DNA from: Salipiger sp. CCB-MM3
Lineage (GTDB): Bacteria; Pseudomonadota; Alphaproteobacteria; Rhodobacterales; Rhodobacteraceae
DNA length: 64,000 bases
Direction: 5' to 3'
NCBI RefSeq assembly: GCF_001687105.1
Contig: NZ_CP014598.1
Span: 186,001-250,000 of the forward strand
Shown here: positions 1 to 64,000 of the stretch, piece after piece
How positions within the stretch are numbered: the stretch's first letter is position 1
Layout: each line of letters opens with the position of its first letter
Translations under genes and position numbers: made by a program
The notes under the pieces: generated by a model
Database searches by the model: none
The model's input: only the letters and a program-made list of their open reading frames with translations
What the model was told of the DNA's origin: nothing

Positions 1-298
1 GACCCATTACGCGGTGGCGCTGAAATACGAGAGCGGCGTCGACATGGCCCCGGTCTGCGTGGCCAAAGGGGCCGATCTCATGGCGGCGCGGATCCGTCAG
101 CTGGCGCGCGAGTCAGAGGTGCCGATCATCGAGAACAAGCCGTTGGCGCGCGCGCTGCACGATGTGGCCGAACTCGACAAGCCAATCCCCGTGCAGCACT
201 GGGAAGCGGTGGCCGCGATCATCGGCTACGTCATGGACATGCAGCGCAACATCAAGCGGCCGATGCCCGAAGGATCGAGTCTTCGGGAAGAAGACTGA
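1..298 (+). CDS. flhB: Flagellar export apparatus protein FlhB, C-terminal fragment
   Basis: Only the 3' end is in the window. Read from base 2 the frame gives THYAVALKYE followed by about 90 residues ending at the TGA at 296-298. Base 1 fits the last base of a proline codon, so the gene is cut inside the NPTH autocleavage site typical of FlhB/YscU. FlhB sits in the inner membrane, and its cleaved cytoplasmic domain switches flagellar export from rod/hook to filament substrates. The visible part has the family's AARIRQLARESEVPIIENKPLARAL stretch split by ordinary variation. A GTG at 14 is an internal codon, not a start. Subtype (flagellar rather than type III secretion) is inferred from similarity to FlhB. 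Confidence 0.9.
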   Translation, partial: THYAVALKYESGVDMAPVCVAKGADLMAARIRQLARESEVPIIENKPLARALHDVAELDKPIPVQHWEAVAAIIGYVMDMQRNIKRPMPEGSSLREED

Positions 299-500
299 CG
301 CATCGGCCAGGGTTCCTCCTCTCGTCGTGGGCGCCACCGGCAGATGGTCGCGCAAACATCCTGCGCAGCGTGGAAATCCTGCAAGAACCGGGGTAGGGCA
401 AAGGCGTCTGCCGCCTGCCCCATGCTGCGGCACCGCGACTGTAGACCTTTGTATGCAGAACGGCTAAACGGAGCCAGACCTCCAGGAAAGGCATTGCATT

Positions 501-2705
501 ATGGCTGAGAACAACACGCCTGACATCGTTTACACCAAGGTCGATGAAGCGCCCGAGCTTGCCTCGGCCTCGCTGCTTCCGATCATCCGCAGCTTTGCCG
601 CCGCCGCTGGCGTCTCGATCGGCACCAAAGACATCTCGCTGGCGGGCCGCATCCTTGCGACCTTCCCCGAGGCGCTGACCGACGCGCAGCGCCAGTCGGA
701 CGATCTGGCGTGGCTCGGCGACTGGGTGAAGACCCCCGAAGCGAACGTCATCAAGCTGCCGAACATCTCGGCCTCGGTGCCGCAGCTGGTGGCCGCGGTG
801 AAGGAACTGCAGGCGCAGGGCTACGCGCTGCCCGACTACCCCTATGAGGCGACCACCGACGAAGAGAAGGCGGTTCAGGCCAAATACGACGGCATCAAGG
901 GCTCGGCCGTGAACCCGGTGCTGCGCGAGGGCAACTCGGACCGCCGCGCCGCCGCCGCCGTGAAGAAATTCGCGCAGAACAACCCGCACCGCATGGGCGA
1001 ATGGACCTCCTCCAGCAAGACCCGCGTCGCTTCGATGTCGGGCGGCGACTTCTTCTCGAACGAAGTGTCGGCGACCCTCAACAAAGCCGCGACCGCGAAG
1101 ATCGTGCTGGAAACCGCTGCGGGCGAGACCGTCCTGAAAGAGGGCGTCTCCTACCCGGCAGGCACCGTGGTCGACGCCACCTACATGAGCGCCGCCAAGC
1201 TTGATGCCTTCCTCGAGGACGAGATCAAGAAGACCAAGGACGAGGGCACGCTCTTCTCGCTGCACATGAAGGCGACGATGATGAAGGTCTCGGACCCGAT
1301 CATCTTTGGCCACGCGGTGAAAGCATGGCTCAAGCCCGTGTTCGAGAAATACGGCGACGAGATGAAGGCGCTTGGCGTCAATCCGAACTCGGGCCTCGGC
1401 GACCTGCTGGAGCGCGTGAAGGACAACGCCGAGATCGTGGCGGCCATCGACGAAGTGCGCGCCGCGCGTCCGCCGATGTACATGGTGAACTCCGACAAGG
1501 GCATCACCAACCTGCACGTGCCGTCCGACGTGATCATCGACGCCTCGATGCCCGCGCTCATCCGCGCCGGCGGCAAGGGCTGGGGTCCGGACGGCAATGA
1601 GGGTGACACCAACTGCGTGATCCCCGACAACTCCTACGCGCCGGTCTATGACGCGGCGATCGAGTTCTTCAAAGCCAACGGCAAGCTGAACCCGGCCACC
1701 GCAGGCACCGTGCAGAACCTTGGCCTGATGGCGCAGAAGGCGGAAGAATACGGCTCGCACCCGACCACTTTCGAGATCCCCGAGGCGGGCACCGTCAAGA
1801 TGATCCTCGACGATGGCACCGTGCTGCATTCGCATGACGTGGCCGCAGGGGACATCTGGCGTTCGGCTTCGGCCCGCAAGGCGCCGATCGAAGACTGGGT
1901 GAACCTTGCCATCGAGCGTCAGAAGGCGACCGGCTACCGCTCGATCTTCTGGCTCGACGCGAGCCGCGCCCATGATGCGCAGCTGATCGAGTATGTGAAG
2001 CCGATCCTCGAAGCCAAGGGCGTTGCCGACAAGTTCGAGATCATGGCCCCGCGCGAAGCCACCATCGCCTCGCTCGAGACCATCACCAAGGGCGAGAACA
2101 CCATCGCGATCACCGGCAACGTGCTGCGTGATTACCTGACCGACCTCTTCCCGATCCTCGAGCTGGCCACCTCGGCCAAGATGCTGTCGATCGTGAAGCT
2201 GATGAACGGCGGCGGCCTCTTCGAGACCGGTGCTGGCGGTTCGGCGCCGAAGCACGTGCAGCAGCTGATGGAAGAAAACCACCTGCGCTGGGACTCGCTG
2301 GGTGAATTCTGTGCCCTTGGCGAGAGCTTCAAGTTCCTTGCCGATCAGAAGGACAACGCCAAGGCGCGTGTTCTGGGGGATGCGGTCGAGGCTGCGACGC
2401 AGGGCATTCTCGACAATGACCGCAGCCCGTCGCGCAAAGTGGGTGAGCCGGACAACCGCGACAGCCACTACTGGTTCGCGCGCTACTGGGCCGAAGCTCT
2501 GGCAGCGCAATCGGACGATGCCGAGCTGGCGGCGCATTTCGCACCCATCGCCAAGGCGCTGGCCGAAGGCGAAGCGGCGATCACTGGCGAGCTGGCCGCA
2601 GTGCAGGGCAAGCCTGCCGATCTGGGTGGCTACTACCACGGTGATGCCGAGAAGACCGCTGCTGTGATGCGCCCCTCGGCGACGCTGAACGGCATCCTCG
2701 GCTGA
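501..2705 (+). CDS. icd: Isocitrate dehydrogenase [NADP+], monomeric type
   Basis: A 734-residue protein, the usual size for monomeric (IDH-II) isocitrate dehydrogenase, which oxidatively decarboxylates isocitrate to 2-oxoglutarate with NADP+ in the cytosolic TCA cycle. Characteristic segments include the substrate-binding loop [20 protein letters not shown] near residue 160 and [20 protein letters not shown] near 330. The ATG at 501 follows a purine-rich site AGGAAAGG about 10 nt upstream. It is a single-gene unit: a strong hairpin follows the stop within 25 nt. It is unrelated in fold family to the homodimeric Icd of enterics, so the symbol is used in the broad sense. Confidence 0.97.
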
Positions 2706-2728
2706 GATCGATGCTGACGAAATGAAGG

Positions 2729-2755
2729 CGCCCCCGGTCCGATGGGCCGGGGGCG
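2729..2755 (+). terminator. Terminator-like hairpin after icd
   Basis: Arms CGCCCCCGG (2729-2737) and CCGGGGGCG (2747-2755) are perfectly complementary and can extend inward through TCC/GGG with one G-T pair. The arm is followed by only three T residues. It lies 24 nt past the icd stop, so it probably ends or protects the icd transcript. Confidence 0.7.
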
Positions 2756-3326
2756 TTTCCATGTCCGGACATAGTCTGGGCATCGCGCGGTGCAGGGGCG
2801 CATCGGGGCCGATGGCCCGGCTTTCGGGATTTGAGGGCAAAAACGCGGCCCGCTCATCAAAGCATCCTACCGCCAAGTGTGGCGCCTAGAACTGCCGCCA
2901 CATCATATGGTGTGTTTTCCACCATCGGCAGATTAATATCTGTCTTTACAACATATTAACCCAAGCCCTTTATCGAGTCGGCGCGGAAAAGCAGGCGATT
3001 CTCGCTTGCTTTCGTGGGGGCGTATTGTCGCAGTTCGAGTCGTTCTCGCAGTGGTTGTAAAGCCGATGTCCACAGACTGTGGAAAAGATGAGGCAAGACA
3101 GCGGCTTGTGTGAAATTCGCCACTTGGGGCAAAAATTTGCTCACGAAATGGCGATTTTTAGCTACTCTGAATGTGCCTGGGGTCGCTGCCACGACCAATC
3201 AAATCGAAGATTTTCTGCTTCTGGTGGTAGTGCCACGCCCGCATTTTAAGGGCGGCGTCTGACGTTCGGGTCTAGGAAAGGCGATTACAGCCAAACGTTC
3301 CATTTAGTCTTTAAGTAAGAGTGGCG
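2756..3326. other. Non-coding stretch, AT-richer than its surroundings
   Basis: No convincing gene is seen; the minus-strand frame 2956-3198 (80 codons) has no recognisable product and no good ribosome site. The stretch 2880-3260 is visibly richer in A/T than the flanks. It contains a perfect 15-bp palindrome TCCACAGACTGTGGA (3069-3083), whose minus-strand side reads TTTTCCACA, a match to the loose DnaA-box consensus. It also has a small inverted repeat ATGGTG/CACCAT (2907-2925). It ends in a rho-independent-type hairpin, which suggests that a short untranslated RNA could be made here. Confidence 0.5.
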
Positions 3327-3356
3327 CCCGGGGTTTTCCCCGGGTGTCTATTTTTT
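3327..3356 (+). terminator. Rho-independent terminator
   Basis: Arms CCCGGGG (3327-3333) and CCCCGGG (3338-3344) enclose a TTTT loop and are followed by TGTCTATTTTTT. This is the most canonical intrinsic terminator in the window. No protein gene precedes it for 600 nt, so it may close a small RNA starting somewhere in 3100-3250, or insulate the toxin-antitoxin promoter from upstream transcription. Confidence 0.8.
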
Positions 3357-3380
3357 GCGGCCCGCGCCTCCTGCGGAAGG

Positions 3381-3423
3381 TTGAACCGATGCCCCGCCGG
3401 ATATACATTCAAGGATGTAGATC
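3381..3423 (+). promoter_or_regulatory. Promoter and palindromic operator of the toxin-antitoxin pair
   Basis: A -35-like TTGAAC (3381-3386) stands 17 bp from TACATT (3404-3409). A 24-bp imperfect palindrome (3400-3423) with half sites GATATACAT and ATGTAGATC, six bases apart, covers the -10. Antitoxins of the AbrB/VapB type repress their own operons by binding such sites, so autoregulation is inferred. Confidence 0.6.
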
Positions 3424-3441
3424 ATCCGTGTGGAGGCGATC

Positions 3442-3669
3442 ATGCAAGTTTCGAAATGGGGCAACTCCCTCGCCGTGCGCCTGCCTGCTGATCTCGTACG
3501 CGAGCTTGGCTTGAAAGAGGGTGACCGGATCGACCTGCACCCCGATGCGCGCGGCCTTGCGGTGAGCCGGGCGGAACGGCCCGAGGAGATCCTCCAAGGC
3601 CTCCGCCGGTTCCGCGGGCGATTGCCCGATGCCGCCCGGCTGAGCCGCGACGAGGCCAACGCGCGCTGA
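3442..3669 (+). CDS. vapB: AbrB/MazE-type antitoxin
   Basis: A 75-residue protein beginning MQVSKWGNSLAVRLPADL, the swapped-hairpin AbrB/SpoVT DNA-binding fold found in VapB and MazE antitoxins. The C-terminal half (from about residue 45) is charged and probably wraps the toxin. The ATG at 3442 is chosen over the in-frame GTG at 3430 because it begins exactly at the conserved motif and has GGAGG 5 nt upstream. It ends one base before the toxin ATG, the usual tight antitoxin-toxin arrangement. In the cell it would neutralise the PIN toxin and repress the operon. Its cognate partner is inferred from adjacency only. Confidence 0.85.
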   Translation: MQVSKWGNSLAVRLPADLVRELGLKEGDRIDLHPDARGLAVSRAERPEEILQGLRRFRGRLPDAARLSRDEANAR

Positions 3670-3670
3670 G

Positions 3671-4072
3671 ATGGCGCAGAGCTTTTTCGACACCAATGTG
3701 ATCCTCTACCTGCTGGGCGAGGGGCCGAAGGCGGATCGCGCCGAGACGCTGCTTGCTCAGGGCGGGGTGATCAGCGTGCAGGTGCTGAACGAGGCGCTGG
3801 TCAATTGCCGCCGGAAGGCCAAGATGAGCCATGAGGAGGCCGGGGAGTTCCTCGGCGCGATCCGAGCGCTCTGCGAGACCCGCCCATTGACCGAAGGCAC
3901 CCATGACATCGGTCGCGCGCTTGGCACGCGCTACGGGTTCTCGGTCTACGATTCCATGATCGTGGCGGCGGCGCTCGAGGCGGGCTGCGAGACGCTGTGG
4001 TCAGAGGACATGCACGATGGGCTGCTGGTCGAAGGGCGCCTGCGCATCGTCAATCCCTTTCGTCCCGGCTAA
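3671..4072 (+). CDS. vapC: PIN-domain endoribonuclease toxin (VapC family)
   Basis: A 133-residue PIN domain, the normal VapC length. The acidic metal-binding residues are visible: D7 in FFDTN, E41 in LNEAL, D94 in SVYDSMI and D113 in WSEDM. VapC enzymes cleave structured RNA such as tRNA or rRNA with Mg2+ and halt growth when free of antitoxin; the RNA target here cannot be read from sequence. The gene starts one base after the antitoxin stop codon (TGA-G-ATG), so translation is probably coupled. All four catalytic acids are present, so the toxin looks intact. Confidence 0.85.
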   Translation: MAQSFFDTNVILYLLGEGPKADRAETLLAQGGVISVQVLNEALVNCRRKAKMSHEEAGEFLGAIRALCETRPLTEGTHDIGRALGTRYGFSVYDSMIVAAALEAGCETLWSEDMHDGLLVEGRLRIVNPFRPG

Positions 4073-4179
4073 AGCCGCGCTCACGGCGTTTTCACCCAAA
4101 CCTCACAAATTTGGGAACTTTTCGCGACCTCCTGCCGTTGCCGTCTTGATAAGCGGTCGGTGCAAGGGACAGGTACGGA

Positions 4180-5139
4180 TTGAAACGCGGGATCTTCCTG
4201 AGCATTCCTCTGCTGCTTGCCGGATGCGGCGGGCGTCACAACTGGCTCGCTTCGGCGGGAGAAGAAGCGCAATCCGTCGAAACCCTGTTCTGGGTCGTGC
4301 TGGCCGGTGCGGCGGTGATCTGGACGCTGGTGATCGGCGCGGCCACCTACGCCCACCGCGCCGAGGCCAAGCCCGAACGTGAGCAACAGGCCCGAAGGTT
4401 CATCATCTGGGGCGGCGTGGCGCTGCCGGTGGTGGTCGTGGGCGGGCTGCTGATCTGGGGCCTGCTGATCCTCAAGGACATCACCGCCGATGATGGCGCG
4501 CTGACAGTGCGCGTGGATGGCGAGCGCTGGTGGTGGCGGGTGATCTATGACACCCCCGAAGGCCCGGTGACCACCGCCAATGAGATCCGCCTGCCGCTTG
4601 GCGAACCGGCCCTGTTCCGCCTCACCGCCGACGATGTGATCCATTCGTTCTGGGTGCCCGCGCTGGGGGGCAAGATGGACATGATCCCCGGACGCGAGAC
4701 GACGCTGGCGCTGACCCCGCAAAAGCTGGGCAACTGGGGCGGGCTCTGCGCCGAGTTCTGCGGCGGTGCCCATGCGCTGATGCGCTTCGATGCCATCGTC
4801 ATGGAGCCCGAAGCGTTTGACGCATGGCTCGCGCAAGAGGCGCAGCCCGCGCAGGTGGCCGAGGGCGATCCGGGCTTTGCCATTTTCGACGAAGAGGGCT
4901 GCGGCGCCTGCCATGCCATTCGCGGCACCGAGGCGCAGGGCCCGGTGGGGCCGGATTTCACCCATCTGGCCTCGCGCGACAAGCTGGGTGCGGGCATCTA
5001 CGCCATGAGCCCGGACAATATGGCGCGCTGGATCACCGACACCCACGAGATGAAGCCCGATATCGACATGCCCGCCTATCCGGGCCTGCAAGGCGAGCGG
5101 CTCGACGCGCTCGTGACCTTCCTGATGAGTTTGGAATGA
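4180..5139 (+). CDS. coxB: Cytochrome c oxidase subunit II with fused cytochrome c (lipoprotein)
   Basis: A 319-residue protein. The N terminus MKRGIFLSIPLLLAGCGG carries a lipobox (LAGC), so the periplasmic part is probably lipid-anchored. Two membrane helices follow (about 36-55 and 70-95), then the CuA domain with IHSFWVPALGGKMDM and the copper-binding CAEFCGGAHALM near residue 190. A C-terminal haem c domain has CGACH at about 241-245. This is the caa3-type layout, in which the fused cytochrome passes electrons to CuA. The start is a TTG at 4180, chosen because it opens the signal sequence; AAGGGA lies about 11 nt upstream. First gene of the oxidase operon, 7 nt before subunit I. Confidence 0.92.
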   Translation: MKRGIFLSIPLLLAGCGGRHNWLASAGEEAQSVETLFWVVLAGAAVIWTLVIGAATYAHRAEAKPEREQQARRFIIWGGVALPVVVVGGLLIWGLLILKDITADDGALTVRVDGERWWWRVIYDTPEGPVTTANEIRLPLGEPALFRLTADDVIHSFWVPALGGKMDMIPGRETTLALTPQKLGNWGGLCAEFCGGAHALMRFDAIVMEPEAFDAWLAQEAQPAQVAEGDPGFAIFDEEGCGACHAIRGTEAQGPVGPDFTHLASRDKLGAGIYAMSPDNMARWITDTHEMKPDIDMPAYPGLQGERLDALVTFLMSLE

Positions 5140-5146
5140 GCCGCGC

Positions 5147-7702
5147 ATGACCGAAGAGATCGACCTCTCCAAGCTGCCCCCTGCCGAGCCCTACGACAAG
5201 GCGCGCGATGAGGCGCAGCGCGCGCGGCTGATGAAGGTCTGGGAGACGCCCACCGGTTGGCGGCGCGTCTCGGCGGTGAACAACTCGTCGGTGGGCAAAT
5301 GGTACCTGCTGACGTCCTTCGCGTTTTTCACCTTCGCCGGGTTTCTGGCGCTGCTGATCCGGGCGCAACTGGCGGTGCCGAACAACGATCTTCTGTCGCA
5401 GAGCCTCTACAACCAGCTGTTCACCCTGCACGGCACGGCGATGATGTTCCTTTTCGCGGTGCCGATCTTCGAGGCGGTGGCGATCCTGATCCTGCCCGAG
5501 ATCCTTGGCGCGCGCGACCTGCCGTTCCCACGGCTCTCGGCCTTTGGATACTGGTGCTTCCTGATCGGCGGGGTCTTCGTCTGCGGCTCGGTGTTCTTTG
5601 GCGTCGCGCCGGATGGCGGCTGGTTCATGTATGCGCCGCTGTCGTCCAACCCCGATTACAGCGGCCTAGGGGCCGACATCTGGCTGCTCGGGCTGTCGTT
5701 CATCGAGGTGTCGTCCATCGCCGCCGCCGTCGAGTTGATCGTCGGCGTGCTGAAGTCGCGCCCGCCGGGGATGCGGCTGAACCTCATTCCGCTCTACTGC
5801 TGGTACGTGCTGGTGGTGGCGGGGATGATCCTATTCGCCTTCCCGCCGCTGATCGCTGGCGATCTGCTGCTGGAGATGGAGCGGGCGTTCAACTGGGCCT
5901 TCTTCGATCCCGACCGGGGCGGCGATCCGCTGCTGTGGCAGCACCTTTTCTGGATCTTCGGCCACCCCGAGGTCTATATCATCTTCCTGCCCTCCATCGC
6001 GCTCATCGCGACCATCCTGCCGACCTTCGCCGGGCGGCCCATGGTCGGCCATTCGTGGATCGTGCTGTCGGCGGTGGGTGTGGCCTTCCTGTCGTTCGGT
6101 CTGTGGGTGCACCACATGTTCACCACCGGCCTGCCGGAGATCTCGCTGAGTTTCTTCTCGGCGGCCTCCGAGGCGGTGGCGGTGCCGACGGGCATCCAGA
6201 TCTTCTGCTTTATCGCCACCATGCTGGTCAGCAAGGTGCGCCGCTCGGTGCCGATGCTGTTTGCCGGGGGGGCGATGGCGATCTTCGTCTTTGGCGGGCT
6301 GACCGGCGTGATGGTGGCGCTGGTGCCCTTCGACTGGCAGGCGCATGACAGCTACTTCGTCGTGGCGCACCTGCATTACACGCTGATCGGCGGCATGCTC
6401 TTCCCGCTCTTTGCCGGGGTGCACTACTGGTACCCGTTCGTCACGCAAAAGAAGATGTCCGACAGGCTGGGGCGCTGGAGCTTCTGGCTGATGTTCGGTG
6501 GTTTCAACCTTGCCTTCCTGCCGATGCATTGGACCGGGGTGATGGGCATGCCGCGCCGGGTCTGGACCTATGATGTGACCGACGGCTGGGCGGTGCTGAA
6601 CATGGTCTCGACGCTGGGTGCGTTCATCTTCGCCGCGGGCTTCGTGGTGCTGGCGGTGAACGTGCTCTGGCCGCGCGGCAAGGCGCCGCTGGTCGAGCGC
6701 AACCTGTGGAATGCCGGCACGATGGAGTGGGGCGCCGAAGTGCCCGACAAGCCGTGGGGCGTGCGGTCGATCCCCTATATCCACACCCGCTATCCGCTTT
6801 GGGAACAAAAGGACCTGCTGGGCGAGATGGACCGGGGCGAGTGGTTCCTGCCCGACGCCGAAGAGGGCAAACGCGAGCTGATCATCACCGACATCCTCGA
6901 CGCGCGCCCGCTCTATGTGCAGCGGGTCGGCGGGCCGAGCTATCTGACCATCGGGGCCGCCGTCTGCCTTGGCGCGGTGTTCATCCTTGCCACGTTCCAC
7001 CTCTGGGCGCTGACGCTGATCTTCGGCGCGGGCTTTGTCGGCTTCACGCTCTGGTGGCTCTGGACCGGCACCTCGGAAATCCCTGAAAAGCCTGAAAAAG
7101 CGGCGGGCAGGGGCCTTGTGCTGCCGACCTATGCGCAGGGCAACAGCTCGCCCGGCTGGTGGGCGGTGTTCATCACCATGACCGGCGACATGACCGCCTT
7201 CATGGGGCTGGTGTTCAGCTACTTCTTCTATTGGACCGCGCTGCCTGACTTCCTGCCCGAGGCGGCGAAACTGCCGGGTTTCGGCTGGCTCATCATCGGC
7301 CTTGCGCTGTTGCTGGCGGGTTGGGTGACGGCGCTTTTTGCGCGTGAGCGTCTGTCGGCTGGCGCGCAGGGTCAGGCGATGGGGCTTTTGGTCGCCGGTG
7401 TGCCGCTTGGCGCGCTGGGGATCGGCGCGTGGTGCTGGGCGGCGTGGAGCGCCGGGCTGGACCCTACCGCGGCATCCTTCGACGCAACTGTCTGGGTACT
7501 GATCCTGTGGATGGGGCTGCACCTGCTGCTCGATGCGGTGATGCGGCTTTACGTGGCGGCGCGCATTTGGCGCGGGCGCTGCACGCCGCGCTACCGCGCC
7601 GACAGCGTGAACCTGACGCTCTTCACCCATTTCCTCGCGCTGACGGCAGTGGTGATCTTTGCACTACTGGCGCTCTTTCCGATGCTGATGGGGGTCGCGT
7701 GA
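5147..7702 (+). CDS. ctaD: Cytochrome c oxidase subunit I+III fusion
   Basis: An 851-residue membrane protein. Residues 1 to about 560 form subunit I, with haem and CuB ligands in LHGTAMMF (near 94), GHPEVY (near 272, also the proton-channel Glu), HH (near 321) and VAHLHYTLIGG (near 405). From about residue 655 to the end there are more membrane helices resembling subunit III (WWAVFITMTGDMTAFMGLVF). It reduces O2 to water and pumps protons in the inner membrane. Fusion of I and III into one chain is known in caa3-type and CoxN-like oxidases. The reading frame is uninterrupted, so it is a real fusion. The stop overlaps the next start (TGATG). Confidence 0.93.
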   Translation: MTEEIDLSKLPPAEPYDKARDEAQRARLMKVWETPTGWRRVSAVNNSSVGKWYLLTSFAFFTFAGFLALLIRAQLAVPNNDLLSQSLYNQLFTLHGTAMMFLFAVPIFEAVAILILPEILGARDLPFPRLSAFGYWCFLIGGVFVCGSVFFGVAPDGGWFMYAPLSSNPDYSGLGADIWLLGLSFIEVSSIAAAVELIVGVLKSRPPGMRLNLIPLYCWYVLVVAGMILFAFPPLIAGDLLLEMERAFNWAFFDPDRGGDPLLWQHLFWIFGHPEVYIIFLPSIALIATILPTFAGRPMVGHSWIVLSAVGVAFLSFGLWVHHMFTTGLPEISLSFFSAASEAVAVPTGIQIFCFIATMLVSKVRRSVPMLFAGGAMAIFVFGGLTGVMVALVPFDWQAHDSYFVVAHLHYTLIGGMLFPLFAGVHYWYPFVTQKKMSDRLGRWSFWLMFGGFNLAFLPMHWTGVMGMPRRVWTYDVTDGWAVLNMVSTLGAFIFAAGFVVLAVNVLWPRGKAPLVERNLWNAGTMEWGAEVPDKPWGVRSIPYIHTRYPLWEQKDLLGEMDRGEWFLPDAEEGKRELIITDILDARPLYVQRVGGPSYLTIGAAVCLGAVFILATFHLWALTLIFGAGFVGFTLWWLWTGTSEIPEKPEKAAGRGLVLPTYAQGNSSPGWWAVFITMTGDMTAFMGLVFSYFFYWTALPDFLPEAAKLPGFGWLIIGLALLLAGWVTALFARERLSAGAQGQAMGLLVAGVPLGALGIGAWCWAAWSAGLDPTAASFDATVWVLILWMGLHLLLDAVMRLYVAARIWRGRCTPRYRADSVNLTLFTHFLALTAVVIFALLALFPMLMGVA

Positions 7703-8139
7703 TGGCCCAGACGCCAGAGAAAGCGCCACAGAAAACATCTGAGAAAAAGACCGTCCCACCCGGTGACGCCCCGCGCGTCATCGACCAAGGCTCGGTCTGG
7801 ATCCTCGTCGCCGCGCCCTCAATCTGGGCGGCGCATTTTCTGCTGAGCTATTGGGTCGCGGCGATCTGGTGCGCCAAACTGGGGCGCGGCACCACGCTGA
7901 CCGAGCCGCGCTGGATCATCGCCGGGCTGGGGGCGCTCTGCATCGCGGCGATCATTGGATTGGCGGTGCTGGCGATCCGCCGCTACGGCGGGGTCTTCGT
8001 GATTTTCGAAGAGATCACCCAAAGCTCCGAGCGCGCGCGCGACCGGTTCGTCGGCCATGTGGCGCTGCTGCTCTGCGTGCTGTCGGCGGTGGCGATCCTT
8101 TTCACCGTGATCCCCGGCATGGTGCTGGGCCAATGCTGA
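7702..8139 (+). CDS. Small membrane protein of the oxidase operon
   Basis: A 145-residue protein with a polar, lysine-rich N terminus (about 30 residues) and three hydrophobic segments (about 35-55, 70-92 and 118-140). I do not recognise a named family. Such proteins occur between subunit I/III and CtaG-like genes in alternative oxidase operons and may be an accessory (subunit IV-like) or assembly protein. The ATG at 7702 overlaps the upstream stop by one base, and its own stop overlaps the next gene. This fixes the start despite a longer open frame running back into subunit I. Confidence 0.75.
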   Translation: MAQTPEKAPQKTSEKKTVPPGDAPRVIDQGSVWILVAAPSIWAAHFLLSYWVAAIWCAKLGRGTTLTEPRWIIAGLGALCIAAIIGLAVLAIRRYGGVFVIFEEITQSSERARDRFVGHVALLLCVLSAVAILFTVIPGMVLGQC

Positions 8140-8711
8140 GCCCGCGCCGCATAGTGGCGCTGGCGCTTCTCGCGGTGCTCTGGCTGGGGCCGCTGCCGGG
8201 GCTGGCGGCGGGCTCGATGGTGCTGCACATGGTGCTGCACCTCGGCGTGACGGCGGTGGTGCCCGCGCTCTGGGCCCCAACGCTGCGGCTGCCCTCGGGG
8301 GCGATGGCGCTGGTGCTGGGTGCGGTGGCAGAGATGCTGGTGGTCTGGGTCTGGCACCTGCCCGCGATGCACCTTTGGGCGCGGCTGAGCCTGACGGGCT
8401 TTGTCCTCGAGCAGGGAAGCTTTCTGGTCGCCGGGATGATGCTCTGGGCCACGGTGCGCGCCGCCGGTGGGTTTGGCGGCGCGGTGGTGCTGCTGGCGAC
8501 GACCATGCATATGACCTTGCTGGGCGCGCTGATCGGCCTCGCGCCGCGCACGCTCTACGGGGATATCTGCGCCGGGCACCTCGGTCTTTCGGCGCTGCAA
8601 GAGCAGCAGGTGGCGGGCGCGCTGATGGCCGGGGCTGGGGGCGCGATCTACCTCGTCGCGGCGCTGCGCAGGCTGGGGCAGGCACTCGAACTGAAGGAGG
8701 CGCAGGCATGA
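8133..8711 (+). CDS. CtaG-like (caa3-type) cytochrome c oxidase assembly protein
   Basis: A 192-residue, very hydrophobic protein with about five membrane helices. It has features of the Caa3_CtaG family: an EQGSFLVAGMMLW helix, MHMTLLGALIGLAPRTLY, and a late QEQQVAGALMAGAGGAIYL segment. The family is thought to help assemble caa3-type oxidases, possibly copper delivery; it is not the copper chaperone Cox11, which is also called CtaG. It is shorter than the typical 250-300 residues. The ATG at 8133 lies inside the end of the preceding gene (ATGCTGA overlap), and its stop overlaps the next start, so translation is coupled along the operon. Confidence 0.75.
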   Translation: MLSPRRIVALALLAVLWLGPLPGLAAGSMVLHMVLHLGVTAVVPALWAPTLRLPSGAMALVLGAVAEMLVVWVWHLPAMHLWARLSLTGFVLEQGSFLVAGMMLWATVRAAGGFGGAVVLLATTMHMTLLGALIGLAPRTLYGDICAGHLGLSALQEQQVAGALMAGAGGAIYLVAALRRLGQALELKEAQA

Positions 8712-9814
8712 AGCTGAAGCGCTGGATTATCGGCGGTGTCGCGGCACTGGCCGTGGGCGGGGCCGGGTTCTTCTGGTTCGCGCCCTATAATATCGCGGCC
8801 TCGGTGCCGCATCTGCCGGGGGTTGGCGAGACCCTGCACCAGTATCTGCGCAACGCGGTGCGGGTGCGGGCGAACCGGGTGGAGGTGCCCCAGCACGTCG
8901 ATCTTGACGATCCGGCGCTGATCCGCCTCGGCGCGGGTCATTTCGCCACCGGCTGCCAGACCTGCCACGGCGCGCCGGGCATTGCGCGCAACCCGGTGGT
9001 GCAGGGCATGCGCCCCGAGCCGCCGATGCTGACCTCCGAAGATTTCGAGCCAAAGGAGTTCTGGTGGATCGCCCGCCACGGCTTCAAATACACCGGCATG
9101 CCAAGCTGGCCGGGCGAGGGGCGCGACGATGAGCCTTGGGCGCTGGCGGCCTTCCTGTCGCAGTATGACGGGTTCGACCGTTCCGCCTATGAAGAGGCCG
9201 CCTTTGGCCGCGCTGGTGGCTATGAGAGCGAGGGCGTGCGCTTCGGCGGGCTGCCCGGCGCGATCCCGCAGGATCTGGCCTGCGCGCGCTGCCACGGCGA
9301 GGACGGGCTGGGCCGCGACGGCACCGCGCCGAAGCTGGCCGGACAGTCGCAGGACTGGCTGACGGTGGTGCTGGCCGCCTATGCCGAGGGTCACCGGCAG
9401 AGTGGTTTCATGGAGCCCTTGGCCGCACCGCTGAGCGCCGAGACCCGCGCAGGCATCGCCGAACGCTACGCCGGTATGAGCGGCGCGTGGCAGGGGACCG
9501 CGCTGCCCTTTGGGGATGCGGCGCGCGGGCAGGACCTGGCGCAAAGCGGCGACGAGCATGAGGACATCGCCAGCTGCGCGTCGTGCCACGAGGGCGGCGA
9601 AGACGGGCTCACGCCGAAACATGCCGAGACCCCGCGCATTGCCGGGCAGGACGGCTATTGGCTGGTGAACTGGCTGCATCTCTACCGCGACGGGCCGGTG
9701 CCCGAGACGCCGCGCGCGCATCTCATGCAGGCCGCAGCGAAGAACCTGTCGGATGAGGATATCGCCGATCTCGCCGCCTATTACGCGACGCTTGGCCCCG
9801 ATCCGGCAAACTGA
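8708..9814 (+). CDS. Three-haem cytochrome c, membrane anchored
   Basis: A 368-residue protein with a single N-terminal hydrophobic segment (about 6-27) that can serve as membrane anchor or signal. Three CXXCH sites follow: CQTCH near 83, CARCH near 192 and CASCH near 290, so three class-I-like cytochrome c domains are strung together. It resembles cytochrome c subunits that donate electrons to terminal oxidases or accept them from dehydrogenases. As the last gene of the operon, it is likely the electron entry point for the oxidase. The ATG at 8708 overlaps the previous TGA. The 3' end overlaps the convergent lacI-type gene by 34 bp. Confidence 0.85.
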   Translation: MKLKRWIIGGVAALAVGGAGFFWFAPYNIAASVPHLPGVGETLHQYLRNAVRVRANRVEVPQHVDLDDPALIRLGAGHFATGCQTCHGAPGIARNPVVQGMRPEPPMLTSEDFEPKEFWWIARHGFKYTGMPSWPGEGRDDEPWALAAFLSQYDGFDRSAYEEAAFGRAGGYESEGVRFGGLPGAIPQDLACARCHGEDGLGRDGTAPKLAGQSQDWLTVVLAAYAEGHRQSGFMEPLAAPLSAETRAGIAERYAGMSGAWQGTALPFGDAARGQDLAQSGDEHEDIASCASCHEGGEDGLTPKHAETPRIAGQDGYWLVNWLHLYRDGPVPETPRAHLMQAAAKNLSDEDIADLAAYYATLGPDPAN

Positions 9815-10848
9815 TCCTCGGCGGGCCGCACCGAAGCGCGTTCGATCAGCCGCACCGGAACCTCATAGAGCATGGGCTCGGCCTCTGCTGGCAAGGCGAT
9901 GGCCTCCATCGTGGCGCGGGTCAGATCCTCCAGCGACTGGCTGACCGTGGTGAGCCCATGCGAGGACCACGCCGAGATCGGCGCGTCGTCGAAGCCGATC
10001 ACCGAAAGGTCCTGAGGCACCCGCAGCCCCAGCTCAAAACGTGCCGTGTTCAGCACCCCCAGCGCGATCTCATCAGTTACGCCGAAGATGCCGTCGATGC
10101 CGTTGATACTGGGCCGTCGCAGCAGCACGCGCGCCGCCTCGACCCCGGTGTCGTAGCTGTTGGGTCCATCGGCCCAGCGGGTCACCGGAATGCCGCGCAA
10201 CGCCATCTCCGAGCAGAAGGCCTCGGCCCGTTCCAGCTTGGCCGAAGTGCGCGAGCCTGAGATGACCACGGCCACCTTGCGGCAGCCCGCCTCCGCCAGC
10301 CGCTGTGCCGCGAGCCGCCCGCCGCGCGCGCTGTCGGCGAGAATGAGGTCGGCCCGCGCCCCTTCGGGCGGACGCGGGCGGTTGATCAGCACCATGCGCG
10401 CGCCGTTCTGCGCGCAAAGCCGGATCAGCGCATCGGGCGCCGCGCCCGAGAGCAGCACCACCGTCCGCACCCGGTAGTCGAGCAGCCGCTTGAGATCGTC
10501 GGCGATCCCGCCCGCGCTGTTCATCAGCAGGCATTGCAGCCGCCTTGCGTGCAGCGCCTTGGACAGCGCGTCGAGCTGCGCCGAGATATAGGGGTTCGAG
10601 AAATTGCCGCCGACCACCCCGACGAGATCGGACCGCTCTTGGTGCAGGGTCCGGGCAAGGCGGTTGACCCGATAGCCGAGTTCCTCCGCCGCCTCGGTGA
10701 TGCGGGCGCGGGCCTGTTCCGAGACCTGCGCGCCCGGGGTGAAGGCGCGCGACACCGCCGAGCGCGAGACCCCGGCGAGCCGTGCCACATCGGCGGCGGA
10801 GACGAAGCGGCCCTTCGGCGGGCCGAGCGGCGGGCGCGGCGGTTTCAT
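9781..10848 (-). CDS. LacI-family transcriptional regulator
   Basis: A 355-residue regulator with an N-terminal LacI helix-turn-helix (VSAADVARLAGVSRSAVSRAF, split here at about residues 15-35) and a periplasmic-binding-protein-like effector domain (about 70-340). The start is placed at the ATG at 10846-10848 because it forms an ATGA overlap with the stop of the upstream phosphatase gene; a longer frame adds a non-conserved 33-residue tail. It is the last gene of the six-gene minus-strand operon and presumably controls it in response to the imported compound. The effector cannot be deduced. Its 3' end overlaps the convergent cytochrome gene. Confidence 0.88.
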   Translation of the reverse strand: MKPPRPPLGPPKGRFVSAADVARLAGVSRSAVSRAFTPGAQVSEQARARITEAAEELGYRVNRLARTLHQERSDLVGVVGGNFSNPYISAQLDALSKALHARRLQCLLMNSAGGIADDLKRLLDYRVRTVVLLSGAAPDALIRLCAQNGARMVLINRPRPPEGARADLILADSARGGRLAAQRLAEAGCRKVAVVISGSRTSAKLERAEAFCSEMALRGIPVTRWADGPNSYDTGVEAARVLLRRPSINGIDGIFGVTDEIALGVLNTARFELGLRVPQDLSVIGFDDAPISAWSSHGLTTVSQSLEDLTRATMEAIALPAEAEPMLYEVPVRLIERASVRPAEDQFAGSGPSVA

Positions 10849-11426
10849 CGCGCGCAGAGGCCCCGGTTCAGCACCTCCTGCGCCAATGCAAGCATCGGCG
10901 GCAGAGGGTATGTGGCATTGAGGCCGCGCAGCTTGCGCAGACGGCAAAGCGCATCGTCAAAGGTTGGATAGGCGCCGGGCCGCCGCAGGTGCAGCCAGAG
11001 CGCCAGAACGGTGACCGAGCGCGAGCGCCCGCCGCGGCAATGCACCAAGAGGCCGCCTTTCGCGTGGGCAGGGTAGTGCGGCTTGCCTTGGGTGTAGACC
11101 GCCGCCAGCCCGTCGATCAGCGACACCGCTGCGGCAAGCGTTTCGGGCGCATTCCCCGGCCCGTCGAGCAGCCCGATCTGGTAGCGGCGCAGATGCAGCC
11201 CGTCGGGGCGCTGCAGCGGTCCGGGAAAGATGTTCATCGCGAGGTTGAGGCTGGCGCTGATCCGAGCAGGCTGCAGCGCGGCACCATCCTCGGCGGCGGG
11301 CAGATTGCCCAGCCAGAGCGCGTCGAGGCCGGGGCCGATATCGTCCTCAACACGCCAAAGCAGCGGGCGGTTGTCCTCGGCGGCTTCGGCTTCGGGCACG
11401 GCGGTGGGCAGATGGTGGCGGCTCAT
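10845..11426 (-). CDS. Dual-specificity-type protein/phosphoester phosphatase
   Basis: A 193-residue protein with the cysteine-phosphatase signature HCRGGRSRS (H129, C130, R136; HCX5R) and a likely general acid D88 in LLDGPG. The family hydrolyses phosphotyrosine/serine, and some members hydrolyse non-protein phosphate esters. It lies between a metallo-beta-lactamase-fold gene (3 nt upstream) and the LacI gene (ATGA overlap) in an ABC importer operon. That context makes a small-molecule phosphate ester as plausible a substrate as a protein. The activity class is well supported; the substrate is inference. Confidence 0.82.
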   Translation of the reverse strand: MSRHHLPTAVPEAEAAEDNRPLLWRVEDDIGPGLDALWLGNLPAAEDGAALQPARISASLNLAMNIFPGPLQRPDGLHLRRYQIGLLDGPGNAPETLAAAVSLIDGLAAVYTQGKPHYPAHAKGGLLVHCRGGRSRSVTVLALWLHLRRPGAYPTFDDALCRLRKLRGLNATYPLPPMLALAQEVLNRGLCAR

Positions 11427-11429
11427 GGC

Positions 11430-12455
11430 TCAGACCTCGAGACTGGTGCAATGCCGCAGGCGCGGGCCAAGCGCGGCGGTCAGGCGGGGGGCGGTGGCAA
11501 GATCGACGAAGGCTGGCAGCACACGCTCGGCGCGGGTCTTGGTGGCAAGCTCGATCAGGTCGCACAGGCGCGGATGCACGTTCCAGCCCATCCAGCGCGC
11601 CCGCCCATCGGCGATCATTGCGTGGGCCGGGCTGCTGCGCGGGACGTGGCCGGAAAAGATGAAGCGAAAACCCGGGCGCATGCGCAAGTCTCCGGGAAGC
11701 CCATGCTCGGCATTGGGTCCGTCGGCGACGATGATGTGCGCGGCCCGCGCGGTTTCGGCGGTGGCCACGGGCGGGCGGCTGCCGGTGAGGCGTTCGGTCT
11801 CTGCAGCGATCTGCGCGCAGGCCCGAACCTCCAGCCCCGCGGCGGTCAGCGCCGCCACCATGTCGGGGCCGCGCCCATCCGCTGGGCAGGGCAGCACCGC
11901 GCCGCCGCGCGCCGCCTCGGCAAGCGTTTCGATCTGCGCGGCAAGGCTCTCTTCGCGGTCGCCATAGGAGGCGTCGGCGAGCACGGTCGCGCTGCGCGGG
12001 AAGGGATCGCAGCGTAGAAGCGCCGCTTCGGTGCTGAAATCGCCGGTGTAGAGAAAGCCGCCGCGCAGCGTCGGGACGCGCATCCAGATACCGCCGGGCG
12101 CATGCCCCGAGCGTCCGGTGTCCAGCCGCAGACCCAGCACATCCGCCGTGCCGTGCTCGGGCAGAGGCTCGACCCGCGCGGGCCGCAGGCAGGCGGGCAA
12201 CTGGCGCAGCGTCTCGGCGGTGGCAAAGACCGGCGGGCTGCCGATCTCGGCCAGCCGGTCCAGCGCGCCGACGTGATCCACATGCGCGTGGCTTAGCAGC
12301 ACCGCATCCACCCGCCCGGCGCGCGAGAGGTCCAGATGCTCCCCCGCCTCGAGGCCGCCGCCCATGTCGAGCAGCAGGCGCCGCCCCTCGGTCTGCAACA
12401 GGAAGGCGGCGGCGCTCTTGCGGCCCATGCCGCTCAGCACAGTCAGTCGCGCCAT
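11430..12455 (-). CDS. Metallo-beta-lactamase-fold hydrolase
   Basis: A 341-residue protein with the zinc motif HAHVDH (H56, H58, D60, H61) near the N terminus and further candidate ligands in SGHAPGG and YTGDFS. The layout resembles the RNase J/CPSF-like branch, but the protein lacks the length for a full beta-CASP nuclease. The start ATG at 12455 overlaps the permease stop by 13 nt, so the genes are translationally linked. With a phosphatase next door it may process a phosphorylated or ester-linked imported molecule. Function beyond zinc hydrolase is not determined. Confidence 0.75.
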   Translation of the reverse strand: MARLTVLSGMGRKSAAAFLLQTEGRRLLLDMGGGLEAGEHLDLSRAGRVDAVLLSHAHVDHVGALDRLAEIGSPPVFATAETLRQLPACLRPARVEPLPEHGTADVLGLRLDTGRSGHAPGGIWMRVPTLRGGFLYTGDFSTEAALLRCDPFPRSATVLADASYGDREESLAAQIETLAEAARGGAVLPCPADGRGPDMVAALTAAGLEVRACAQIAAETERLTGSRPPVATAETARAAHIIVADGPNAEHGLPGDLRMRPGFRFIFSGHVPRSSPAHAMIADGRARWMGWNVHPRLCDLIELATKTRAERVLPAFVDLATAPRLTAALGPRLRHCTSLEV

Positions 12456-14179
12456 GGCAGCACCCCGTCCGGCAGGCGACGACCAAAGAGCAGCGACAGC
12501 CCCATCAGGGCCAGCACCATCAGCACCATCAGGCAGCCGACGGCGGCGGCGAGGGTCGAGGAACCGGCCTCTTCCAGAAAGATGATCATCGGGCCGATCG
12601 TGGTGGCGCGCGAACTGACCAGCAGCACGGAAACCTGAATCTCGTTGACCGCGGTCATGAAGACGAGGATCGCGGCGGCCATGGCCGAGGGGGCAAGCGA
12701 GGGCAGTACGATGTCGCGCAGCCGGGCAAAGACCCCGGCGCCTGCCAGCTGCGCCGCCTCGTCAAGGCCGCGGTCGATCTGCGCGTAGCCGCCGAGGATG
12801 GGCCGCAGTGCGAGCGCGAGGAAGTTGGACAGATAGGCGGCAAGGATGACCCAGACCGTGCCGTAGAGCCCGGTGCCGATGAAGGGCAGGGGGCGCAGGA
12901 AGAAGAGGATCATCGCCACGCCGATGATGATGCCGGGCAGCGCGTAGGCAAGCTCGGAGGTGAGCCGCAACAGCTTTGCCAGCCAGCCGCGGCGCCAGCT
13001 CAGCGCATATCCGAGGGCGACCGCAGCAGGGATGAGGATCGCCACGGTCAGAAGCGTCAGCCAAAGCGAGGTGACGAAGGCACCGCGAATGCCCTCGTGA
13101 TGGAAAAGCGCGTTGGCGAAATTCTCGAAGGTGATGGTCTCGGGCGTCAGCGGCTGGCCGTAGCCGCGCACCAGCGCGGTGCCAAAAAGCGCCGAGAGCG
13201 GCAGCAACAAGCAGACCACAAGATAGAGCCACGCCAGCCCGGTCACTGGCAGGCGCCAGCGTCCAAGGCTCATGCGGGGTGGGCGCTGCGCGCTGTCGAC
13301 GCGCTGATCTCCGCGCCGTCCAAGCCATGCGGTGAGCAGCATCCCAAGCACCGTCAGACCCGCCAGCAAGAGCGCCAGAAGCGCCATGTCGTTGAGCGCC
13401 GAGGGGCCGTAGGAGTTCAGCCGCCGGTAGATGAGGGTGATCAGCGTGGAAACGCGTGCGGGGATGCCAAGCATCGCCTGAATGCCGAAATTGCCTATCG
13501 ACGAGACGAAGGCCAGCGCGGCCCCGGCGAAGATGCCGCCACGGGCCAGCGGCAGGATGATGTCGCGAGTGACCTGCCCGGCGCCTGCGCCATTGGCATG
13601 GGCGGCCTCGACCAGCGCGGCGGGCAGCCGTTGCAGCGAGGCACGGACCGAGAGGAAAACCAGCGGCGCATTATAGAGCCCGAGCAGGAAGATGATCCCG
13701 CCCATGGAATAAAGCGGATGGCGCGCGCCAGGCGGCAGCGCAAGGCCGAGCGGTCCGAGGATCGGGCTGGCGGGCGAGAAGGCCTGCACCCAAGCCAGCG
13801 CGGTGACCTGCGGCGGGATCATCAGCGGCAGCACAAAGCCAAAGACCCAAAGCGTGCGGCGGCGCATGTCGGTCAGCGAGGTGAGCAGCGCCGCCAGCGT
13901 GCCCACCACCGTCGCCAGCAGGGTTGCGGCGGCGGCGATCCAGAGGGTGTTGAGCGTCGCCTCCAGGACTTGGCGTCCGCCAAGGACGTCGGCGATGCGG
14001 GCGGTGTCGAAACTGCCCTGCGGAAACAGCGCGGCGTGGATCAGGCGGGCCAGAGGCGCGATCGACAGCAGGCCGACAAAGAGCACCAGCGCCAGCATCA
14101 GCGCGCGCTCGCTGCCCATCGCCCCGAGCAGTCGGCGCGCCCGAGGGGGGCGCGCCGGTTGGTCTTGGAAGTGCGTCAC
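12443..14179 (-). CDS. ABC transporter permease, two fused permease domains (AfuB/FbpB type)
   Basis: About 578 residues with roughly twelve membrane helices and two copies of the BPD_transp_1 domain, each with an EAA-type loop (VEAAHANGAGAGQVTRDI in the first half, DEAAQLAGAGVFARLRDI in the second). Fused permeases of this kind belong to the AfuB/FbpB/thiamin family, which take iron, thiamin, phosphonate or sugar phosphates. The start is uncertain: GTG at 14179, 4 nt after the binding-protein stop, is preferred over a TTG at 14206 that lies inside that gene; ATG at 14119 is also possible. Confidence 0.85.
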   Translation of the reverse strand: MTHFQDQPARPPRARRLLGAMGSERALMLALVLFVGLLSIAPLARLIHAALFPQGSFDTARIADVLGGRQVLEATLNTLWIAAAATLLATVVGTLAALLTSLTDMRRRTLWVFGFVLPLMIPPQVTALAWVQAFSPASPILGPLGLALPPGARHPLYSMGGIIFLLGLYNAPLVFLSVRASLQRLPAALVEAAHANGAGAGQVTRDIILPLARGGIFAGAALAFVSSIGNFGIQAMLGIPARVSTLITLIYRRLNSYGPSALNDMALLALLLAGLTVLGMLLTAWLGRRGDQRVDSAQRPPRMSLGRWRLPVTGLAWLYLVVCLLLPLSALFGTALVRGYGQPLTPETITFENFANALFHHEGIRGAFVTSLWLTLLTVAILIPAAVALGYALSWRRGWLAKLLRLTSELAYALPGIIIGVAMILFFLRPLPFIGTGLYGTVWVILAAYLSNFLALALRPILGGYAQIDRGLDEAAQLAGAGVFARLRDIVLPSLAPSAMAAAILVFMTAVNEIQVSVLLVSSRATTIGPMIIFLEEAGSSTLAAAVGCLMVLMVLALMGLSLLFGRRLPDGVLPWRD

Positions 14180-14183
14180 GCGA

Positions 14184-15152
14184 TTAGAGCCCGAAGATCT
14201 CGGCAAAGCGCGCGCGCACGGCCTCGTTGGTCTCGAGCGCGGCTTCGACGTTGTAGCCGAGCAGTTTCATGTCCTCGAGTTTGGGGAAGCCCTCGGGGCC
14301 TTCGACGCCCGGCAGGATCGGCAGCGAACCCTGCTCGGCCACCAGCTTCTGGCCCTCTTCGCTGAGCAGGAAGTCGATGAAGAGCTTGGCCTCTTCCGGG
14401 TGCTCGGTGCCTGCCATGATGGCGGCGGGCTCGGTGATGAAGCTCACGCCGTCCTCGGGGACGATGTAATCCACCGGCGAGCCGCTCGCTTTGGCGCGCA
14501 GCGCGTTGGCATCGACGATGATCGCGTATTTCGCCATGCCCGAGGCGACGGCCTTGGTGGCCGGGCCATTGCCGCCCTCGGGGACGATATCCAGATCGTT
14601 GAGGCCCTCGTAGAACTCCCAGCCGACGCCTTCGACGTTCAGCAGCGCGTGCAGGTGGTTCAGCGCGGCGCCAGAATAGAGCGGCGAGGGCACGCCGATC
14701 ATGCCGCGGTTTTCCTCGGTGATCAGGTCCATCCAGTGGCTGACCGGCTCGGCGATCTCGGTGTTGTAGGCGATGCCGGTGGTCATCGCCTTGGTGCCGA
14801 AATAGGTCATGTCGGCGTCATAGGTGGCGGGATCGTATTCGGCCACGGGGGCGTCCTCATAGGCCAGGAGGTGACCGCCGGCCTTCAGCTCGCCAAGGTT
14901 GATCACATCGGCCACGAGCAGAACGTCGGGCTGCACATTGTCCGCCTCGATCTCGGCGCGGACGACGTTCATCAGCGCCGAGGTGCCGTTGCGGGTCCAT
15001 TCGACTTTGATGTCGGGGTGGGCGGCCTCGAAGGCGTCCACGGTCTGCTGCGCCTGTTCCGGCGGCTGGCTGGTGTAGAGCGTTAGCGTGGTTTCTGCGT
15101 AGGCGGCGCTGGAGAGCAGCGATGCGGCGAGGGAGAGGCTGAGAAGACGCAT
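14184..15152 (-). CDS. ABC transporter substrate-binding protein (AfuA/FbpA-like)
   Basis: A 322-residue exported protein with a clear signal peptide (about residues 1-19, cleavage after AAYA). The mature start TTLTLYTSQP is typical of extracellular solute-binding proteins of the iron(III)/AfuA/2-aminoethylphosphonate class. The tyrosine pair typical of iron-binding FbpA is not evident, so iron is not assured. AfuA-like proteins are also known to bind hexose phosphates. It is placed between the ATPase gene (25 nt) and the permease. The ligand is unknown, but the phosphatase in the same operon favours a phosphorylated compound. Confidence 0.85.
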   Translation of the reverse strand: MRLLSLSLAASLLSSAAYAETTLTLYTSQPPEQAQQTVDAFEAAHPDIKVEWTRNGTSALMNVVRAEIEADNVQPDVLLVADVINLGELKAGGHLLAYEDAPVAEYDPATYDADMTYFGTKAMTTGIAYNTEIAEPVSHWMDLITEENRGMIGVPSPLYSGAALNHLHALLNVEGVGWEFYEGLNDLDIVPEGGNGPATKAVASGMAKYAIIVDANALRAKASGSPVDYIVPEDGVSFITEPAAIMAGTEHPEEAKLFIDFLLSEEGQKLVAEQGSLPILPGVEGPEGFPKLEDMKLLGYNVEAALETNEAVRARFAEIFGL

Positions 15153-15177
15153 GTTCGGTGTCCCTGTGGTTGCGTGT

Positions 15178-16266
15178 TCAGACGTGGTGAGAGGAGGCGG
15201 CGGGATCGGGAATGACCCAGCCGTCGCGCAGGGCGAGAGAGATCCGCTGGCCGCGGGTCAGCGCGGCAGGAGCGGCGATGTTCACGGAAAGCGGGATATC
15301 CCCGGCGGGACCCGCCATGACCTCGGCGCGCAGATAGGCACCGCGGTAGGTGGCGCGGGTGACATTGCCGGCGATCGCGTCGCGGCTTTCGCTCAGCTGC
15401 AGATCGCCGGGGTGGAACGAGACCTTGGCACGGCGCCGGGAGGTCTCGCCGGGGGCGCAGCGCAGCGTGACCGGCAGCCCCAGCAGCGAGGCGGCGGCCC
15501 GCCCCGCCCCGAGCGGGCGGATGTCTTCGGCCTCGAGCACGCGGCCCTCTCCGATGAACCCCGCAACGGTTTCCGAGACCGGCTGGCTGAACAGCGCCTC
15601 TGGCCGGTCGAATTGCAGGATCCGGCCCTTGTCCATCACCGCCACGCGGTCGGCGAGCGCCAGAGCCTCGGCCTGATCGTGGGTGATGTAGAACATCGTG
15701 GCCCCGGAGCGGGCGTGGAAGGCGGCGAATTCCTCTTCCAGCGCGCCGCGCAGGTGGACGTCGAGGTTGGCCAGCGGCTCGTCGAGCAGCACCACCCGGC
15801 TCTCCATCGCGAGGCAGCGGGCAAGGGCGACGCGCTGACGCTGGCCGCCGGAAAGGTCGGCGGGGCGGCGGTGCGCAAGCGGCCCCAATTCGACCAGATC
15901 GAGCACTTTGGCGACGCGGGAATTCCTCTCGGGTTTGGGAATGCCCGCGATCTTCAGCCCGTAGGCCACGTTCTGCGCCACGCTCATATGCGGCCAGAGC
16001 GCGTAGTTCTGGAACACCACGCCGATGCCGCGATGCTCTGGCGCGAGGTGGTGGCCGGGCGCAGAGACGGTCTCGCCTCCGACCGCGATGCGGCCACCGT
16101 TCAGCCGCTCAAATCCCGCAAGGCAGCGCAGCAGCGTGGTCTTGCCGCAGCCGGAGGGGCCAAGGACGGCCACGAACTCCCCGGCCTCGATGCTCAGCGA
16201 GACCTGCCGCAGCACCTGTGTCGCGCCGTAACTTTTGTCTATCCCTGAGATCTGGATGTCGCTCAT
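15178..16266 (-). CDS. ABC transporter ATP-binding protein (PotA/FbpC type)
   Basis: A 362-residue ATPase with Walker A GPSGCGKT, signature LSGGQRQRVALARCL, Walker B VVLLDEPLANLD and the H-loop ITHDQAEAL. A C-terminal TOBE domain (about 280-350) often senses ligand or regulates transport. The ATG at 16264-16266 (MSDIQISGI) is chosen because the upstream nine codons are not conserved in this family. It is the first gene of the six-gene operon. The 120 nt between it and the hiuH terminator must hold the promoter and any LacI operator; I could not pick out a convincing palindrome there. Confidence 0.9.
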   Translation of the reverse strand: MSDIQISGIDKSYGATQVLRQVSLSIEAGEFVAVLGPSGCGKTTLLRCLAGFERLNGGRIAVGGETVSAPGHHLAPEHRGIGVVFQNYALWPHMSVAQNVAYGLKIAGIPKPERNSRVAKVLDLVELGPLAHRRPADLSGGQRQRVALARCLAMESRVVLLDEPLANLDVHLRGALEEEFAAFHARSGATMFYITHDQAEALALADRVAVMDKGRILQFDRPEALFSQPVSETVAGFIGEGRVLEAEDIRPLGAGRAAASLLGLPVTLRCAPGETSRRRAKVSFHPGDLQLSESRDAIAGNVTRATYRGAYLRAEVMAGPAGDIPLSVNIAAPAALTRGQRISLALRDGWVIPDPAASSHHV

Positions 16267-16381
16267 GGTCTGCCCCGTGGTGCCGGGCTGCACAGCTGTG
16301 CAGCGTCGGGGCGATCTCTGGCGTCAGGCTGCGACAGCGGGGCGACATGTGCATGACAGATCGGTGAAATCTGCCACGCAA

Positions 16382-16411
16382 ACAAAAACGGCGCCCGCGA
16401 GGGGCGCCGTT
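16382..16411 (-). terminator. Terminator after hiuH
   Basis: Arms AACGGCGCCC (16387-16396) and GGGCGCCGTT (16402-16411) are perfectly complementary with a 5-nt loop. On the minus strand the stem is followed by TTTGTT. It lies 24 nt past the hiuH stop and before the ABC operon promoter, so it separates the two units. Confidence 0.8.
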
Positions 16412-16434
16412 CGGGTCAGATCAAATGTAGGCGC

Positions 16435-16788
16435 TCAGCTGCCGCGGTAGGTGGAATAGCCGAAGGGTGAGAGCAGCAGCGGCACGTGGTAATGCGCCGC
16501 CTCCGACATGCCAAAGCGCAGCGGCACCACATCCAGAAACCGCGGCTCCTCTAGGGGCGTGCCGCAGGCGTCGAGATAGGCGCCCGCGTGGAACACCAGC
16601 TCATAAGTGCCGGTGGCAAACTCGGCGGCGGGCAGGATCTGTTCGTCGGTGCGCCCGTCGTCATTGGTGACCAGCGTCTTGAGATGGCTGCGGGTCTCGC
16701 CCTCGATCCGGTAGAGCTCGATCTTCAGCCCCTGCGCGGGGCAGCCGCGCGCGGTGTCGAGGACATGGGTGGTCAGGTATCCGGTCAT
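16435..16788 (-). CDS. hiuH: 5-hydroxyisourate hydrolase (transthyretin-like)
   Basis: A 117-residue protein of the usual HIUase length, starting [20 protein letters not shown] and ending with the diagnostic YRGS tetrapeptide. The active-site His in LTTHVLD, the Arg in the mid region ([11 protein letters not shown]) and the His in [19 protein letters not shown] are present. It hydrolyses 5-hydroxyisourate to OHCU in uric acid degradation, in the cytosol. No other purine-degradation gene is in the window, so it stands alone between the GAPDH-like gene and the ABC operon. Confidence 0.95.
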
Positions 16789-16885
16789 CAGGGCTCTCCG
16801 TCAGGTGATCGCGGGCCATAGTGGCACAAGCGGGCGGGGGGTAAAGTCCTGCGCCGCCAAGAGTGTTTCAAACCGGATTTGAAGA

Positions 16886-17869
16886 TCAGGCACGCGCGAG
16901 ACGCCGGGTCATGTCGAGCATCCGCGCCGAGAAGCCCCATTCGTTGTCGTACCAGCCGAAGAGCCGCAGCTGGCCGCCGTCGACCACACGGGTCTCGCGC
17001 GTCGACAGCACAAGCGATTCCGGGCGCGCCCGCAGGTCGGTGGACACGCAGGGATCGGCAGTCAGCCCGACGAGGGGCGAGCCGGTGAAAAGCTGCGACA
17101 GCGCGGCATTGGCGTCGGCGGGCATGTCGCGCAGTTGCAGCACCGCATCCACCGCCGAGACCGAGATGCAGGGCACCCGCACTGCCGTCACGCTCAGCCG
17201 CCCGTCGAGGCCGGGCAGCACTTTGATCACCTGTTTTGCGGCGCTGGTGCTGGTGGGCACCATGGAGACGGCGGCGGCGCGGCTGCGCTCAAAGCTGGCA
17301 CCGGGCGCGTCCACCGTCGGCTGGCTGCCGGTATAGCAATGGATGGTGGTTACATGCGCGCGGGCGATGCCGAAGCTTGCGTCGAGCGCCTTCAGCATCG
17401 GCGCGATGGCATTGGTGGTGCATGACGCGTTGGAGACGATCCTTGCGTCGCCGATCTCATCCTCGTTCGCGCCAAGCACGCAGGTGACATCCGCCGCCTC
17501 CGAAGGGCCCGACAGCAGCACCTTGCGCGCGCCTGCCATCAGCCCGGCCTCGGCATGGGGGCGGTTCGAGGCGGCGCCGGTGCATTCGAGCACCACATCC
17601 ACATGGCTCAGGTCGAGCTCGCGCAGATCGCGGGTGGTGTGAAAGGGGATGCGCCTGCCGTCGATGACCAGCGCGCCGGGCTCTTCGGTGACGGTGCCGG
17701 GGTAGGGGCCGAAGACGCTGTCGTAGCGGAAGAGATAGGCGCACATCTCGGGCGCGGCGATGTCGTTGATCGCCACAAGGTCGAGGTCGGCATGAGCCGG
17801 ATCGGTGAGCAACTGGCGCAGCAGGGTGCGGCCAATGCGGCCAAAGCCGTTGATCATGATGCGGGTCAT
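16886..17869 (-). CDS. Glyceraldehyde-3-phosphate dehydrogenase family protein
   Basis: A 327-residue Gap/Epd-family dehydrogenase. It shows the dinucleotide-binding INGFGRIGRTLLRQ at the N terminus, the catalytic C150 in SNASCTTN, the base H177 in IHCYTG, and the C-terminal GWYDNEWGFSARMLD. It would oxidise glyceraldehyde 3-phosphate (or, if Epd-like, erythrose 4-phosphate) with NAD(P)+. It is not near other glycolytic genes, and its sequence departs from a canonical housekeeping Gap in several places, for example ERSRAAAVSMVPTSTS. It may be a secondary paralogue. The family is certain; the exact substrate is not. Confidence 0.85.
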   Translation of the reverse strand: MTRIMINGFGRIGRTLLRQLLTDPAHADLDLVAINDIAAPEMCAYLFRYDSVFGPYPGTVTEEPGALVIDGRRIPFHTTRDLRELDLSHVDVVLECTGAASNRPHAEAGLMAGARKVLLSGPSEAADVTCVLGANEDEIGDARIVSNASCTTNAIAPMLKALDASFGIARAHVTTIHCYTGSQPTVDAPGASFERSRAAAVSMVPTSTSAAKQVIKVLPGLDGRLSVTAVRVPCISVSAVDAVLQLRDMPADANAALSQLFTGSPLVGLTADPCVSTDLRARPESLVLSTRETRVVDGGQLRLFGWYDNEWGFSARMLDMTRRLARA

Positions 17870-17962
17870 CGGGTGCCTCCACGGAACTTGAACGGCGCAA
17901 GCGATACGCCTTTGCGCCCCGGGGTCAAGCGGGGGAGGGGATGCTGGGGTGCAGCGCAGGTC

Positions 17963-18122
17963 CGCCCGGACTCAAGGCGAAGCCGCCGGGCGAGCGCTGG
18001 CCCGTCCCGGCGGGCTGGCGCTTGCAGATCGCCGCGCGCTGCTCAGAAGTTGCCCGGATTTGGTCGGGATAAAGCGCAAATTCCGGAGGCTGTTGCGCCA
18101 CCCCACGGGCCAGCGCTCGCCC
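17963..18122. repeat. Dispersed palindromic repeat, copy A
   Basis: A 160-nt element bounded on the right by a perfect inverted repeat: GGGCGAGCGCTGGCCCGT (17988-18005) and its complement at 18105-18122. It is homologous over its full length, in opposite orientation, to 41776-41934. Shared inner blocks include AAGGCGAAGCC and GGGATAAAG. It lies 3 nt past the pobR stop. It may act as a transcript-ending or stabilising hairpin. Confidence 0.85.
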
Positions 18123-18125
18123 TTC

Positions 18126-18971
18126 TTACCCCACAAAGCGCGCGCGGTAGTCGCTGGGGCTCTGGCCGCGCAGGGCGCGGAAGCGGCGCGAGAAATAGGC
18201 CGGATCAGAGAACCCCAGACGGTAACCAATCTCGGCCACGGGGATCTGGGTGAAGGCGAGCATCCGGCTCGCTTCGGTCATTACCTTGCCCTCGATGTAG
18301 CGCGAGGCGCTGAGGCCGGTGGCGGCGTGGCACAGGCGGGTGAGATGGCCTGGCGTGATCGACAGCGCGGAGGCATAGTCGCCCGCCCGCCAGCCCGTCG
18401 CCATATGCTGCGCGATCAGCCGGTCCAGCGCCTGCATCTTTGCGCTGCCGGTCGCGCTTTCCTCCTCGGGCGGGGCAAGCGTGCCGATCTCGGCAAGGAT
18501 CGCATGGGCCAGCGCCACCAGAAGGTTGGCACGGAACGGGCCGGGCTCGGAGAATGCCGCAAGCAGGTCGCCCGCCAGACGTTCGAACCGCGCCGAGGCC
18601 TCGCCGATCACCGGCCGCGACAGTTGCGCTGAAAGCGCGGGCGAGGTCGGGCGCATCGCCGCCAGCACCGGCGCCGGGAAGGATAAAACCAGCCCTTCGC
18701 TCAGGCGGGTAAATTCGAAACCATGCACGATCCGTACCGGGATGAGCAGGAACTGCCCGTCATCGAGGCGCTGCGTCTGCCCGTCGATCTGCACCTCGGC
18801 GTGGCCCTTGCGCATAAAGAAAACCTGCGTGATCTCAGCATGCCTGTGCGGTGAAATCACCCAGTCGTGCAGCCGCGCCCGGTCCCATATCCGCTCGCAA
18901 TGCACGGTGTCGGGGAAGCCGCCGGTCTCTCCGAAAAGGTCGAACTGAGGAATTTGCGCACGCAGGGTCAT
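18126..18971 (-). CDS. pobR: AraC-family regulator of p-hydroxybenzoate catabolism
   Basis: A 281-residue regulator with an N-terminal cupin-like sensor (HRHAEITQVFFMRKGHAEVQIDG, split at about residues 42-64) and a C-terminal AraC double helix-turn-helix (about 180-280; GDYASALSITPGHLTRLC and IPVAEIGYRLGFSDPAYFSRRF). It is transcribed divergently from pobA with only 90 bp between, the arrangement of AraC-type PobR activators that respond to p-hydroxybenzoate. The name rests on this context plus the domain type. Its start ATG at 18969-18971 is the first in frame and gives a normal N terminus. Confidence 0.85.
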   Translation of the reverse strand: MTLRAQIPQFDLFGETGGFPDTVHCERIWDRARLHDWVISPHRHAEITQVFFMRKGHAEVQIDGQTQRLDDGQFLLIPVRIVHGFEFTRLSEGLVLSFPAPVLAAMRPTSPALSAQLSRPVIGEASARFERLAGDLLAAFSEPGPFRANLLVALAHAILAEIGTLAPPEEESATGSAKMQALDRLIAQHMATGWRAGDYASALSITPGHLTRLCHAATGLSASRYIEGKVMTEASRMLAFTQIPVAEIGYRLGFSDPAYFSRRFRALRGQSPSDYRARFVG

Positions 18972-18974
18972 GCA

Positions 18975-19010
18975 CGAATAGTACCAGCCTTTGCGCGGAC
19001 CGTCTATTCG
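18975..19010. promoter_or_regulatory. Candidate regulator site between pobR and pobA
   Basis: Inverted heptamers CGAATAG (18975-18981) and CTATTCG (19004-19010), 22 bp apart, lie in the 90-bp divergent promoter region. They could be PobR half sites or structure around the promoters. There is no further support. Confidence 0.35.
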
Positions 19011-19061
19011 CGCGAGCCCCCTCCGGGCCTAGGGTGGCGGCGAAAGATGGGAGGAATATGC

Positions 19062-20231
19062 ATGAAAACCGACGTCGTGATCATCGGCGGCGGGCCGTCG
19101 GGCCTGCTGCTGTCGCAGCTTCTGAACCGCGCCGGAGTCGCGACCGTGGTGCTGGAACGTTCGAGCCGCGAGCATGTGCTGTCGCGCATCCGGGCGGGTA
19201 TTCTTGAATGGGGCACGGTGGAACTGCTGCGCGAGGCGGGCGTGGGCGCGCGCATGGATGCCGAGGGCATCCCGCACGACGGCACCTATCTCACCGACGC
19301 CGAACTGATGGTGCACATCGACTTCAAGGCGCTCACCGGCAAGCAGGTCATGATCTACGGCCAGACCGAGGTGACCCATGATCTTTACGATGCGCAGGAC
19401 ACCATGGGCACGCAGGTGATCCACGGGGTCGAGGATGTCACGATCCACGACCTCGAGGCCTCCGAAGCGGCGGTGGAATATACGCTGGACGGTCAGCGCC
19501 ACCGTGTTGCCTGCGCCTATGTGGCGGGCTGCGACGGCTTCCACGGTGTCAGCCGTAAGACCATCCCCGAGGCAAAACGCCGCGAGTTCGAGCGGGTCTA
19601 TCCCTTCGGCTGGCTTGGGATCCTCTCGCGCACCCCGCCGGTGCATGACGAACTGATCTACGCCAACTCGCCGCATGGCTTTGCGCTGGCCTCGATGCGC
19701 AACGAGAACCTCGTGCGCTACTACGTGCAGGTGCCGCTGTCGGACAAGGTCGAGGACTGGTCGGACGAGCGTTTCTGGACCGAGTTCAAGCGCCGCATCC
19801 CGTCCGAGGCGGCGGCCAAGCTGATCACCGGCCCGTCGATCGAGAAATCCATCGCACCGCTGCGCAGCTTTGTCTCCGAGCCGCTGCGCTGGGGGCGGCT
19901 GTTCCTTGTGGGCGATGCCGCGCATATCGTGCCGCCGACCGGCGCGAAGGGGCTGAACCTTGCGGTGTCTGATGTCTACTACCTGCACGAAGCGCTGATC
20001 GAGGCGGTGAAGCAGGGCAAGGAGAGCGGCATCGACGGCTATTCCGAGCGCGCGCTGACGCGTATCTGGAAGGCGATGCGCTTCAGCTGGCAGATGACCA
20101 CAATGCTGCACCGTTTCGAGGGCGAGGACAGCTTTGCCGAAGAGATGCGCCGGGCCACACTGCTGCACCTGTCGGACTCAGAGACCGCCCGCAAGGACCT
20201 TGCAGAGAACTACGTGGGGCTGCCGTTCTAG
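19062..20231 (+). CDS. pobA: p-Hydroxybenzoate 3-monooxygenase
   Basis: A 389-residue class A flavoprotein, essentially the size of Pseudomonas PobA. It has the FAD-binding GGGPSGLLLSQLL at residue 8, the DG-type motif AGCDGFHGVSR near 160, and GDAAHIVPPTGAKGLNLA near 280. The enzyme hydroxylates 4-hydroxybenzoate to protocatechuate with NADPH and O2 in the cytosol. The ATG at 19062 follows GGGAGGA 7 nt upstream; longer in-frame extensions run through the intergenic control region and are rejected. No protocatechuate-cleavage genes are in the window. Confidence 0.96.
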   Translation: MKTDVVIIGGGPSGLLLSQLLNRAGVATVVLERSSREHVLSRIRAGILEWGTVELLREAGVGARMDAEGIPHDGTYLTDAELMVHIDFKALTGKQVMIYGQTEVTHDLYDAQDTMGTQVIHGVEDVTIHDLEASEAAVEYTLDGQRHRVACAYVAGCDGFHGVSRKTIPEAKRREFERVYPFGWLGILSRTPPVHDELIYANSPHGFALASMRNENLVRYYVQVPLSDKVEDWSDERFWTEFKRRIPSEAAAKLITGPSIEKSIAPLRSFVSEPLRWGRLFLVGDAAHIVPPTGAKGLNLAVSDVYYLHEALIEAVKQGKESGIDGYSERALTRIWKAMRFSWQMTTMLHRFEGEDSFAEEMRRATLLHLSDSETARKDLAENYVGLPF

Positions 20232-20359
20232 GGCAGCTTTCCGGGCGTTCCGGGCTCTCGGGAAATTTTGCAGTCCCTCTGCAATCAAGGCACGCTCTTC
20301 GGAGCGGGCCTTATTTCATTCAAACTATTGACTGAGCTTGCGTCCTGCGCGAGAGGGTG

Positions 20360-20372
20360 CATAGTCACTATG
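20360..20372. promoter_or_regulatory. Candidate operator upstream of tupB
   Basis: A perfect 13-bp palindrome CATAGTCACTATG lies 29 bp before the tupB start codon. The cluster encodes its own HTH/binding-protein-like regulator (22809-23696), so this is a candidate tungstate-responsive site. A TTGACT (20328-20333) lies upstream, but no well-spaced -10 is evident. Confidence 0.4.
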
Positions 20373-20401
20373 ACGCAAAATTTCCGCAGGGAGAGTAAAT
20401 T

Positions 20402-21109
20402 TTGCAAGATATCGGGGAGGCCTTCCGTCTGGCGCTCTCGCTGGTGCTGTCCGGCGAGGCCGATCTCTATGAGATCGTCGGTCTGTCGCTGCAGGTCAGT
20501 CTCAGCGCGACACTGCTGGCCTGCGCCATCGGGCTGCCCATCGGGGCGCTGGTGGCGGTGAGCCGGTTCCGTGGGCGTGGCGCGGTGCTGGTGGTGATGA
20601 ATGCGCTGATGGGGCTGCCGCCGGTGGTCGTTGGCCTGCTGGTGTATCTCTACCTCTCCCGCTCCGGCCCGCTGGGGTTTCTGGGGCTGCTCTATACGCC
20701 CGGCGCGATGATCGCGGCGCAGACCATCCTCATCGTGCCCATCGTCGCCGCCCTCTCTCGGCAGCAACTGGAGGATCTGCACAGCGAATACGCCGAGCAG
20801 TTCCGCTCGCTCTGCCTCAGCCGCTGGCAGAGCATCACCACGCTGCTCTGGGACGGGCGCTACGCATTGCTGACCGTTGGGCTCGCGGGCTTTGGTCGCG
20901 CCGTCGCCGAGGTCGGGGCGGTGATCATCGTCGGAGGCAATATCGACCATCTGACCCGGGTGATGACCACTGCCATCGCGCTGGAAACCTCGAAGGGCGA
21001 TCTGCCGCTCGCGCTGGCGCTGGGGATCATCCTGCTGGTGCTGGCATTGGGGGTGAACGCCGGGGTGCAGACGCTACGGATGACCGCCGCGCGGCAGGCC
21101 TATGCGTGA
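20402..21109 (+). CDS. tupB: Tungstate ABC transporter permease
   Basis: A 235-residue inner-membrane permease with about five to six helices and an EAA-like loop (EYAEQFRSLCLSRWQSITTL near residue 140) for ATPase docking. It belongs to the TupB/ModB-like family. The start is a TTG at 20402 with AGGGAG 8 nt upstream; no ATG fits without losing the first conserved segment. It heads a tupB-tupC-tupA order and its stop overlaps the in-frame extension of tupC. Tungstate specificity is inferred mainly from the neighbouring TupA-like binding protein. Confidence 0.88.
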   Translation: MQDIGEAFRLALSLVLSGEADLYEIVGLSLQVSLSATLLACAIGLPIGALVAVSRFRGRGAVLVVMNALMGLPPVVVGLLVYLYLSRSGPLGFLGLLYTPGAMIAAQTILIVPIVAALSRQQLEDLHSEYAEQFRSLCLSRWQSITTLLWDGRYALLTVGLAGFGRAVAEVGAVIIVGGNIDHLTRVMTTAIALETSKGDLPLALALGIILLVLALGVNAGVQTLRMTAARQAYA

Positions 21110-21117
21110 GGGGATCA

Positions 21118-21885
21118 ATGTCTGACCTGCAGATCACCGCCGTGCCGCCCTTGTCCCGCGCCAGAGGCAGCGTTGGCCATCCCGCGCCGCTTTTGCCGCT
21201 GCGCGTGCAAGGTCTGCGGCTCGAGGTGGACGGGGCGCCGCTTCTGGATGGCGTCGAGCTGTCGCTTGCGCCGGGGGGCTGCACGGTGATCATGGGGCCG
21301 AATGGGGCGGGCAAAAGCCTGATGCTCAAGGCGCTGCATGGTCTTCTGGCCCCCAGCACCGGCGAGATCAGCTGGAACGGAACGCCCGCGGCCGAGGCCA
21401 CGGGGCGGCAGGCGCTGGTGTTCCAAAAGCCGGTTCTGCTGCGCCGCTCGGTCGCCGCCAATATGGATTTCGTCCTCAAGGCGCGGGGCGGCGACCGCCG
21501 CCGCCGGGACCGGCTGCTTGAGGGCGTAGGGCTGCTGCACAAGGCGCGCCAGCCCGCACGGCTGCTCTCGGGCGGCGAGGCGCAGCGGCTGGCGCTGGCG
21601 CGCGCGCTGGCCACCGATCCCGAGGTGCTGTTCCTTGATGAGCCCACCGCCAGCCTCGATCCTGCCTCGGTGCTGGTGATCGAGCGCATCGTGTCCGAGG
21701 CGCGTGCCCACGGCACCCGCATCATCTTTGTCACCCATGACATCGGGCAGGCGCGCCGCATGGCCGATGATGTCGTTTTCCTGCACCGCGGGCGGGTTGC
21801 CGAGCACAGCCGCGCCGCCGAGTTCTTTCCCGAGCCGCAAAGCCAAGTGGCGCGGGATTATCTGGCCGGGCGGATCGTTCTCTGA
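21118..21885 (+). CDS. tupC: Tungstate ABC transporter ATP-binding protein
   Basis: A 255-residue ATPase with Walker A MGPNGAGKS, signature LLSGGEAQRLALARAL, Walker B VLFLDEPTASLD and H-loop VTHDIGQ. The ATG at 21118 has GAGGGG just upstream and is preferred to the GTG at 21106, which overlaps the tupB stop. It couples ATP hydrolysis to tungstate import with TupB. It is relatively short, without the C-terminal Mop domain found in ModC, consistent with a Tup rather than a Mod system. Confidence 0.88.
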   Translation: MSDLQITAVPPLSRARGSVGHPAPLLPLRVQGLRLEVDGAPLLDGVELSLAPGGCTVIMGPNGAGKSLMLKALHGLLAPSTGEISWNGTPAAEATGRQALVFQKPVLLRRSVAANMDFVLKARGGDRRRRDRLLEGVGLLHKARQPARLLSGGEAQRLALARALATDPEVLFLDEPTASLDPASVLVIERIVSEARAHGTRIIFVTHDIGQARRMADDVVFLHRGRVAEHSRAAEFFPEPQSQVARDYLAGRIVL

Positions 21886-21939
21886 CCGCCGCCGGACCTT
21901 CACCAGTTTTTTGATGACCAAGGCAAAAGGAAGCCACAG

Positions 21940-22761
21940 ATGAAATTTGCCAAACTGATCGCCTCCACCGCGCTCACCCTCGGCCTCGCCGGCGGCGCGC
22001 TTGCGCAGGAGCAGTCGATCATCGTGCAGTCCACCACCTCGACCGCCAACTCGGGGCTCTATGACTACCTGCTGCCGATCTACACCGGCGAGAGCGGCAT
22101 CACCGTCAACGTCGTGGCCGTGGGCACCGGACAGGCGATCAAGAACGCCGAGAATTGCGATGGCGACCTGTTGCTGGTGCACGCCAAACCGTCGGAAGAG
22201 AAATTCGTCGCGGCGGGCTTTGGCACCGAGCGCACGGATCTCATGTACAACGACTTTGTCATAGTCGGCCCCGAGAGCGACCCGGCGGGCGTGAACGGCA
22301 TGGACGATGTCGAGGCGGCGCTGACCAAGATCTCCGAGGCGGGCGCGCTCTTTGCCTCGCGCGGCGATGACAGCGGCACCCATAAGAAAGAGGTCGCGCT
22401 GTGGAAGGCCGCGGGCATCGACCCCACCGAAGCCTCGGGCGAGTGGTATCGCGAGACCGGCTCTGGCATGGGCGCGACGCTGAACGCAGGCATCGGCATG
22501 GGCGCCTATGTGATGACCGACCGCGCCACTTGGATCAGCTTCCAGAACAAGCAGGATTACGCGGTTGAGGTCGAAGGCGACGAGAATCTCTTCAACCAGT
22601 ACGGCGTGATCCCGGTGAACCCGGAAAAATGCCCCTCGGTGAAAATCGACGCGGCGCAGGACTTCGCGGACTGGCTGATCTCGGACGAAGGTCAGAAGGT
22701 GATCGCCGACTATAAAGTCGACGGTCAGCAGCTGTTCTTCCCCAACGCGCCGAAGAACTGA
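21940..22761 (+). CDS. tupA: Tungstate-binding periplasmic protein
   Basis: A 273-residue exported protein with a signal peptide of about 22 residues ending ALAQ. The mature N terminus SIIVQSTTSTANSGLYDYL carries the TTS motif that contacts the oxyanion in TupA proteins. A second ligand region, SRGDDSGTHKKE, is near residue 145. TupA binds tungstate tightly and delivers it to TupBC. The gene follows tupC after 54 nt and has AAGGAAG before the ATG. This importer would supply metal for the nearby formate dehydrogenases, which often contain tungsten or molybdenum. Confidence 0.92.
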   Translation: MKFAKLIASTALTLGLAGGALAQEQSIIVQSTTSTANSGLYDYLLPIYTGESGITVNVVAVGTGQAIKNAENCDGDLLLVHAKPSEEKFVAAGFGTERTDLMYNDFVIVGPESDPAGVNGMDDVEAALTKISEAGALFASRGDDSGTHKKEVALWKAAGIDPTEASGEWYRETGSGMGATLNAGIGMGAYVMTDRATWISFQNKQDYAVEVEGDENLFNQYGVIPVNPEKCPSVKIDAAQDFADWLISDEGQKVIADYKVDGQQLFFPNAPKN

Positions 22762-22769
22762 TAGGGTCC

Positions 22770-22792
22770 GGGGGCGGCGTGCTGCCGCCCCC
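22770..22792 (+). terminator. Hairpin between tupA and the regulator gene
   Basis: Perfect 9-bp arms GGGGGCGGC (22770-22778) and GCCGCCCCC (22784-22792) with a 5-nt loop and no T run. It sits 8 nt past the tupA stop, so it may partly terminate or stabilise the tupBCA message ahead of the regulator. Confidence 0.5.
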
Positions 22793-22808
22793 ACCAAGAC
22801 AGACCCAG

Positions 22809-23696
22809 ATGACCGACCTGCAGATCCCGCCTCACGAATATCTCACCGTCCGCGAACTGGCCGATCTGCTGCGCCTGAAAGAGCGCAAGGTCTACGATCT
22901 TGCCGCCTCGGGCGAGGTGCCCTGTTCGCGCGCCACCGGAAAGCTGCTGTTCCCCGCCGCCGAGATCCGCGCCTGGATCGAAGGCGCGCAGAGCGGTGGG
23001 TTCATGATGCCGCAGGCGGCGCGGCCCGGTGTCTTTCTGGGCAGCCACGATCCCTTGCTTGATTGGGCGATCCGCCAGTCCCGCTGCGGGCTTGCGACGT
23101 TCTTTGACGGCTCGCAGGACGGGCTGACCCGCTTTGCCGCGCGCGAGGGTGTGGCCAGCGGTCTGCATGTGCGCGCGCCTGATGGCAGTTGGAACCTCGC
23201 CGCTGCCCGTGCTGCTGCAGAGGGGCAGGATGTGGTGCTGATCGCTTTTGCCGCGCGCCGCCGCGGGCTGGTGCTGCGCGAAGACGGCCCGGCACCGCAG
23301 GGGCTGGCCGGTCTGCCCGGGCTGCGCGTCGCGCCCCGGCAGGAGGGCTCGGGCACCGCCGTGCTGCTGCGCGAACTGGCGCAGGAGGCGGGGGTCGATC
23401 TGGGCAGCCTCACGTTCACCCCCACCGAGCGCACCGAGGATGAGGCGGTACAGAGCGTGCGGCGCGGCGAGGCGGATGTGACCTTCGGGCTCGAGTCGGT
23501 GGCGCGCAGCTACGGGCTGCGCTTCGTGCCGCTCATCGAGGAGCGCTTCGACCTGCTGATCGACCGCCGCGCCTATTTCGAACCGGCGCTGCAGAGCCTT
23601 CTGGATTTCTGCCGCTCGGGGCCCTTCCGCAGCCGCGCCGAAAACCTTGGTGGCTATGATCTGTCGCGCTTCGGCGAGGTGGTCTGGAACGCCTAG
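22809..23696 (+). CDS. Transcriptional regulator: excisionase-type HTH plus PBP-like domain
   Basis: A 295-residue protein. Residues 8-60 form a MerR/excisionase-type helix-turn-helix (LTVRELADLLRLKERKVYDL). The rest is a PBP-like ligand domain (about 75-290; RQEGSGTAVLLRELAQEAGV resembles the oxyanion-binding turn). This architecture is used by regulators tied to molybdate/tungstate metabolism. It follows tupA in the same direction, so it probably senses intracellular tungstate or molybdate and controls the importer or the formate enzymes. The ATG at 22809 is preferred to a GTG at 22779 located in the hairpin. Its TAG stop is shared with the convergent mltB-like gene (CTAG). Confidence 0.82.
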   Translation: MTDLQIPPHEYLTVRELADLLRLKERKVYDLAASGEVPCSRATGKLLFPAAEIRAWIEGAQSGGFMMPQAARPGVFLGSHDPLLDWAIRQSRCGLATFFDGSQDGLTRFAAREGVASGLHVRAPDGSWNLAAARAAAEGQDVVLIAFAARRRGLVLREDGPAPQGLAGLPGLRVAPRQEGSGTAVLLRELAQEAGVDLGSLTFTPTERTEDEAVQSVRRGEADVTFGLESVARSYGLRFVPLIEERFDLLIDRRAYFEPALQSLLDFCRSGPFRSRAENLGGYDLSRFGEVVWNA

Positions 23697-24958
23697 CGCA
23701 GCGCCGATTTCATCGCGGCCTCGGGGAAGCACGTGGCGGGGCGGCCCTGCGCCTCTTGCCAGCGCCCGATCGAGCGCCGCGTCTTGAACCCCGGAAGCCC
23801 GTCGGCGCCGCCCACGTCTTGGCCCATCCGCTCCAGCGCGCGCTGCATGGCGGCCACATCCGAGCGGTAGAGCCCGCCGACCGAGCCCCATGAGGCGCTG
23901 AAATCACCGACGCCATATTGGATGCGGTCCCCCACGTGCCCGACGAAGAGCGCGTAAAGGTCGCTCATATTGTAGTCCTTCAGCACGTAGAAATTGGGCG
24001 TGACGATGAAGGCGGGGCCATGCCGCCCGGCGGGCATCAGCAGAAATCCCACGCCGCGCCGTTCATGCTCGGGGAAGGGGCGGCCCGAGACGCGGGTGAT
24101 GCCCAGCTTCTCCCAGTCCGAGATGCGCTTGCCCTGATCCGGGCCTTCGAGCGTGCAGGACACCGCGGCAGGCACGCGCACCTCAAAGCCCCAATCCCGC
24201 CCGCTCTGCCAGCCGTGTTTGGCAAGATAGGTGCCGATCGAGGCGATGGTGTCCGCCTCCGAACGCCAGATGTCGGCATGGCCGTCGCCATTGCCGTCGG
24301 CGGCATATTTCAGGAAATTCGACGGCATGAACTGCGGCTGCCCGAGCGCCCCGGCCCAAGAGCTTTTCATCTCCCCGGCAGGCGCATGCCCGGCCTCGGC
24401 GATTTGCAGCGCGGCGATCAGCTCATCGGTGAAATACTCGGCACGCGTGGACATGAAGCCCTTGGTGCCCAGCACTTCAAAGGCGCTATGCGGGATCGAG
24501 ACGCGGCCATAGCCGCTTTCGCGCCCCCAGATGCCGAGGATGATGCGCCCGGGCACGCCGGTTGCCCTCTCGGTCGCGGCAAGGGCCGAAGCGTGGCGCT
24601 TTGCCATCTGCCGCCCGACGCTGGTGGCACCGTCGATAGAGCCGCGGCTGAAGTATTTCGCAGGCTGGCCGAACTCGGCCTGCCGCTGCTGTTTGGGGGT
24701 CTGCGGCTGGGTTCCCGGGGGCACCAGATCGGGCAAATCCCAGTTGAGCGCAACCCCCGCAAAGGCCGCCTCAAAGGTGCCGCGCGACACGCCCTTGCGC
24801 GCCGCCTGCGGCCAAACCGTCTGCTCCAGCCAGCCGCGAAACTGCCGCTCCACCGCCGCCCGGTCGAGCGCTGCGGCGGGGGAGGCTGCCAGCAAAAGAC
24901 AGCACAGGGCGCCCGCCCAGAGGGGCCCGAAGCTTCGGGATTTGACTGTTTTGCGCAT
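23693..24958 (-). CDS. Lytic murein transglycosylase, MltB type
   Basis: A 421-residue exported enzyme with a signal peptide (about 1-31, ending AAALD). The SLT/MltB catalytic domain has the active-site E147 in GIWGRESGYGR and the ALGQPQFMPSNFLKYAADG block. A C-terminal peptidoglycan-binding domain (about 355-415) follows. It cleaves glycan strands to 1,6-anhydro-muropeptides in the periplasm. The start ATG at 24956-24958 gives a proper signal peptide; a longer frame adds 24 non-conserved residues overlapping the response-regulator gene. It has no clear functional tie to the formate genes around it. Confidence 0.9.
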   Translation of the reverse strand: MRKTVKSRSFGPLWAGALCCLLLAASPAAALDRAAVERQFRGWLEQTVWPQAARKGVSRGTFEAAFAGVALNWDLPDLVPPGTQPQTPKQQRQAEFGQPAKYFSRGSIDGATSVGRQMAKRHASALAATERATGVPGRIILGIWGRESGYGRVSIPHSAFEVLGTKGFMSTRAEYFTDELIAALQIAEAGHAPAGEMKSSWAGALGQPQFMPSNFLKYAADGNGDGHADIWRSEADTIASIGTYLAKHGWQSGRDWGFEVRVPAAVSCTLEGPDQGKRISDWEKLGITRVSGRPFPEHERRGVGFLLMPAGRHGPAFIVTPNFYVLKDYNMSDLYALFVGHVGDRIQYGVGDFSASWGSVGGLYRSDVAAMQRALERMGQDVGGADGLPGFKTRRSIGRWQEAQGRPATCFPEAAMKSALR

Positions 24959-24987
24959 GGGTCTGCTCCGCCGGGTTTTCCCCGAGC

Positions 24988-26364
<1,377 letters not shown>

Positions 26365-26371
26365 GCGCGGC

Positions 26372-26503
26372 TCAGTGGTCGTCGAGCCGGGCGTTGGAGG
26401 TGGAATAGACCTCAGCCGAAGAGAAGCCGATCTCGTGCAGGCCGAAATAGGCCACGATGCCGATAACGATGATGGCGGCAAAGCCGGTGAACATGGCTTT
26501 CAT
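26372..26503 (-). CDS. 43-residue single-span membrane peptide of the formate dehydrogenase operon
   Basis: A complete frame of 43 codons, ATG at 26501-26503 to TGA at 26372-26374. The peptide begins MKAMFTGFAAIIVIGIVAYF, one membrane helix (about residues 5-22), followed by a polar tail ending ARLDDH. It sits 6 nt after the WD40-cytochrome gene and 7 nt before the response regulator on the same strand, spacing typical of a real operon member. It may be a small subunit or anchor of the membrane formate dehydrogenase. I do not recognise a named family. Support is position, frame integrity and the clean hydrophobic profile. Confidence 0.65.
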   Translation of the reverse strand: MKAMFTGFAAIIVIGIVAYFGLHEIGFSSAEVYSTSNARLDDH

Positions 26504-26509
26504 AAGTGG

Positions 26510-27811
26510 TCACTTTCCTTTGGTGGGCTGCTCTGTGGTGGCCCGTTTGAGATAGTCTATCAGGTCGGCGCGGTCATCGCTGCCCGCGATCACCTGCATG
26601 GGCATTTTGGAGCCGGGAATGTAGTGATCCGGCCCCTGATCGAACAGCGCGTCGATCGTGGTCTCGTCCCAGATGATGCCCGCGCCGTTCAGCGTGTCGG
26701 AGTAGATGTAGCCCGGCACCGTGCCCGCGGGTCGGCCAAAGACACCGTGCAGCGTCGGCCCTGCCTTGCGCGAGGGGCCGGGGGTTGTGGCGTGGCAGAT
26801 CGAACATTTGCGCATGAACTGCCGCTCGCCATTGGGCATGGTCTCGGCATCGCGCAGGAAGCTGCGCGCGCCGGAGATGCCGGGCTCGAATGCATCAAGC
26901 ATCTCGACCGGCCACGCATAGGCAACATCGTCGAGCCCGCCAGCGTGGATCACCGTGCCATCGGTCGAGAAGGCCAGCGCCCAGACCGGCCCTTGACGGG
27001 TGGCGCGGAAGTCGCGGGTGATCTGCCAGCTCTGCGTGTCGACGATCATGATGAAGCCTTCGCCGTCGCCCACCGCCAACTGATGCGTGGCGGGGTGGTG
27101 GGCCATCGACAGGATGGGCCGCCGCTCGAGCGTGAGATCGGCGATCTGCGCGCCGGTCTCGAGGTCCAGCACACGCGTGCCGCCATCCACCGCGCCATAG
27201 GCGATCCAGTCGGGGCCGAGGGTGATACGGTTGATGCCAAAGCCGTGCTGCACCATCGGCACAGGGGCGCCGCCCTCCTGGGCGTAGCGTAGCAGCGCGC
27301 CGCTCATGGTTCCGGCGTAGAGCGTTCCGTCCGGGCCAAAGGCAAGCGCGTTGACCCCGGCGCCCGGCGCGGGCAGGGCGCTGCCCTCGCCGCCGGTCAG
27401 AGGCCAGAGGCGGATCGTGCCGTCCCAGCTGCCGCTGGCGAGCGTTTGCCCATCGGGCGAGACCGCAAGCGCCGCGACCTTGCCCTGATGATGGCCCAGC
27501 ACACGCGGCGTCTCGCCCCAGACCCGCACGGCGAAATCATCGCCGCCCGAGACCAGTGTGCCGCCGGGGCCATAGGTCAGCGCTGTCACCGCCGCCTCAT
27601 GCCCTTCGAGCCAGCTCGGAACGCCGTCCTCCCAGAGCCCGACGGAATTGTCGAAACTGCCGGTTGCCAATTGCCCCTCGGGAGAGACGGCAATCGCCAT
27701 GATCGGCCCACCGTGACCCTTTAAGGTGCTGAACTCGGGAACGCTTTCGCCCTGCGCCGCCAGCGGGGCGGCACAGAGCGTCAGCACAAAGGCGAAGGCC
27801 AGCCGGCCCAT
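26510..27811 (-). CDS. WD40 beta-propeller fused to cytochrome c
   Basis: A 433-residue exported protein with a signal peptide ending in PLAAQG (about residue 21). Residues 25-315 hold about seven WD40-type repeats (for example LASGSWDGTIRLW, LVSGGDDFAVRVW). From about 325 there is a class I cytochrome c with CSICH (C336, C339, H340) and a probable Met ligand in PGSKMPMQ. It lies 4 nt after the cytochrome b subunit of formate dehydrogenase, so it may carry electrons from or to that complex in the periplasm, or scaffold it. No enzymatic motif is seen in the propeller. The role is inference from context. Confidence 0.85.
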   Translation of the reverse strand: MGRLAFAFVLTLCAAPLAAQGESVPEFSTLKGHGGPIMAIAVSPEGQLATGSFDNSVGLWEDGVPSWLEGHEAAVTALTYGPGGTLVSGGDDFAVRVWGETPRVLGHHQGKVAALAVSPDGQTLASGSWDGTIRLWPLTGGEGSALPAPGAGVNALAFGPDGTLYAGTMSGALLRYAQEGGAPVPMVQHGFGINRITLGPDWIAYGAVDGGTRVLDLETGAQIADLTLERRPILSMAHHPATHQLAVGDGEGFIMIVDTQSWQITRDFRATRQGPVWALAFSTDGTVIHAGGLDDVAYAWPVEMLDAFEPGISGARSFLRDAETMPNGERQFMRKCSICHATTPGPSRKAGPTLHGVFGRPAGTVPGYIYSDTLNGAGIIWDETTIDALFDQGPDHYIPGSKMPMQVIAGSDDRADLIDYLKRATTEQPTKGK

Positions 27812-27815
27812 GGGC

Positions 27816-29045
27816 TCACTCCGCCGGAGTGGCCGAATTGCCGGCGGCTTTGCGGGCCTCGGCGGCTTCGCGTTCCTTCACCTTGTCGTACCAGATCGAG
27901 TGGTGTTGATGCGCCCAGTTCTCATCGACCTGACCGGAGCCCATGGCGTCATAGGCGCCTTCCATGCCGATCGTGCCGATGTAGATGTGGCCGATAATGA
28001 CCGCCATCAGCAGGAAGGCGACGATGGCGTGCCAAAGCTGCGCGAACTGCATCTCTTCCTGCGGGGCGAGGGCCACCGGGAAGCTCTCCATGCCGATCCA
28101 TCCCGGAACGCCCCAGTCGTTGAGGATCGCGAAGGTCTTGTCAAAGAGCGGCAGATCGAAGGGGAAGAGCAGCGACAGGCCCGAGACCGACACCGAGGCG
28201 CCGAGCAGGATGACGCTCCAGAAGATGATCTTCTGACCGGCGTTGAACTTCTTGGCGGGCGGGTGCTTGTTGCCGATGATGCCACCGGCCTGCGCGAACC
28301 AGGTGATGTCGGTGCGGTCGGGCAGGTTGTGCCAGATCCACATGACGAAAACCATGATCAGCGCCAGCATGAAGGCCCAGCTGACGTTGTTGTGGATCAG
28401 CTTGGAGTAATGCAGCAGCACCGAGTTGAAATCATGCCCCATGAGCGGGATCAGATACTTGCGCCCGAAAAGGGTGAACAGCCCGGTGAACCCCAGCAGC
28501 AGGAACGAGCCCGCCAGCGTCCAATGCGCAAAGCGTTCGATCCACTTGAAACGCTGCACGGTCTTGCCGGTCTTGCCGCCGTCGATCTTCACCCGGCCAC
28601 GCAGCAGGAAGAACACCGCAAGGATGGCGATTGTGCCGAGCAGCAGCCAGCCGCCATAGGTCCGCAGCGGGCCTTCCCGGAAGTCGAGCCACCACATGCC
28701 GCCGTCTTGGATCAGCACCTTGCCGTTGGGATTGAGGGTCGAGGCGCGCACGTCGGCCTCATTGTAGCGCAGGGCGCGCCACAGATCGGGGTCCGAGGCG
28801 CCGCCGAGCGGACCCATGCCCGGCACGTTGTTGGCGTCGCCGCCGATGTTGTCGCGGCGGAAGCTGTCATCGATCTCGATGCCCGCTTGCCGGCGCATGA
28901 TGTCCTCGAGCGTCTGCGCCCCGCCTGTGGCGGAACGGTCGGGCTCGGGTGGCAGCAAAACAGCGTCCTGAGCCGCGGCGCCCAACGGGGCGGCGACCAT
29001 CAGGACCAGTGCGAAAAGGGCCAGCAATTGGCGCAGCATGGTCAT
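27816..29045 (-). CDS. fdoI: Formate dehydrogenase gamma subunit, cytochrome b
   Basis: A 409-residue membrane protein, longer than enteric FdnI because of an N-terminal signal peptide and a roughly 100-residue periplasmic extension before the helices. Four or five membrane spans follow (about 133-150, 180-200, 218-240, 277-297, 342-362) with conserved histidines (RFAHWTLAG, LLHYSKLIHN, WHAIVAFLLM, GHIYIGT) for two b haems. It takes electrons from the ferredoxin-like beta subunit and reduces quinone. A 20-bp perfect palindrome separates it from fdoH. Confidence 0.93.
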   Translation of the reverse strand: MTMLRQLLALFALVLMVAAPLGAAAQDAVLLPPEPDRSATGGAQTLEDIMRRQAGIEIDDSFRRDNIGGDANNVPGMGPLGGASDPDLWRALRYNEADVRASTLNPNGKVLIQDGGMWWLDFREGPLRTYGGWLLLGTIAILAVFFLLRGRVKIDGGKTGKTVQRFKWIERFAHWTLAGSFLLLGFTGLFTLFGRKYLIPLMGHDFNSVLLHYSKLIHNNVSWAFMLALIMVFVMWIWHNLPDRTDITWFAQAGGIIGNKHPPAKKFNAGQKIIFWSVILLGASVSVSGLSLLFPFDLPLFDKTFAILNDWGVPGWIGMESFPVALAPQEEMQFAQLWHAIVAFLLMAVIIGHIYIGTIGMEGAYDAMGSGQVDENWAHQHHSIWYDKVKEREAAEARKAAGNSATPAE

Positions 29046-29119
29046 CTCCCGGATGTAGGTTCACGCCAGAACCGCGCGGAACGGCGGCCATCGCCGCCCC
29101 GCGCGGGACTTGAAGTGGC

Positions 29120-29139
29120 GGCAGGCCCGCGGGCCTGCC
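29120..29139 (-). repeat. Perfect 20-bp palindrome between fdoH and fdoI
   Basis: GGCAGGCCCGCGGGCCTGCC reads the same on both strands. It lies in the 102-bp gap between the beta subunit stop and the gamma subunit start. As RNA it would fold only as a tight hairpin, so it could tune message stability or processing between the two genes. No T run follows. Confidence 0.6.
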
Positions 29140-29147
29140 GGGATGGC

Positions 29148-29741
29148 TCAGTTGGCCTTTTCGTCGTAGGCGGTGCCCCAGCCCCAGGCGCCCGAGCCGA
29201 AGCCACGGGCCACCACGCGCTCGCGGTAGATCGACGACACTTCGTCGCCGTCACCGGCCAGCAGGGCCTTGGTCGAGCACATCTCGGCGCAGATGGGCAG
29301 TTTGCCCTCGGCGATCCGGTTGCGCCCGTACTTCTGGAACTCGGCTGCGGAATTGTTCTCTTCCGGGCCGCCGTTGCAGAAGGTGCACTTGTCCATCTTG
29401 CCGCGCGACCCGAAGTTGCCCGCCTGCGGGTACTGCGGCGCGCCGAAGGGGCACGCGTAGAAGCAGTAGCCGCAGCCGATGCACAGGTCCTTGGAGTGCA
29501 GCACCACACCTTCTTCGGTCTGGTAGAAGCAGTCCACCGGGCAGACGGCCATACAGGGCGCGTCCGAGCAGTGCATACAGGCGACCGAGATCGAGCGTTC
29601 GCCCGGCTGGCCGTCCTGAATGGTCACCACCCGTCGGCGGTTGATGCCCCACGGCACCTCGTGTTCGTTCTTACACGCGGTGACGCAGGCGTTACACTCG
29701 ATGCAGCGTTCGGCATCGCAGAGGAATTTAGCTCGTGCCAT
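29148..29741 (-). CDS. fdoH: Formate dehydrogenase beta subunit, 4Fe-4S electron transfer
   Basis: A 197-residue ferredoxin-like protein with four cysteine clusters: CIECNACVTACKNE near residue 13, CMHCSDAPCMAVCPVD near 55, CIGCGYCFYACPFG near 87, and CTFCNG with CAEMC later. These bind four [4Fe-4S] centres that link the molybdopterin subunit to cytochrome b. There is no membrane-anchor helix at the C terminus, unlike E. coli FdnH. It is therefore likely a soluble periplasmic subunit exported in complex with the Tat-signal-bearing alpha subunit. It lies 12 nt after fdoG. Confidence 0.95.
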   Translation of the reverse strand: MARAKFLCDAERCIECNACVTACKNEHEVPWGINRRRVVTIQDGQPGERSISVACMHCSDAPCMAVCPVDCFYQTEEGVVLHSKDLCIGCGYCFYACPFGAPQYPQAGNFGSRGKMDKCTFCNGGPEENNSAAEFQKYGRNRIAEGKLPICAEMCSTKALLAGDGDEVSSIYRERVVARGFGSGAWGWGTAYDEKAN

Positions 29742-29753
29742 GTATCGCTCTCC

Positions 29754-32732
29754 TTACGCCGGCATGATCTTGCAGAGAGTGGCTTTGGTCTCCTGCATCT
29801 GTGTGACGGAGTCATAGCCATAGGTCTGCGCGGTGTTGGTCGACTCGCCCAGCACGATCGGGTCCGCCCCGTCGGGATACTTCGAGCGCAGGTCTTCACC
29901 CTCGAAATAGCCGCCGAAGTGGAAGGGCATGAAGGCAACGCCTTCGCCCACCCGCGGGGTGACCATGGCCATCACTTTGACCTTGCCGCCCTCCGGGCCT
30001 TCGACCCAGACGTCCGCCCCGTCACGCACACCAAGGTTGTTGGCGTCGCGCGGGTTGATCTCGACGAACATGTTCTGCTGAAGCTCGGCGAGCCACGGGT
30101 TGGACCGGGTCTCGTCGCCGCCACCCTCGTATTCGACCAGACGGCCGGAGGTGAGGATGATCGGATAGTCCTTCGAGAAGTCGTTCTTCTGGATCGAGGC
30201 GTACATGGTCGGCACCCGCCAGAAAGTCTTGTCGTCGTAGGTCGGGTAGTCTTCCACCAGATCGCGCCGGTTGGTGTAGAGCGGCTCGCGGTGCACCGGG
30301 ACCGGATCCGGGAAGGTCCAGACCACGCAGCGTGCCTTGGCGTTGCCGTAGGGCGCGCAGCCATGTTTGATCGCCACGCGCTGGATGCCGCCCGAAAGGT
30401 CGGTCTTCCAGTTCACGCCGCCGATCTTCTCGGCTGCGTCCGACGGGTAGGGCCCGGTCTGCGATTGCTCGCCAAGGTCCGTGTCCGTCTCGGGGCGCTC
30501 GTCGATGTAGCCTGCGACGAATTCGATCATCTTCCGCTCGTAGGGCGTCAGATCGCTGTCCCAGCCGAGATCGATCAGCATCTGCATGGTGAACTCGGGA
30601 TAGCCATCCTCGATCTCGGAACCGACAGTGTAAGAGCCCTCGGCAAGAAGGTTCTCGCCGTTGCGCTCCACGCCGTAGCGGGCACGGAAGGGCAGACCGC
30701 CCTCGGCCACCGGCATCGAGATGTCGTAGAGGTTGGCAGAGCCCGGGTGGTTCATCTCTGGCGTGCCCCAGCACGGCCACGGCATGCCGTAATAGTCGCC
30801 GTCAGCCGGACCACCCAGCGCGCGCAGCGTGGTGCGGTCGAAGGTGTGCTGGTTGGCCATGTGCATCTTGAGACGTTCCGGCGACTGGCCGGTATAGCCC
30901 ACGGTCCACATACCCTTGTTGAACTCGCGCGTCAGATCCTCGATCAGCGGCTCTTCACCGTTCACTTGGATGTTGCGGAACATGCGGTCCGCAAAGCCGA
31001 ACTTGCTGGCGAATTTGTGCAGGATGATGTGATCCGGAAGGCTCTCGAAGAGCGGATCCACAACCTTGTCACGCCACTGGATCGAGCGGTTCGACGCGGT
31101 GACCGAGCCGTAGGTCTCGAACTGCGTCGCGGCCGGCAGCAGATAGGTGTTGTCGGTCCGGTCGTGCAGGATCGCCGAGACGGTGGGATAGGGGTCCACC
31201 ACGACCAGCAGGTCGAGCTTCTCCATCGCCGTCTTCATTTCCTTGAGGCGGGTCTGCGAGTTCGGAGCGTGGCCCCAGAACACCATGGCGCGGGTGTTGT
31301 CGGGCTGTTCGAGGTTTTCCTTCGCCTCGAGCACACCGTCGATCCAGCGGCTGACGGGGATGCCGGTCAGGTTCATCATGGCCTTATCCTTGCCGTCCTT
31401 GCCCTGCATGGTGGCAAAGCGGCCTTTCAGCCAGTCCAGATCCTCTTCCCAGACGCGCGCCCAGTGTGCCCAACTGCCCGCGGTCAGGCCGTAGTAGCCC
31501 GGCAGCGTGTCGGCCAGAACGCCAAGGTCGGTTGCGCCCTGCACGTTGTCGTGGCCGCGGAAGATGTTGGTGCCGCCGCCGGCGGTGCCCATGTTCCCGA
31601 GCGCCAGCTGCAGGATGCAGTAGGCACGGGTGTTGTTGTTGCCGTTGGTGTGCTGCGTGCCACCCATGCACCAGATCACGGTGCCCGGACGGTTGTTGGC
31701 CAGCGTCCGCGCCACGCGCTCGAGCTGGCTGCCCGGCACGCCGGTCACACGCTCGACCTCGTCGGGCGTCCAATTGGCGACCTCGGTGCGGATCTCATCC
31801 ATGCCCCAGACGCGGCTGCGGATGAAGTCTTTGTCTTCCCAGCCGTTCTCGAAGATGTGCCACAGCAGGCCCCAGACCAGCGCCACGTCCGACCCCGGAC
31901 GGAAGCGGACGTATTCGTCCGCATGGGCGGCGGTGCGGGTGAAGCGCGGGTCGCAGACGATCAGCGGCGCGTTGTTCTGCTCTTTCGCCTTCAGCACGTG
32001 CTGCAGCGAAACCGGGTGCGCCTCGGCGGGGTTGCCGCCGATGATGAAGATCGCACGCGACTTGTGGATGTCGTTGTACGAGTTGGTCATGGCGCCGTAG
32101 CCCCATGTGTTCGCAACGCCGGCAACCGTCGTCGAGTGGCAGATACGTGCCTGGTGATCGACGTTGTTGGTGCCCCAATAGGCGGCGAACTTGCGGAACA
32201 GATAGGCCTGTTCGTTGCTGTGCTTGGCCGAGCCGAGCCAGTAGACCGAGTCAGGACCCGAGCTGTCGCGGATGTCCATCATCTGGTCGCCGATCTCGTT
32301 GATCGCCTGCTCCCACGAGATGCGCTGCCATTCGCCGCCCACCTTCTTCATCGGGTACTTCAGGCGCCGCTCGCCGTGCGCGTGCTCGCGCACCGAGGCG
32401 CCTTTGGCGCAATGCGAGCCGAGGTTGAAGGGGCTGTCCCAGCCGGGCTCTTGCCCGATCCAGACGCCGCCCTGCACCTCTGCCATCACCGTACAGCCGA
32501 CCGAGCAGTGGGTGCAGACCGATTTGACGGTCTTCACGTCGCCCGCGGCCGCCGTGGCGGCGGTGGCTTGGGTCACGGTGCCGCCGGTCGCGGCAACCGC
32601 CGCCAGACCGCCGATGGCCAGACCCGAGCCGCGCAGGAAGGCGCGGCGATCAACCGAGGCATTGGCCGCCTCGGAAAGGATACTTGTCCGCTGGGGGCGT
32701 CGCGCAACCCCGTTGGTCTTTTTCCTCAACAT
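29754..32732 (-). CDS. fdoG: Formate dehydrogenase alpha subunit, periplasmic (Tat), Cys type
   Basis: A 992-residue molybdopterin oxidoreductase. The Tat signal is DRRAFLRGSG with R29-R30. The [4Fe-4S] ligands are C73, C76, C80 and C108 (CTHCSVGC and SHCAKG). The metal ligand is C198 in ARICHSTTVAG, where selenocysteine enzymes have U, and it is followed by the conserved His. The C-terminal dinucleotide-binding domain is complete. It oxidises periplasmic formate to CO2. The metal (W or Mo) is not determined by sequence, but a tungstate importer is 8 kb away. The frame is a single exon-like ORF with no in-frame TGA. Confidence 0.95.
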   Translation of the reverse strand: MLRKKTNGVARRPQRTSILSEAANASVDRRAFLRGSGLAIGGLAAVAATGGTVTQATAATAAAGDVKTVKSVCTHCSVGCTVMAEVQGGVWIGQEPGWDSPFNLGSHCAKGASVREHAHGERRLKYPMKKVGGEWQRISWEQAINEIGDQMMDIRDSSGPDSVYWLGSAKHSNEQAYLFRKFAAYWGTNNVDHQARICHSTTVAGVANTWGYGAMTNSYNDIHKSRAIFIIGGNPAEAHPVSLQHVLKAKEQNNAPLIVCDPRFTRTAAHADEYVRFRPGSDVALVWGLLWHIFENGWEDKDFIRSRVWGMDEIRTEVANWTPDEVERVTGVPGSQLERVARTLANNRPGTVIWCMGGTQHTNGNNNTRAYCILQLALGNMGTAGGGTNIFRGHDNVQGATDLGVLADTLPGYYGLTAGSWAHWARVWEEDLDWLKGRFATMQGKDGKDKAMMNLTGIPVSRWIDGVLEAKENLEQPDNTRAMVFWGHAPNSQTRLKEMKTAMEKLDLLVVVDPYPTVSAILHDRTDNTYLLPAATQFETYGSVTASNRSIQWRDKVVDPLFESLPDHIILHKFASKFGFADRMFRNIQVNGEEPLIEDLTREFNKGMWTVGYTGQSPERLKMHMANQHTFDRTTLRALGGPADGDYYGMPWPCWGTPEMNHPGSANLYDISMPVAEGGLPFRARYGVERNGENLLAEGSYTVGSEIEDGYPEFTMQMLIDLGWDSDLTPYERKMIEFVAGYIDERPETDTDLGEQSQTGPYPSDAAEKIGGVNWKTDLSGGIQRVAIKHGCAPYGNAKARCVVWTFPDPVPVHREPLYTNRRDLVEDYPTYDDKTFWRVPTMYASIQKNDFSKDYPIILTSGRLVEYEGGGDETRSNPWLAELQQNMFVEINPRDANNLGVRDGADVWVEGPEGGKVKVMAMVTPRVGEGVAFMPFHFGGYFEGEDLRSKYPDGADPIVLGESTNTAQTYGYDSVTQMQETKATLCKIMPA

Positions 32733-32854
32733 GTTTCTCTCTCCCCTTGCGTGCTCGGCCCCCCATGGTGCCTCGCTTGCTTGGTTATGCTCAGAGCCTT
32801 GGACAGTCGGGCGTCACGCAACCAGTCGTCCTTGGCGGGGAAAGCCTCGTCCGG

Positions 32855-33049
32855 TCAGAACCGGGCGGCGGCGTAATAGGCGCGGGTGTGCGCGGTATCC
32901 TGCAGCTTGTTCGACTGCAGATCGGGCTCGGCGGCCTCGGCCTCGGTCCCGTTGGTGGTGGCCACGGCGACGGCCGCAAGCGGCGCGGCGGTCGAAGCCA
33001 GCTTCAGGAAATCGCGGCGGCTGCTCGCCTGCTCGTCTTTCCTCTTCAT
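32855..33049 (-). CDS. Small Tat-signal protein of formate dehydrogenase operons
   Basis: A 64-residue protein with the Tat motif SSRRDFLK (R11, R12) and a hydrophobic stretch (LASTAAPLAAVAVA), then a short polar tail ending YYAAARF. It matches the small family described as formate dehydrogenase region Tat target. Its function is unknown; it may help export or assembly of the FDH complex. The ATG at 33047-33049 is chosen over the first in-frame start 18 codons upstream because it is preceded by GAGAGGAGGT-like purines and begins just before the Tat motif. It is transcribed ahead of fdoG. Confidence 0.85.
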   Translation of the reverse strand: MKRKDEQASSRRDFLKLASTAAPLAAVAVATTNGTEAEAAEPDLQSNKLQDTAHTRAYYAAARF

Positions 33050-33099
33050 TGAGAGACCTCCTCTCTCTGGGTTGCGGCGGTTGCCCGCCCCTATGCGGA

Positions 33100-33726
33100 T
33101 CACTCCGCGCTCATCCGGAAGGCTTCTGCCTCAAGCTCCATGAACGCCCGGCCAAGACGGCCAACAGGGGCGTAGAAAACGGAGTTCTTGGCACCTTCGA
33201 GATCCGAAAAGAAATGCCCGGCCCAGGGGCCGATGTGCTTGTTGAAAAAGCTCTTCTGCTGGCCCAGCGTCGCCGGCGTGCCGAAGCGACCGACGATCAT
33301 CGCGCCCATCATTTCCATCAGGCTTGCGATATTGTCCTCGGGCTCAAAGACATTCTCGGCGCGCGCGAGGCCGCGTGCGGTCATGTCCTGCCGCAGCAGC
33401 GCCAGCGGCTTCTCGTTCAGAAAGCCCGTCAGATAGTAGGACGCATAGGGCAGCAATTCGCCGCGCCCGAGCCCGATGAAGAGGCGGTTGTACTCGCTCT
33501 CCACCGCTTTCGGTTTCGACAGGCGCGCGACCTTGGCCAGCGTGGTCACCGCCTCGCCGATCGGGCTCTCGTCTCCGGTCAGCCCGGCGGTCTGGTCGAT
33601 CAACCCCTGATCGGCAGGCCGCGCAAGGATCAGGCCAAGGAAGTTGTAAAGATCGGCGCGAAGACGGTCTTCTTCGGCGATGCGGATGTCGGGGGCAGCG
33701 GTCATTTTAGGGGTGTCCGTCATCAT
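33100..33726 (-). CDS. TorD/DmsD-family molybdoenzyme chaperone
   Basis: A 208-residue all-helical protein with the family motif EYNRLFIGLGRGELLPYASYYLTG, the E(X)3LF(X)4G/P(Y) type, near residue 78. TorD-like proteins bind the Tat signal of a molybdoenzyme and hold it back until the cofactor is inserted. Its place just upstream of the Tat-signal proteins fits a dedicated FdoG chaperone. The first ATG (33724-33726) overlaps the DUF3306 stop by one base; a second ATG follows immediately. Confidence 0.9.
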   Translation of the reverse strand: MMTDTPKMTAAPDIRIAEEDRLRADLYNFLGLILARPADQGLIDQTAGLTGDESPIGEAVTTLAKVARLSKPKAVESEYNRLFIGLGRGELLPYASYYLTGFLNEKPLALLRQDMTARGLARAENVFEPEDNIASLMEMMGAMIVGRFGTPATLGQQKSFFNKHIGPWAGHFFSDLEGAKNSVFYAPVGRLGRAFMELEAEAFRMSAE

Positions 33727-34400
33727 CAGGCCTCGAAGGAAAAGCGCATGCGCCGCGCGTTGGCGGGCAGGGGGCTTTCCTCGGGCTCGGGGTCAATCTG
33801 GGCGGTCTGCACCGCCTGCGGCTCGGCGGGCTGTAGCGGCGGGATCACCGGTTGCGCCTCTACCGTCGGTCCGAGCGTTTCGGGCGCGCGGATCGAGGCG
33901 GTTCCGGCATCGGTGGGGCCCTCATCAGTCAGGCCCGCATCAGCCAAACCTGCGTCGGCCACAGACTGCGGGTCTTCCGCGGCCTCGGCAGGAGCGGCCT
34001 CATCGTCGTCCTTCTGGCCAACGTATTCGAGGTGCGCCAGCAGCCCCTTGCCCACCTGATAGGTGGTCTTGAAGTCGGCAGCGGGCGTCACGGCGGTGAA
34101 GTCGCCATCGTAGTCGTTCAGCCCGTCGAGGCAGGCCAGCACCGGGTTCGAGCGCCACAGCGTGCGCAGCGCGCGGTTCTTCAGGCGCTTGGGCAGCTGC
34201 GATTGCAGGAACTTGCGCACCATCTCGCCATCGGTGATCTCTTCGGGCAGCGGCAGGCCGGCCTCGGCCAAGAGCTCCTCGTCGCTGCGCTCGGCAAGCT
34301 GTGCCTCGGTTTCCGCGCGGCGGGCATCATCCTGCGCCTTTTCCTCGGCGCGGGTCTCGGCCTCGACGGCGGCCTTGCGGCGGGACCAGAAATCTTTCAC
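33726..34400 (-). CDS. DUF3306 protein
   Basis: A 224-residue protein with a charged N-terminal helical region (FWSRRKAAVEAETRAEEKAQ, residues 4-23), a central conserved block (about 60-125; LKNRALRTLWRSNPVLACLDGLNDYDGDFT) and a long low-complexity acidic/proline tail. It is a DUF3306 member, a family found with DUF3305 and Tat-type formate dehydrogenases in proteobacteria. It has no signal peptide or membrane span, so it is probably cytoplasmic and acts in maturation. Its ends overlap both neighbours (DUF3305 by 4 nt, TorD by 1 nt). Confidence 0.82.
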   Translation of the reverse strand: MKDFWSRRKAAVEAETRAEEKAQDDARRAETEAQLAERSDEELLAEAGLPLPEEITDGEMVRKFLQSQLPKRLKNRALRTLWRSNPVLACLDGLNDYDGDFTAVTPAADFKTTYQVGKGLLAHLEYVGQKDDDEAAPAEAAEDPQSVADAGLADAGLTDEGPTDAGTASIRAPETLGPTVEAQPVIPPLQPAEPQAVQTAQIDPEPEESPLPANARRMRFSFEA

Positions 34401-34960
34401 TGCAGCCTCCCTCGCTTCAGGGCGGGCGAGGCGTAGACATCCGCGCTGGTCGAGATGCGCGGATCGCCGATGCCGTCCTGTTTGCCGTCCACCTTTGCAC
34501 GATCCCTGCGACGTTTCACGAACTCTTCTTCTTCATGATAACGCTCGACGAAATCGCCGACCCAAGCGAGCAGCCCGGCGGGCATGGGCACCTTTTCAAC
34601 GATGTCCTCGCCGCTGTCGGAATAGTCCTGCGCCTCGTAGGGCGAGGCGGTGACCAGCACGATTTCGAACGGGTGCTCGCCCAGCGTGGGGCGCATGATC
34701 ACATAGACGCTCGGCTCGCGGGCGGTGATGCCGTGCAGATAGGCTTCGGTCTCGGCGCGGTAGAGTTCCAGCGCCAGCGTTCCGGCGTGATATTCGACCA
34801 CATCCCCCTCACGGCGCAGCTCTCGCCAGTCCGCCGGGCCCGCGCCCGGCAGCACCGCGACGGCGCGCCAAGCCCATTTCGCCCAGCGGGTGACGCCGGG
34901 GGTGCGGCGCAGAACCACGCCGATGGACATGAATTGATCGTTGCTCGGATGACCGGTCAC
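34397..34960 (-). CDS. DUF3305 protein
   Basis: A 187-residue soluble protein of the DUF3305 family (FMSIGVVLRRTPGVTRWAKW, then RELRREGDVVEYHAG and LELYRAETEAYLHG). The start is a GTG at 34958-34960, with GGAGGAAGG 8-9 nt upstream and directly ahead of the conserved region; an ATG 49 codons further up has no conserved sequence and would cross the promoter region. It opens the minus-strand FDH operon, DUF3305-DUF3306-torD-Tat peptide-fdoGHI-WD40/cyt c-small peptide. Function is unknown; it is a presumed FDH maturation factor. Confidence 0.8.
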   Translation of the reverse strand: MTGHPSNDQFMSIGVVLRRTPGVTRWAKWAWRAVAVLPGAGPADWRELRREGDVVEYHAGTLALELYRAETEAYLHGITAREPSVYVIMRPTLGEHPFEIVLVTASPYEAQDYSDSGEDIVEKVPMPAGLLAWVGDFVERYHEEEEFVKRRRDRAKVDGKQDGIGDPRISTSADVYASPALKRGRLQ

Positions 34961-35302
34961 AGTGATATCCTTCCTCCCGCGCTCATTGAAACATGTAGAC
35001 CTCATGGTGAAAGGGCCAATTGGTGCACCGCGGTATTCTGCGGCCTCGACTGGACATTTTGGGTAGTCGGGCAATGGGCAAAAATGAGGCAGGGACGAAA
35101 TGTCCATCCCGAGTTTTTTGCTCTGGAAAAGTGCCGCGGCGCAGCATGCGAATCACCCTGGCCCCCAGCCTAGGGCGCGCTGCGGGATCGGCGGCTTTCC
35201 GCCCGAGGAATTGAGTTGTGGGCACAGGCGAATCGGGTCTAGCTAGCGGTCTCACCGAGCGACGAAAGCCCTAAAGATGCGCCGTCTGCCAGGAAGGAAA
35301 CT
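34961..35302. promoter_or_regulatory. Divergent promoter region of the two formate dehydrogenase accessory operons
   Basis: This 342-bp gap separates the minus-strand DUF3305-fdo operon from the plus-strand polyferredoxin operon and must hold both promoters. I see no strong -24/-12 pair and no clean palindrome, so the binding site of the GAFTGA-less regulator cannot be named. An open minus-strand frame covers part of it but is not conserved-looking. Confidence 0.5.
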
Positions 35303-37246
35303 ATGACCAAGACCTTGATAACATGTGATTGTATGGGCAGTCAGTCCATCGATGCCGAGGCCCTCTCCAAGGCGACGGGATTCGAGGTCACCGCGCCCTG
35401 CAAAGCGCTCTGCACCACCCAGGCGGACCGCGCCGCAAAGGGATTGACGCAGGGGAATGTTGTCCTGTGCTGCACGCAGGAGAGCCGCACCTTCGAGGCA
35501 CTGGCCGAGGAACTGGGGGTCGAGCCTGCGCCGCTTTTGGATCTGCGCGACCGCGCCGGGTGGAGCGCAGACCAAGGCTCCAAAGTGGCCAAAATGTCCG
35601 CCCTCGCCGCCGAGGCCATGCTGCCTGCCGCCCCCGAGAAGACCCTTGATGTAATCTCTGAGGGATTGTGCCTCATCTTGGGGTCTTTTGATGTGGCGAT
35701 TGAGGCCGCCGAACAACTGGCGCCGCATCTTGGTGTGACCGTGCTGCTGGACGAGGCCGACGAGCTTCCCGACACCCGCGCCTATGACGTCGTGACCGGC
35801 AAGCTGCGCAAGGCGCAGGGCGCGCTGGGGCAGTTCCGCGTGACCATCGACGCGCTGCGCCAGATCGAGCCCGAGGGCCGTGCCTTCACGCTGACCGAGC
35901 CGCGCGACGGCGGCATTTCGGAATGCGACGTGATCCTCGACCTGCGCCGCGAGCCGCCGCTGTTTCCGGCGCATGAAAAGCGCGAGGGCTATCTGCGCGC
36001 CGATCCGGGCCGCCCGCAGGCGGTGGCGGTGGCGGTCATGGCCGCCTCGCATCTGGTCGGCACTTTCGAAAAGCCGCTCTACGTGCGCACCGAGCCGCTG
36101 CTCTGCGCCCATTCGCGGGCGGGTCAGACCGGCTGTACCAACTGCCTCGACCTCTGCCCCACCGGCGCGATCTCGCCCGATGGCGAGCATGTGACGATCG
36201 ACCCAATGATCTGCGCCGGCTGCGGCGCCTGTTCCTCGGCCTGTCCGTCGGGTGCGATCAGCTACGACGCGCCACCGGTGGACCTCACCTTCCGCCGGGT
36301 GCAGACGCTGGCGAAGACCTATCTCGAGGCGGGCGGCCATGCGCCGCGCCTGCTGGTGCACGATGCGCATGGCGCCGAGATGATCCGCCTGTCGGCACGC
36401 CACGGCGATGGCCTGCCCGCCGACGTGATCCCGATGGAAATTCGCGCCATCGGCGCCTTCGGCCATGCCGAGACGGTGGCCGCGCTGGCCGCCGGTTTCG
36501 CCTCGGTGACCGTGCTGCCGGGGCCGGGTGCCGATATCCCCGCGCAGTCGGCGCAGGTGGCGCTTTCCGATGCGATCAGCGGCGGCGGCAAGGTCACGCT
36601 GCTGCAAACGCCCGACCCCGACGCCATGTCCGAAGCGCTCTATGCCGAGCAGGCGCCCGCGCCCGTCGCCACGCCGGTGCGCCCCATGGGCACCCGCCGC
36701 CAGATCACCCGGCAGGCCGCCCGCGCCCTGCATCCCGGCGCCGAGACCCTGCCGCTGCCCGAAGGCGCGCCCTATGGCGCGGTGCTGGTCGATCAGGACG
36801 CCTGCACGCTGTGCCTGTCTTGCGTCTCGCTCTGCCCCTCGGGCGCGCTTGGCGACAATCCCGACCTGCCGCAGCTGCGCTTTCAGGAAGACGCCTGCCT
36901 GCAGTGCGGCCTCTGCGCCAACATCTGCCCCGAGGATGCGATCACCCTCGAGCCGCGCCTGCAACTGGGCGACGAGGCGCTGGAACAGCGGGTGATCAAC
37001 GAGGAAGAGCCCTTTGCCTGCATCGAGTGCGGCTCGCTCTTCGGCGTGAAGTCGACCATTGACCGGATCACCGAAAAGCTTCAGTCCCATGCCATGTTCA
37101 GCGGGGACAAGCTGCGGATGATCCAGATGTGTGACGACTGCCGGGTGAATGCGCAGTATCATGCGCAGGACAACCCTTTCGCCGCCGGGGAACGCCCGCG
37201 GCCGCGGACGACCGACGATTATCTCAGCAAGCGGCGCGACCATTGA
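35303..37246 (+). CDS. Large polyferredoxin of the formate dehydrogenase cluster
   Basis: A 647-residue cytosolic iron-sulfur protein. The N terminus has CDC (8-10), then PCKALC and CC, which may bind a further cluster. Four ferredoxin-type motifs follow: GCTNCLDLCPTG near 277, CAGCGACSSACPSG near 304, CTLCLSCVSLCPSG near 500 and CLQCGLCANICPED near 532. Two more CXXC pairs (CIECGS, CDDCRV) are at the C terminus. It is regularly found beside DUF3305/3306 formate dehydrogenases in alphaproteobacteria, but its role is not established. Electron supply for maturation or a link to the cytosolic enzyme are possibilities. First gene of a six-gene plus-strand set. Confidence 0.85.
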   Translation: MTKTLITCDCMGSQSIDAEALSKATGFEVTAPCKALCTTQADRAAKGLTQGNVVLCCTQESRTFEALAEELGVEPAPLLDLRDRAGWSADQGSKVAKMSALAAEAMLPAAPEKTLDVISEGLCLILGSFDVAIEAAEQLAPHLGVTVLLDEADELPDTRAYDVVTGKLRKAQGALGQFRVTIDALRQIEPEGRAFTLTEPRDGGISECDVILDLRREPPLFPAHEKREGYLRADPGRPQAVAVAVMAASHLVGTFEKPLYVRTEPLLCAHSRAGQTGCTNCLDLCPTGAISPDGEHVTIDPMICAGCGACSSACPSGAISYDAPPVDLTFRRVQTLAKTYLEAGGHAPRLLVHDAHGAEMIRLSARHGDGLPADVIPMEIRAIGAFGHAETVAALAAGFASVTVLPGPGADIPAQSAQVALSDAISGGGKVTLLQTPDPDAMSEALYAEQAPAPVATPVRPMGTRRQITRQAARALHPGAETLPLPEGAPYGAVLVDQDACTLCLSCVSLCPSGALGDNPDLPQLRFQEDACLQCGLCANICPEDAITLEPRLQLGDEALEQRVINEEEPFACIECGSLFGVKSTIDRITEKLQSHAMFSGDKLRMIQMCDDCRVNAQYHAQDNPFAAGERPRPRTTDDYLSKRRDH

Positions 37247-37269
37247 GCCGCGACCCAAGGGAGACCCCG

Positions 37270-37461
37270 ATGAGCGACGATTTCAACATGTCCATGCGCA
37301 AGTTCCTCAAGCAGGTGGGCGTCACCTCGCAGCAGGCCATCGAAGAGGCCATGCGCGAGAACGCGACCGCCGGCAAAAGCTACGCGGTGAAGGCCGTGGT
37401 GACGATTGAAGAGCTTGGCCTGACCCATGAGGTCACGGGCGAGATCAAGGGACAGGAGTAA
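37270..37461 (+). CDS. DUF6494-family small protein
   Basis: A 63-residue soluble protein (MSDDFNMSMRKFLKQVGVTS, helical N-terminal half, beta-rich C-terminal half ending GEIKGQE). It appears to be a DUF6494 member, a family of unknown function seen next to Mrp ATPase genes. The ATG at 37270 has AAGGGAGA upstream; a longer in-frame start overlaps the polyferredoxin stop. It ends 3 nt before the mrp-like gene, so the two are almost certainly co-translated. Confidence 0.75.
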   Translation: MSDDFNMSMRKFLKQVGVTSQQAIEEAMRENATAGKSYAVKAVVTIEELGLTHEVTGEIKGQE

Positions 37462-37464
37462 GAC

Positions 37465-38529
37465 TTGTCAGCCAGCAGAGAGACGGTTCAGACCGTCCTG
37501 AAGAGCATTGCCGATCCGGTTGCGGGCGGTGACATCATGTCGAGCGGCGTCGTGCGCGCGCTGAACGTGGACGAGGCGGGCGCGGTGCGTTTCGTCATGG
37601 AAATCCCGCCCAGCCAGAGCACCGCCTACACCAAGATCAAGGAGCAGGCGGAAAGCGCGCTGCGCGCCACCGAGGGTGTCTCGGCGGTGGCCATCGTGAT
37701 GACCGGCCATACCGAGAAGGCGCCGCCGGATCTGAAGATGCGCAAGGCCGAGCCGCAGGGTCCGCAGCCGGTGCCGGGCATCAACCACATCATCGCCATC
37801 GCTTCGGGCAAGGGCGGCGTGGGCAAATCCACCGTCTCGTCGAACCTCGCCTGCGCGCTGGCGCAGCAGGGCCGCCGCGTCGGCCTGCTGGATGCGGATG
37901 TCTACGGGCCGAGCCAGCCGCGGATGCTGGGCGTCTCGGGCCGTCCCGCTTCGCCCGACGGCAAGACCATCCTGCCGCTGCGCAATCACGGTGTGACCAT
38001 GATGTCGATCGGCCTGATGACCAACGAGGATCAGGCGGTGGTCTGGCGCGGGCCGATGCTCATGGGCGCGCTGCAGCAGATGCTGATGCAGGTGCAATGG
38101 GGCGCGCTCGACGTGCTGCTCGTGGACCTGCCGCCGGGCACCGGCGACGTGCAGATGACCCTCAGCCAGAAGGCCAAGGTCGACGGCGCCATCGTCGTCA
38201 GCACGCCGCAGGACGTGGCGCTGCTCGATGCGCGCAAGGGCATCGACATGTTCAAGCAGCTCAACGTGCCAATCCTTGGCATGGTCGAGAACATGAGCAC
38301 GCACATCTGCTCGAACTGCGGCCACGAAGAGCATGTCTTCGGCCATGGCGGTGTCGCGGCAGAGGCGGCGAAACTCGGTGTGCCGCTGCTTGCCGAGGTG
38401 CCGCTCGATCTGCAGATCCGCCTTGCCTCGGATGGCGGCGCGCCGGTGGTGGTCAGCCAACCCGACAGCGCGCAGGCCAAGTCGTTCCACGACATCGCCG
38501 CGGCGCTGGTGGCGCAGGGGGTGGCATGA
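37465..38529 (+). CDS. Mrp/ApbC-family P-loop ATPase, Fe-S cluster carrier
   Basis: A 354-residue protein. The N-terminal MIP18/DUF59-like domain (about 5-90) is followed by a deviant Walker A, GKGGVGKST, near 115 and the Mrp signature VDLPPGTGDVQ. A metal-binding CSNCG, near 277, matches the CXXC that bridges an Fe-S cluster in the dimer. Such proteins carry [4Fe-4S] clusters to target enzymes. The start is a TTG at 37465, since GACAGGAG is well placed and no ATG occurs before the conserved domain. A second, housekeeping Mrp probably exists elsewhere; this copy looks dedicated to the FDH set. Confidence 0.88.
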   Translation: MSASRETVQTVLKSIADPVAGGDIMSSGVVRALNVDEAGAVRFVMEIPPSQSTAYTKIKEQAESALRATEGVSAVAIVMTGHTEKAPPDLKMRKAEPQGPQPVPGINHIIAIASGKGGVGKSTVSSNLACALAQQGRRVGLLDADVYGPSQPRMLGVSGRPASPDGKTILPLRNHGVTMMSIGLMTNEDQAVVWRGPMLMGALQQMLMQVQWGALDVLLVDLPPGTGDVQMTLSQKAKVDGAIVVSTPQDVALLDARKGIDMFKQLNVPILGMVENMSTHICSNCGHEEHVFGHGGVAAEAAKLGVPLLAEVPLDLQIRLASDGGAPVVVSQPDSAQAKSFHDIAAALVAQGVA

Positions 38530-39236
38530 GCACCGCCGAGGATCTGGCCTTCCCGCCCCTGCTGTGGGGCGAGGAGGTCACCACCGATGCCTTCGACCAT
38601 GCCTGCCAACGCGCCCTTCTGGGCTGCGATGCCGGGCTGGTCGCCTATCGGCTCGGCGCGGACGCGCTGCAGGGGGCGCTGGTCTTCGCCCCCGAGGTGC
38701 CGCTGGCGCAGGCCATGGCGATGCTGCCGCTCTGCGGTGTGGGGTTCCAGAACGCGCTTGGCGTGATGGCCCCGCCCGAGGTTGCGGTGCATCTGGATTG
38801 GCACGGCGGCATCCGCGTCAATGGCGCCTCCTGCGGGCGCTTCCGCTGCATGGCCGCCACGCAAGACCCCGCGCAGGTGCCCGACTGGCTGGTCATCGGC
38901 TTCACCCTGCCGCTGATCCCCGCCAGCGATCGCCCCGGCGACACGCCCGACCAGACCTCGCTTTACGCCGAGGGCTGCGCCGAAGTGCAGCCGCCCGCGC
39001 TGCTTGAGGCGTGGGCACGGCATACGCTCAATTGGGTCAACCGCTGGGAAGACGAGGGCAACCGCGCGCTGCATTCCGAATGGCGCGCACTGGCGCAGGA
39101 CATGGGCGAGGAGGTCACGCAAAACGGGCTTTCCGGCACCTTCCTTGGCGTCGACGAGGATTTCGGCATGCTGCTGCGCGACGCCGAGACGACCCATGTG
39201 ATCCCGCTCACCACGCTTCTCGAACCCGCACCATGA
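38526..39236 (+). CDS. Biotin/lipoate ligase-like protein with DUF4444
   Basis: A 236-residue protein whose first 170 residues resemble the BPL/LplA/LipB fold (HLDWHGGIRVNGASCGRFRC near 100-120 matches the catalytic strand region). The C terminus is a DUF4444-like domain (SGTFLGVDEDFGMLLRDAETTHVIPLTTLL). True ligases need a GRGRXG-type loop and a Lys for acyl transfer; I do not see the loop clearly, so activity is uncertain. The ATG at 38526 overlaps the mrp TGA (ATGA). The role in formate metabolism is unknown. Confidence 0.72.
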   Translation: MSTAEDLAFPPLLWGEEVTTDAFDHACQRALLGCDAGLVAYRLGADALQGALVFAPEVPLAQAMAMLPLCGVGFQNALGVMAPPEVAVHLDWHGGIRVNGASCGRFRCMAATQDPAQVPDWLVIGFTLPLIPASDRPGDTPDQTSLYAEGCAEVQPPALLEAWARHTLNWVNRWEDEGNRALHSEWRALAQDMGEEVTQNGLSGTFLGVDEDFGMLLRDAETTHVIPLTTLLEPAP

Positions 39237-39246
39237 AGGTTTTCGC

Positions 39247-39747
39247 ATGAAACTCGCCCGCGCCATCCATTTCGACGAGAGCGACAGCCGCGTCTTCGCC
39301 AGCCCTGCGCGCACCGGCGAATGGTGCCTGTCGGGCGGGTTCGAGTTCTCCAACTGGACCGAGGGCGACCTCACCGGCAAGGCCCGGCAGGCCTTTTCCA
39401 ACGGCTGGCTCGGGCTCGAGACCTTTGGCCGCGTGACCTTCGTGGCCGTCACCGCGCTGGAGCCGGGCGAGCTTGAGGTGCTGACCGACCGTCTGGCCGA
39501 GCATTTCGTCACCTACTACGGCGCGCCTTCGGCCGAGGCCGCGCGCCCCGTGGCCGCCGAGGAACTGGCGCAGATGATCGAGCTCTGCGACGACCACGCG
39601 CCCAACACGCTGCTCACCGTGGCGCGCGAGTTGACCGACTCCGGAGTGCGCGAGAGCTACCGGGTGATCGAGGCCAGCGATGCGGGACTGGAGCAATTCG
39701 CCATCCACGGATCGCTCGACGATCCGCATGAGCCGCATCAGCACTGA
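39247..39747 (+). CDS. DUF6505-family protein
   Basis: A 166-residue soluble protein starting MKLARAIHFDESDSRVFASPARTG, with no signal or membrane segment. I place it in the DUF6505 family, which has no known function and co-occurs with the DUF4444 and Mrp genes. It is 10 nt after the DUF4444 gene. Only three cysteines or fewer are present (one in EWCLSG, one in ELCDDH), so it is unlikely to bind a cluster alone. Its position in the set suggests a maturation or regulatory role. Confidence 0.7.
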   Translation: MKLARAIHFDESDSRVFASPARTGEWCLSGGFEFSNWTEGDLTGKARQAFSNGWLGLETFGRVTFVAVTALEPGELEVLTDRLAEHFVTYYGAPSAEAARPVAAEELAQMIELCDDHAPNTLLTVARELTDSGVRESYRVIEASDAGLEQFAIHGSLDDPHEPHQH

Positions 39748-39783
39748 CCGCGCCCGCGCGCCCGTGCTAGGCTCGGCGCCAGC

Positions 39784-41748
39784 ATGAGACCTCTGACCCG
39801 CCCGATGATTTCCGTCCGTCTGCGCCTGCTGATCCTTGCGCTTGCGCCGCTGGTGGTTCTCATGCCGTTGCTCTTGCTGCTCGGCATGACCCGCTGGACG
39901 GGCGATTACGACGATCTGCTGGCCGCCAACGTGCAGAGCGACCTGCGCATCGCCGAGCAGTATCTGTCGCAGCTGATGACCCGCACCGGCGAGGAGCTTG
40001 GCGGCGTGGCGGGGTCCGTCGCCTTCGCCGAGGCTTTCGAAGACGGCGGCCCGAACCGCGAGTTCCTGCTGGCCAAACGCGCGGAACTGCGGCTCGATTT
40101 CCTCTACTATTTGCCAATGGGCGCGGTGGCACAGGCCTCCGCGCGCTGGCCGGTGATCGCCGAGGCGCAGCGGGGCCGCAGCCGCACCGCCATCGACATT
40201 TTCCCGCCCGAGGACCTGGCCGCGCTGCCGCGCAACCTCGACGCACGCGCCCGCATCGATCTGATCGAGACCGAGGCCGCCGTGCCCACCGACCGGCTGG
40301 TCGAGGATCGGGGCATGGTGGTGCATTCGGCCAGCCCGGTGCGCCTGCCGGGGCACGAGGGGGTGCTGGTGGGGGGCATTTTGCTCAACAGCAACCTTGG
40401 CTTCATCGACGCGATCAACGCGCTGGTCTACCGCAATCCGCTGACCGGCGGCACGCGGCAGGGCACCGCGACGCTGTTCCTCGACGATGTGCGCATCTCG
40501 ACCAACGTGCGCCTCTTCGAGGACGTGCGCGCGCTTGGCACGCGGGTCTCGGCGGTGGTGCGCAACGCGGTGCTGGACGAGGGGCAGACGTGGCTGGCGC
40601 GCGCCTTCGTGGTCAACGATTGGTACATCTCGGGCTATCTGCCGCTCAGCGACAGCTTCGGGAACCGGGTGGGGATGCTCTACGTCGGCTTCCTTGAGGC
40701 GCCCTTCGCCGAGGCGAAGCGCAAGGCTTATCTGTGGATGATGGCCGCCTTTGCCGGGGTGCTGCTGCTATCGGCGCCGGTGTTTCTATGGATGGCCAAG
40801 GGCATTTTCGCGCCGCTCGAAAAGATGACCGCCACCATGCGCAGGGTGGCACGCGGCAACCTCGCGGCGCGCATCGGGCCAGTGGGCCGCGACGAGATCG
40901 GGCAGGTGGCGGCGCATCTCGACGGGCTTCTGGATCAGGTGCAGGACCGCGACCTCAAGCTGCGCGCATGGGCCGAGGAACTGGAAGACCGGGTCGACCG
41001 CCGCACCGCCGAATTGCGCGACGCCAATGCCAAGCTCGAAGACACCTATCGTCAGCTGGTGATGAGCGAGAAACTGGCCTCCATCGGCGAGATCACCGCG
41101 GGCGTCGCCCATGAGATCAACAATCCTATGGCGGTGATCCAGGGCAACGTCGAGGTGATCCGCATGGAGCTTGCAGAGGCCGCCGCGCCGGTCGAGACCG
41201 AGCTGACGCTGATCGAGCGGCAGGTGATGCGCATGCAGGCCATCGTCGGCAAGCTGCTGAAGTTCGCCCGACCCAGTGAATTCTCGGACTGCGGCGAGGG
41301 CGTGGACCTGCGCCCGGTGGTCGAGGACTCGCTGCTGCTGGCGGATCACGCGCTTGGCAAGGGCGCGATCGAAGTGGCAAGCGATCTGCCCTCGCTGCCG
41401 CTGGTGGCCATCGATGCGGGCGAGATGCAGCAGGTGGTGATCAACCTCATCCTCAACGCCGCGCAGGCCATGGGCAGCGAAGGGCAGCTCTCGCTGGCCC
41501 TACGCGAAGAGATGCGGGATGGCGTGGCGGGCGTAGCGCTGGAGGTGCGCGACAGCGGGCCGGGGATCGCCGAAGAGAACCTTGGCGCGCTCTTCGACCC
41601 GTTCTTCACCACGCGCCGCGGCGAGGGCACCGGTCTCGGCCTGTCGATCTCGCAGAGCATCGTGCAGCGCGCAGGCGGGCTGATCACCGCCGCCAATGCC
41701 GAAGGCGGCGGGGCCGTGTTCACCGTGTGGTTGCCCCAGGTGGGCTGA
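39784..41748 (+). CDS. Sensor histidine kinase with cache domain
   Basis: A 654-residue membrane kinase. One helix near 15-36 and another near 318-340 enclose a periplasmic cache-like sensor of about 280 residues. A HAMP domain (about 340-392), coiled coil (about 395-430), HisKA with H443 in GVAHEINNP, and HATPase (NLILNAAQAMG, DSGPGIAEENL, GEGTGLGLSISQSIV) follow. It would sense a periplasmic ligand, perhaps formate or a related carboxylate, and phosphorylate the GAFTGA-less regulator at 24988-26364. No other regulator is adjacent. The pairing is inference from both genes flanking the FDH block. Confidence 0.9.
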   Translation: MRPLTRPMISVRLRLLILALAPLVVLMPLLLLLGMTRWTGDYDDLLAANVQSDLRIAEQYLSQLMTRTGEELGGVAGSVAFAEAFEDGGPNREFLLAKRAELRLDFLYYLPMGAVAQASARWPVIAEAQRGRSRTAIDIFPPEDLAALPRNLDARARIDLIETEAAVPTDRLVEDRGMVVHSASPVRLPGHEGVLVGGILLNSNLGFIDAINALVYRNPLTGGTRQGTATLFLDDVRISTNVRLFEDVRALGTRVSAVVRNAVLDEGQTWLARAFVVNDWYISGYLPLSDSFGNRVGMLYVGFLEAPFAEAKRKAYLWMMAAFAGVLLLSAPVFLWMAKGIFAPLEKMTATMRRVARGNLAARIGPVGRDEIGQVAAHLDGLLDQVQDRDLKLRAWAEELEDRVDRRTAELRDANAKLEDTYRQLVMSEKLASIGEITAGVAHEINNPMAVIQGNVEVIRMELAEAAAPVETELTLIERQVMRMQAIVGKLLKFARPSEFSDCGEGVDLRPVVEDSLLLADHALGKGAIEVASDLPSLPLVAIDAGEMQQVVINLILNAAQAMGSEGQLSLALREEMRDGVAGVALEVRDSGPGIAEENLGALFDPFFTTRRGEGTGLGLSISQSIVQRAGGLITAANAEGGGAVFTVWLPQVG

Positions 41749-41775
41749 AGGCTAAGGCGTTGCGCAACGGGAGCC

Positions 41776-41934
41776 GGGTGAGCGCCTGCCCGTGGGATGG
41801 CGCCGCGAGGCTGGAGGTCTGCTCTTTATCCCTGCCAAGTCCGGACGACTTTCGAACGCAATGCGTTGCTGGCAAAGCGCCAGCCCGCCGGGACGGGCAG
41901 GCGCTCGCCCGGTGGCTTCGCCTTGTTCCGGGCG
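41776..41934. repeat. Dispersed palindromic repeat, copy B
   Basis: A 159-nt element, reverse-complement homologue of 17963-18122. Its arms are GGGTGAGCGCCTGCCCGT (41776-41793) and ACGGGCAGGCGCTCGCCC (41893-41910), pairing at 17 of 18 positions. Relative to copy A two base pairs inside the stem have changed on both sides, keeping the pairing. It sits between the convergent ends of the histidine kinase and fdsA. Confidence 0.85.
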
Positions 41935-41947
41935 CTCTCCCGCCCCG

Positions 41948-44716
41948 CTACGCCGCCGTCACCCGCACCGCCGAGAACTTGAACTCGGGGATCTTGCCGT
42001 AGGGGTCGATCGCCGGGTTGGTGAGGATATTGGCCGCCGCCTCCACATAGGCGAAGGGCAGGAAAACCATGTCCGGCGCCACCGCGCGGTCGGCGCGGGC
42101 CATCACCTCGATCTCGCCGCGTCTTGTCTGCAGCTTGACCATGCCGCCCGGCTCCACCCCCAGCTTGCGCAGGGTCGATGGATGCAGCGAACAGTTCGCC
42201 CCCGGCTCCACCGCATCCAGCACCTTCGAGCGCCGGGTCATCGAGCCGGTGTGCCAATGCTCCAGCTGCCGCCCGGTGGTCAGGATCATCGGGTAGTCGG
42301 CATCGGGCGTCTCGTCCGGCGGGATCACCGAGGCGGGGGTGAACCGCGCCCGGCCCCCCTCGCGGGGGAAGCCATCGGCAAAGACGATGGGCTGGCCGGG
42401 ATCCTCAGGCGAGAGCGAGGGGTAGGTGACGGCGTTCTCGCGCTCCAGCCGGTCCCAGTTGATGTTGTCGAGCGAGGGCATGCCCAGCTTCATCTCGGCA
42501 AAGACCTCGCGCGGATGGGTGTAAGTCCAGCCCAGCCCCAGCCGTTGCGCCAGCTCGGTGGTGATCGCCCAATCCTCGCGCGCCTCGCCCGGCGGCGTTG
42601 CGGCGGCGCGGCCCATCTGCACCTGCCGGTTGGTGTTGGTGACGGTGCCGGTCTTTTCGTAGAAGGCAGCGGCGGGCAGGATCACATCGGCATAATTCGC
42701 GGTCTCGGTGAGGAAGATGTCCTGCACCACCAGATGCTCGAGCTTGGCGAGCGCCGCGCGGGCGTGCACCACATCCGGGTCCGACATCGCCGGGTTCTCG
42801 CCAAGGATATACATGCCCCGAATGTCGCCCGCATGCACCGCGTCCATGATCTCGGTGACCGTCAGGCCCTTCTGGGCGCTGAAATCGTCAGAGCCCCAGA
42901 TCTCGGTGAAGGCCGAGCGCACGCCGTCGTCGGTCACGTCCTGATAATCGGGCAGGAACATCGGGATCAGCCCCGCGTCCGAGGCGCCCTGCACGTTGTT
43001 CTGGCCGCGCAGCGGGTGCAGGCCCGCGCCGGGCTTGCCGACGTTGCCGGTCATCAGCGCAAGGCTGATCAGGCAGCGCGAATTGTCGGTGCCATGGATG
43101 TGCTGGCTGACCCCCATGCCCCAGAAAATAAGCCCCGCCTTGCCTTTCGCAAAGGTCCGCGCCACGTCGCGCACCATGGCGGCGTCGATGCCGGTCAGAT
43201 CCTCCAGCGTTTCGGGCGCAAAGCCCGCGAGGTGCTGCTTCTCGGCTTCCCAGTTCTCGGTGAAACGGTCGATATAGGCCTGATCGTAAAGCCCTTCCTC
43301 GACGATCACCGACATGATCGAATTGAGCAGCGGCACGTCGGCACCGGGGCGGAACTGCACCATATGGCTGGCAAAACGCTTCAGCGCATGGCCGCGCGGG
43401 TCCATGACGATGAGCTTGCCACCGCGCTGCGCGAACTGTTTGAAGAAGGTGGCGGCGACCGGGTGGTTCTCGATCGGGTTGGCGCCGATGACGATGGCGA
43501 CATCGGCGTTTTCGATCTCGTTGAAGGTGGCCGAGACCGCGCCGGAGCCGACGTTCTCCATCAGCGCCGAGACCGAGGAGGCGTGGCACAGCCGCGTGCA
43601 GTGGTCGACGTTGTTGTGGCCGAACCCCTGACGGATCAGCTTTTGAAAGAGGTAGGCCTCTTCGTTGGTGCATTTGGCCGAGCCGAAACCCGCCACCGTC
43701 TCGCCGCCCGCATCGCGCAGCTTGGCCAGACCGCTGGCGGCGGCCTCCATTGCTTCATCCCAAGACGCCTCGCGGAAATGGCTGAAGGGATTGGCGGGAT
43801 CGACGTTCAGCCCCTTCGGAGCGCCCTCAAGACGGATCAGCGGCTTGGTCAGCCGGTGCGGGTGGTGGATATAGTCGAAGCCAAAGCGCCCCTTGACGCA
43901 AAGCCGCCCCTCATTGGCGGGGCCGTTAATGCCCTCGACGTATTTGACCTTGCCGTCTTTCAGCTTCAGCGAGACCTGACAGCCGACGCCGCAGAACGGG
44001 CAGACCGATTGCACCGCCTCGTCGAAATCGCGGCTGTCACCGCGCTGCGCCTCATCCACCACGGTGGCGGGCATCAGCGCGCCGGTGGGGCAGGCCTGCA
44101 CGCATTCGCCGCAGGCCACGCAAGAGCTTTCGCCCATGGGATCGTCCATGTCGAAGACCGGGAAGGCGTCATGCCCGCGATCCGCCATGCCGATCACGTC
44201 GTTCACCTGCACCTCGCGGCAGGCCCGCACACAAAGGTTGCACTGGATGCAGGCGTCGAGGTTGACCTTCATCGCCACATGGCTGTCGTCGAGCAGCGGG
44301 ATGCGCGCCTCTTCCAGGTTCGGAAAGCGGCTCTCGCTGACGCCGGTCATCTCGGCCATGTCCCACAGGTGCGAGCTGCGGTCATGCGCCTCGGCGCGCG
44401 CGGGCTGGTCGGCGAGCAGAAGCTCCATGACCATCTCGCGCGATTTCTTGGCGCGGGCGCTGTCGGTGGTCACCTTCATGCCCTCGGCAGGGGCGCGGCA
44501 GCAGGAGGCGGCCAGCGTGCGCTCGCCGTCGATCTCGACCATGCAGGCGCGGCAGTTGCCGTCAGGCCGGTAGCCCGGCGCATCCTTGTGGCACAGATGC
44601 GGGATTGTGGTGCCAAGCCGTTTGGCGACCTGCCAGATGGTCTCACCGGTAAAGGCGCTGACCTCCTGCTCGTCGAGGATGAAGGAGGTCTGGGGAATGT
44701 TCGATCCGTCGGCCAT
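41948..44716 (-). CDS. fdsA: NAD-dependent formate dehydrogenase alpha subunit
   Basis: A 922-residue cytosolic enzyme with no signal peptide. The N terminus binds a [2Fe-2S] centre (LCHKDAPGYRPDGNCRACMV, SCCR). Two [4Fe-4S] ferredoxin motifs follow (CIQCNLCVRACRE, CVACGECVQACPTG), then CPFCGVGCQVSL for a further cluster and the bis-MGD domains. The metal ligand is C377 in CTRLCHASS, followed by the conserved His. It oxidises formate to CO2 and passes electrons through the fused FdsGB to NAD+. The ATG at 44714-44716 has GGGAGG upstream. Its stop lies 14 nt from repeat copy B. Confidence 0.95.
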   Translation of the reverse strand: MADGSNIPQTSFILDEQEVSAFTGETIWQVAKRLGTTIPHLCHKDAPGYRPDGNCRACMVEIDGERTLAASCCRAPAEGMKVTTDSARAKKSREMVMELLLADQPARAEAHDRSSHLWDMAEMTGVSESRFPNLEEARIPLLDDSHVAMKVNLDACIQCNLCVRACREVQVNDVIGMADRGHDAFPVFDMDDPMGESSCVACGECVQACPTGALMPATVVDEAQRGDSRDFDEAVQSVCPFCGVGCQVSLKLKDGKVKYVEGINGPANEGRLCVKGRFGFDYIHHPHRLTKPLIRLEGAPKGLNVDPANPFSHFREASWDEAMEAAASGLAKLRDAGGETVAGFGSAKCTNEEAYLFQKLIRQGFGHNNVDHCTRLCHASSVSALMENVGSGAVSATFNEIENADVAIVIGANPIENHPVAATFFKQFAQRGGKLIVMDPRGHALKRFASHMVQFRPGADVPLLNSIMSVIVEEGLYDQAYIDRFTENWEAEKQHLAGFAPETLEDLTGIDAAMVRDVARTFAKGKAGLIFWGMGVSQHIHGTDNSRCLISLALMTGNVGKPGAGLHPLRGQNNVQGASDAGLIPMFLPDYQDVTDDGVRSAFTEIWGSDDFSAQKGLTVTEIMDAVHAGDIRGMYILGENPAMSDPDVVHARAALAKLEHLVVQDIFLTETANYADVILPAAAFYEKTGTVTNTNRQVQMGRAAATPPGEAREDWAITTELAQRLGLGWTYTHPREVFAEMKLGMPSLDNINWDRLERENAVTYPSLSPEDPGQPIVFADGFPREGGRARFTPASVIPPDETPDADYPMILTTGRQLEHWHTGSMTRRSKVLDAVEPGANCSLHPSTLRKLGVEPGGMVKLQTRRGEIEVMARADRAVAPDMVFLPFAYVEAAANILTNPAIDPYGKIPEFKFSAVRVTAA

Positions 44717-44719
44717 GGC

Positions 44720-44830
44720 TCATGCCTCCCGATCGCTGTGCTGCGGTTCGGACGCGGCCGCGGCGGACTGAGCGCCACGGCCGCGCTGCTGCGCGTCCCG
44801 GAGAGGGCGGGGGGAGGGAACGCGCATCAT
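44720..44830 (-). CDS. Possible 36-codon ORF between fdsGB and fdsA
   Basis: A small frame starting MMRVPSPRPLRDAQQRGRGA and ending SDREA. Its ATG overlaps the fdsGB stop (ATGA) and its TGA lies 3 nt before the fdsA ATG. That spacing is perfect for translational coupling. However, the peptide is low in complexity, has no recognisable family, and its last codons coincide with the fdsA ribosome site. It may only be a coupling leader or chance. Confidence 0.3.
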   Translation of the reverse strand: MMRVPSPRPLRDAQQRGRGAQSAAAASEPQHSDREA

Positions 44831-46521
44831 TTCACCTCCTCGGGGAAGTGCTTCATCACCAGCCGGATTGGGTTCGGAGCGGCCTGACCGAGGCCGCAGA
44901 TCGAGGCGTCGGTCATCACTTGGCACAGGTCCTCGAGCAGATCTCCATCCCATGTCTCCGCCTGCATCAGCTTCACCGCCTTCTCGCAGCCGACGCGGCA
45001 GGGGGTGCATTGCCCGCAGCTTTCCTTTTCAAAGAACTTCAGCATGTTGAGCGCCGCGCCGCGGGCGCTGTCCTTGTCCGACAGCACCACAACGGCCGCC
45101 GATCCGATGAAGGTGCCATGCGGCTGCAGCGTGTCGAAATCCAGCGGCACATCGCCCAGCGTGGCGGGCAGCAGCCCCGAAGACGGCCCGCCCGGCTGAT
45201 AGGCCTTGAACACATGGCCCTCGGCCATGCCCCCGGCGGCGCGGATCAGATCGTTGATCGTACTGCCCGCGGGCAGCACATAGACGCCGGGATTGGCCAC
45301 ACGCCCCGAGAGCGAATAGCTGCGCAGCCCCTTGCGGTCGTTGCGCGCGACCTCGGATTTGATCTCATGGCCTTCGCGGGTGATGCGGGCGATCCAATGC
45401 AGCGTCTCGACGTTATGCACCAGCGTCGGGCGGTCAAAGATGCCCACCTGCGCCACATAGGGTGGGCGCAGCCGCGGCATCCCGCGCTTGCCCTCGATCG
45501 ACTCGATCATCGCCGACTCTTCGCCGCAGATATAGGCACCCGCGCCGCGGCGCAGGTCGATATAGCCCGGCGCCACCAGCCCCGCCGCCTCGAGCGCCGC
45601 GATCTCCTTGTGCAGGATGTGCAGGATCGCCGGGTATTCGTCGCGCATGTAGATAAAGCACTTCTCGGCCTCCACCGCCCATGCGGCGATCAGCATGCCC
45701 TCGAGCATCAGATGCGGTTCGCGCTCGAGATAGAAGCGGTCCTTGAAGGTGCCGGGCTCGCCCTCGTCGCCGTTCACCGCCAGATAGCGCGGGCCGGGAT
45801 TGGCGCGCACGAATTCCCACTTTTTGCCCGAGGGAAAGCCCGCGCCGCCCATGCCGCGCAGCCCGGCGGCAAAGATCGCCTCCTGCACCTGCTGCCAGTC
45901 GCCGCCGTCCCGCAGCGCCAGCAGCTCTTCATAGCCGCCCGCAGCGCGATAGGCGTCAAAGCCCTGATAATTGGGGATCACCGGCTCGAAATCGCCCTTG
46001 TCGAGCGCCGCCTTTATCTTTTCGGGGGTGGCGTGATCCACGTGCAGATGGCCGATCTCGACCGTCGGCCCGGTGTCGCAGCGGCCCATGCAGGGCGCGC
46101 GCAGCACCCGCACCTTGGCCGGATCATGCCCGGCGGCCAGCGCGTCGAACAGCGCCTCAGAGCCCGCCATCTCGCACGACAGCGAGTCGCAGACGCGGAT
46201 GGTCAGATCGGGGGGCGGGGTCTCGCCTTCTTTCACCGGGTCGAAATGGGCGTAGAAGGTCGCCACTTCCCAGACCTCGGCCATCGACAGGCGCATCTCT
46301 TCGGCCAGCGCGCGCAGATGCGCGGCCGAAAGATGCCCATAGCGGTCCTGAATGAGATGCAGAAACTCGATCAGCAGATCACGCCGCCGCGGCTGGTCGC
46401 CGAGCAAGGCGCGGACCTCGTCCCATGCCTGATCCTCCAGCTGCCGCCCCTTGGGCGTGGCGCGGCCCTTGCCGCCCTTGCGTCCGGATTTCCAGATTCC
46501 CTGCTGCTCGTCGAGCGCCAT
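44827..46521 (-). CDS. fdsB: NAD-dependent formate dehydrogenase, fused gamma-beta (FdsG-FdsB) subunit
   Basis: A 564-residue fusion. Residues about 25-165 are a NuoE/FdsG thioredoxin-like domain with [2Fe-2S] ligands (CDSLSC and APCMGRCDTGP). From about 180 onward it is NuoF/FdsB-like, with the FMN/NADH region RGMGGAGFPSGKKWEF, AVNGDEGEPGTFKDR and GAYICGEESAMIESIEG. The [4Fe-4S] motif ESCGQCTPCRVGC is near the end. It reduces NAD+ with electrons from FdsA. In Cupriavidus and Rhodobacter these are two genes, so here they are joined. The ATG at 46519-46521 follows GGGAGG; the upstream in-frame extension is not conserved. Confidence 0.93.
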   Translation of the reverse strand: MALDEQQGIWKSGRKGGKGRATPKGRQLEDQAWDEVRALLGDQPRRRDLLIEFLHLIQDRYGHLSAAHLRALAEEMRLSMAEVWEVATFYAHFDPVKEGETPPPDLTIRVCDSLSCEMAGSEALFDALAAGHDPAKVRVLRAPCMGRCDTGPTVEIGHLHVDHATPEKIKAALDKGDFEPVIPNYQGFDAYRAAGGYEELLALRDGGDWQQVQEAIFAAGLRGMGGAGFPSGKKWEFVRANPGPRYLAVNGDEGEPGTFKDRFYLEREPHLMLEGMLIAAWAVEAEKCFIYMRDEYPAILHILHKEIAALEAAGLVAPGYIDLRRGAGAYICGEESAMIESIEGKRGMPRLRPPYVAQVGIFDRPTLVHNVETLHWIARITREGHEIKSEVARNDRKGLRSYSLSGRVANPGVYVLPAGSTINDLIRAAGGMAEGHVFKAYQPGGPSSGLLPATLGDVPLDFDTLQPHGTFIGSAAVVVLSDKDSARGAALNMLKFFEKESCGQCTPCRVGCEKAVKLMQAETWDGDLLEDLCQVMTDASICGLGQAAPNPIRLVMKHFPEEVK

Positions 46522-46602
46522 CGAGTGCCTCCCTTTCACGTCGGTGGGTTGATCGGTTGTGCGGCATCGGATCATTTCAGGTCAATATCGCTATCCCGTC
46601 AG

Positions 46603-46623
46603 TTGATAGAGAAATCCTATCAA
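46603..46623. promoter_or_regulatory. LysR-type box between fdsGB and tusA
   Basis: A perfect inverted repeat TTGATAG (46603-46609) and CTATCAA (46617-46623) with a 7-bp spacer. The inner ATAG-N7-CTAT fits the T-N11-A LysR consensus. It lies 82 bp before the fdsGB start and 53 bp before tusA. No LysR gene is in the window, so the regulator would be encoded elsewhere. Confidence 0.5.
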
Positions 46624-46675
46624 GCGAAGAACGCGAAGGATGGACAGCGGCGCAGCTCTTGCCTAAGCAAAGCAG

Positions 46676-46924
46676 ATGACCAGCGATCAGATTTGGACAC
46701 AGGAACTCGACGCCCGCGGGCTGCTTTGCCCGCTCCCCGTGCTGAAGGCGCGCAAGCGGCTGCAGTCGATGGGCACGGGCGACGTGCTGCGCATCATCGC
46801 CACCGACCCCGCCGCCGTGATCGACGTGCCGCATTTCTGCAATGAGGCCGGGCACGACCTGATCGGCACAGCCGAAGAGGCCGAAGCGCAGGTCTATCTG
46901 GTTCGGAAGGGGGCGGGCGTCTAA
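46676..46924 (+). CDS. tusA: TusA-family sulfur carrier
   Basis: An 82-residue protein with the TusA signature LDARGLLCPLPVLKARKRL; the single catalytic cysteine is at about C18 (LLCPLP). TusA-like proteins carry persulfide sulfur to tRNA modification, Moco sulfuration or related paths. Here it is divergent from the NAD-formate dehydrogenase genes and close to fdhD, so supply of sulfur for the formate dehydrogenase cofactor is a reasonable inference. The ATG at 46676 is the only suitable start. It ends 4 bp from the convergent exosortase stop. Confidence 0.88.
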   Translation: MTSDQIWTQELDARGLLCPLPVLKARKRLQSMGTGDVLRIIATDPAAVIDVPHFCNEAGHDLIGTAEEAEAQVYLVRKGAGV

Positions 46925-46928
46925 GCGC

Positions 46929-48596
46929 TCACCAGAGGTCCCAGCGCCCAAGGAAGAGCACACAGGCGGAAAGCACGGCGTTCGCCACGGCATGGGCAAG
47001 GATCGCATCAGCCAATCTTCCGCGCAGCATCGTTGCCGCCGTAAAAGCGAGGCCAGCGATAATGCCAGCGAGCCATGCCTCATGCATCAGCCCGAACGCG
47101 ATGGCGCTGCCCAATGCTGCGATTGGTGTCACCTTGTTCTGAGGGATCTTCCAGAATGTGCCCGACACGAGCACCCGCTGGAGGTAGCCGCGGAAGGCAA
47201 GCTCCTCAATCACCGGCACAACGAGAGTCGTGCCAATCAGGCGCGCCGCGATCCAAAAGATCAGGGCCGGAGACGCCATCTGCCGAAGCGTCTCCGGCAT
47301 GGCACGCTCCTCAGGCGTGGTGTGCGGGACTAGCATGAGCCAGACCAGAGCAACCGCAAGCCCGATCAGTGTGCTGCCAGCGAGGCCTATTCGCGCATTG
47401 GCATCTGTCAGATGTGGCCTGACAATATCTGAGATGTAGCGCCTGAAGTGCCAGAGGAGTGCGAGGCAGGCACCGACCCTAAGCGGATAAAATGGATCGG
47501 CGGCACCCATGCTGAAGGCTGCGGTCACCAAGCCCATCGCGAGCCAGGCAAGGAAGGGCAGCAAATGGGCGGCGGTGATGTCGCCACGCAGCGAGTGAGC
47601 CGCCTCACCCGAGCCTGCCTTCTGCGCATACTCGCGTTTCAGCAAGGTGATGCGCTGCGACGCCAGCATCACCAAAATGCTCACACCACTGAAGAAAATC
47701 CAGCCTGCCATCGAATGGAACGATCCCTTGGCGAGTTCGGGGCTGACACGGTCACCAATGTAGAGCAAGGCCGCGATGCGCAGACTGTTCATCAAAAAAG
47801 AGATCGCCGCACCCGCAGGTAACAGCAGCAGAGCGTGTGGAAAGCGCAATTCTGAGCGGAATGCGAAGAGATAGCAGCCAAGTACCGCTGTTACGAGCGC
47901 CATGCCCTCGATGCCAGAGCAGGACCGGTCGACAAAAACCGCGAAGGTCCCGAATTGGATCAACGCCTGTTCGGGGAAGGTGACCACAGTGCCACAGCAA
48001 GCGTCGAGGAGCGCGGCAGACATATGAAGCGTCGGGATTGCCAGCAGTGGCCAATGGGGCAGTAGCAGCGCTGCGCCGAGGCCACCAAGCGCTCCGATCA
48101 GGGCTGCGGTGGCAAAGAGCGGCGCGTATATGCGCAACGTCGGGAAGAAATGCGGCCCGATTATCGCGCGGATCAAGCTGCCTGCGGAAAAAAGGCCGCT
48201 CAGGAGCCAAACGATAAGGAGCAGAGGTCCCGCGGAACGTGCCAGCGTGTCTCCGGCAAGGATACGAAGAAGGATCACGAAGAATATGCAGATCGTCAGG
48301 ACGTGGACAGCCAGCCATAGCGGCGTTCGGTTATCCCGCGCAGAAAAGGCCGTGGTGTCGATCTGATACGCGGCCATGTCGTGGCGACGCACAACCAAAG
48401 CGGCGATCATCGCGGCCACTGCGCCTCCGGCGAGCGCCGAGCCGTTGCTGAGCGTGCTGCGCCAGATCCAGGGCAGGCGCTGCAGAGCATCGCCGTCGTA
48501 AAGGTTTGCAAGCCACAGGAACATGACGACATATTCCAGCGCGATCACAATCAGAACGGCACCGGCCCAATAAAGGGGCCGGTGTGTGGAGCGCAA
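46929..48596 (-). CDS. xrtE: Exosortase E / CPBP protease fusion (VPEID-CTERM system)
   Basis: A 555-residue, polytopic membrane protein. The exosortase half has the catalytic triad: C226 in DRSCSGIEGMA, R273 in MNSLRIAAL and H294 in GSFHSMAGW. The C-terminal half is a CPBP-type intramembrane protease with EELAFRG (E464, E465, R469), H505 in FGLMHEAW and H535 in LAHAVAN. This is the XrtE/protease architecture known to pair with VPEID-CTERM substrates. It would sort and cleave the adjacent substrate at the membrane. The start is a TTG at 48596 with AAGG upstream. Base composition and codon use look less GC-biased than neighbours. Confidence 0.9.
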   Translation of the reverse strand: MRSTHRPLYWAGAVLIVIALEYVVMFLWLANLYDGDALQRLPWIWRSTLSNGSALAGGAVAAMIAALVVRRHDMAAYQIDTTAFSARDNRTPLWLAVHVLTICIFFVILLRILAGDTLARSAGPLLLIVWLLSGLFSAGSLIRAIIGPHFFPTLRIYAPLFATAALIGALGGLGAALLLPHWPLLAIPTLHMSAALLDACCGTVVTFPEQALIQFGTFAVFVDRSCSGIEGMALVTAVLGCYLFAFRSELRFPHALLLLPAGAAISFLMNSLRIAALLYIGDRVSPELAKGSFHSMAGWIFFSGVSILVMLASQRITLLKREYAQKAGSGEAAHSLRGDITAAHLLPFLAWLAMGLVTAAFSMGAADPFYPLRVGACLALLWHFRRYISDIVRPHLTDANARIGLAGSTLIGLAVALVWLMLVPHTTPEERAMPETLRQMASPALIFWIAARLIGTTLVVPVIEELAFRGYLQRVLVSGTFWKIPQNKVTPIAALGSAIAFGLMHEAWLAGIIAGLAFTAATMLRGRLADAILAHAVANAVLSACVLFLGRWDLW

Positions 48597-48625
48597 TAAG
48601 CGCCCTTGAGAGGCTGCCTGAAGTC

Positions 48626-48886
48626 TCAGACTTCGCGCCGACGGTAGGACGTCATGAGCACCAGCGCGCCAAAAACGAGGGCGAGGGCCGCAGCAGCGCC
48701 TTGTCCACCGATCTCGGGGACGCTAACCGAAGATTGGCAAAATACAGCTTGCCCCGGGTTGCATGCAGAGGGACTTGCATTGGCCGAGCCCTGTCCGTTG
48801 TAGCCTTGTGCGAGAACAGGGCCGCAAAGGGAGAATGTCACGGCGCACGCAAAGGCGGTTTGGGTAAGTAGTCTCTTCGCTGTCAT
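48626..48886 (-). CDS. VPEID-CTERM sorting-signal protein (exosortase substrate)
   Basis: An 86-residue secreted precursor. The signal peptide is residues 1-26 (ending VLAQ). The mature segment is only about 30 residues, Asn/Ser/Gly-rich with two cysteines (C42, C50). The C terminus is a textbook PEP-CTERM-like tail: VPEIG (56-60), hydrophobic span (about 62-79), then YRRREV. VPEIG is a variant of the VPEID recognition motif. It lies 29 nt upstream of xrtE on the same strand, so one operon makes substrate and sortase. The fate of the short mature peptide (surface anchoring, structural polymer or signal) is unknown. Confidence 0.85.
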   Translation of the reverse strand: MTAKRLLTQTAFACAVTFSLCGPVLAQGYNGQGSANASPSACNPGQAVFCQSSVSVPEIGGQGAAAALALVFGALVLMTSYRRREV

Positions 48887-49041
48887 TATGAAGCCTCAGT
48901 TGAAAGGGTTTCGTCAAATAGTGGCCTTACAAGTGCCTCAAATTAGCGTCTTTACAATGAAATTTGGAAAGAAACGTCGAGGCCCACAACTTGGAAGAGA
49001 TATGGCCGCCCTCCACATGCCTTAATCTAGATTTGCGTACA

Positions 49042-49057
49042 TTAAATTTGCGTTAAC
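49042..49057. promoter_or_regulatory. CtrA-type binding site upstream of the exosortase operon
   Basis: TTAA (49042-49045), seven bases, then TTAAC (49053-49057) matches the full CtrA consensus TTAA-N7-TTAAC. Another TTAA half (49022-49025) lies 20 bp away. The site is about 160 bp before the VPEID-CTERM start and faces no other 5' end. Overlapping it are two direct ATTTGCGT copies (49031-49038, 49046-49053). Confidence 0.55.
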
Positions 49058-49149
49058 AATATTGGCCGGCGCGAATGCCGATTTTAGAGGCGCATTTTCT
49101 GGGAATCGTGCCCTCGTCAGAGCAGGCCAATTCGCGCTGATGGCTGAGC

Positions 49150-51318
49150 TCAGACCAGCCCGAAAGACGCATAGGGGATGTAGCGCACCGGGGTGCCCGG
49201 CTCTACGTCCATGGCGGCATCCGGCAATTCCACCAGCCCATCGGCCCAGGACAACCCGCTGATCCGGCCCGACCCTTCAGAGGCAAAGACCTCGGCGTGG
49301 CCCGCATCGGTGAGCCGCGCGCGCAGATACTCGCGGCGGCCCTGTTTCTTGCGCTTGGAGAAGGCAGCGGGAACGGTGAAGCCGCGCGGCTCGTTCCAGC
49401 CCGCGCCGGACATCAACGACAGGGCGGGACGCGCAAAGACCAGCGCGCAGACCAGCGCCGCGACCGGGTTGCCGGGCAGGCCAAACACCGGAACGCCCTC
49501 CCACATCGCCAGCGCCAGCGGACGTCCGGGTTTCAGCGCGATGCGCCACGCCGACAGCGACCCGCGCGCGCGCAGCAGGGCCGAGACGTGATCTTCATCC
49601 CCCGCAGAGGCGCCGCCGGAGGTCAGGATCACATCCGCCTCGCGCGCGCCCTCGTTCAGCCGCGCCTCAATGAGGCCCGCGTCGTCTTTGATGTGCCCCA
49701 GATCCACCGGCTCAAACCTCCAGCCCTGCGCCAGCGACAGCAGCATCGGGCGGTTGGCATCCCAGATCTGATGCGGCTCTGCGGGCAGGGACGGTGCGGG
49801 GATGATTTCATCGCCGGTCGACAGCACGCCAACGCGCAGCGGGCGGTGCACCGGCAGCTCGGCGATCCCCAAGGCCGAGGCAAGCGCAAGCTCGGGCGCG
49901 CGCAGGCGGCGGCCCTTTTGCAGCGCGGCGGCCCCGGCGGCCACGTCCTCGCCCGCCTTGCGGGTGTTGGCGCGGGGCTTGATGGGGCCGTCGAAGACAA
50001 CGGTGGTGGCGTCGCTGTTGGTGTCTTCTTCCAGCACCACCGTATCCACCCCCTCGGGCAGGATCGCCCCGGTGAGGATGCGCACCGCGTGGCCCGGCGG
50101 CACCGCATGCGGGTAGGGCTGCCCGGCGGCGGCACGGCCCGCGACCAGCGGCAGGCGCTGCACGCCGCTGCCGGTGGCGCCATGGGCAAAGCCGTAGCCA
50201 TCGACCGCCGAATTGGGCATCGGCGGGTTCGAGCGTTTCGCAGCCACATCCGCCGCCAGCACGCGCCCCGCAGCTTCTAAGGTGGGAACGGTCTCGGTTC
50301 CGGTGACCGGGCGCAGCGCCGCGCGCAGCTTGCTCAGCGCCTCGTCCACCGGCATCCACGACACGCCCTGCGGCATGGCAAAACAGTCGTTGCGCAGGCG
50401 CGGCGGCTGCAGGTCATCGTTGGCGCGAGGGGTCTCAGCAGGCATGGCAGGCTCGGGAAGCTGTGGAAAGGCGGACTGCGCGGCGTCGGAAAGACTGCTC
50501 TCATGCCCGAGGCCGAGGATCCAGCCCTCTTCCGGATCGCCCGCGCGGGTGAGGGTGTCGAGCAGCGCCGGATCGAGCGCGCGCAGCGCCCCGGCCAGCA
50601 CCCGCACCTGCGCGCGGTCCTTGATCTCATCGGGCTCGGCCAGCGCCGCCACCGTGCCTTTGATCAGCGAGGGGAAAAGTTCGACCAGCACGAGGGGCGC
50701 GTCCTGCTGCTCGAAGGGGCGCACGGCGATGTCCTTGCCGAACCGCTCGCGCAGCGCCTGCAGCCGCGCGATACCCAAAAGCCCCTGCGAGCCGACGGAT
50801 CCGGCCCCGGCGAGTTTCCACACCGGCTGCGCGCCGGGGGTCTCGTCGCAGGTGCGGCTCTCGGCGAAGGGATTGGCATAGCCCTGCTTGGTTCGCGGCA
50901 GGTGTTGGATGTCGCGCGCCATGCCATTGCCCCAGAACGGACCGCTTCCGGGGAAGAGACGGTTGATCTCTGCGGCCACCTCTAGGCGGTTGTTGGCATT
51001 GTCGGGCGCGTCTTCGATCCGCTCTGCCAGCGCCTCCCAGATCGCGAAAGGGTCCGAGCGCCCGGTTAACGCCTCGGCAAAACCCTTGGGGTAGGCGAAA
51101 GGGAAATCGAATCCCGCCAGCACCCGCCGCCCGGCGGCGCGCTCCGCCTCGAACAGCTGCACAAGCGTCTCGGTCGCCGCCTCGCGGGTGCGGTGATAGC
51201 TGGCCGCCACGCCCTGCTCGCGGGCGATGCCGATCCAGATGGCATCCTTGCTCTCGCCCACGGGCGAGGGTTTCGACGCCCCGGACCAGTCCACGACGAC
51301 GAAGGTGTCAAATCTCAC
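49150..51318 (-). CDS. moeA: Molybdopterin molybdenumtransferase MoeA with extra N-terminal domain
   Basis: A 722-residue fusion. Residues about 320-720 are MoeA (PNSAVDGYGFA, TGDEII, LTSGGASAGDEDHV, KPGRPLALA, GLPGNPVAALV), which inserts molybdate or tungstate into adenylylated molybdopterin. The first 300 residues form a separate domain (VVVDWSGASKPSPVGESKDA, AGFDFPFAYPKG) resembling RNase-H-like DUF429 proteins; its function is unknown. The start is a GTG at 51316-51318 overlapping the mobB stop (GTGA). Last gene of fdhD-mobA-mobB-moeA, so all steps to bis-MGD cofactor are together. Confidence 0.88.
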   Translation of the reverse strand: MRFDTFVVVDWSGASKPSPVGESKDAIWIGIAREQGVAASYHRTREAATETLVQLFEAERAAGRRVLAGFDFPFAYPKGFAEALTGRSDPFAIWEALAERIEDAPDNANNRLEVAAEINRLFPGSGPFWGNGMARDIQHLPRTKQGYANPFAESRTCDETPGAQPVWKLAGAGSVGSQGLLGIARLQALRERFGKDIAVRPFEQQDAPLVLVELFPSLIKGTVAALAEPDEIKDRAQVRVLAGALRALDPALLDTLTRAGDPEEGWILGLGHESSLSDAAQSAFPQLPEPAMPAETPRANDDLQPPRLRNDCFAMPQGVSWMPVDEALSKLRAALRPVTGTETVPTLEAAGRVLAADVAAKRSNPPMPNSAVDGYGFAHGATGSGVQRLPLVAGRAAAGQPYPHAVPPGHAVRILTGAILPEGVDTVVLEEDTNSDATTVVFDGPIKPRANTRKAGEDVAAGAAALQKGRRLRAPELALASALGIAELPVHRPLRVGVLSTGDEIIPAPSLPAEPHQIWDANRPMLLSLAQGWRFEPVDLGHIKDDAGLIEARLNEGAREADVILTSGGASAGDEDHVSALLRARGSLSAWRIALKPGRPLALAMWEGVPVFGLPGNPVAALVCALVFARPALSLMSGAGWNEPRGFTVPAAFSKRKKQGRREYLRARLTDAGHAEVFASEGSGRISGLSWADGLVELPDAAMDVEPGTPVRYIPYASFGLV

Positions 51319-51806
51319 AGCCCGACCTCGCGCGCGATGAAATCGGCGATGGCGGCGGTGTCGTTCAGATCGAAGCGGGGCAGGACGGTGTCCACCGCGC
51401 TGTCGGCGGCGACGGCCCGGATGCTGGGGTTCGCGGGCGAAAGCAGCGCTTTGCCGGTCTCGGCGCGATGCGCCTCGATCTTCGGGTGCGGTGCGGATTT
51501 ATAGCCCTCGACCAGCACCAGATCGACGGGCGAGAGCTTGGTCAACAGCTCAGACAGCGGCGGCTCGGGGGCATCGCGCAGCTCATGCATCAGCGCCCAG
51601 CGGTGCGGCGAGGCAAGCAGCACCTCATGCGCCCCGGCCTGACGGTGGCGATAGCTGTCGCGGCCGGGCTGGTCGACATCGGTGCTGTGATGCGCGTGCT
51701 TGAGCGTCGAGACCGAGAGGCCGCGGGCGCAGAACTCGGCGACCAGACGCTCCATCAGCCCGGTCTTGCCACAGTTCTTGCTGCCGGTGACGCCGTAGAT
51801 CCTCAT
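51315..51806 (-). CDS. mobB: Molybdopterin-guanine dinucleotide biosynthesis adaptor MobB
   Basis: A 163-residue P-loop protein starting MRIYGVTGSKNCGKTGLMER, with Walker A GSKNCGKT and the conserved LKHAHHSTDVDQPGRDSYRH. MobB binds GTP and assists MobA and MoeA; it is helpful rather than essential in bacteria studied. It overlaps MobA upstream and MoeA downstream by four bases each, so the three are translated together. Everything needed for the domain is present. Confidence 0.92.
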   Translation of the reverse strand: MRIYGVTGSKNCGKTGLMERLVAEFCARGLSVSTLKHAHHSTDVDQPGRDSYRHRQAGAHEVLLASPHRWALMHELRDAPEPPLSELLTKLSPVDLVLVEGYKSAPHPKIEAHRAETGKALLSPANPSIRAVAADSAVDTVLPRFDLNDTAAIADFIAREVGL

Positions 51807-52453
51807 GAGGCGAGCGCCTCGGCCCGCGCCAGATCCTCGGGCGTGTTGACGTTGAAGAAGGGATCGAAGGGCTCGGCGGGGAACAGCGCCTCACCCGCGC
51901 CGTGCTGGTCGGTCCAGAGCACCACCTTGCGCAAGCCCTCCTCCAGCGCTCCACGCAGATGGTTTCGCAACGAAACCGGCCAGAGGCCGAAGGTCGGGTG
52001 CCGGTTGATCTTCTTGCCACCGCCGGATTTCAGCGCTTCGTCGCCAGAGCGCGGCGTGCAGGCGAGCGCCAGCAGATGCGGGCAATCTTCGGCGGCCAGC
52101 AGCAGGCGCGGCACCAGATCGCAGGGGAAGAACGGCGTGTCGGCGGCCACGGTGACGATGCTGTCAGCCCCCTGTTCGGCGGCCCAGTCGAGCCCGGCGA
52201 GCACCCCCGCGAGCGGGCCGGGGAAGCCGGGGATCGTGTCGGGCAGTACCGGCAGGCCGTAGCGGGCAAAGCGCGCGGCGTCGCCGTTGGCGTTGAGCGC
52301 CAGCCCCCCAACCTGCGGCTCGATCCGGTCGATCACGCGCTGCAGAAGGGGCGCGCCGCCGATCTCCAGCAGCCCCTTGTCGCCGCCGCCCATGCGCGTG
52401 GCGAGGCCGCCTGCGAGGATCACCCCCAAGGGCTGTTGCAGGGGGCGGGTCAT
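51803..52453 (-). CDS. mobA: Molybdenum cofactor guanylyltransferase MobA
   Basis: A 216-residue nucleotidyltransferase with LGVILAGGLATRMGGGDKGLLEIGG at the N terminus (split here for reading; GTP-binding loop residues about 10-34), PDTIPGFPGPLAGVLAGLDW and FFNVNTPEDLARAE. It adds GMP to molybdopterin to form the MGD cofactor used by both formate dehydrogenases. It overlaps fdhD by four bases. A short extra insertion (about 130-155) is unremarkable. Confidence 0.93.
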   Translation of the reverse strand: MTRPLQQPLGVILAGGLATRMGGGDKGLLEIGGAPLLQRVIDRIEPQVGGLALNANGDAARFARYGLPVLPDTIPGFPGPLAGVLAGLDWAAEQGADSIVTVAADTPFFPCDLVPRLLLAAEDCPHLLALACTPRSGDEALKSGGGKKINRHPTFGLWPVSLRNHLRGALEEGLRKVVLWTDQHGAGEALFPAEPFDPFFNVNTPEDLARAEALAS

Positions 52454-53325
52454 TCGGCGGCCTCATCTGCGGATTTGCGCCGCGACTTGCGGTCTTCCTC
52501 GGGCACCGAGGCCGGGTCGACGTCGCGCCGCAGCCGCTCCTCGCCCGAGAGGCAGACGAAGCGCTGCCCGCGCATCCGGCCAATCAGCGTCAGCCCCACC
52601 TGCCGGGCGATCTCGACGCCCCATGCGGTGAAGCCCGAGCGTGAGGCCAGCACCGGAATGCCCATCAGCGCGGTCTTTATGACCATTTCGGAAGTGAGCC
52701 GCCCGGTGGTGTAAAGGAGCTTGTCCTCGGCGCTCAGCCCATGGCGGAACATGAAGCCCGAGATCTTGTCGACAGCATTGTGTCGCCCGACATCTTCCAT
52801 ATAAACCAATGGCTTGTCCTGCTGACACAGCACGGTGCCATGGATCGCGCCCGCCTCGAGATAAAGCGAGGGGGTGGTGTTGATCTCTTTCGCCAAAGCA
52901 TAGAGCCACGAGGTGCGCACCTCGGCTTGCGGCAGGGTGAGACCCTCGAGCCCCTCCATCATATCGCCGAAGACCGTGCCGACGGCGCAGCCGGAGGTGC
53001 GGGTCTTTTTCTGCACTTTCTCCTCATAGGAGGTCTCGCGCTCGGTGCGTACGACGACGGTCTCGATCTCGTCGTCGTAATCAACGCCGGTCACCACGTC
53101 ATCGGCGCGCAGCATCCCCTGATTGCGCAGGAATCCCAGCGCAAGATACTCGGGGTAGTCGCCGATGGTCATCGCGGTGACGATTTCCTGACGGTTGAGA
53201 TAGATGGTGAGCGGGCGCTCCTCGACCACCGAGATCTCTGTCTCGGCACCGGTGTGATCGGTGCCAGAGATGCGCCGCGTGAGGCGCGCGTCTGCGGGGT
53301 TCGGGAGCAGGGGAATTTCGGGCAT
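52450..53325 (-). CDS. fdhD: Formate dehydrogenase sulfurtransferase FdhD
   Basis: A 291-residue FdhD. The family blocks are seen: RPLTIYLNRQEIVTAMTIGD, YMEDVGRHNAVDKISGFMF and TTGRLTSEMVIKTALMGIP. FdhD transfers persulfide sulfur from a cysteine desulfurase to the bis-MGD metal site of formate dehydrogenase. The usual CXXC is reduced here: C113 in SGCAVG is followed by G116 where E. coli has its second cysteine. A one-cysteine mechanism, or help from TusA, would then be needed. It heads the cofactor operon. Confidence 0.94.
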   Translation of the reverse strand: MPEIPLLPNPADARLTRRISGTDHTGAETEISVVEERPLTIYLNRQEIVTAMTIGDYPEYLALGFLRNQGMLRADDVVTGVDYDDEIETVVVRTERETSYEEKVQKKTRTSGCAVGTVFGDMMEGLEGLTLPQAEVRTSWLYALAKEINTTPSLYLEAGAIHGTVLCQQDKPLVYMEDVGRHNAVDKISGFMFRHGLSAEDKLLYTTGRLTSEMVIKTALMGIPVLASRSGFTAWGVEIARQVGLTLIGRMRGQRFVCLSGEERLRRDVDPASVPEEDRKSRRKSADEAAE

Positions 53326-53403
53326 GCGGATGATCTTGCGCCTCCTCTGGCCTGCGCGTTGGGCATCTTGTAACCTGCGCCGGGGAGTTTCAAGGGGACG
53401 GAC

Positions 53404-53919
53404 ATGCTAGGGTACGTAACGGGTCTGGGTCGCGGCGAGGTGGACCGGCTGATGCGCGAGGTCGCCGACCGGCTGCGCGCCGAGGGCTGGCCTCTGGCTG
53501 GCGCGGTGCAGCACAATATCGAGACCGGCCCGACCAGCAAATGCCACATGGATCTGCAGGTGCTGAGCGGCGCGGACGTGGTGCGGATCAGTCAGGATCT
53601 GGGCGCGCTGTCGCGCGGTTGCCGTCTCGATCCGCAGGGGCTGGAGCGGGTTGTCGGGCTGGTGAGCGCCGGGCTCTCGAAGGGGGCGGCGCTGCTTCTG
53701 GTCAATAAGTTCGGCAAGCAGGAAGTGGACGGTCGCGGCTTTCGTCCGGTGATCGGCGAGGCGCTGTCGTCGGGCGTGCCGGTGCTGGTGGCGGTGAACG
53801 AGGGCAACCTCGAAGCCTTCCTGACCTTCGCCGAGGATCTTGCCGAGGCTCTGCCCCCCGATGTGGACGCGCTCACCGACTGGTGCCGGGCGCGCATGCG
53901 CGAGGCGGCGGAGGTCTAA
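53404..53919 (+). CDS. DUF2478-family protein
   Basis: A 171-residue protein with a P-loop-NTPase-like arrangement but no standard Walker A (MLGYVTGLGRGEVDRLMREV). It carries LLLVNKFGKQEVDGRGFRPV near residue 100 and a following VPVLVAVNEGNLEAFL strand. It appears to be a DUF2478 member, a family commonly adjacent to molybdenum cofactor and transport genes and of unknown function. It is divergent from fdhD with 78 bp between. It may be a nucleotide-dependent metal or cofactor handling protein. Confidence 0.75.
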   Translation: MLGYVTGLGRGEVDRLMREVADRLRAEGWPLAGAVQHNIETGPTSKCHMDLQVLSGADVVRISQDLGALSRGCRLDPQGLERVVGLVSAGLSKGAALLLVNKFGKQEVDGRGFRPVIGEALSSGVPVLVAVNEGNLEAFLTFAEDLAEALPPDVDALTDWCRARMREAAEV

Positions 53920-53945
53920 ACGCGCAGGGCTTAGAGGCGTACTTC

Positions 53946-54410
53946 TTAAAGGCGTACAGTTGCGCAGCGGTTGCCGTGCTCGGAGACGATTTTGGCACCG
54001 GCCCCAAGGGCGATCTGCAGCATCGCGCGGTTGTCATGGCTGAAGGTGGCCTCGACGGTCTCGACCCCCATCTCGCGGGCATGATCCAGCGCGGCGGCAA
54101 AGAGGCGCCGCCCGTAGCCGCGACCCTGATAGGCGTCCTCGACCGACAGCGCGATTTCGGCGTGTGCATCCCCGGCGCGGTAAAGCTCCATGACCGCGCG
54201 GGTCTCGCCATCCGCCTCCAGCCCGAGCAGCAGATCGGGTCGGCTGGTCTCGGCGCGGCGTTGCAGCCAGTCGGGTCCGGCAGGGCATTGAAAGCGGCTG
54301 CGGCGGGCGGCGGCACTGAGCCGCTGCCAATGGCGCATCAAGAGAACCGTCGCGCGCCGCAGCGAGCCTTCGGTCGGGACGGAATGAAGATGTGCTTCGG
54401 CCTGTGCCAT
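53946..54410 (-). CDS. GNAT-family N-acetyltransferase
   Basis: A 154-residue acetyltransferase with the acetyl-CoA loop YQGRGYGRRLFAAALDHARE near residue 95 and a preceding VEDA strand. The ATG at 54408-54410 (MAQAEAHLHS) is chosen; the upstream open frame of 36 more codons runs through non-conserved sequence. It uses acetyl-CoA to modify an unknown amine. No partner gene is visible. It is convergent with the DUF2478 gene, 26 nt between stops. Confidence 0.78.
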   Translation of the reverse strand: MAQAEAHLHSVPTEGSLRRATVLLMRHWQRLSAAARRSRFQCPAGPDWLQRRAETSRPDLLLGLEADGETRAVMELYRAGDAHAEIALSVEDAYQGRGYGRRLFAAALDHAREMGVETVEATFSHDNRAMLQIALGAGAKIVSEHGNRCATVRL

Positions 54411-54527
54411 CAGGGAACTCCGGGCAGGGTCATCGTCGCTTGGGTCCGAGATAGGGGCAGGGTGGGGGCGCAACCACCGCCAATTGCGACACTCCGCCAT
54501 GCGGCCTAGGCATGCCACGCGGCGCTT

Positions 54528-54542
54528 GATTAATCCGATTAA
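54528..54542. promoter_or_regulatory. Direct hexamer repeat before a hypothetical gene
   Basis: GATTAA occurs at 54528-54533 and again at 54537-54542, in an AT-rich patch of an otherwise GC-rich region. It lies about 90 bp before the ATG at 54633 and on the far side of the GNAT gene start. It may be part of a promoter or a regulator site; there is nothing further to support it. Confidence 0.25.
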
Positions 54543-54632
54543 AACTGTCAGAAATGAAAAGAGGCCAGCTTCGACGCCAGCTCAGGCACCCTAATGGGTC
54601 GCGCCGCGACCCCCCGGACAGTCGGAGGCACT

Positions 54633-55145
54633 ATGGCTGATCATCACGCGACACCCCAAGGACCGGGACACACCCGTTGCGGCGGCTCGGCGGGCATTTC
54701 GGACCTGACTGGACTCGGGCGGCACGATCTGACGGTATTGATGATCGCGCGCTATTTCTTCCAGTCCTTCGCGCATCCGCAATCCGAGGGCTGGCTGCGC
54801 GCCATGTCGGGGGCCGAGCAGGTGCTGGGCCCAAAAGAGGCGCCCGAGGTGGTTTTTGCCGTGCTGCGCGCGGTGCAGGAGATGCGCCATGCGCGGCGCA
54901 ACCCGTTCAACTTCTCCAACCCGGATTGCCCCGGCTGCGCCGCGCGGCTGTGCGGGCATGAGCGGCTGTTTCTCAACATTTTCCGGGCCATGCGGCGCGG
55001 GCGGCAGGGCGATGCCGAGGCCCATGCGCTGCTGCTCTGCGAGGGCAATGGGGTCCAGCGCCTGATCGCCGCGATGGGCGTTCTGGCCACGGCCATGCCG
55101 GGGGTGCCGCTGCGCCCGTCGGCCGAGCGTCAGCCGACACATTGA
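54633..55145 (+). CDS. Conserved hypothetical protein with a Cys cluster
   Basis: A 170-residue soluble protein that I do not recognise. Its central part (LTVLMIARYFFQSFAHPQSE, residues 32-51) is helical. A cysteine-rich patch CPGCAARLCGHERLF near 95-110 could bind zinc or a cluster. The ATG at 54633 has GGAGG five bases upstream and replaces a longer frame. It is an isolated gene; the strong hairpin at 55195 follows it and probably also ends transcription from the opposite side. Confidence 0.65.
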   Translation: MADHHATPQGPGHTRCGGSAGISDLTGLGRHDLTVLMIARYFFQSFAHPQSEGWLRAMSGAEQVLGPKEAPEVVFAVLRAVQEMRHARRNPFNFSNPDCPGCAARLCGHERLFLNIFRAMRRGRQGDAEAHALLLCEGNGVQRLIAAMGVLATAMPGVPLRPSAERQPTH

Positions 55146-55194
55146 GGGCCGCGCCTGCGGGATGGGGCCTGAGTAACTAGGGCCTGAATAAAAT

Positions 55195-55226
55195 GAGAGC
55201 CGCGCTGGGTGGGCAGCGCGGCTCTC
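55195..55226. terminator. Bidirectional terminator
   Basis: Perfect 13-bp arms GAGAGCCGCGCTG (55195-55207) and CAGCGCGGCTCTC (55214-55226) with a 6-nt loop. On the minus strand the stem is followed by ATTTTATT. It lies 16 nt past the sugar dehydrogenase stop and 50 nt past the hypothetical gene stop, so it can serve both. Confidence 0.85.
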
Positions 55227-55242
55227 TGCGGAAGACGGGAGA

Positions 55243-56295
55243 TCAGCCGAACGTCAGCTGGACCTTCACCGCCTTGCCTCGGTCCATCGCCAGTTCCACC
55301 GCCGCCGGTGCCTCATCAACCGGCAGCGAATGGGTGACGATCGGACCCAAAGTCATGGAGCGCCCGTTGATCAGCTCCACCGCCTGCCCGAACTCGGCGT
55401 CGAAGCGATGCGTGCCGCACAGGTTGATCTCTTTCGAGACCAGCATGTTGAACGGCACCGGCGTGTCGCCCATCACGCCGACCTGCACGATGGTGCCAAG
55501 CGGGCGGGTGCAGGCGATGGCGGACCGGATCGCGGGGCCAGCGGCGGAGCATTCGAAGCAGAGGTCGAATTGGCCTTTCTCGGCCTCATACTCGGCAAGC
55601 TCGGCGCCATTGGTGGCGACGTTGATCGTGCGGGTTGCGCCGACCTGTTTGGCCACCGCCAGCGTGGCATCCTGAAGGTCGGTGACGACGATTTCCGCGG
55701 CGCCGTAATGCTTGGCGAGCGCCACGCAGAGCGCGCCGATGGGGCCTGCGCCGGTCACGAGCACGCGCTTGCCTTCGAGTGAGCCGGCCACCTGAACGGC
55801 GCGGGTCACGGCACGGCAGCAGACGGCGAGCGGCTCGGCCAGCGCGGCCTCAGCCATGGGAACGCCCTCGGCGATCTTGTAGCACTGGCCCGCCCCGATC
55901 GCGACGCGGTCGCGGAAGAAGCCCTGCTCGTGCGGCAGGAACATCGCCGAGCCCTTGAAGCGCATGTTCATGCAGTGCTGGTGATCGCCCTGCGCGCAGA
56001 ACTTGCAGGTGCCGCAGGGGTGCGACGGGTTCACCGCCACAACGTCTCCGACCGACACCCCCTCGACCGCCTCGCCAAGCGCGACCACGGTGCCCGCGGC
56101 CTCGTGGCCGATGATGATCGGCTCGCGCACCCGGATCGTGCCGATGCCGCCGTCGGCGTAGTAGTGGATGTCCGAGCCGCAGATGCCCCCCGCGCCGATC
56201 GCGACCACCACCTCGCCCGCAGCGGGGCTCGGCTCTTGGGTGGTCTCGACGCGCAGGTCTTTTTGTCCGTGCAGCCGTGCGATGCGGTTGGTCAT
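55243..56295 (-). CDS. Zinc-dependent L-idonate 5-dehydrogenase-like enzyme
   Basis: A 350-residue medium-chain dehydrogenase. The catalytic zinc ligands are in GGICGSDIHYY and GHEAAG. The structural zinc cluster is CGTCKFCAQGDHQHC (about 94-108). The NAD(P) loop is VTGAGPIGALC near 178. The overall profile is closest to L-idonate/sorbitol dehydrogenases. It ends the minus-strand gntR-dctPQM operon, so the substrate is probably a sugar acid imported by that TRAP system. It is 9 nt after dctM. Exact substrate is inference. Confidence 0.85.
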   Translation of the reverse strand: MTNRIARLHGQKDLRVETTQEPSPAAGEVVVAIGAGGICGSDIHYYADGGIGTIRVREPIIIGHEAAGTVVALGEAVEGVSVGDVVAVNPSHPCGTCKFCAQGDHQHCMNMRFKGSAMFLPHEQGFFRDRVAIGAGQCYKIAEGVPMAEAALAEPLAVCCRAVTRAVQVAGSLEGKRVLVTGAGPIGALCVALAKHYGAAEIVVTDLQDATLAVAKQVGATRTINVATNGAELAEYEAEKGQFDLCFECSAAGPAIRSAIACTRPLGTIVQVGVMGDTPVPFNMLVSKEINLCGTHRFDAEFGQAVELINGRSMTLGPIVTHSLPVDEAPAAVELAMDRGKAVKVQLTFG

Positions 56296-56304
56296 GGTGA
56301 TGTC

Positions 56305-57582
56305 CTAGTTCGACAGGAAGGAAGGCAGCCAAGTGCTGAAGAACGGCACGTAAGACACGAGCAGCAGCACAAGGATGTTGGTGAGGATGAACGGCATGAT
56401 CGCGCGGGTCACTTCCCAGAGCGAGATCCGCCCGATGCCCGCGCAGATGAAGAGGCAGACGCCCACCGGCGGGGTGGTCAGGCCGATCATCAAGTTGAGC
56501 ACCGCAAAGACCGCGAAGTGCAGCGGATCGACGCCCACGCCGGTGGCCAGCGCCAGCAGCGGCCCAAAGAGGATGATCAGCGCGGCGATCGTCTCCATGA
56601 ACATGCCGACGAAGAGCAGCACGAGGTTGATCAGCAGGATCACAAGGAACTTGTTGTCGGTGAGCGAGAGCACCGAGTCCGCGATCATCTGCGGGATGCG
56701 CTCCGAGACGAGGATCCAGCCAAAGACGTTGGCAAGCCCCACCAGCACGAGGATCGCGGCGGCAGAGACGGCGCTGTCGATCAGGATCTTCGGCACGTCG
56801 CGGACCTTCAGCCCGCGGTAGACGAAGGCACCGACAACGAAGGCGTAGATCGAGGCGACGATGGCGGTCTCGGTCGGGGTGGCGAAGCCGATCAGCAGGC
56901 CGCCGACGATAAAGCCGGTCATGGCCACGGCCCAGAAGGCCCCGAGGAAGGCTTTCCACAGCTCGCCGACGCCCTGCCATTCCTGACGCGGGAAATTGTT
57001 GCGCTTGGCGATGATCCACGCGGTGATCATCATCGCGACGCCCATCAGGATGCCCGGCAGGGCGCCCGCGATGAACATCTTGCCGACCGAGATGCCCGAC
57101 AGCGTGCCGACGATGATCATCGGAACCGAGGGCGGGATGATCGGCCCGACGGTGGACGAGGCGGCGGTGATCGCGGCAGAGAAATCGGCGGGGTAGCCAG
57201 CCTTTTTCATGCCGGGGATCATCATGCCGCCGATCGAGGCGGCGTCAGCCGCGGCGGTACCCGAGATGCCGCCGAACAGCATCGAGGCGGCGACGTTGGT
57301 CAGGCCCAGACCGCCGCGCATCCAGCCCACCAGCGCCTGTGCCAGCCGCACGATACGCCCGGTGATACCGCCGGCGTTCATCAGGTTCCCGGCAAGGATG
57401 AAGCCCGGGATGCAGAGCAGCACGAAGCTGTCCATGCCCGCGTACATCTTTTGCGGGATCACCACGAGGGGCATGCCCTTGAACAGGATATAGGCCATCG
57501 ACGAGACGCCGAGGGTGATTGCCACCGGCAGGCCGATGATCAGGCCGCCGAGGAAGCAGCCAAGCAGGATAGTCAGCTCCAT
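56305..57582 (-). CDS. dctM: TRAP transporter large permease (DctM type)
   Basis: A 425-residue membrane protein with about twelve helices. The start LTILLGCFLGGLIIGLPVAI and conserved GISGTAAADAASIGGMMIPGM and VGPIIPPSVPMIIVG mark DctM. It is the proton/sodium-driven channel subunit that takes the sugar acid from DctP. It begins one base after the dctQ stop, so the two are coupled. A standard TRAP member with nothing missing. Confidence 0.93.
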   Translation of the reverse strand: MELTILLGCFLGGLIIGLPVAITLGVSSMAYILFKGMPLVVIPQKMYAGMDSFVLLCIPGFILAGNLMNAGGITGRIVRLAQALVGWMRGGLGLTNVAASMLFGGISGTAAADAASIGGMMIPGMKKAGYPADFSAAITAASSTVGPIIPPSVPMIIVGTLSGISVGKMFIAGALPGILMGVAMMITAWIIAKRNNFPRQEWQGVGELWKAFLGAFWAVAMTGFIVGGLLIGFATPTETAIVASIYAFVVGAFVYRGLKVRDVPKILIDSAVSAAAILVLVGLANVFGWILVSERIPQMIADSVLSLTDNKFLVILLINLVLLFVGMFMETIAALIILFGPLLALATGVGVDPLHFAVFAVLNLMIGLTTPPVGVCLFICAGIGRISLWEVTRAIMPFILTNILVLLLVSYVPFFSTWLPSFLSN

Positions 57583-57583
57583 T

Positions 57584-58084
57584 TCAGAGCTCCTCTTCGG
57601 ATTTTTCGGGGAGCCCCTGCTCTTGGCGGGTCAGCATCCCGATGACGCGCAGCAGCGCGAACAGGCTCAGGGAGACCAGCGCAACAAGCACCGAGGCGTG
57701 GATGAAGTCCATACGGACGCCGAGCGACGGGGCGGTCTGCCGCACACCGATCGAGACATAGAGCCAAGTGGCTTTGATCAGCAGCACGCCGAAGCCTACG
57801 GTGATCACCGCCGCGATCAGGCGCAGCACCCAAGAGGCACGGTCCGGCAGCGCTTCGCAGACGATGTCGACATTGACCAGATCGCCCGATCTATAGGCCA
57901 GTCCGACCCCGAAAGCGGCAAGGTAAAGCAGGGCGAAACGGGTCAGCTCTTCGGTCCAGACGACCGCGTCGATCACCCCCGACCGGCCCAGAAGCTGGAT
58001 CACGACGGCGACGATGATGGCAAGAAAGCTGAGCCCTGTCGCGATGCGGGCGATGGTGGTCAGGATCGAGACGACCTTCTGCAT
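57584..58084 (-). CDS. dctQ: TRAP transporter small permease (DctQ type)
   Basis: A 166-residue protein with four membrane helices. It carries TEELTRFALLYLAAFGVGLAY near residue 45, the consensus region of DctQ. It bridges DctP and DctM in the membrane. The ATG at 58082-58084 is preferred to a GTG-type start 14 codons earlier. Its 3' end joins dctM with one base between. Between it and dctP lie two strong hairpins. Confidence 0.9.
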   Translation of the reverse strand: MQKVVSILTTIARIATGLSFLAIIVAVVIQLLGRSGVIDAVVWTEELTRFALLYLAAFGVGLAYRSGDLVNVDIVCEALPDRASWVLRLIAAVITVGFGVLLIKATWLYVSIGVRQTAPSLGVRMDFIHASVLVALVSLSLFALLRVIGMLTRQEQGLPEKSEEEL

Positions 58085-58113
58085 GGGATGGCTCGCTGTG
58101 GAATTGAAGAAAT

Positions 58114-58186
58114 GGGGCCGGACCAAGTGAGGAGGAGGGTCCGGCCCCGGGAGCGTGGGCCCCGGAGGAGGGAGGAGGGGCCCACG
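58114..58186 (-). repeat. Two tandem hairpins between dctP and dctQ
   Basis: First stem 58114-58124 / 58138-58148 (11 bp, GGGGCCGGACC and complement). Second stem 58154-58163 / 58177-58186 (10 bp, CGTGGGCCCC and complement). Both enclose 13-nt loops rich in GGAGG on the plus strand. In TRAP operons such intercistronic stems favour higher expression of the binding protein than of the membrane subunits. Neither is followed by a T run. Confidence 0.75.
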
Positions 58187-58198
58187 ATGCGTGGTGGA

Positions 58199-59176
58199 TT
58201 ACTCGGCGAAGAGCTTTTCCACCTCGGGCTTGATCTCGTCGGAGACCGAAGCGAGCACCGCGTCCTTGGCAGCAGCGGCGAAGGCTTCGTTGTCCACTTC
58301 GTTGAACTCCATGCCCAGTTCGGTCAGTTGATCGACCAGCTGCTCTTCGTCGGCGAGGAAGAGCTCACGCTCGTAGTCCTGCGCGCGCTTGGCGGCTTCC
58401 ATGACGTTGGCCTGATCCTCTTCGGACATCTGGTTCCACGCCATTTCCGAGATCGTCAGGTAGATCCACGAACGCACGTGCTCGGTCAGGTTGACGTATT
58501 CCTGCACCTCGTTGAAGTTCGCCGATTTGATCAGCGCCAGCGGGTTTTCCTGCGCGTCGATGGTGCCGTTCTGCAGCGAGGTGAAGACCTCGGAGAAGGC
58601 CATCGGGGTCGGGCTTGCGCCAAGCGCTTTCCAGACGTTGAGGAACAGCGGCACGTTCGGCACGCGCATCTTCAGGCCGTTCAGATCCTCGGGCGAGGAG
58701 ATCGGACGGTTCGAGGTCAGGTTGCGCGGACCACGGGCGAAGTAAGCGATCGGGCGGATGCCGACCTGCTCGATGATCTGCGCCTCGATGCGGTCACCCA
58801 GTTCGCCGCCAGCGGCTGCGTCCATGTCCTCGAGCGAGGTATAGGCGTAGGGCACGGCCAGCAGGGCCGCCATCGGCGCCCAGTTCTGCAGCGACTCGCC
58901 GGTGATGGTCATGTCGGCGGTGCCAAGCTGCATGCCGTTGATCACGTCCATCTCTTTGCCGAGCGTCTCGTTCGGGTAGACCTCGACCTCGATGCGGCCG
59001 TCGGTGAGGCTGGACAGCTCTTCGGCGAACTTCATCGAGGCTTTGTGCCAGATGTTGTCCTCATTGGCCGGGTGGCCGAGCTTCAGCGTCATGTCGGCGG
59101 CCATGGCCGAGGCGCTCAGCGCAACGGTGGCAATGCCGGTGAGCATGAGGGTCTTCAGGGTTTTTGCGACGGTCAT
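58199..59176 (-). CDS. dctP: TRAP transporter substrate-binding protein (DctP type)
   Basis: A 325-residue exported protein with a signal peptide ending SASAMAA (about residue 26). The DctP pattern is seen: LKLGHPANEDNIWHKASMKFAE, then the substrate Arg region IAYFARGPRNLTSNR and FTSLQNGTIDAQENPL. It delivers a carboxylate to DctQM. With uxuAB adjacent, the ligand is probably a hexuronate such as glucuronate or galacturonate. The ATG at 59174-59176 opens the signal peptide; a longer frame overlaps gntR. Confidence 0.92.
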   Translation of the reverse strand: MTVAKTLKTLMLTGIATVALSASAMAADMTLKLGHPANEDNIWHKASMKFAEELSSLTDGRIEVEVYPNETLGKEMDVINGMQLGTADMTITGESLQNWAPMAALLAVPYAYTSLEDMDAAAGGELGDRIEAQIIEQVGIRPIAYFARGPRNLTSNRPISSPEDLNGLKMRVPNVPLFLNVWKALGASPTPMAFSEVFTSLQNGTIDAQENPLALIKSANFNEVQEYVNLTEHVRSWIYLTISEMAWNQMSEEDQANVMEAAKRAQDYERELFLADEEQLVDQLTELGMEFNEVDNEAFAAAAKDAVLASVSDEIKPEVEKLFAE

Positions 59177-59223
59177 GGTGTCCTCCCTTTCAAGGTCGCT
59201 TGGGGACGATGCCGCATACGCAC

Positions 59224-59922
59224 TCACGCGGCATCGGGGTCGAAATAGTCGGGGAAGGCCTCGCGGATGGCCGGCAGGTCCGAAAGGATCATCTGCAGGT
59301 GTCCGCGCATGGCCGTCTCGGCGGCAATCGGGTCGCCCGCGTCGATGGCGTCGACCACCGCGGTATGCTGGGCGATAAGGTGTTTGAGCGGGAAATGCGC
59401 CGAGGTCATCTGGCGCACCCGGTCCATCTGGCTCTTCATGCCGTCGATGACGGCCCAGGCATTGGGGCGTCCGGCGCCCCGGGCAAGGGTCTGGTGAAAC
59501 TCATCGTCGAGCGGGACGAAAGCGGTGGGGTGATCATCCGCCAGCGCGGCCTGCGCGGCGATCTGTGCGCGCAGTTCCTCCACCAGCCCCTCGGGCCGCT
59601 CGGAGGCGCAGAGCTTGACGATATCGGCCTCGACGGCCTCGCGGACGAACCGCGCGTCCATCACCGCACCGAGAGAGATTTTGCGCACGAAAGAGCCGCG
59701 TTGGGGCCGGATCTCAAGCAGGCCCTCTTCGGCCAGCTTGATGAAAGCCTCGCGCACGGGCTGGCGGGAGACGCCGAAGCGCGCGCCGATCTCGGCCTCT
59801 GAAAGGCGGGTGCCGGGTTCGAGCTGATTGCGTGTGATGCACTGGCGCAGGGCCCTGATCAGCTGCGGGCCGACAGGGGCCGACAGGTCGACCTGCTCGA
59901 TGTGGATTGTTCCGATTCCCAT
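59224..59922 (-). CDS. GntR-family (FCD) regulator of hexuronate use
   Basis: A 232-residue regulator. The winged HTH is about residues 15-80 (LSEAEIGARFGVSRQPVREAF). The C-terminal FCD all-helical sensor carries the metal/ligand residues DDEFHQTL, HTAVVDAID and GHLQMIL (Asp/His/His pattern). It resembles UxuR/ExuR-type repressors that bind hexuronates. It is first of the minus-strand gntR-dctPQM-dehydrogenase unit and divergent from uxuAB, so it likely represses both until an inducer arrives. Confidence 0.88.
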   Translation of the reverse strand: MGIGTIHIEQVDLSAPVGPQLIRALRQCITRNQLEPGTRLSEAEIGARFGVSRQPVREAFIKLAEEGLLEIRPQRGSFVRKISLGAVMDARFVREAVEADIVKLCASERPEGLVEELRAQIAAQAALADDHPTAFVPLDDEFHQTLARGAGRPNAWAVIDGMKSQMDRVRQMTSAHFPLKHLIAQHTAVVDAIDAGDPIAAETAMRGHLQMILSDLPAIREAFPDYFDPDAA

Positions 59923-59950
59923 GGCACTCCTCCTGAGCCGGGAAACTGCT

Positions 59951-59971
59951 CCATACTTCCATACTAGTCAA
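59951..59971. promoter_or_regulatory. Candidate GntR operator in the gntR/uxuA divergent region
   Basis: CCATACT occurs twice in direct order (59951-59957, 59959-59965). The following ACTAGTCAA gives a TTGACT -35-like hexamer on the minus strand (59966-59971). FadR/UxuR-type operators are short and palindromic around such TAGT/ACTA steps. A -10 for gntR is not clear. Confidence 0.35.
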
Positions 59972-60056
59972 CATCAGAATCCCTTGCTATGGATCCGGCC
60001 ACCACCACCGGCGCCGCGGATCGGGCCGGAACAGTTGACGAAAGGGAGGGAAAGCG

Positions 60057-61274
60057 ATGCGTCAGACCTGGCGTTGGTTCGGTCCGAAAGACCGCGTGAG
60101 CATCGACGACATGATGCAAGCAGGCGTTGAAGGCGTTGTTTCGGCGCTGCATCACGTGCCCACCGGCACCGTCTGGTCCCCCGAGGAAATCGCGCAGCGG
60201 CAGCAAGAGGTCGCCACCCGCAAGGACGGCCGCCCGTCGCCGCTGGTCTGGGATGTGGTCGAATCGCTGCCCGTCTCGGAAGACATCAAAAAGCAGAAGG
60301 GCAACTGGAAAACCCACATCGAGAACTGGAAAATCTCGATGCGGCACCTGCGTGACGCGGGTCTCGAGACCATCTGCTACAACTTCATGCCGGTGCTCGA
60401 CTGGACCCGGACCGATCTGGCGTGGGAGCGCCCCAGCGGTGCGCGCTGCATGCGGTTCGACCTGATCGATTTCGCCGCCTTCGACATCCATATCCTTGAA
60501 CGTGCCGGGGCCGCCGAGAGCTTCCCCGAAGCGGTGGTCGCCGAGGCCGCCGAGCGTTTCGCCAAGATGGACGACGCCTTCAAAGAGAAGCTGGCGGGCA
60601 ACGTCGTTTTTGGTCTGCCGGGCGCGGCAGAGAAATTCACTCTCGAGGATGTGAAGCTGCACCTCGCGGAATACGACAGTATTTCCGAAGAAAAGCTGCA
60701 GCAGCACATGATCGACTTCCTGTCGGAAGTGACGCCGTTGGCCGAGGACCTCGGCATGCGCCTGTGCTGCCACCCCGACGATCCGCCCTTCCCGCTGCTT
60801 GGCCTGCCGCGCATCATGTCGACCGAGGCGCATTACCGCAAAATCCTCGATGCGGTGGACCTGCGCGCCAATGGTGTGACGCTCTGCACCGGCTCGCTTG
60901 GCGCGCGTCCCGACAACAACCCGGTCGAGATCTTCAAGGCGCTGGCGGATCGCGTGCACTTCCTGCACCTGCGCAACGTCAGCATCGAAGGCACCGAGGT
61001 GATGAACTCGCTCTATGAGGACGAGCACCTGTCCGGTCACACCGACATGGTTGCCATGGTCGCCGCCGTCGTCGCCGAAGAGACCCGCCGCAAGGCCGAG
61101 GGCCGCGCCGACTGGTCGATCCCCTTCCGCCCCGACCATGGGCAGGACATCCTCGACGACATCGGTCGCGAGGCGCAGCCGGGCTATCCGGCGATCGGGC
61201 GTCTCAAGGGGCTGGCGGAACTGCGCGGCATCTACCGCAGCTTCGAGCACAAGCTGGTCACGGGGGCGGCATGA
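60057..61274 (+). CDS. uxuA: Mannonate dehydratase
   Basis: A 405-residue enzyme of the UxuA family, starting MRQTWRWFGPKDRVSIDDMM, with conserved CCHPDDPPFPLLGLPRI and the metal region GSLGARPDNN near 283. It dehydrates D-mannonate to 2-keto-3-deoxygluconate with Mn2+ or similar in the cytosol. The start has GGGAGGGAAAG upstream. It overlaps uxuB by four bases (ATGA). The usual second and third steps of glucuronate catabolism are therefore paired here; uxaC is not in the window. Confidence 0.96.
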   Translation: MRQTWRWFGPKDRVSIDDMMQAGVEGVVSALHHVPTGTVWSPEEIAQRQQEVATRKDGRPSPLVWDVVESLPVSEDIKKQKGNWKTHIENWKISMRHLRDAGLETICYNFMPVLDWTRTDLAWERPSGARCMRFDLIDFAAFDIHILERAGAAESFPEAVVAEAAERFAKMDDAFKEKLAGNVVFGLPGAAEKFTLEDVKLHLAEYDSISEEKLQQHMIDFLSEVTPLAEDLGMRLCCHPDDPPFPLLGLPRIMSTEAHYRKILDAVDLRANGVTLCTGSLGARPDNNPVEIFKALADRVHFLHLRNVSIEGTEVMNSLYEDEHLSGHTDMVAMVAAVVAEETRRKAEGRADWSIPFRPDHGQDILDDIGREAQPGYPAIGRLKGLAELRGIYRSFEHKLVTGAA

Positions 61275-62725
61275 GGCTGACCTCCCTGACCCAAGTGCCC
61301 GAGGCGCTGCGTCCGGGCTATGATCCGCAGGCGCATGGGGTGGGCATCGTCCACCTCGGCCTCGGTGCCTTTCACAAGGCGCATCAGGCGGCGCTGACCG
61401 ATCTGGCGATGACCGCAGAGGGTGGCGACTGGCGCATCCTTGGCGTGTCGCTGCGCTCGCCCAAGGCGTCGGACGAGTTGCACCCGCAGAACGGGCTCTA
61501 CACGCTGATCGTCAAAGGCGCCGAGGGCACCTCGGCGCAGGTCATCGGCTCTGTTGCCGACGCGATCTGCTCAGCGGGCATCCCCGAGCCCGCGCTTGCC
61601 GCCATGGCCGCTGAAGGCACCAAGATCGTGTCTCTGACGGTGACGGAAAAGGCCTATGGCCTCGACCGGGCTGCGCAGGGCTGTGACGTGGCGCATCCCG
61701 CCGTCGCCGCCGATCTGGCAAGCCCGCAAGCGCCGCAGGGCGTGCTCGGCCTGCTGACCGAGGCGCTGCGTCGCCGTCGCGATGCGGGCCTCGCGCCTTT
61801 CACCGTGCTTTGCTGCGATAACCTGCCCGAGAACGGCGTGCTGCTGCGCGGCGCGGTGGTGGATTTCGCCCGCCGCATCGACCCGGATCTGTCGGAATGG
61901 ATCGCGCTCAACGTCACTTTCCCCTCGACCATGGTCGACCGGATCACCCCCGCCGCCACAGCCTCGACGCTGGCCGAGGCGGCCGAGCTCACCGGCTGCG
62001 AAGACCTTGCCGCGATCGAGACCGAGAGCTTCTGCCAGTGGGTCATCGAGGACAATTTCCCGCAGGGCCGTCCGGCTTGGGAAGCTGCAGGCGCGATCTT
62101 CACCGATGATGTCGCCGCTTTCGAGGCGATGAAGCTGCGGATGCTGAACGGCAGCCACTCGATGCTGGCCTACGCCGGATTCCACGCGGGCTGCACCTAT
62201 GTGCGCGACGTGATGGCCAACCCGCCGCTCGCCAAGCTGGTGCGCCGCCATCTCGCCACTGCTGCCGCGACCTTGCCGCCGATCCCCGGCATCGACACGG
62301 GCGCCTATGCCGACGCGCTGGCGCGCCGCTTCGAGAACCCGGCCATCGCGCATGAGACCTTCCAGATCGCCATGGACGGGTCGGAGAAGATGCCGCAGCG
62401 CATCTTCTCGGCGGTGGCCGATGCGCGCGCCAAGGGCGTGGACTGCCGCGCCTTCACCTTCGCGACGGCGGCTTGGCTACGCCATGTGAGCGGTGCGACG
62501 CATGATTGCGACGCTTACGAGCTGCGCGATCCGCGGGCGTCGGAGTTGCAGGCCATGGCTGTCGGCAAGGACGCCGAAGAGATCATCGCGGCCCTGCGCG
62601 GCGCGGCTTTCGTGCCGCCCATCGTCTCGGCGGACGATGGCTATTGGGTCGAAGTCACCGGCCTGCTGGCCGAGATGCTGTTTGAGCCGATGCAGGATGT
62701 GATCGCCCGCGAAGCGGCGGTCTGA
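61271..62725 (+). CDS. uxuB: Fructuronate reductase / mannitol dehydrogenase family
   Basis: A 484-residue long-chain dehydrogenase with the N-terminal IVHLGLGAFHKAHQAAL dinucleotide fold, the polyol-dehydrogenase motif TVLCCDNLPENGVLL and K-based active site MLNGSHSMLAYAG (K in EAMKLRMLNGSH). In this setting it reduces D-fructuronate to D-mannonate with NADH. The family also includes mannitol and arabinitol dehydrogenases, but the uxuA overlap strongly supports UxuB. It is the last gene of the plus-strand pair. Confidence 0.93.
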   Translation: MRLTSLTQVPEALRPGYDPQAHGVGIVHLGLGAFHKAHQAALTDLAMTAEGGDWRILGVSLRSPKASDELHPQNGLYTLIVKGAEGTSAQVIGSVADAICSAGIPEPALAAMAAEGTKIVSLTVTEKAYGLDRAAQGCDVAHPAVAADLASPQAPQGVLGLLTEALRRRRDAGLAPFTVLCCDNLPENGVLLRGAVVDFARRIDPDLSEWIALNVTFPSTMVDRITPAATASTLAEAAELTGCEDLAAIETESFCQWVIEDNFPQGRPAWEAAGAIFTDDVAAFEAMKLRMLNGSHSMLAYAGFHAGCTYVRDVMANPPLAKLVRRHLATAAATLPPIPGIDTGAYADALARRFENPAIAHETFQIAMDGSEKMPQRIFSAVADARAKGVDCRAFTFATAAWLRHVSGATHDCDAYELRDPRASELQAMAVGKDAEEIIAALRGAAFVPPIVSADDGYWVEVTGLLAEMLFEPMQDVIAREAAV

Positions 62726-62780
62726 AAGTTTCTGCCGCGCGGCATCCCTTGGATTGGGGGCCGCGCGGTGGCCATTGGTA

Positions 62781-62820
62781 TATAATCATCGCCCAAACTC
62801 CGCTCATTGGCGGTGTTTGC
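62781..62820 (+). promoter_or_regulatory. Candidate promoter and leader hairpin before the acetyltransferase gene
   Basis: A perfect TATAAT (62781-62786) stands 103 bp before the ATG at 62889, but no good -35 is seen at 16-18 bp. Just downstream CAAACTCCGC and GCGGTGTTTG pair in 9 of 10 positions with a 6-nt loop (about 62794-62819) and could fold in the leader. Confidence 0.4.
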
Positions 62821-62888
62821 GCAAACGGTATGTCCAGAATTACTGTCCCGTTACGAATGACCCTGTATGATCGGCGTGGGAGGACACC

Positions 62889-63506
62889 ATGCCATATACC
62901 GACATTGATCGCGGGTACCGGACCCATTTCACGCCGCGTCGCAAGAGCGCGGAGCAGGCCGAAATTTCCCGCCTTGAGAACGAGTTGCGTGCATTTGTTG
63001 CCATCGCTCTGCAGCACGGGCTGCGCGATTATTGCGAGATTCGCCATCCCGAGCTGACCCATGAACTGGACGCGGGCCTGCAGCGCGCGCGTCAACAGGC
63101 CGAATCAAAGTATGAGCGGGTGATGGCCCGCCTTGCCAAAGTGCCGGGGCTGATCGCGTGCGTCGGCGATACCGGCGAGCGGACCTATTACCGCAACAGC
63201 CACGAAAACGTCGCCTATATCGAGCATTCGCTGTGGAACAAACGGTTCATCCTCAGCGGCATCTGGGTGGCGCCAACCTATCGCGGTCAGGGCATCGCGC
63301 ATCGCATCCTGCGTCAGCTGGTGGATGCGGCGGATGACGCCGAGCTGGGAATAGAGCTGCACCATGAGCCGTTTGGCGAAGAGGGGCTCGACAAGCCCGC
63401 GCTCGAAGCCTTCTACAACCGCCACGGCTTTCAGCATCACGAGCTGACACCGGGCGCGATGTTCCGCATTCCCCGAACTCCGCTTGATCACCACGACAGA
63501 TCCTAG
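62889..63506 (+). CDS. GNAT-like acetyltransferase with helical N-terminal extension
   Basis: A 205-residue protein. The C-terminal two thirds are GNAT-like: ILSGIWVAPTYRGQGIAHRILRQLVDAA holds the acetyl-CoA loop near residue 120, and ALEAFYNRHGFQHHEL is the final motif. The first 75 residues are helical and charged, perhaps for partner binding. The ATG at 62889 follows GGGAGG. Substrate unknown. Autoinducer synthases share this superfold, but the LuxI residues are not evident. Confidence 0.75.
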   Translation: MPYTDIDRGYRTHFTPRRKSAEQAEISRLENELRAFVAIALQHGLRDYCEIRHPELTHELDAGLQRARQQAESKYERVMARLAKVPGLIACVGDTGERTYYRNSHENVAYIEHSLWNKRFILSGIWVAPTYRGQGIAHRILRQLVDAADDAELGIELHHEPFGEEGLDKPALEAFYNRHGFQHHELTPGAMFRIPRTPLDHHDRS

Positions 63507-63522
63507 CTTCACTGAAGGTTGA

Positions 63523-63542
63523 GCCCGCCGCTTCAGGCGGGC
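63523..63542 (+). terminator. Weak hairpin after the acetyltransferase gene
   Basis: Arms GCCCGCC (63523-63529) and GGCGGGC (63536-63542) with a 6-nt loop lie 16 nt past the stop. There is no T run, so termination strength is doubtful. Confidence 0.4.
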
Positions 63543-63566
63543 GCAGCCAATGGAGGTGCGGCACGG

Positions 63567-64000
63567 ATGACGCTCGAGCTGGCCATGGTGCTCGGCCTGC
63601 TGGTGCTGGCGCTCGTGCTTTTCGCACGGGGCAGGCCGCGCATGGACGCGGTGGCGCTTTTGGTGATGGTCGCATTGCCCTTCACCGGCGTGCTCAGCAT
63701 GTCCGAGGCGCTGTCGGGGTTTTCCGATTCCAGCGTGGTGCTCATCGCCGCGCTCTTCGTCATCGGCGAGGGATTGGTGCGCACCGGCGTGGCGCAATGG
63801 ATGGGGGACCAGATCACCACCCGCGCGGGCGGGCGCGAGGGGCTGTTGCTGGTGCTTCTGATGCTCGCCGCGGCGCTGCTGTCGGCCTTCATGAGCTCCA
63901 CCGGCGTCGTCGCCATTTTCGTGCCCATCGTGCTGGGCATCGCCCGCCGCGCCGGGATCGGACCGGGGCGGCTGATGATGCCGCTGTCGATGGCGGCGCT
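63567..64000 (+). CDS. SLC13-type anion/dicarboxylate permease, N-terminal part
   Basis: The gene runs off the window end; about 144 codons are visible. The N terminus [20 protein letters not shown] begins a membrane helix, followed by [20 protein letters not shown] and [21 protein letters not shown]. The helix pair with [21 protein letters not shown] matches the SLC13/DASS-ArsB family. Members usually carry TrkA-C domains in the middle, beyond this window. GGAGG lies about 10 nt before the ATG. Substrate (sulfate, dicarboxylate or other) cannot be decided. Confidence 0.8.

Follow-up and report, generated by a model that had tools for sequence, protein, structure and literature searches.

The question raised by this locus is what five adjoining genes, of which only the one for an iron-sulfur carrier has a worked-out job, do beside a formate dehydrogenase (FDH) operon. 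The window analysed here is a stretch of 64,000 nt from the marine bacterium Salipiger sp. CCB-MM3 (GCF_001687105.1, NZ_CP014598.1, positions 186,001-250,000). A preliminary description had placed five ORFs on the + strand between 35303 and 39747; ORF and Pfam analyses confirmed their coordinates and order as well as the divergent orientation of the FDH operon, with DUF3305 starting near 34930. The features are:

35303..37246, + strand: polyferredoxin, 647 aa (ORF, profile, fold model, alignment); its parts are an HdrA-like N-terminal Cys domain, a shortened remnant of the HdrA FAD domain, a 2x[4Fe-4S] ferredoxin, an MvhD-like domain without conserved Cys, a HycF/NuoI-like 2x[4Fe-4S] ferredoxin and a C-terminal Cys4 site
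37270..37461, + strand: DUF6494, 63 aa, N-terminal segment near-invariant (Pfam)
37465..38529, + strand: Mrp/ApbC Fe-S carrier, module paralogue (DUF59-type N-domain and NUBPL ATPase)
38526..39236, + strand: biotin-ligase-like protein, BPL_LplA_LipB_2 and DUF4444 (Pfam; relative of PDB 3bfm)
39247..39747, + strand: DUF6505, 166 aa (Pfam; confident model without clear fold match)
34397..34930, - strand: DUF3305, core FDH3 accessory (Pfam)
33726..34400, - strand: DUF3306, core FDH3 accessory (Pfam)
33100..33726, - strand: TorD-like chaperone (profile match)
32855..33049, - strand: short protein with a TAT signal, part of the FDH region (resembles TIGR02811 but scores under its cut-off)
29754..32732, - strand: FdhA, FDH3 catalytic subunit (N-terminal twin-arginine signal, by eye)
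29148..29741, - strand: FdhB (Fdh3B), Fe-S subunit (ORF and neighbourhood)
27816..29045, - strand: FdhC, membrane subunit (ORF and neighbourhood, hydropathy)
39784..41748, + strand: sCache histidine kinase, 36 bp downstream of DUF6505, perhaps co-transcribed

Pfam scores far exceeded the cut-offs for DUF6494 (99.3 vs. 24 bits), ParA/NUBPL (339.5 vs. 27.1), BPL_LplA_LipB_2 (261.7 vs. 27), DUF4444 (78.1 vs. 31.6) and DUF6505 (272.7 vs. 23.9). The five genes were tightly packed as had been described, and since the gaps in order are 23, 3, -4 and 10 bp, the several start/stop overlaps once claimed reduce to one, an ATGA between the Mrp and ligase-like genes. The whole stretch was intact on an Alloyangia pacifica plasmid (87.6% DNA identity) and on Sulfitobacter and Pseudosulfitobacter plasmids (75.9% DNA identity), therefore the grouping is not due to chance. 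A search for a sigma-54 promoter pattern showed no enrichment (11 matches, allowing at most one mismatch, vs. 10.4 expected), and at the same tolerance there was no match in 34931-35302.

Exported formate dehydrogenases must be fitted with Fe-S clusters and the molybdenum cofactor before they leave the cytoplasm. We propose that the five genes serve as accessory genes in the cytoplasmic assembly of FDH3 (FdhABC), which oxidizes formate at the cell membrane, and that they act before Tat export of FdhAB; we assign this reading a probability of roughly 0.6. Co-occurrence, gene neighbourhoods and extra Mrp copies in one family argue for the dedicated maturation system that had been suggested at the outset. 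Electron supply to the mature, exported enzyme, suggested at the same time, is unlikely because FdhA carries a twin-arginine signal and no N-terminal signal peptide was found in the five proteins (N-termini by eye and hydropathy scan).

Co-occurrence was scored in 231 Alphaproteobacteria, the same genomes for every family, with FdhA counted at E <= 1e-200 and the polyferredoxin at E <= 1e-40 (1e-30 in one family-level tally). The expected association with DUF3305-type formate dehydrogenases was borne out, as the 33 genomes with the polyferredoxin were exactly the 33 with DUF3305. A close FdhA was encoded in 32 of these 33 and in 0 of the 198 others. Carriers of the BirA-like protein (22/22), DUF6352 (24/25) and DUF6505 (20/21) fell inside the polyferredoxin set. 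Fisher p values in the co-occurrence tally were 1e-16 to 1e-40 (shared ancestry ignored). The 22 BirA-like genomes were hand-picked and comprise places above 120 bits plus G196 (109.9 bits, beside DUF6505); G072 (114.7 bits) was excluded because its copy, L071, keeps the biotin loop and the lysine. Frequent occurrence of the module in genomes without FDH was also looked for, and this check left the module standing and removed only the specificity of DUF6494. This small protein was found in 36 genomes, 24 inside the polyferredoxin set and 12 without the polyferredoxin, so a role as an FDH-only protein was rejected; in FDH-less genomes it had no constant neighbour among those examined. The link of the five genes to FDH3 is well supported, less strictly for DUF6494.

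The five genes are not the complete set that they had been taken for. The conserved core consists of the polyferredoxin with DUF3305, DUF3306 and the TorD-like chaperone; DUF6352 is added in many relatives and was not found in the window's own genome. The BirA-like module protein was absent from 11 and DUF6505 from 13 of the 33 polyferredoxin genomes, and hence neither is strictly required. One genome (G162) encoded FDH3 without the BirA-like protein (BPL), DUF6505, DUF6352 and DUF6494, and module genes lay far from FDH3 in two others (G023, G133). Among 80 named loci chosen by DUF6505 (best 80 of 542), genes were neighbours on the same strand within 300 bp in the order BPL-DUF6505 in 60 of 62 loci with both, Mrp-BPL in 40 of 44 and DUF6494-Mrp in 26 of 26. 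For 60 stretches from the sampled genomes the corresponding counts were 16/17, 6/7 and 4/6. FDH3 adjoins the module on four named plasmids, and 23 of the best 80 loci had no FdhA in the DNA examined, several of them on short contigs. Outside Alphaproteobacteria, loci were fetched for 20 of 28 polyferredoxin matches; FdhA, DUF3305 and TorD were each present in 16 of 17 loci chosen by polyferredoxin.

These distributions bear on the possibility that two separate things are seen here, namely an FDH3 assembly core (polyferredoxin, DUF3305, DUF3306, TorD) and a Mrp-BPL-DUF6505-DUF6494 unit with a broader Fe-S or molybdenum-cofactor function that is often parked alongside. The core is kept outside the class without BPL and DUF6505 (only 3 of the 20 loci, all of family f165, have them), BPL-DUF6505 lies on a contig separate from FDH3 in G199 and G116, DUF6494 occurs in FDH-less genomes, and a lone DUF6505 stands beside a MoaA-type gene at one locus (L128). 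However, a general function is disfavoured because BPL, DUF6505 and DUF6352 stay within polyferredoxin genomes, and we consider this division unlikely.

The polyferredoxin had been described as a four-cluster ferredoxin with extra cysteines, and the alignment bears this out. Its four ferredoxin-type Cys4 sites (16 Cys), predicted cluster sites, showed no variation across all 54 relatives aligned; in the same 54-row alignment the N-terminal set C8, C10, C37 and C57 was conserved at 96% each and the C-terminal CxxC...CxxC set at 100%. In the predicted model residues 1-342 aligned to HdrA and 344-462 to MvhD, and fold tests recovered the HdrA N-terminal and ferredoxin parts as well as the MvhD fold. 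Only 329 of the 662 HdrA residues were aligned, so about half of HdrA has no counterpart. Compared with what we take to be the MvhD cluster cysteines, residues 344-462 held no conserved Cys in the 54 rows. Overall, the model shows a shortened HdrA joined to an MvhD-like domain and then to a HycF/NuoI-like ferredoxin. No N-terminal signal was seen by eye, and a single stretch of borderline hydrophobicity (1.65 at residue 115) is a strand in the model. The FAD Rossmann motif is absent from the window protein (GSFDVA at the site), and GxGxxA was found in 6 and GxGxxG in 0 of the 54 rows. Flavin-based bifurcation by the window protein was rejected since the flavin motif is lost.

HdrA/MvhD bifurcating complexes have been found together with formate dehydrogenase in a methanogen. 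The polyferredoxin might accordingly be an HdrA/MvhD relic that carries formate-derived electrons in the cytoplasm, with the other genes maturing the polyferredoxin and not FDH. Against this, FdhA has a Tat signal and the polyferredoxin has none, which should put the ferredoxin and the mature enzyme on different sides of the membrane; the lost FAD motif and the tracking of FDH3 by the polyferredoxin also speak against an electron carrier, which we regard as quite unlikely.

The window Mrp scored 350.3 bits against the ApbC equivalog model (cut-off 348), with Walker A (GKGGVGKS) at 115 and CSNC at 282, and both motifs were present in all 63 rows compared. In the window's own family (f1), 10 of 10 genomes with the polyferredoxin had at least two Mrp genes, and 6 of 7 genomes tested without it had a single one (7 of 13 listed without it). 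In the Mrp tree the window copy fell among 12 module copies that form one clade (98/91), which takes in a Nitratireductor MAG (L158) and stands apart from a housekeeping clade (99/88); the module copies L139, L153 and L192 fell outside it. Supported branches force at least four changes of module label, where a change may be a gain or a loss and where G485b and G492b were not labelled module although they are on contigs with the polyferredoxin. A dedicated Mrp is a trait of some lineages only, because 27 of the 33 polyferredoxin genomes have a single Mrp; in G199 and G116 that copy sits in the module.

The ligase-like protein had been assigned a ligase fold, which stands at the level of the BPL fold family, whereas the features of a working ligase do not. 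Residues 4-232 matched PDB 3bfm, a "biotin protein ligase-like protein of unknown function", at E 7e-99. The GRGRxGR motif, which we take to be the biotin/adenylate loop, was absent from the window protein and from 84 of 84 module copies. At the presumed catalytic lysine the window has Ser, and Lys was present in 11 of 84 module copies, namely 10 Ruegeria copies and L140. Among 15 PF16917 proteins taken as BirA (L071 and 14 other matches of the sampled genomes, named from kept motifs), all 15 had the seven loop columns filled and the Lys. From its sequence the protein looks like a BirA derivative without a biotin loop. An active biotin or lipoate ligase was rejected because that loop is missing; retention of ligase activity, with biotin, lipoate or a different acyl adenylate, towards an FDH accessory protein is very improbable, as the fold family score of 261.7 bits and the Lys of 11 copies stand against a loop missing from every module copy and a Lys missing from 73 of 84.

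Sequence searches of the PDB with DUF6494, DUF6505 and DUF6352 returned nothing reliable. Profile comparison showed no relation between DUF6505 and DUF6352, and fold searches with DUF6505 against PDB and viral models gave no clear relative, which does not imply a new fold.

For assembly of FDH3 before export, the following division of labour can be envisaged. The polyferredoxin would play a NapF-like part, docking on apo-FdhA/FdhB, perhaps via its MvhD-like domain, and might give them [4Fe-4S] clusters, or the electrons for installing cluster and molybdenum cofactor; no FdhE was found by profile in this lineage. The module Mrp would be an ATP-dependent cluster carrier that charges the polyferredoxin or the apo-enzyme; DUF6494 may act as a small adaptor, with Mrp as its partner wherever Mrp occurs. 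The genes for the BirA-like protein and DUF6505 are mostly neighbours, and the two proteins may form a non-catalytic binding pair that holds apo-enzyme or cofactor. More tentatively, and with considerable doubt, the whole could be an FDH3 assembly platform made from decommissioned enzymes. In such a platform the flavin-less HdrA-MvhD fusion would grip apo-FDH in much the way that FDH and Hdr associate in methanogens, the ligase without biotin site and DUF6505 would hold molybdenum cofactor or apo-subunit, a private Mrp and its DUF6494 adaptor would load clusters, and together with DUF3305, DUF3306 and TorD the set would replace FdhE.

The FDH3 core in 33 of 231 sampled Alphaproteobacteria provides cases of assembly where FdhE was not found, and the module contains what look like remodelled remnants of two very dissimilar enzymes. 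If the assembly reading is true, DUF6494, DUF6505 and DUF4444 (and DUF6352 in relatives) would gain a pathway and become testable, and efforts to produce this formate/CO2 enzyme in foreign hosts would have candidates for the helpers missing there. The conversion of a biotin ligase into an accessory protein would then also be a clear example of a repurposed enzyme. A literature search returned no paper on DUF6494, DUF6505 or DUF4444 (most subscription journals lay outside it), none on DUF6352, PF20115, PF14563, PF20104 or PF11749 and no relevant one on 3BFM, and it turned up no experiment on the module. For Mrp/ApbC together with formate dehydrogenase it returned genome papers only, and for DUF3305/DUF3306 only PMC4464133 was relevant, which was not among the matches for DUF6352. 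The accessible portions of PMC5023235 and PMC12445348 did not mention the module genes.

Compared with known systems, the module Mrp resembles Mrp/ApbC/NBP35 carriers in passing the ApbC cut-off with Walker A and CxxC intact, and differs in being an additional copy that adjoins FDH3 and groups apart from the housekeeping clade. The ligase-like protein shares the BPL catalytic-domain family, plus a C-terminal DUF4444, with BirA and 3bfm, but lacks the biotin loop and usually has the catalytic Lys substituted. With HdrA/MvhD of methanogens the polyferredoxin shares, in its predicted model, the N-terminal and ferredoxin parts and the MvhD-like fold; it differs in the missing half of HdrA, the flavin motif (window) and the conserved MvhD-part Cys, and in the additional HycF/NuoI-like ferredoxin.

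Periplasmic FDHs are usually assembled with the help of FdhE. Its profile (PF04216, FdhE_N), which matches E. coli among 14 control genomes, had no match (0/33) in the genomes with the polyferredoxin; judged by this profile, none of the module proteins is an FdhE. They resemble it in the expected step in exported-FDH assembly; FdhE, too, has CX2C metal sites according to the part of PMC10609526 consulted. FdhD/E were found in trans in 97% of TorD-fdh species in the section of PMC4464133 available, against 0/33 for FdhE here; an FdhE of divergent sequence might go undetected by the profile. The TorD/DmsD-type FDH operons with DUF3305, DUF3306 and "fer4" genes in that section have the same core neighbourhood, but full-text counts for DUF6494, DUF6505, DUF4444 and Mrp were zero. 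NapF, as far as PMC10609526 was accessible, is a cytosolic four-cluster protein needed for NapA Fe-S assembly before Tat export in R. sphaeroides, of little importance in E. coli and absent from some nap operons. The polyferredoxin does not belong to the NapF family (40.4 bits, equivalog cut-off 102.2) and differs in its length of 647 aa, in its regions that resemble HdrA and MvhD and in two additional Cys4 sets, but on that same source it shares with NapF four Cys4 [4Fe-4S] sites and the tie to one Tat-exported molybdoenzyme.

All five genes (polyferredoxin, DUF6494, Mrp, a BirA-like ligase relative and DUF6505) were present on the + strand in the order of the preliminary description. As described there, they diverged from the formate dehydrogenase operon, which began 372 bp away on the opposite strand and ran DUF3305, DUF3306, TorD-like chaperone, small TAT protein, FdhA, FdhB, FdhC. 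Packing was indeed tight (intergenic distances 23, 3, -4 and 10 bp), but the several start/stop overlaps came down to a single ATGA between Mrp and the BirA-like gene. The name FDH3 was taken from the Fdh3B annotation of the Alloyangia pacifica beta subunit; a plasmid of that species was the closest named record found (87.6% over 4.4 kb, identical gene order). The window is part of a 274-kb contig of a 5.52 Mb genome. Features of the region were:

24988-26481 (-), sigma-54 response regulator
26510-27811 (-), WD40-repeat protein with C-terminal cytochrome c domain, immediately past FdhC
35303-39747 (+), five-gene module
39784-41748 (+), sCache histidine kinase, 36 bp 3' of the module
41948-46575 (-), second formate dehydrogenase, directly downstream, NAD(P)-linked (FdsA/FdsB-like) per annotation of the Alloyangia relative, where MobB, MobA and FdhD follow it

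The flanking regulator and kinase may form a two-component system of the FDH3 region. The WD40/cytochrome c protein may be a partner of FDH3 in the periplasm. Of 60 related loci, 11 carried an ORF cluster related to it (one member scanned, a WD40 protein), nearest to FdhC in seven of the 11.

We searched every family in one and the same sample of 231 Alphaproteobacteria (polyferredoxin E <= 1e-40, FdhA E <= 1e-200, DUF6505 above its cut-off; BirA-like module proteins hand-picked among matches). Polyferredoxin and DUF3305 occurred in the identical 33 genomes, and FdhA in 32 of these and nowhere else; on this distribution, the polyferredoxin belongs to FDH3. The one genome without a close FdhA match, G107, has a polyferredoxin interrupted by an internal TGA (G107:C3:111115-113064), a locus perhaps in decay. 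The BirA-like protein (22/22 genomes inside the polyferredoxin set) and DUF6505 (20/21) are FDH3-linked yet optional, being absent from 11 and 13 of the 33 genomes, respectively. The expected co-occurrence with DUF3305/DUF3306-type enzymes thus held for the polyferredoxin, the BirA-like protein and DUF6505 and failed in specificity for DUF6494, which must also have a role elsewhere, since only 24 of its 36 genomes fell in the set. In a small genome lacking formate dehydrogenase (L091), DUF6494 follows an ORF that, read from sequence, resembles an ABC-transporter ATPase; it adjoins ORFs of the same cluster in L093 and L094. DUF6352 (24 of 25 genomes inside the set; not found in the window's genome) is an additional FDH3-linked family, seen in 18 of the sixty stretches compared below, among them L056:9326-10366 (-). 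Only G162 among the 33 lacked all of the BirA-like protein, DUF6505, DUF6352 and DUF6494.

Neighbourhoods were compared in 60 stretches from sampled genomes and 80 named loci chosen by DUF6505. The fullest arrangement was Mrp - BirA-like - DUF6505 - DUF6352 - DUF6494 (L047); the FDH operon and the polyferredoxin gene lay alongside or elsewhere. Counts among the 80 named loci were 62 for the BirA-like gene, 57 each for polyferredoxin, DUF3305 and FdhA, 44 for Mrp, 29 for DUF6494 and 22 for DUF6352. Where both were present, the BirA-like gene adjoined DUF6505 (60/62 named loci; 16/17 in the stretches) and DUF6494 adjoined Mrp (26/26; 4/6). By record title, most Rhodobacterales loci had Mrp without DUF6352 (exception L165, titled Roseovarius) and Hyphomicrobiales loci mostly DUF6352 without Mrp; four of the 80 (L146, L166, L171, L195) had both. 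The module lies beside FDH3 on annotated plasmids of Sinorhizobium, Bradyrhizobium, Alloyangia and Sagittula, the first two with DUF6352 and without Mrp. At L040:9801-10571 (-) and L041:9946-10701 (-) an antisense CxxCH gene with a weak, sub-cut-off cytochrome c match separates polyferredoxin from DUF6494; the window has no space for it. In the phylum sample polyferredoxin (E <= 1e-30) occurred in 55 of 299 genomes, with 28 matches outside the class, of which 20 loci were compared. Seventeen (L233-L249) had FdhA, DUF3305 and TorD in 16 each; the polyferredoxin lacked the N-terminal Cys domain in nine, and Mrp adjoined DUF3305 in four (L238-L241). The others (L250-L252, one family) read polyferredoxin-Mrp-BirA-like-DUF6505.

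The window's genome has two close Mrp genes. Among 17 tested members of its family, all ten with polyferredoxin had at least two and six of seven without it had one (two in G373); of the 33 sampled polyferredoxin genomes, six had two and 27 one. A 63-row tree placed the window copy among 12 module copies (support 98/91) and the family's housekeeping copies in a separate clade (99/88). Since well-supported branches require at least four changes of module label, possible losses included, the tree suggests that Mrp joined such loci more than once. Walker A and CxxC were intact in all 63 rows.

By our estimate, the module serves FDH3 as an accessory set with a probability of roughly 0.8. By eye and hydropathy, FdhA begins with a twin-arginine signal; no module protein does, and none has a clear membrane segment (one borderline stretch, polyferredoxin). 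Mature FDH3 should therefore be beyond their reach, so that they must work before export or on another target. The module probably functions in FDH3 assembly, setting clusters or cofactor in the cytoplasm with Mrp as cluster carrier. A dedicated platform of decommissioned enzymes, which with DUF3305, DUF3306 and TorD would replace FdhE, is a doubtful elaboration. Compared with 15 further PF16917 proteins regarded as BirA, none of 84 module copies had the GRGRxGR motif (columns empty in 82, unrelated letters in L126 and L140), and 73 lacked the catalytic Lys, while ten Ruegeria copies and L140 had a Lys there; a solved relative, 3bfm, is labelled only biotin protein ligase-like. DUF6505 gave a confident predicted model (residues 1-140) with no clear match in fold searches; DUF6494 has a near-invariant N-terminal segment (19 rows) and, in the window, no Cys. 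Exported E. coli formate dehydrogenases require FdhE, according to a passage of PMC10609526, and a profile search found no FdhE match in any of the 33 polyferredoxin genomes. Against this, an excerpt of PMC4464133 has FdhD/E almost always present in TorD-fdh operon species, counted jointly and in a species set unlike ours.

PMC4464133 already records a core in which a ferredoxin accompanies DUF3305/DUF3306; the literature searched made no mention of the extended set. The closest working model is NapF, whose effect varies between species in the PMC10609526 passage, and in E. coli the ferredoxin-like HydN/YsaA likewise contribute to FDH-H activity, as part of PMC6004506 describes.
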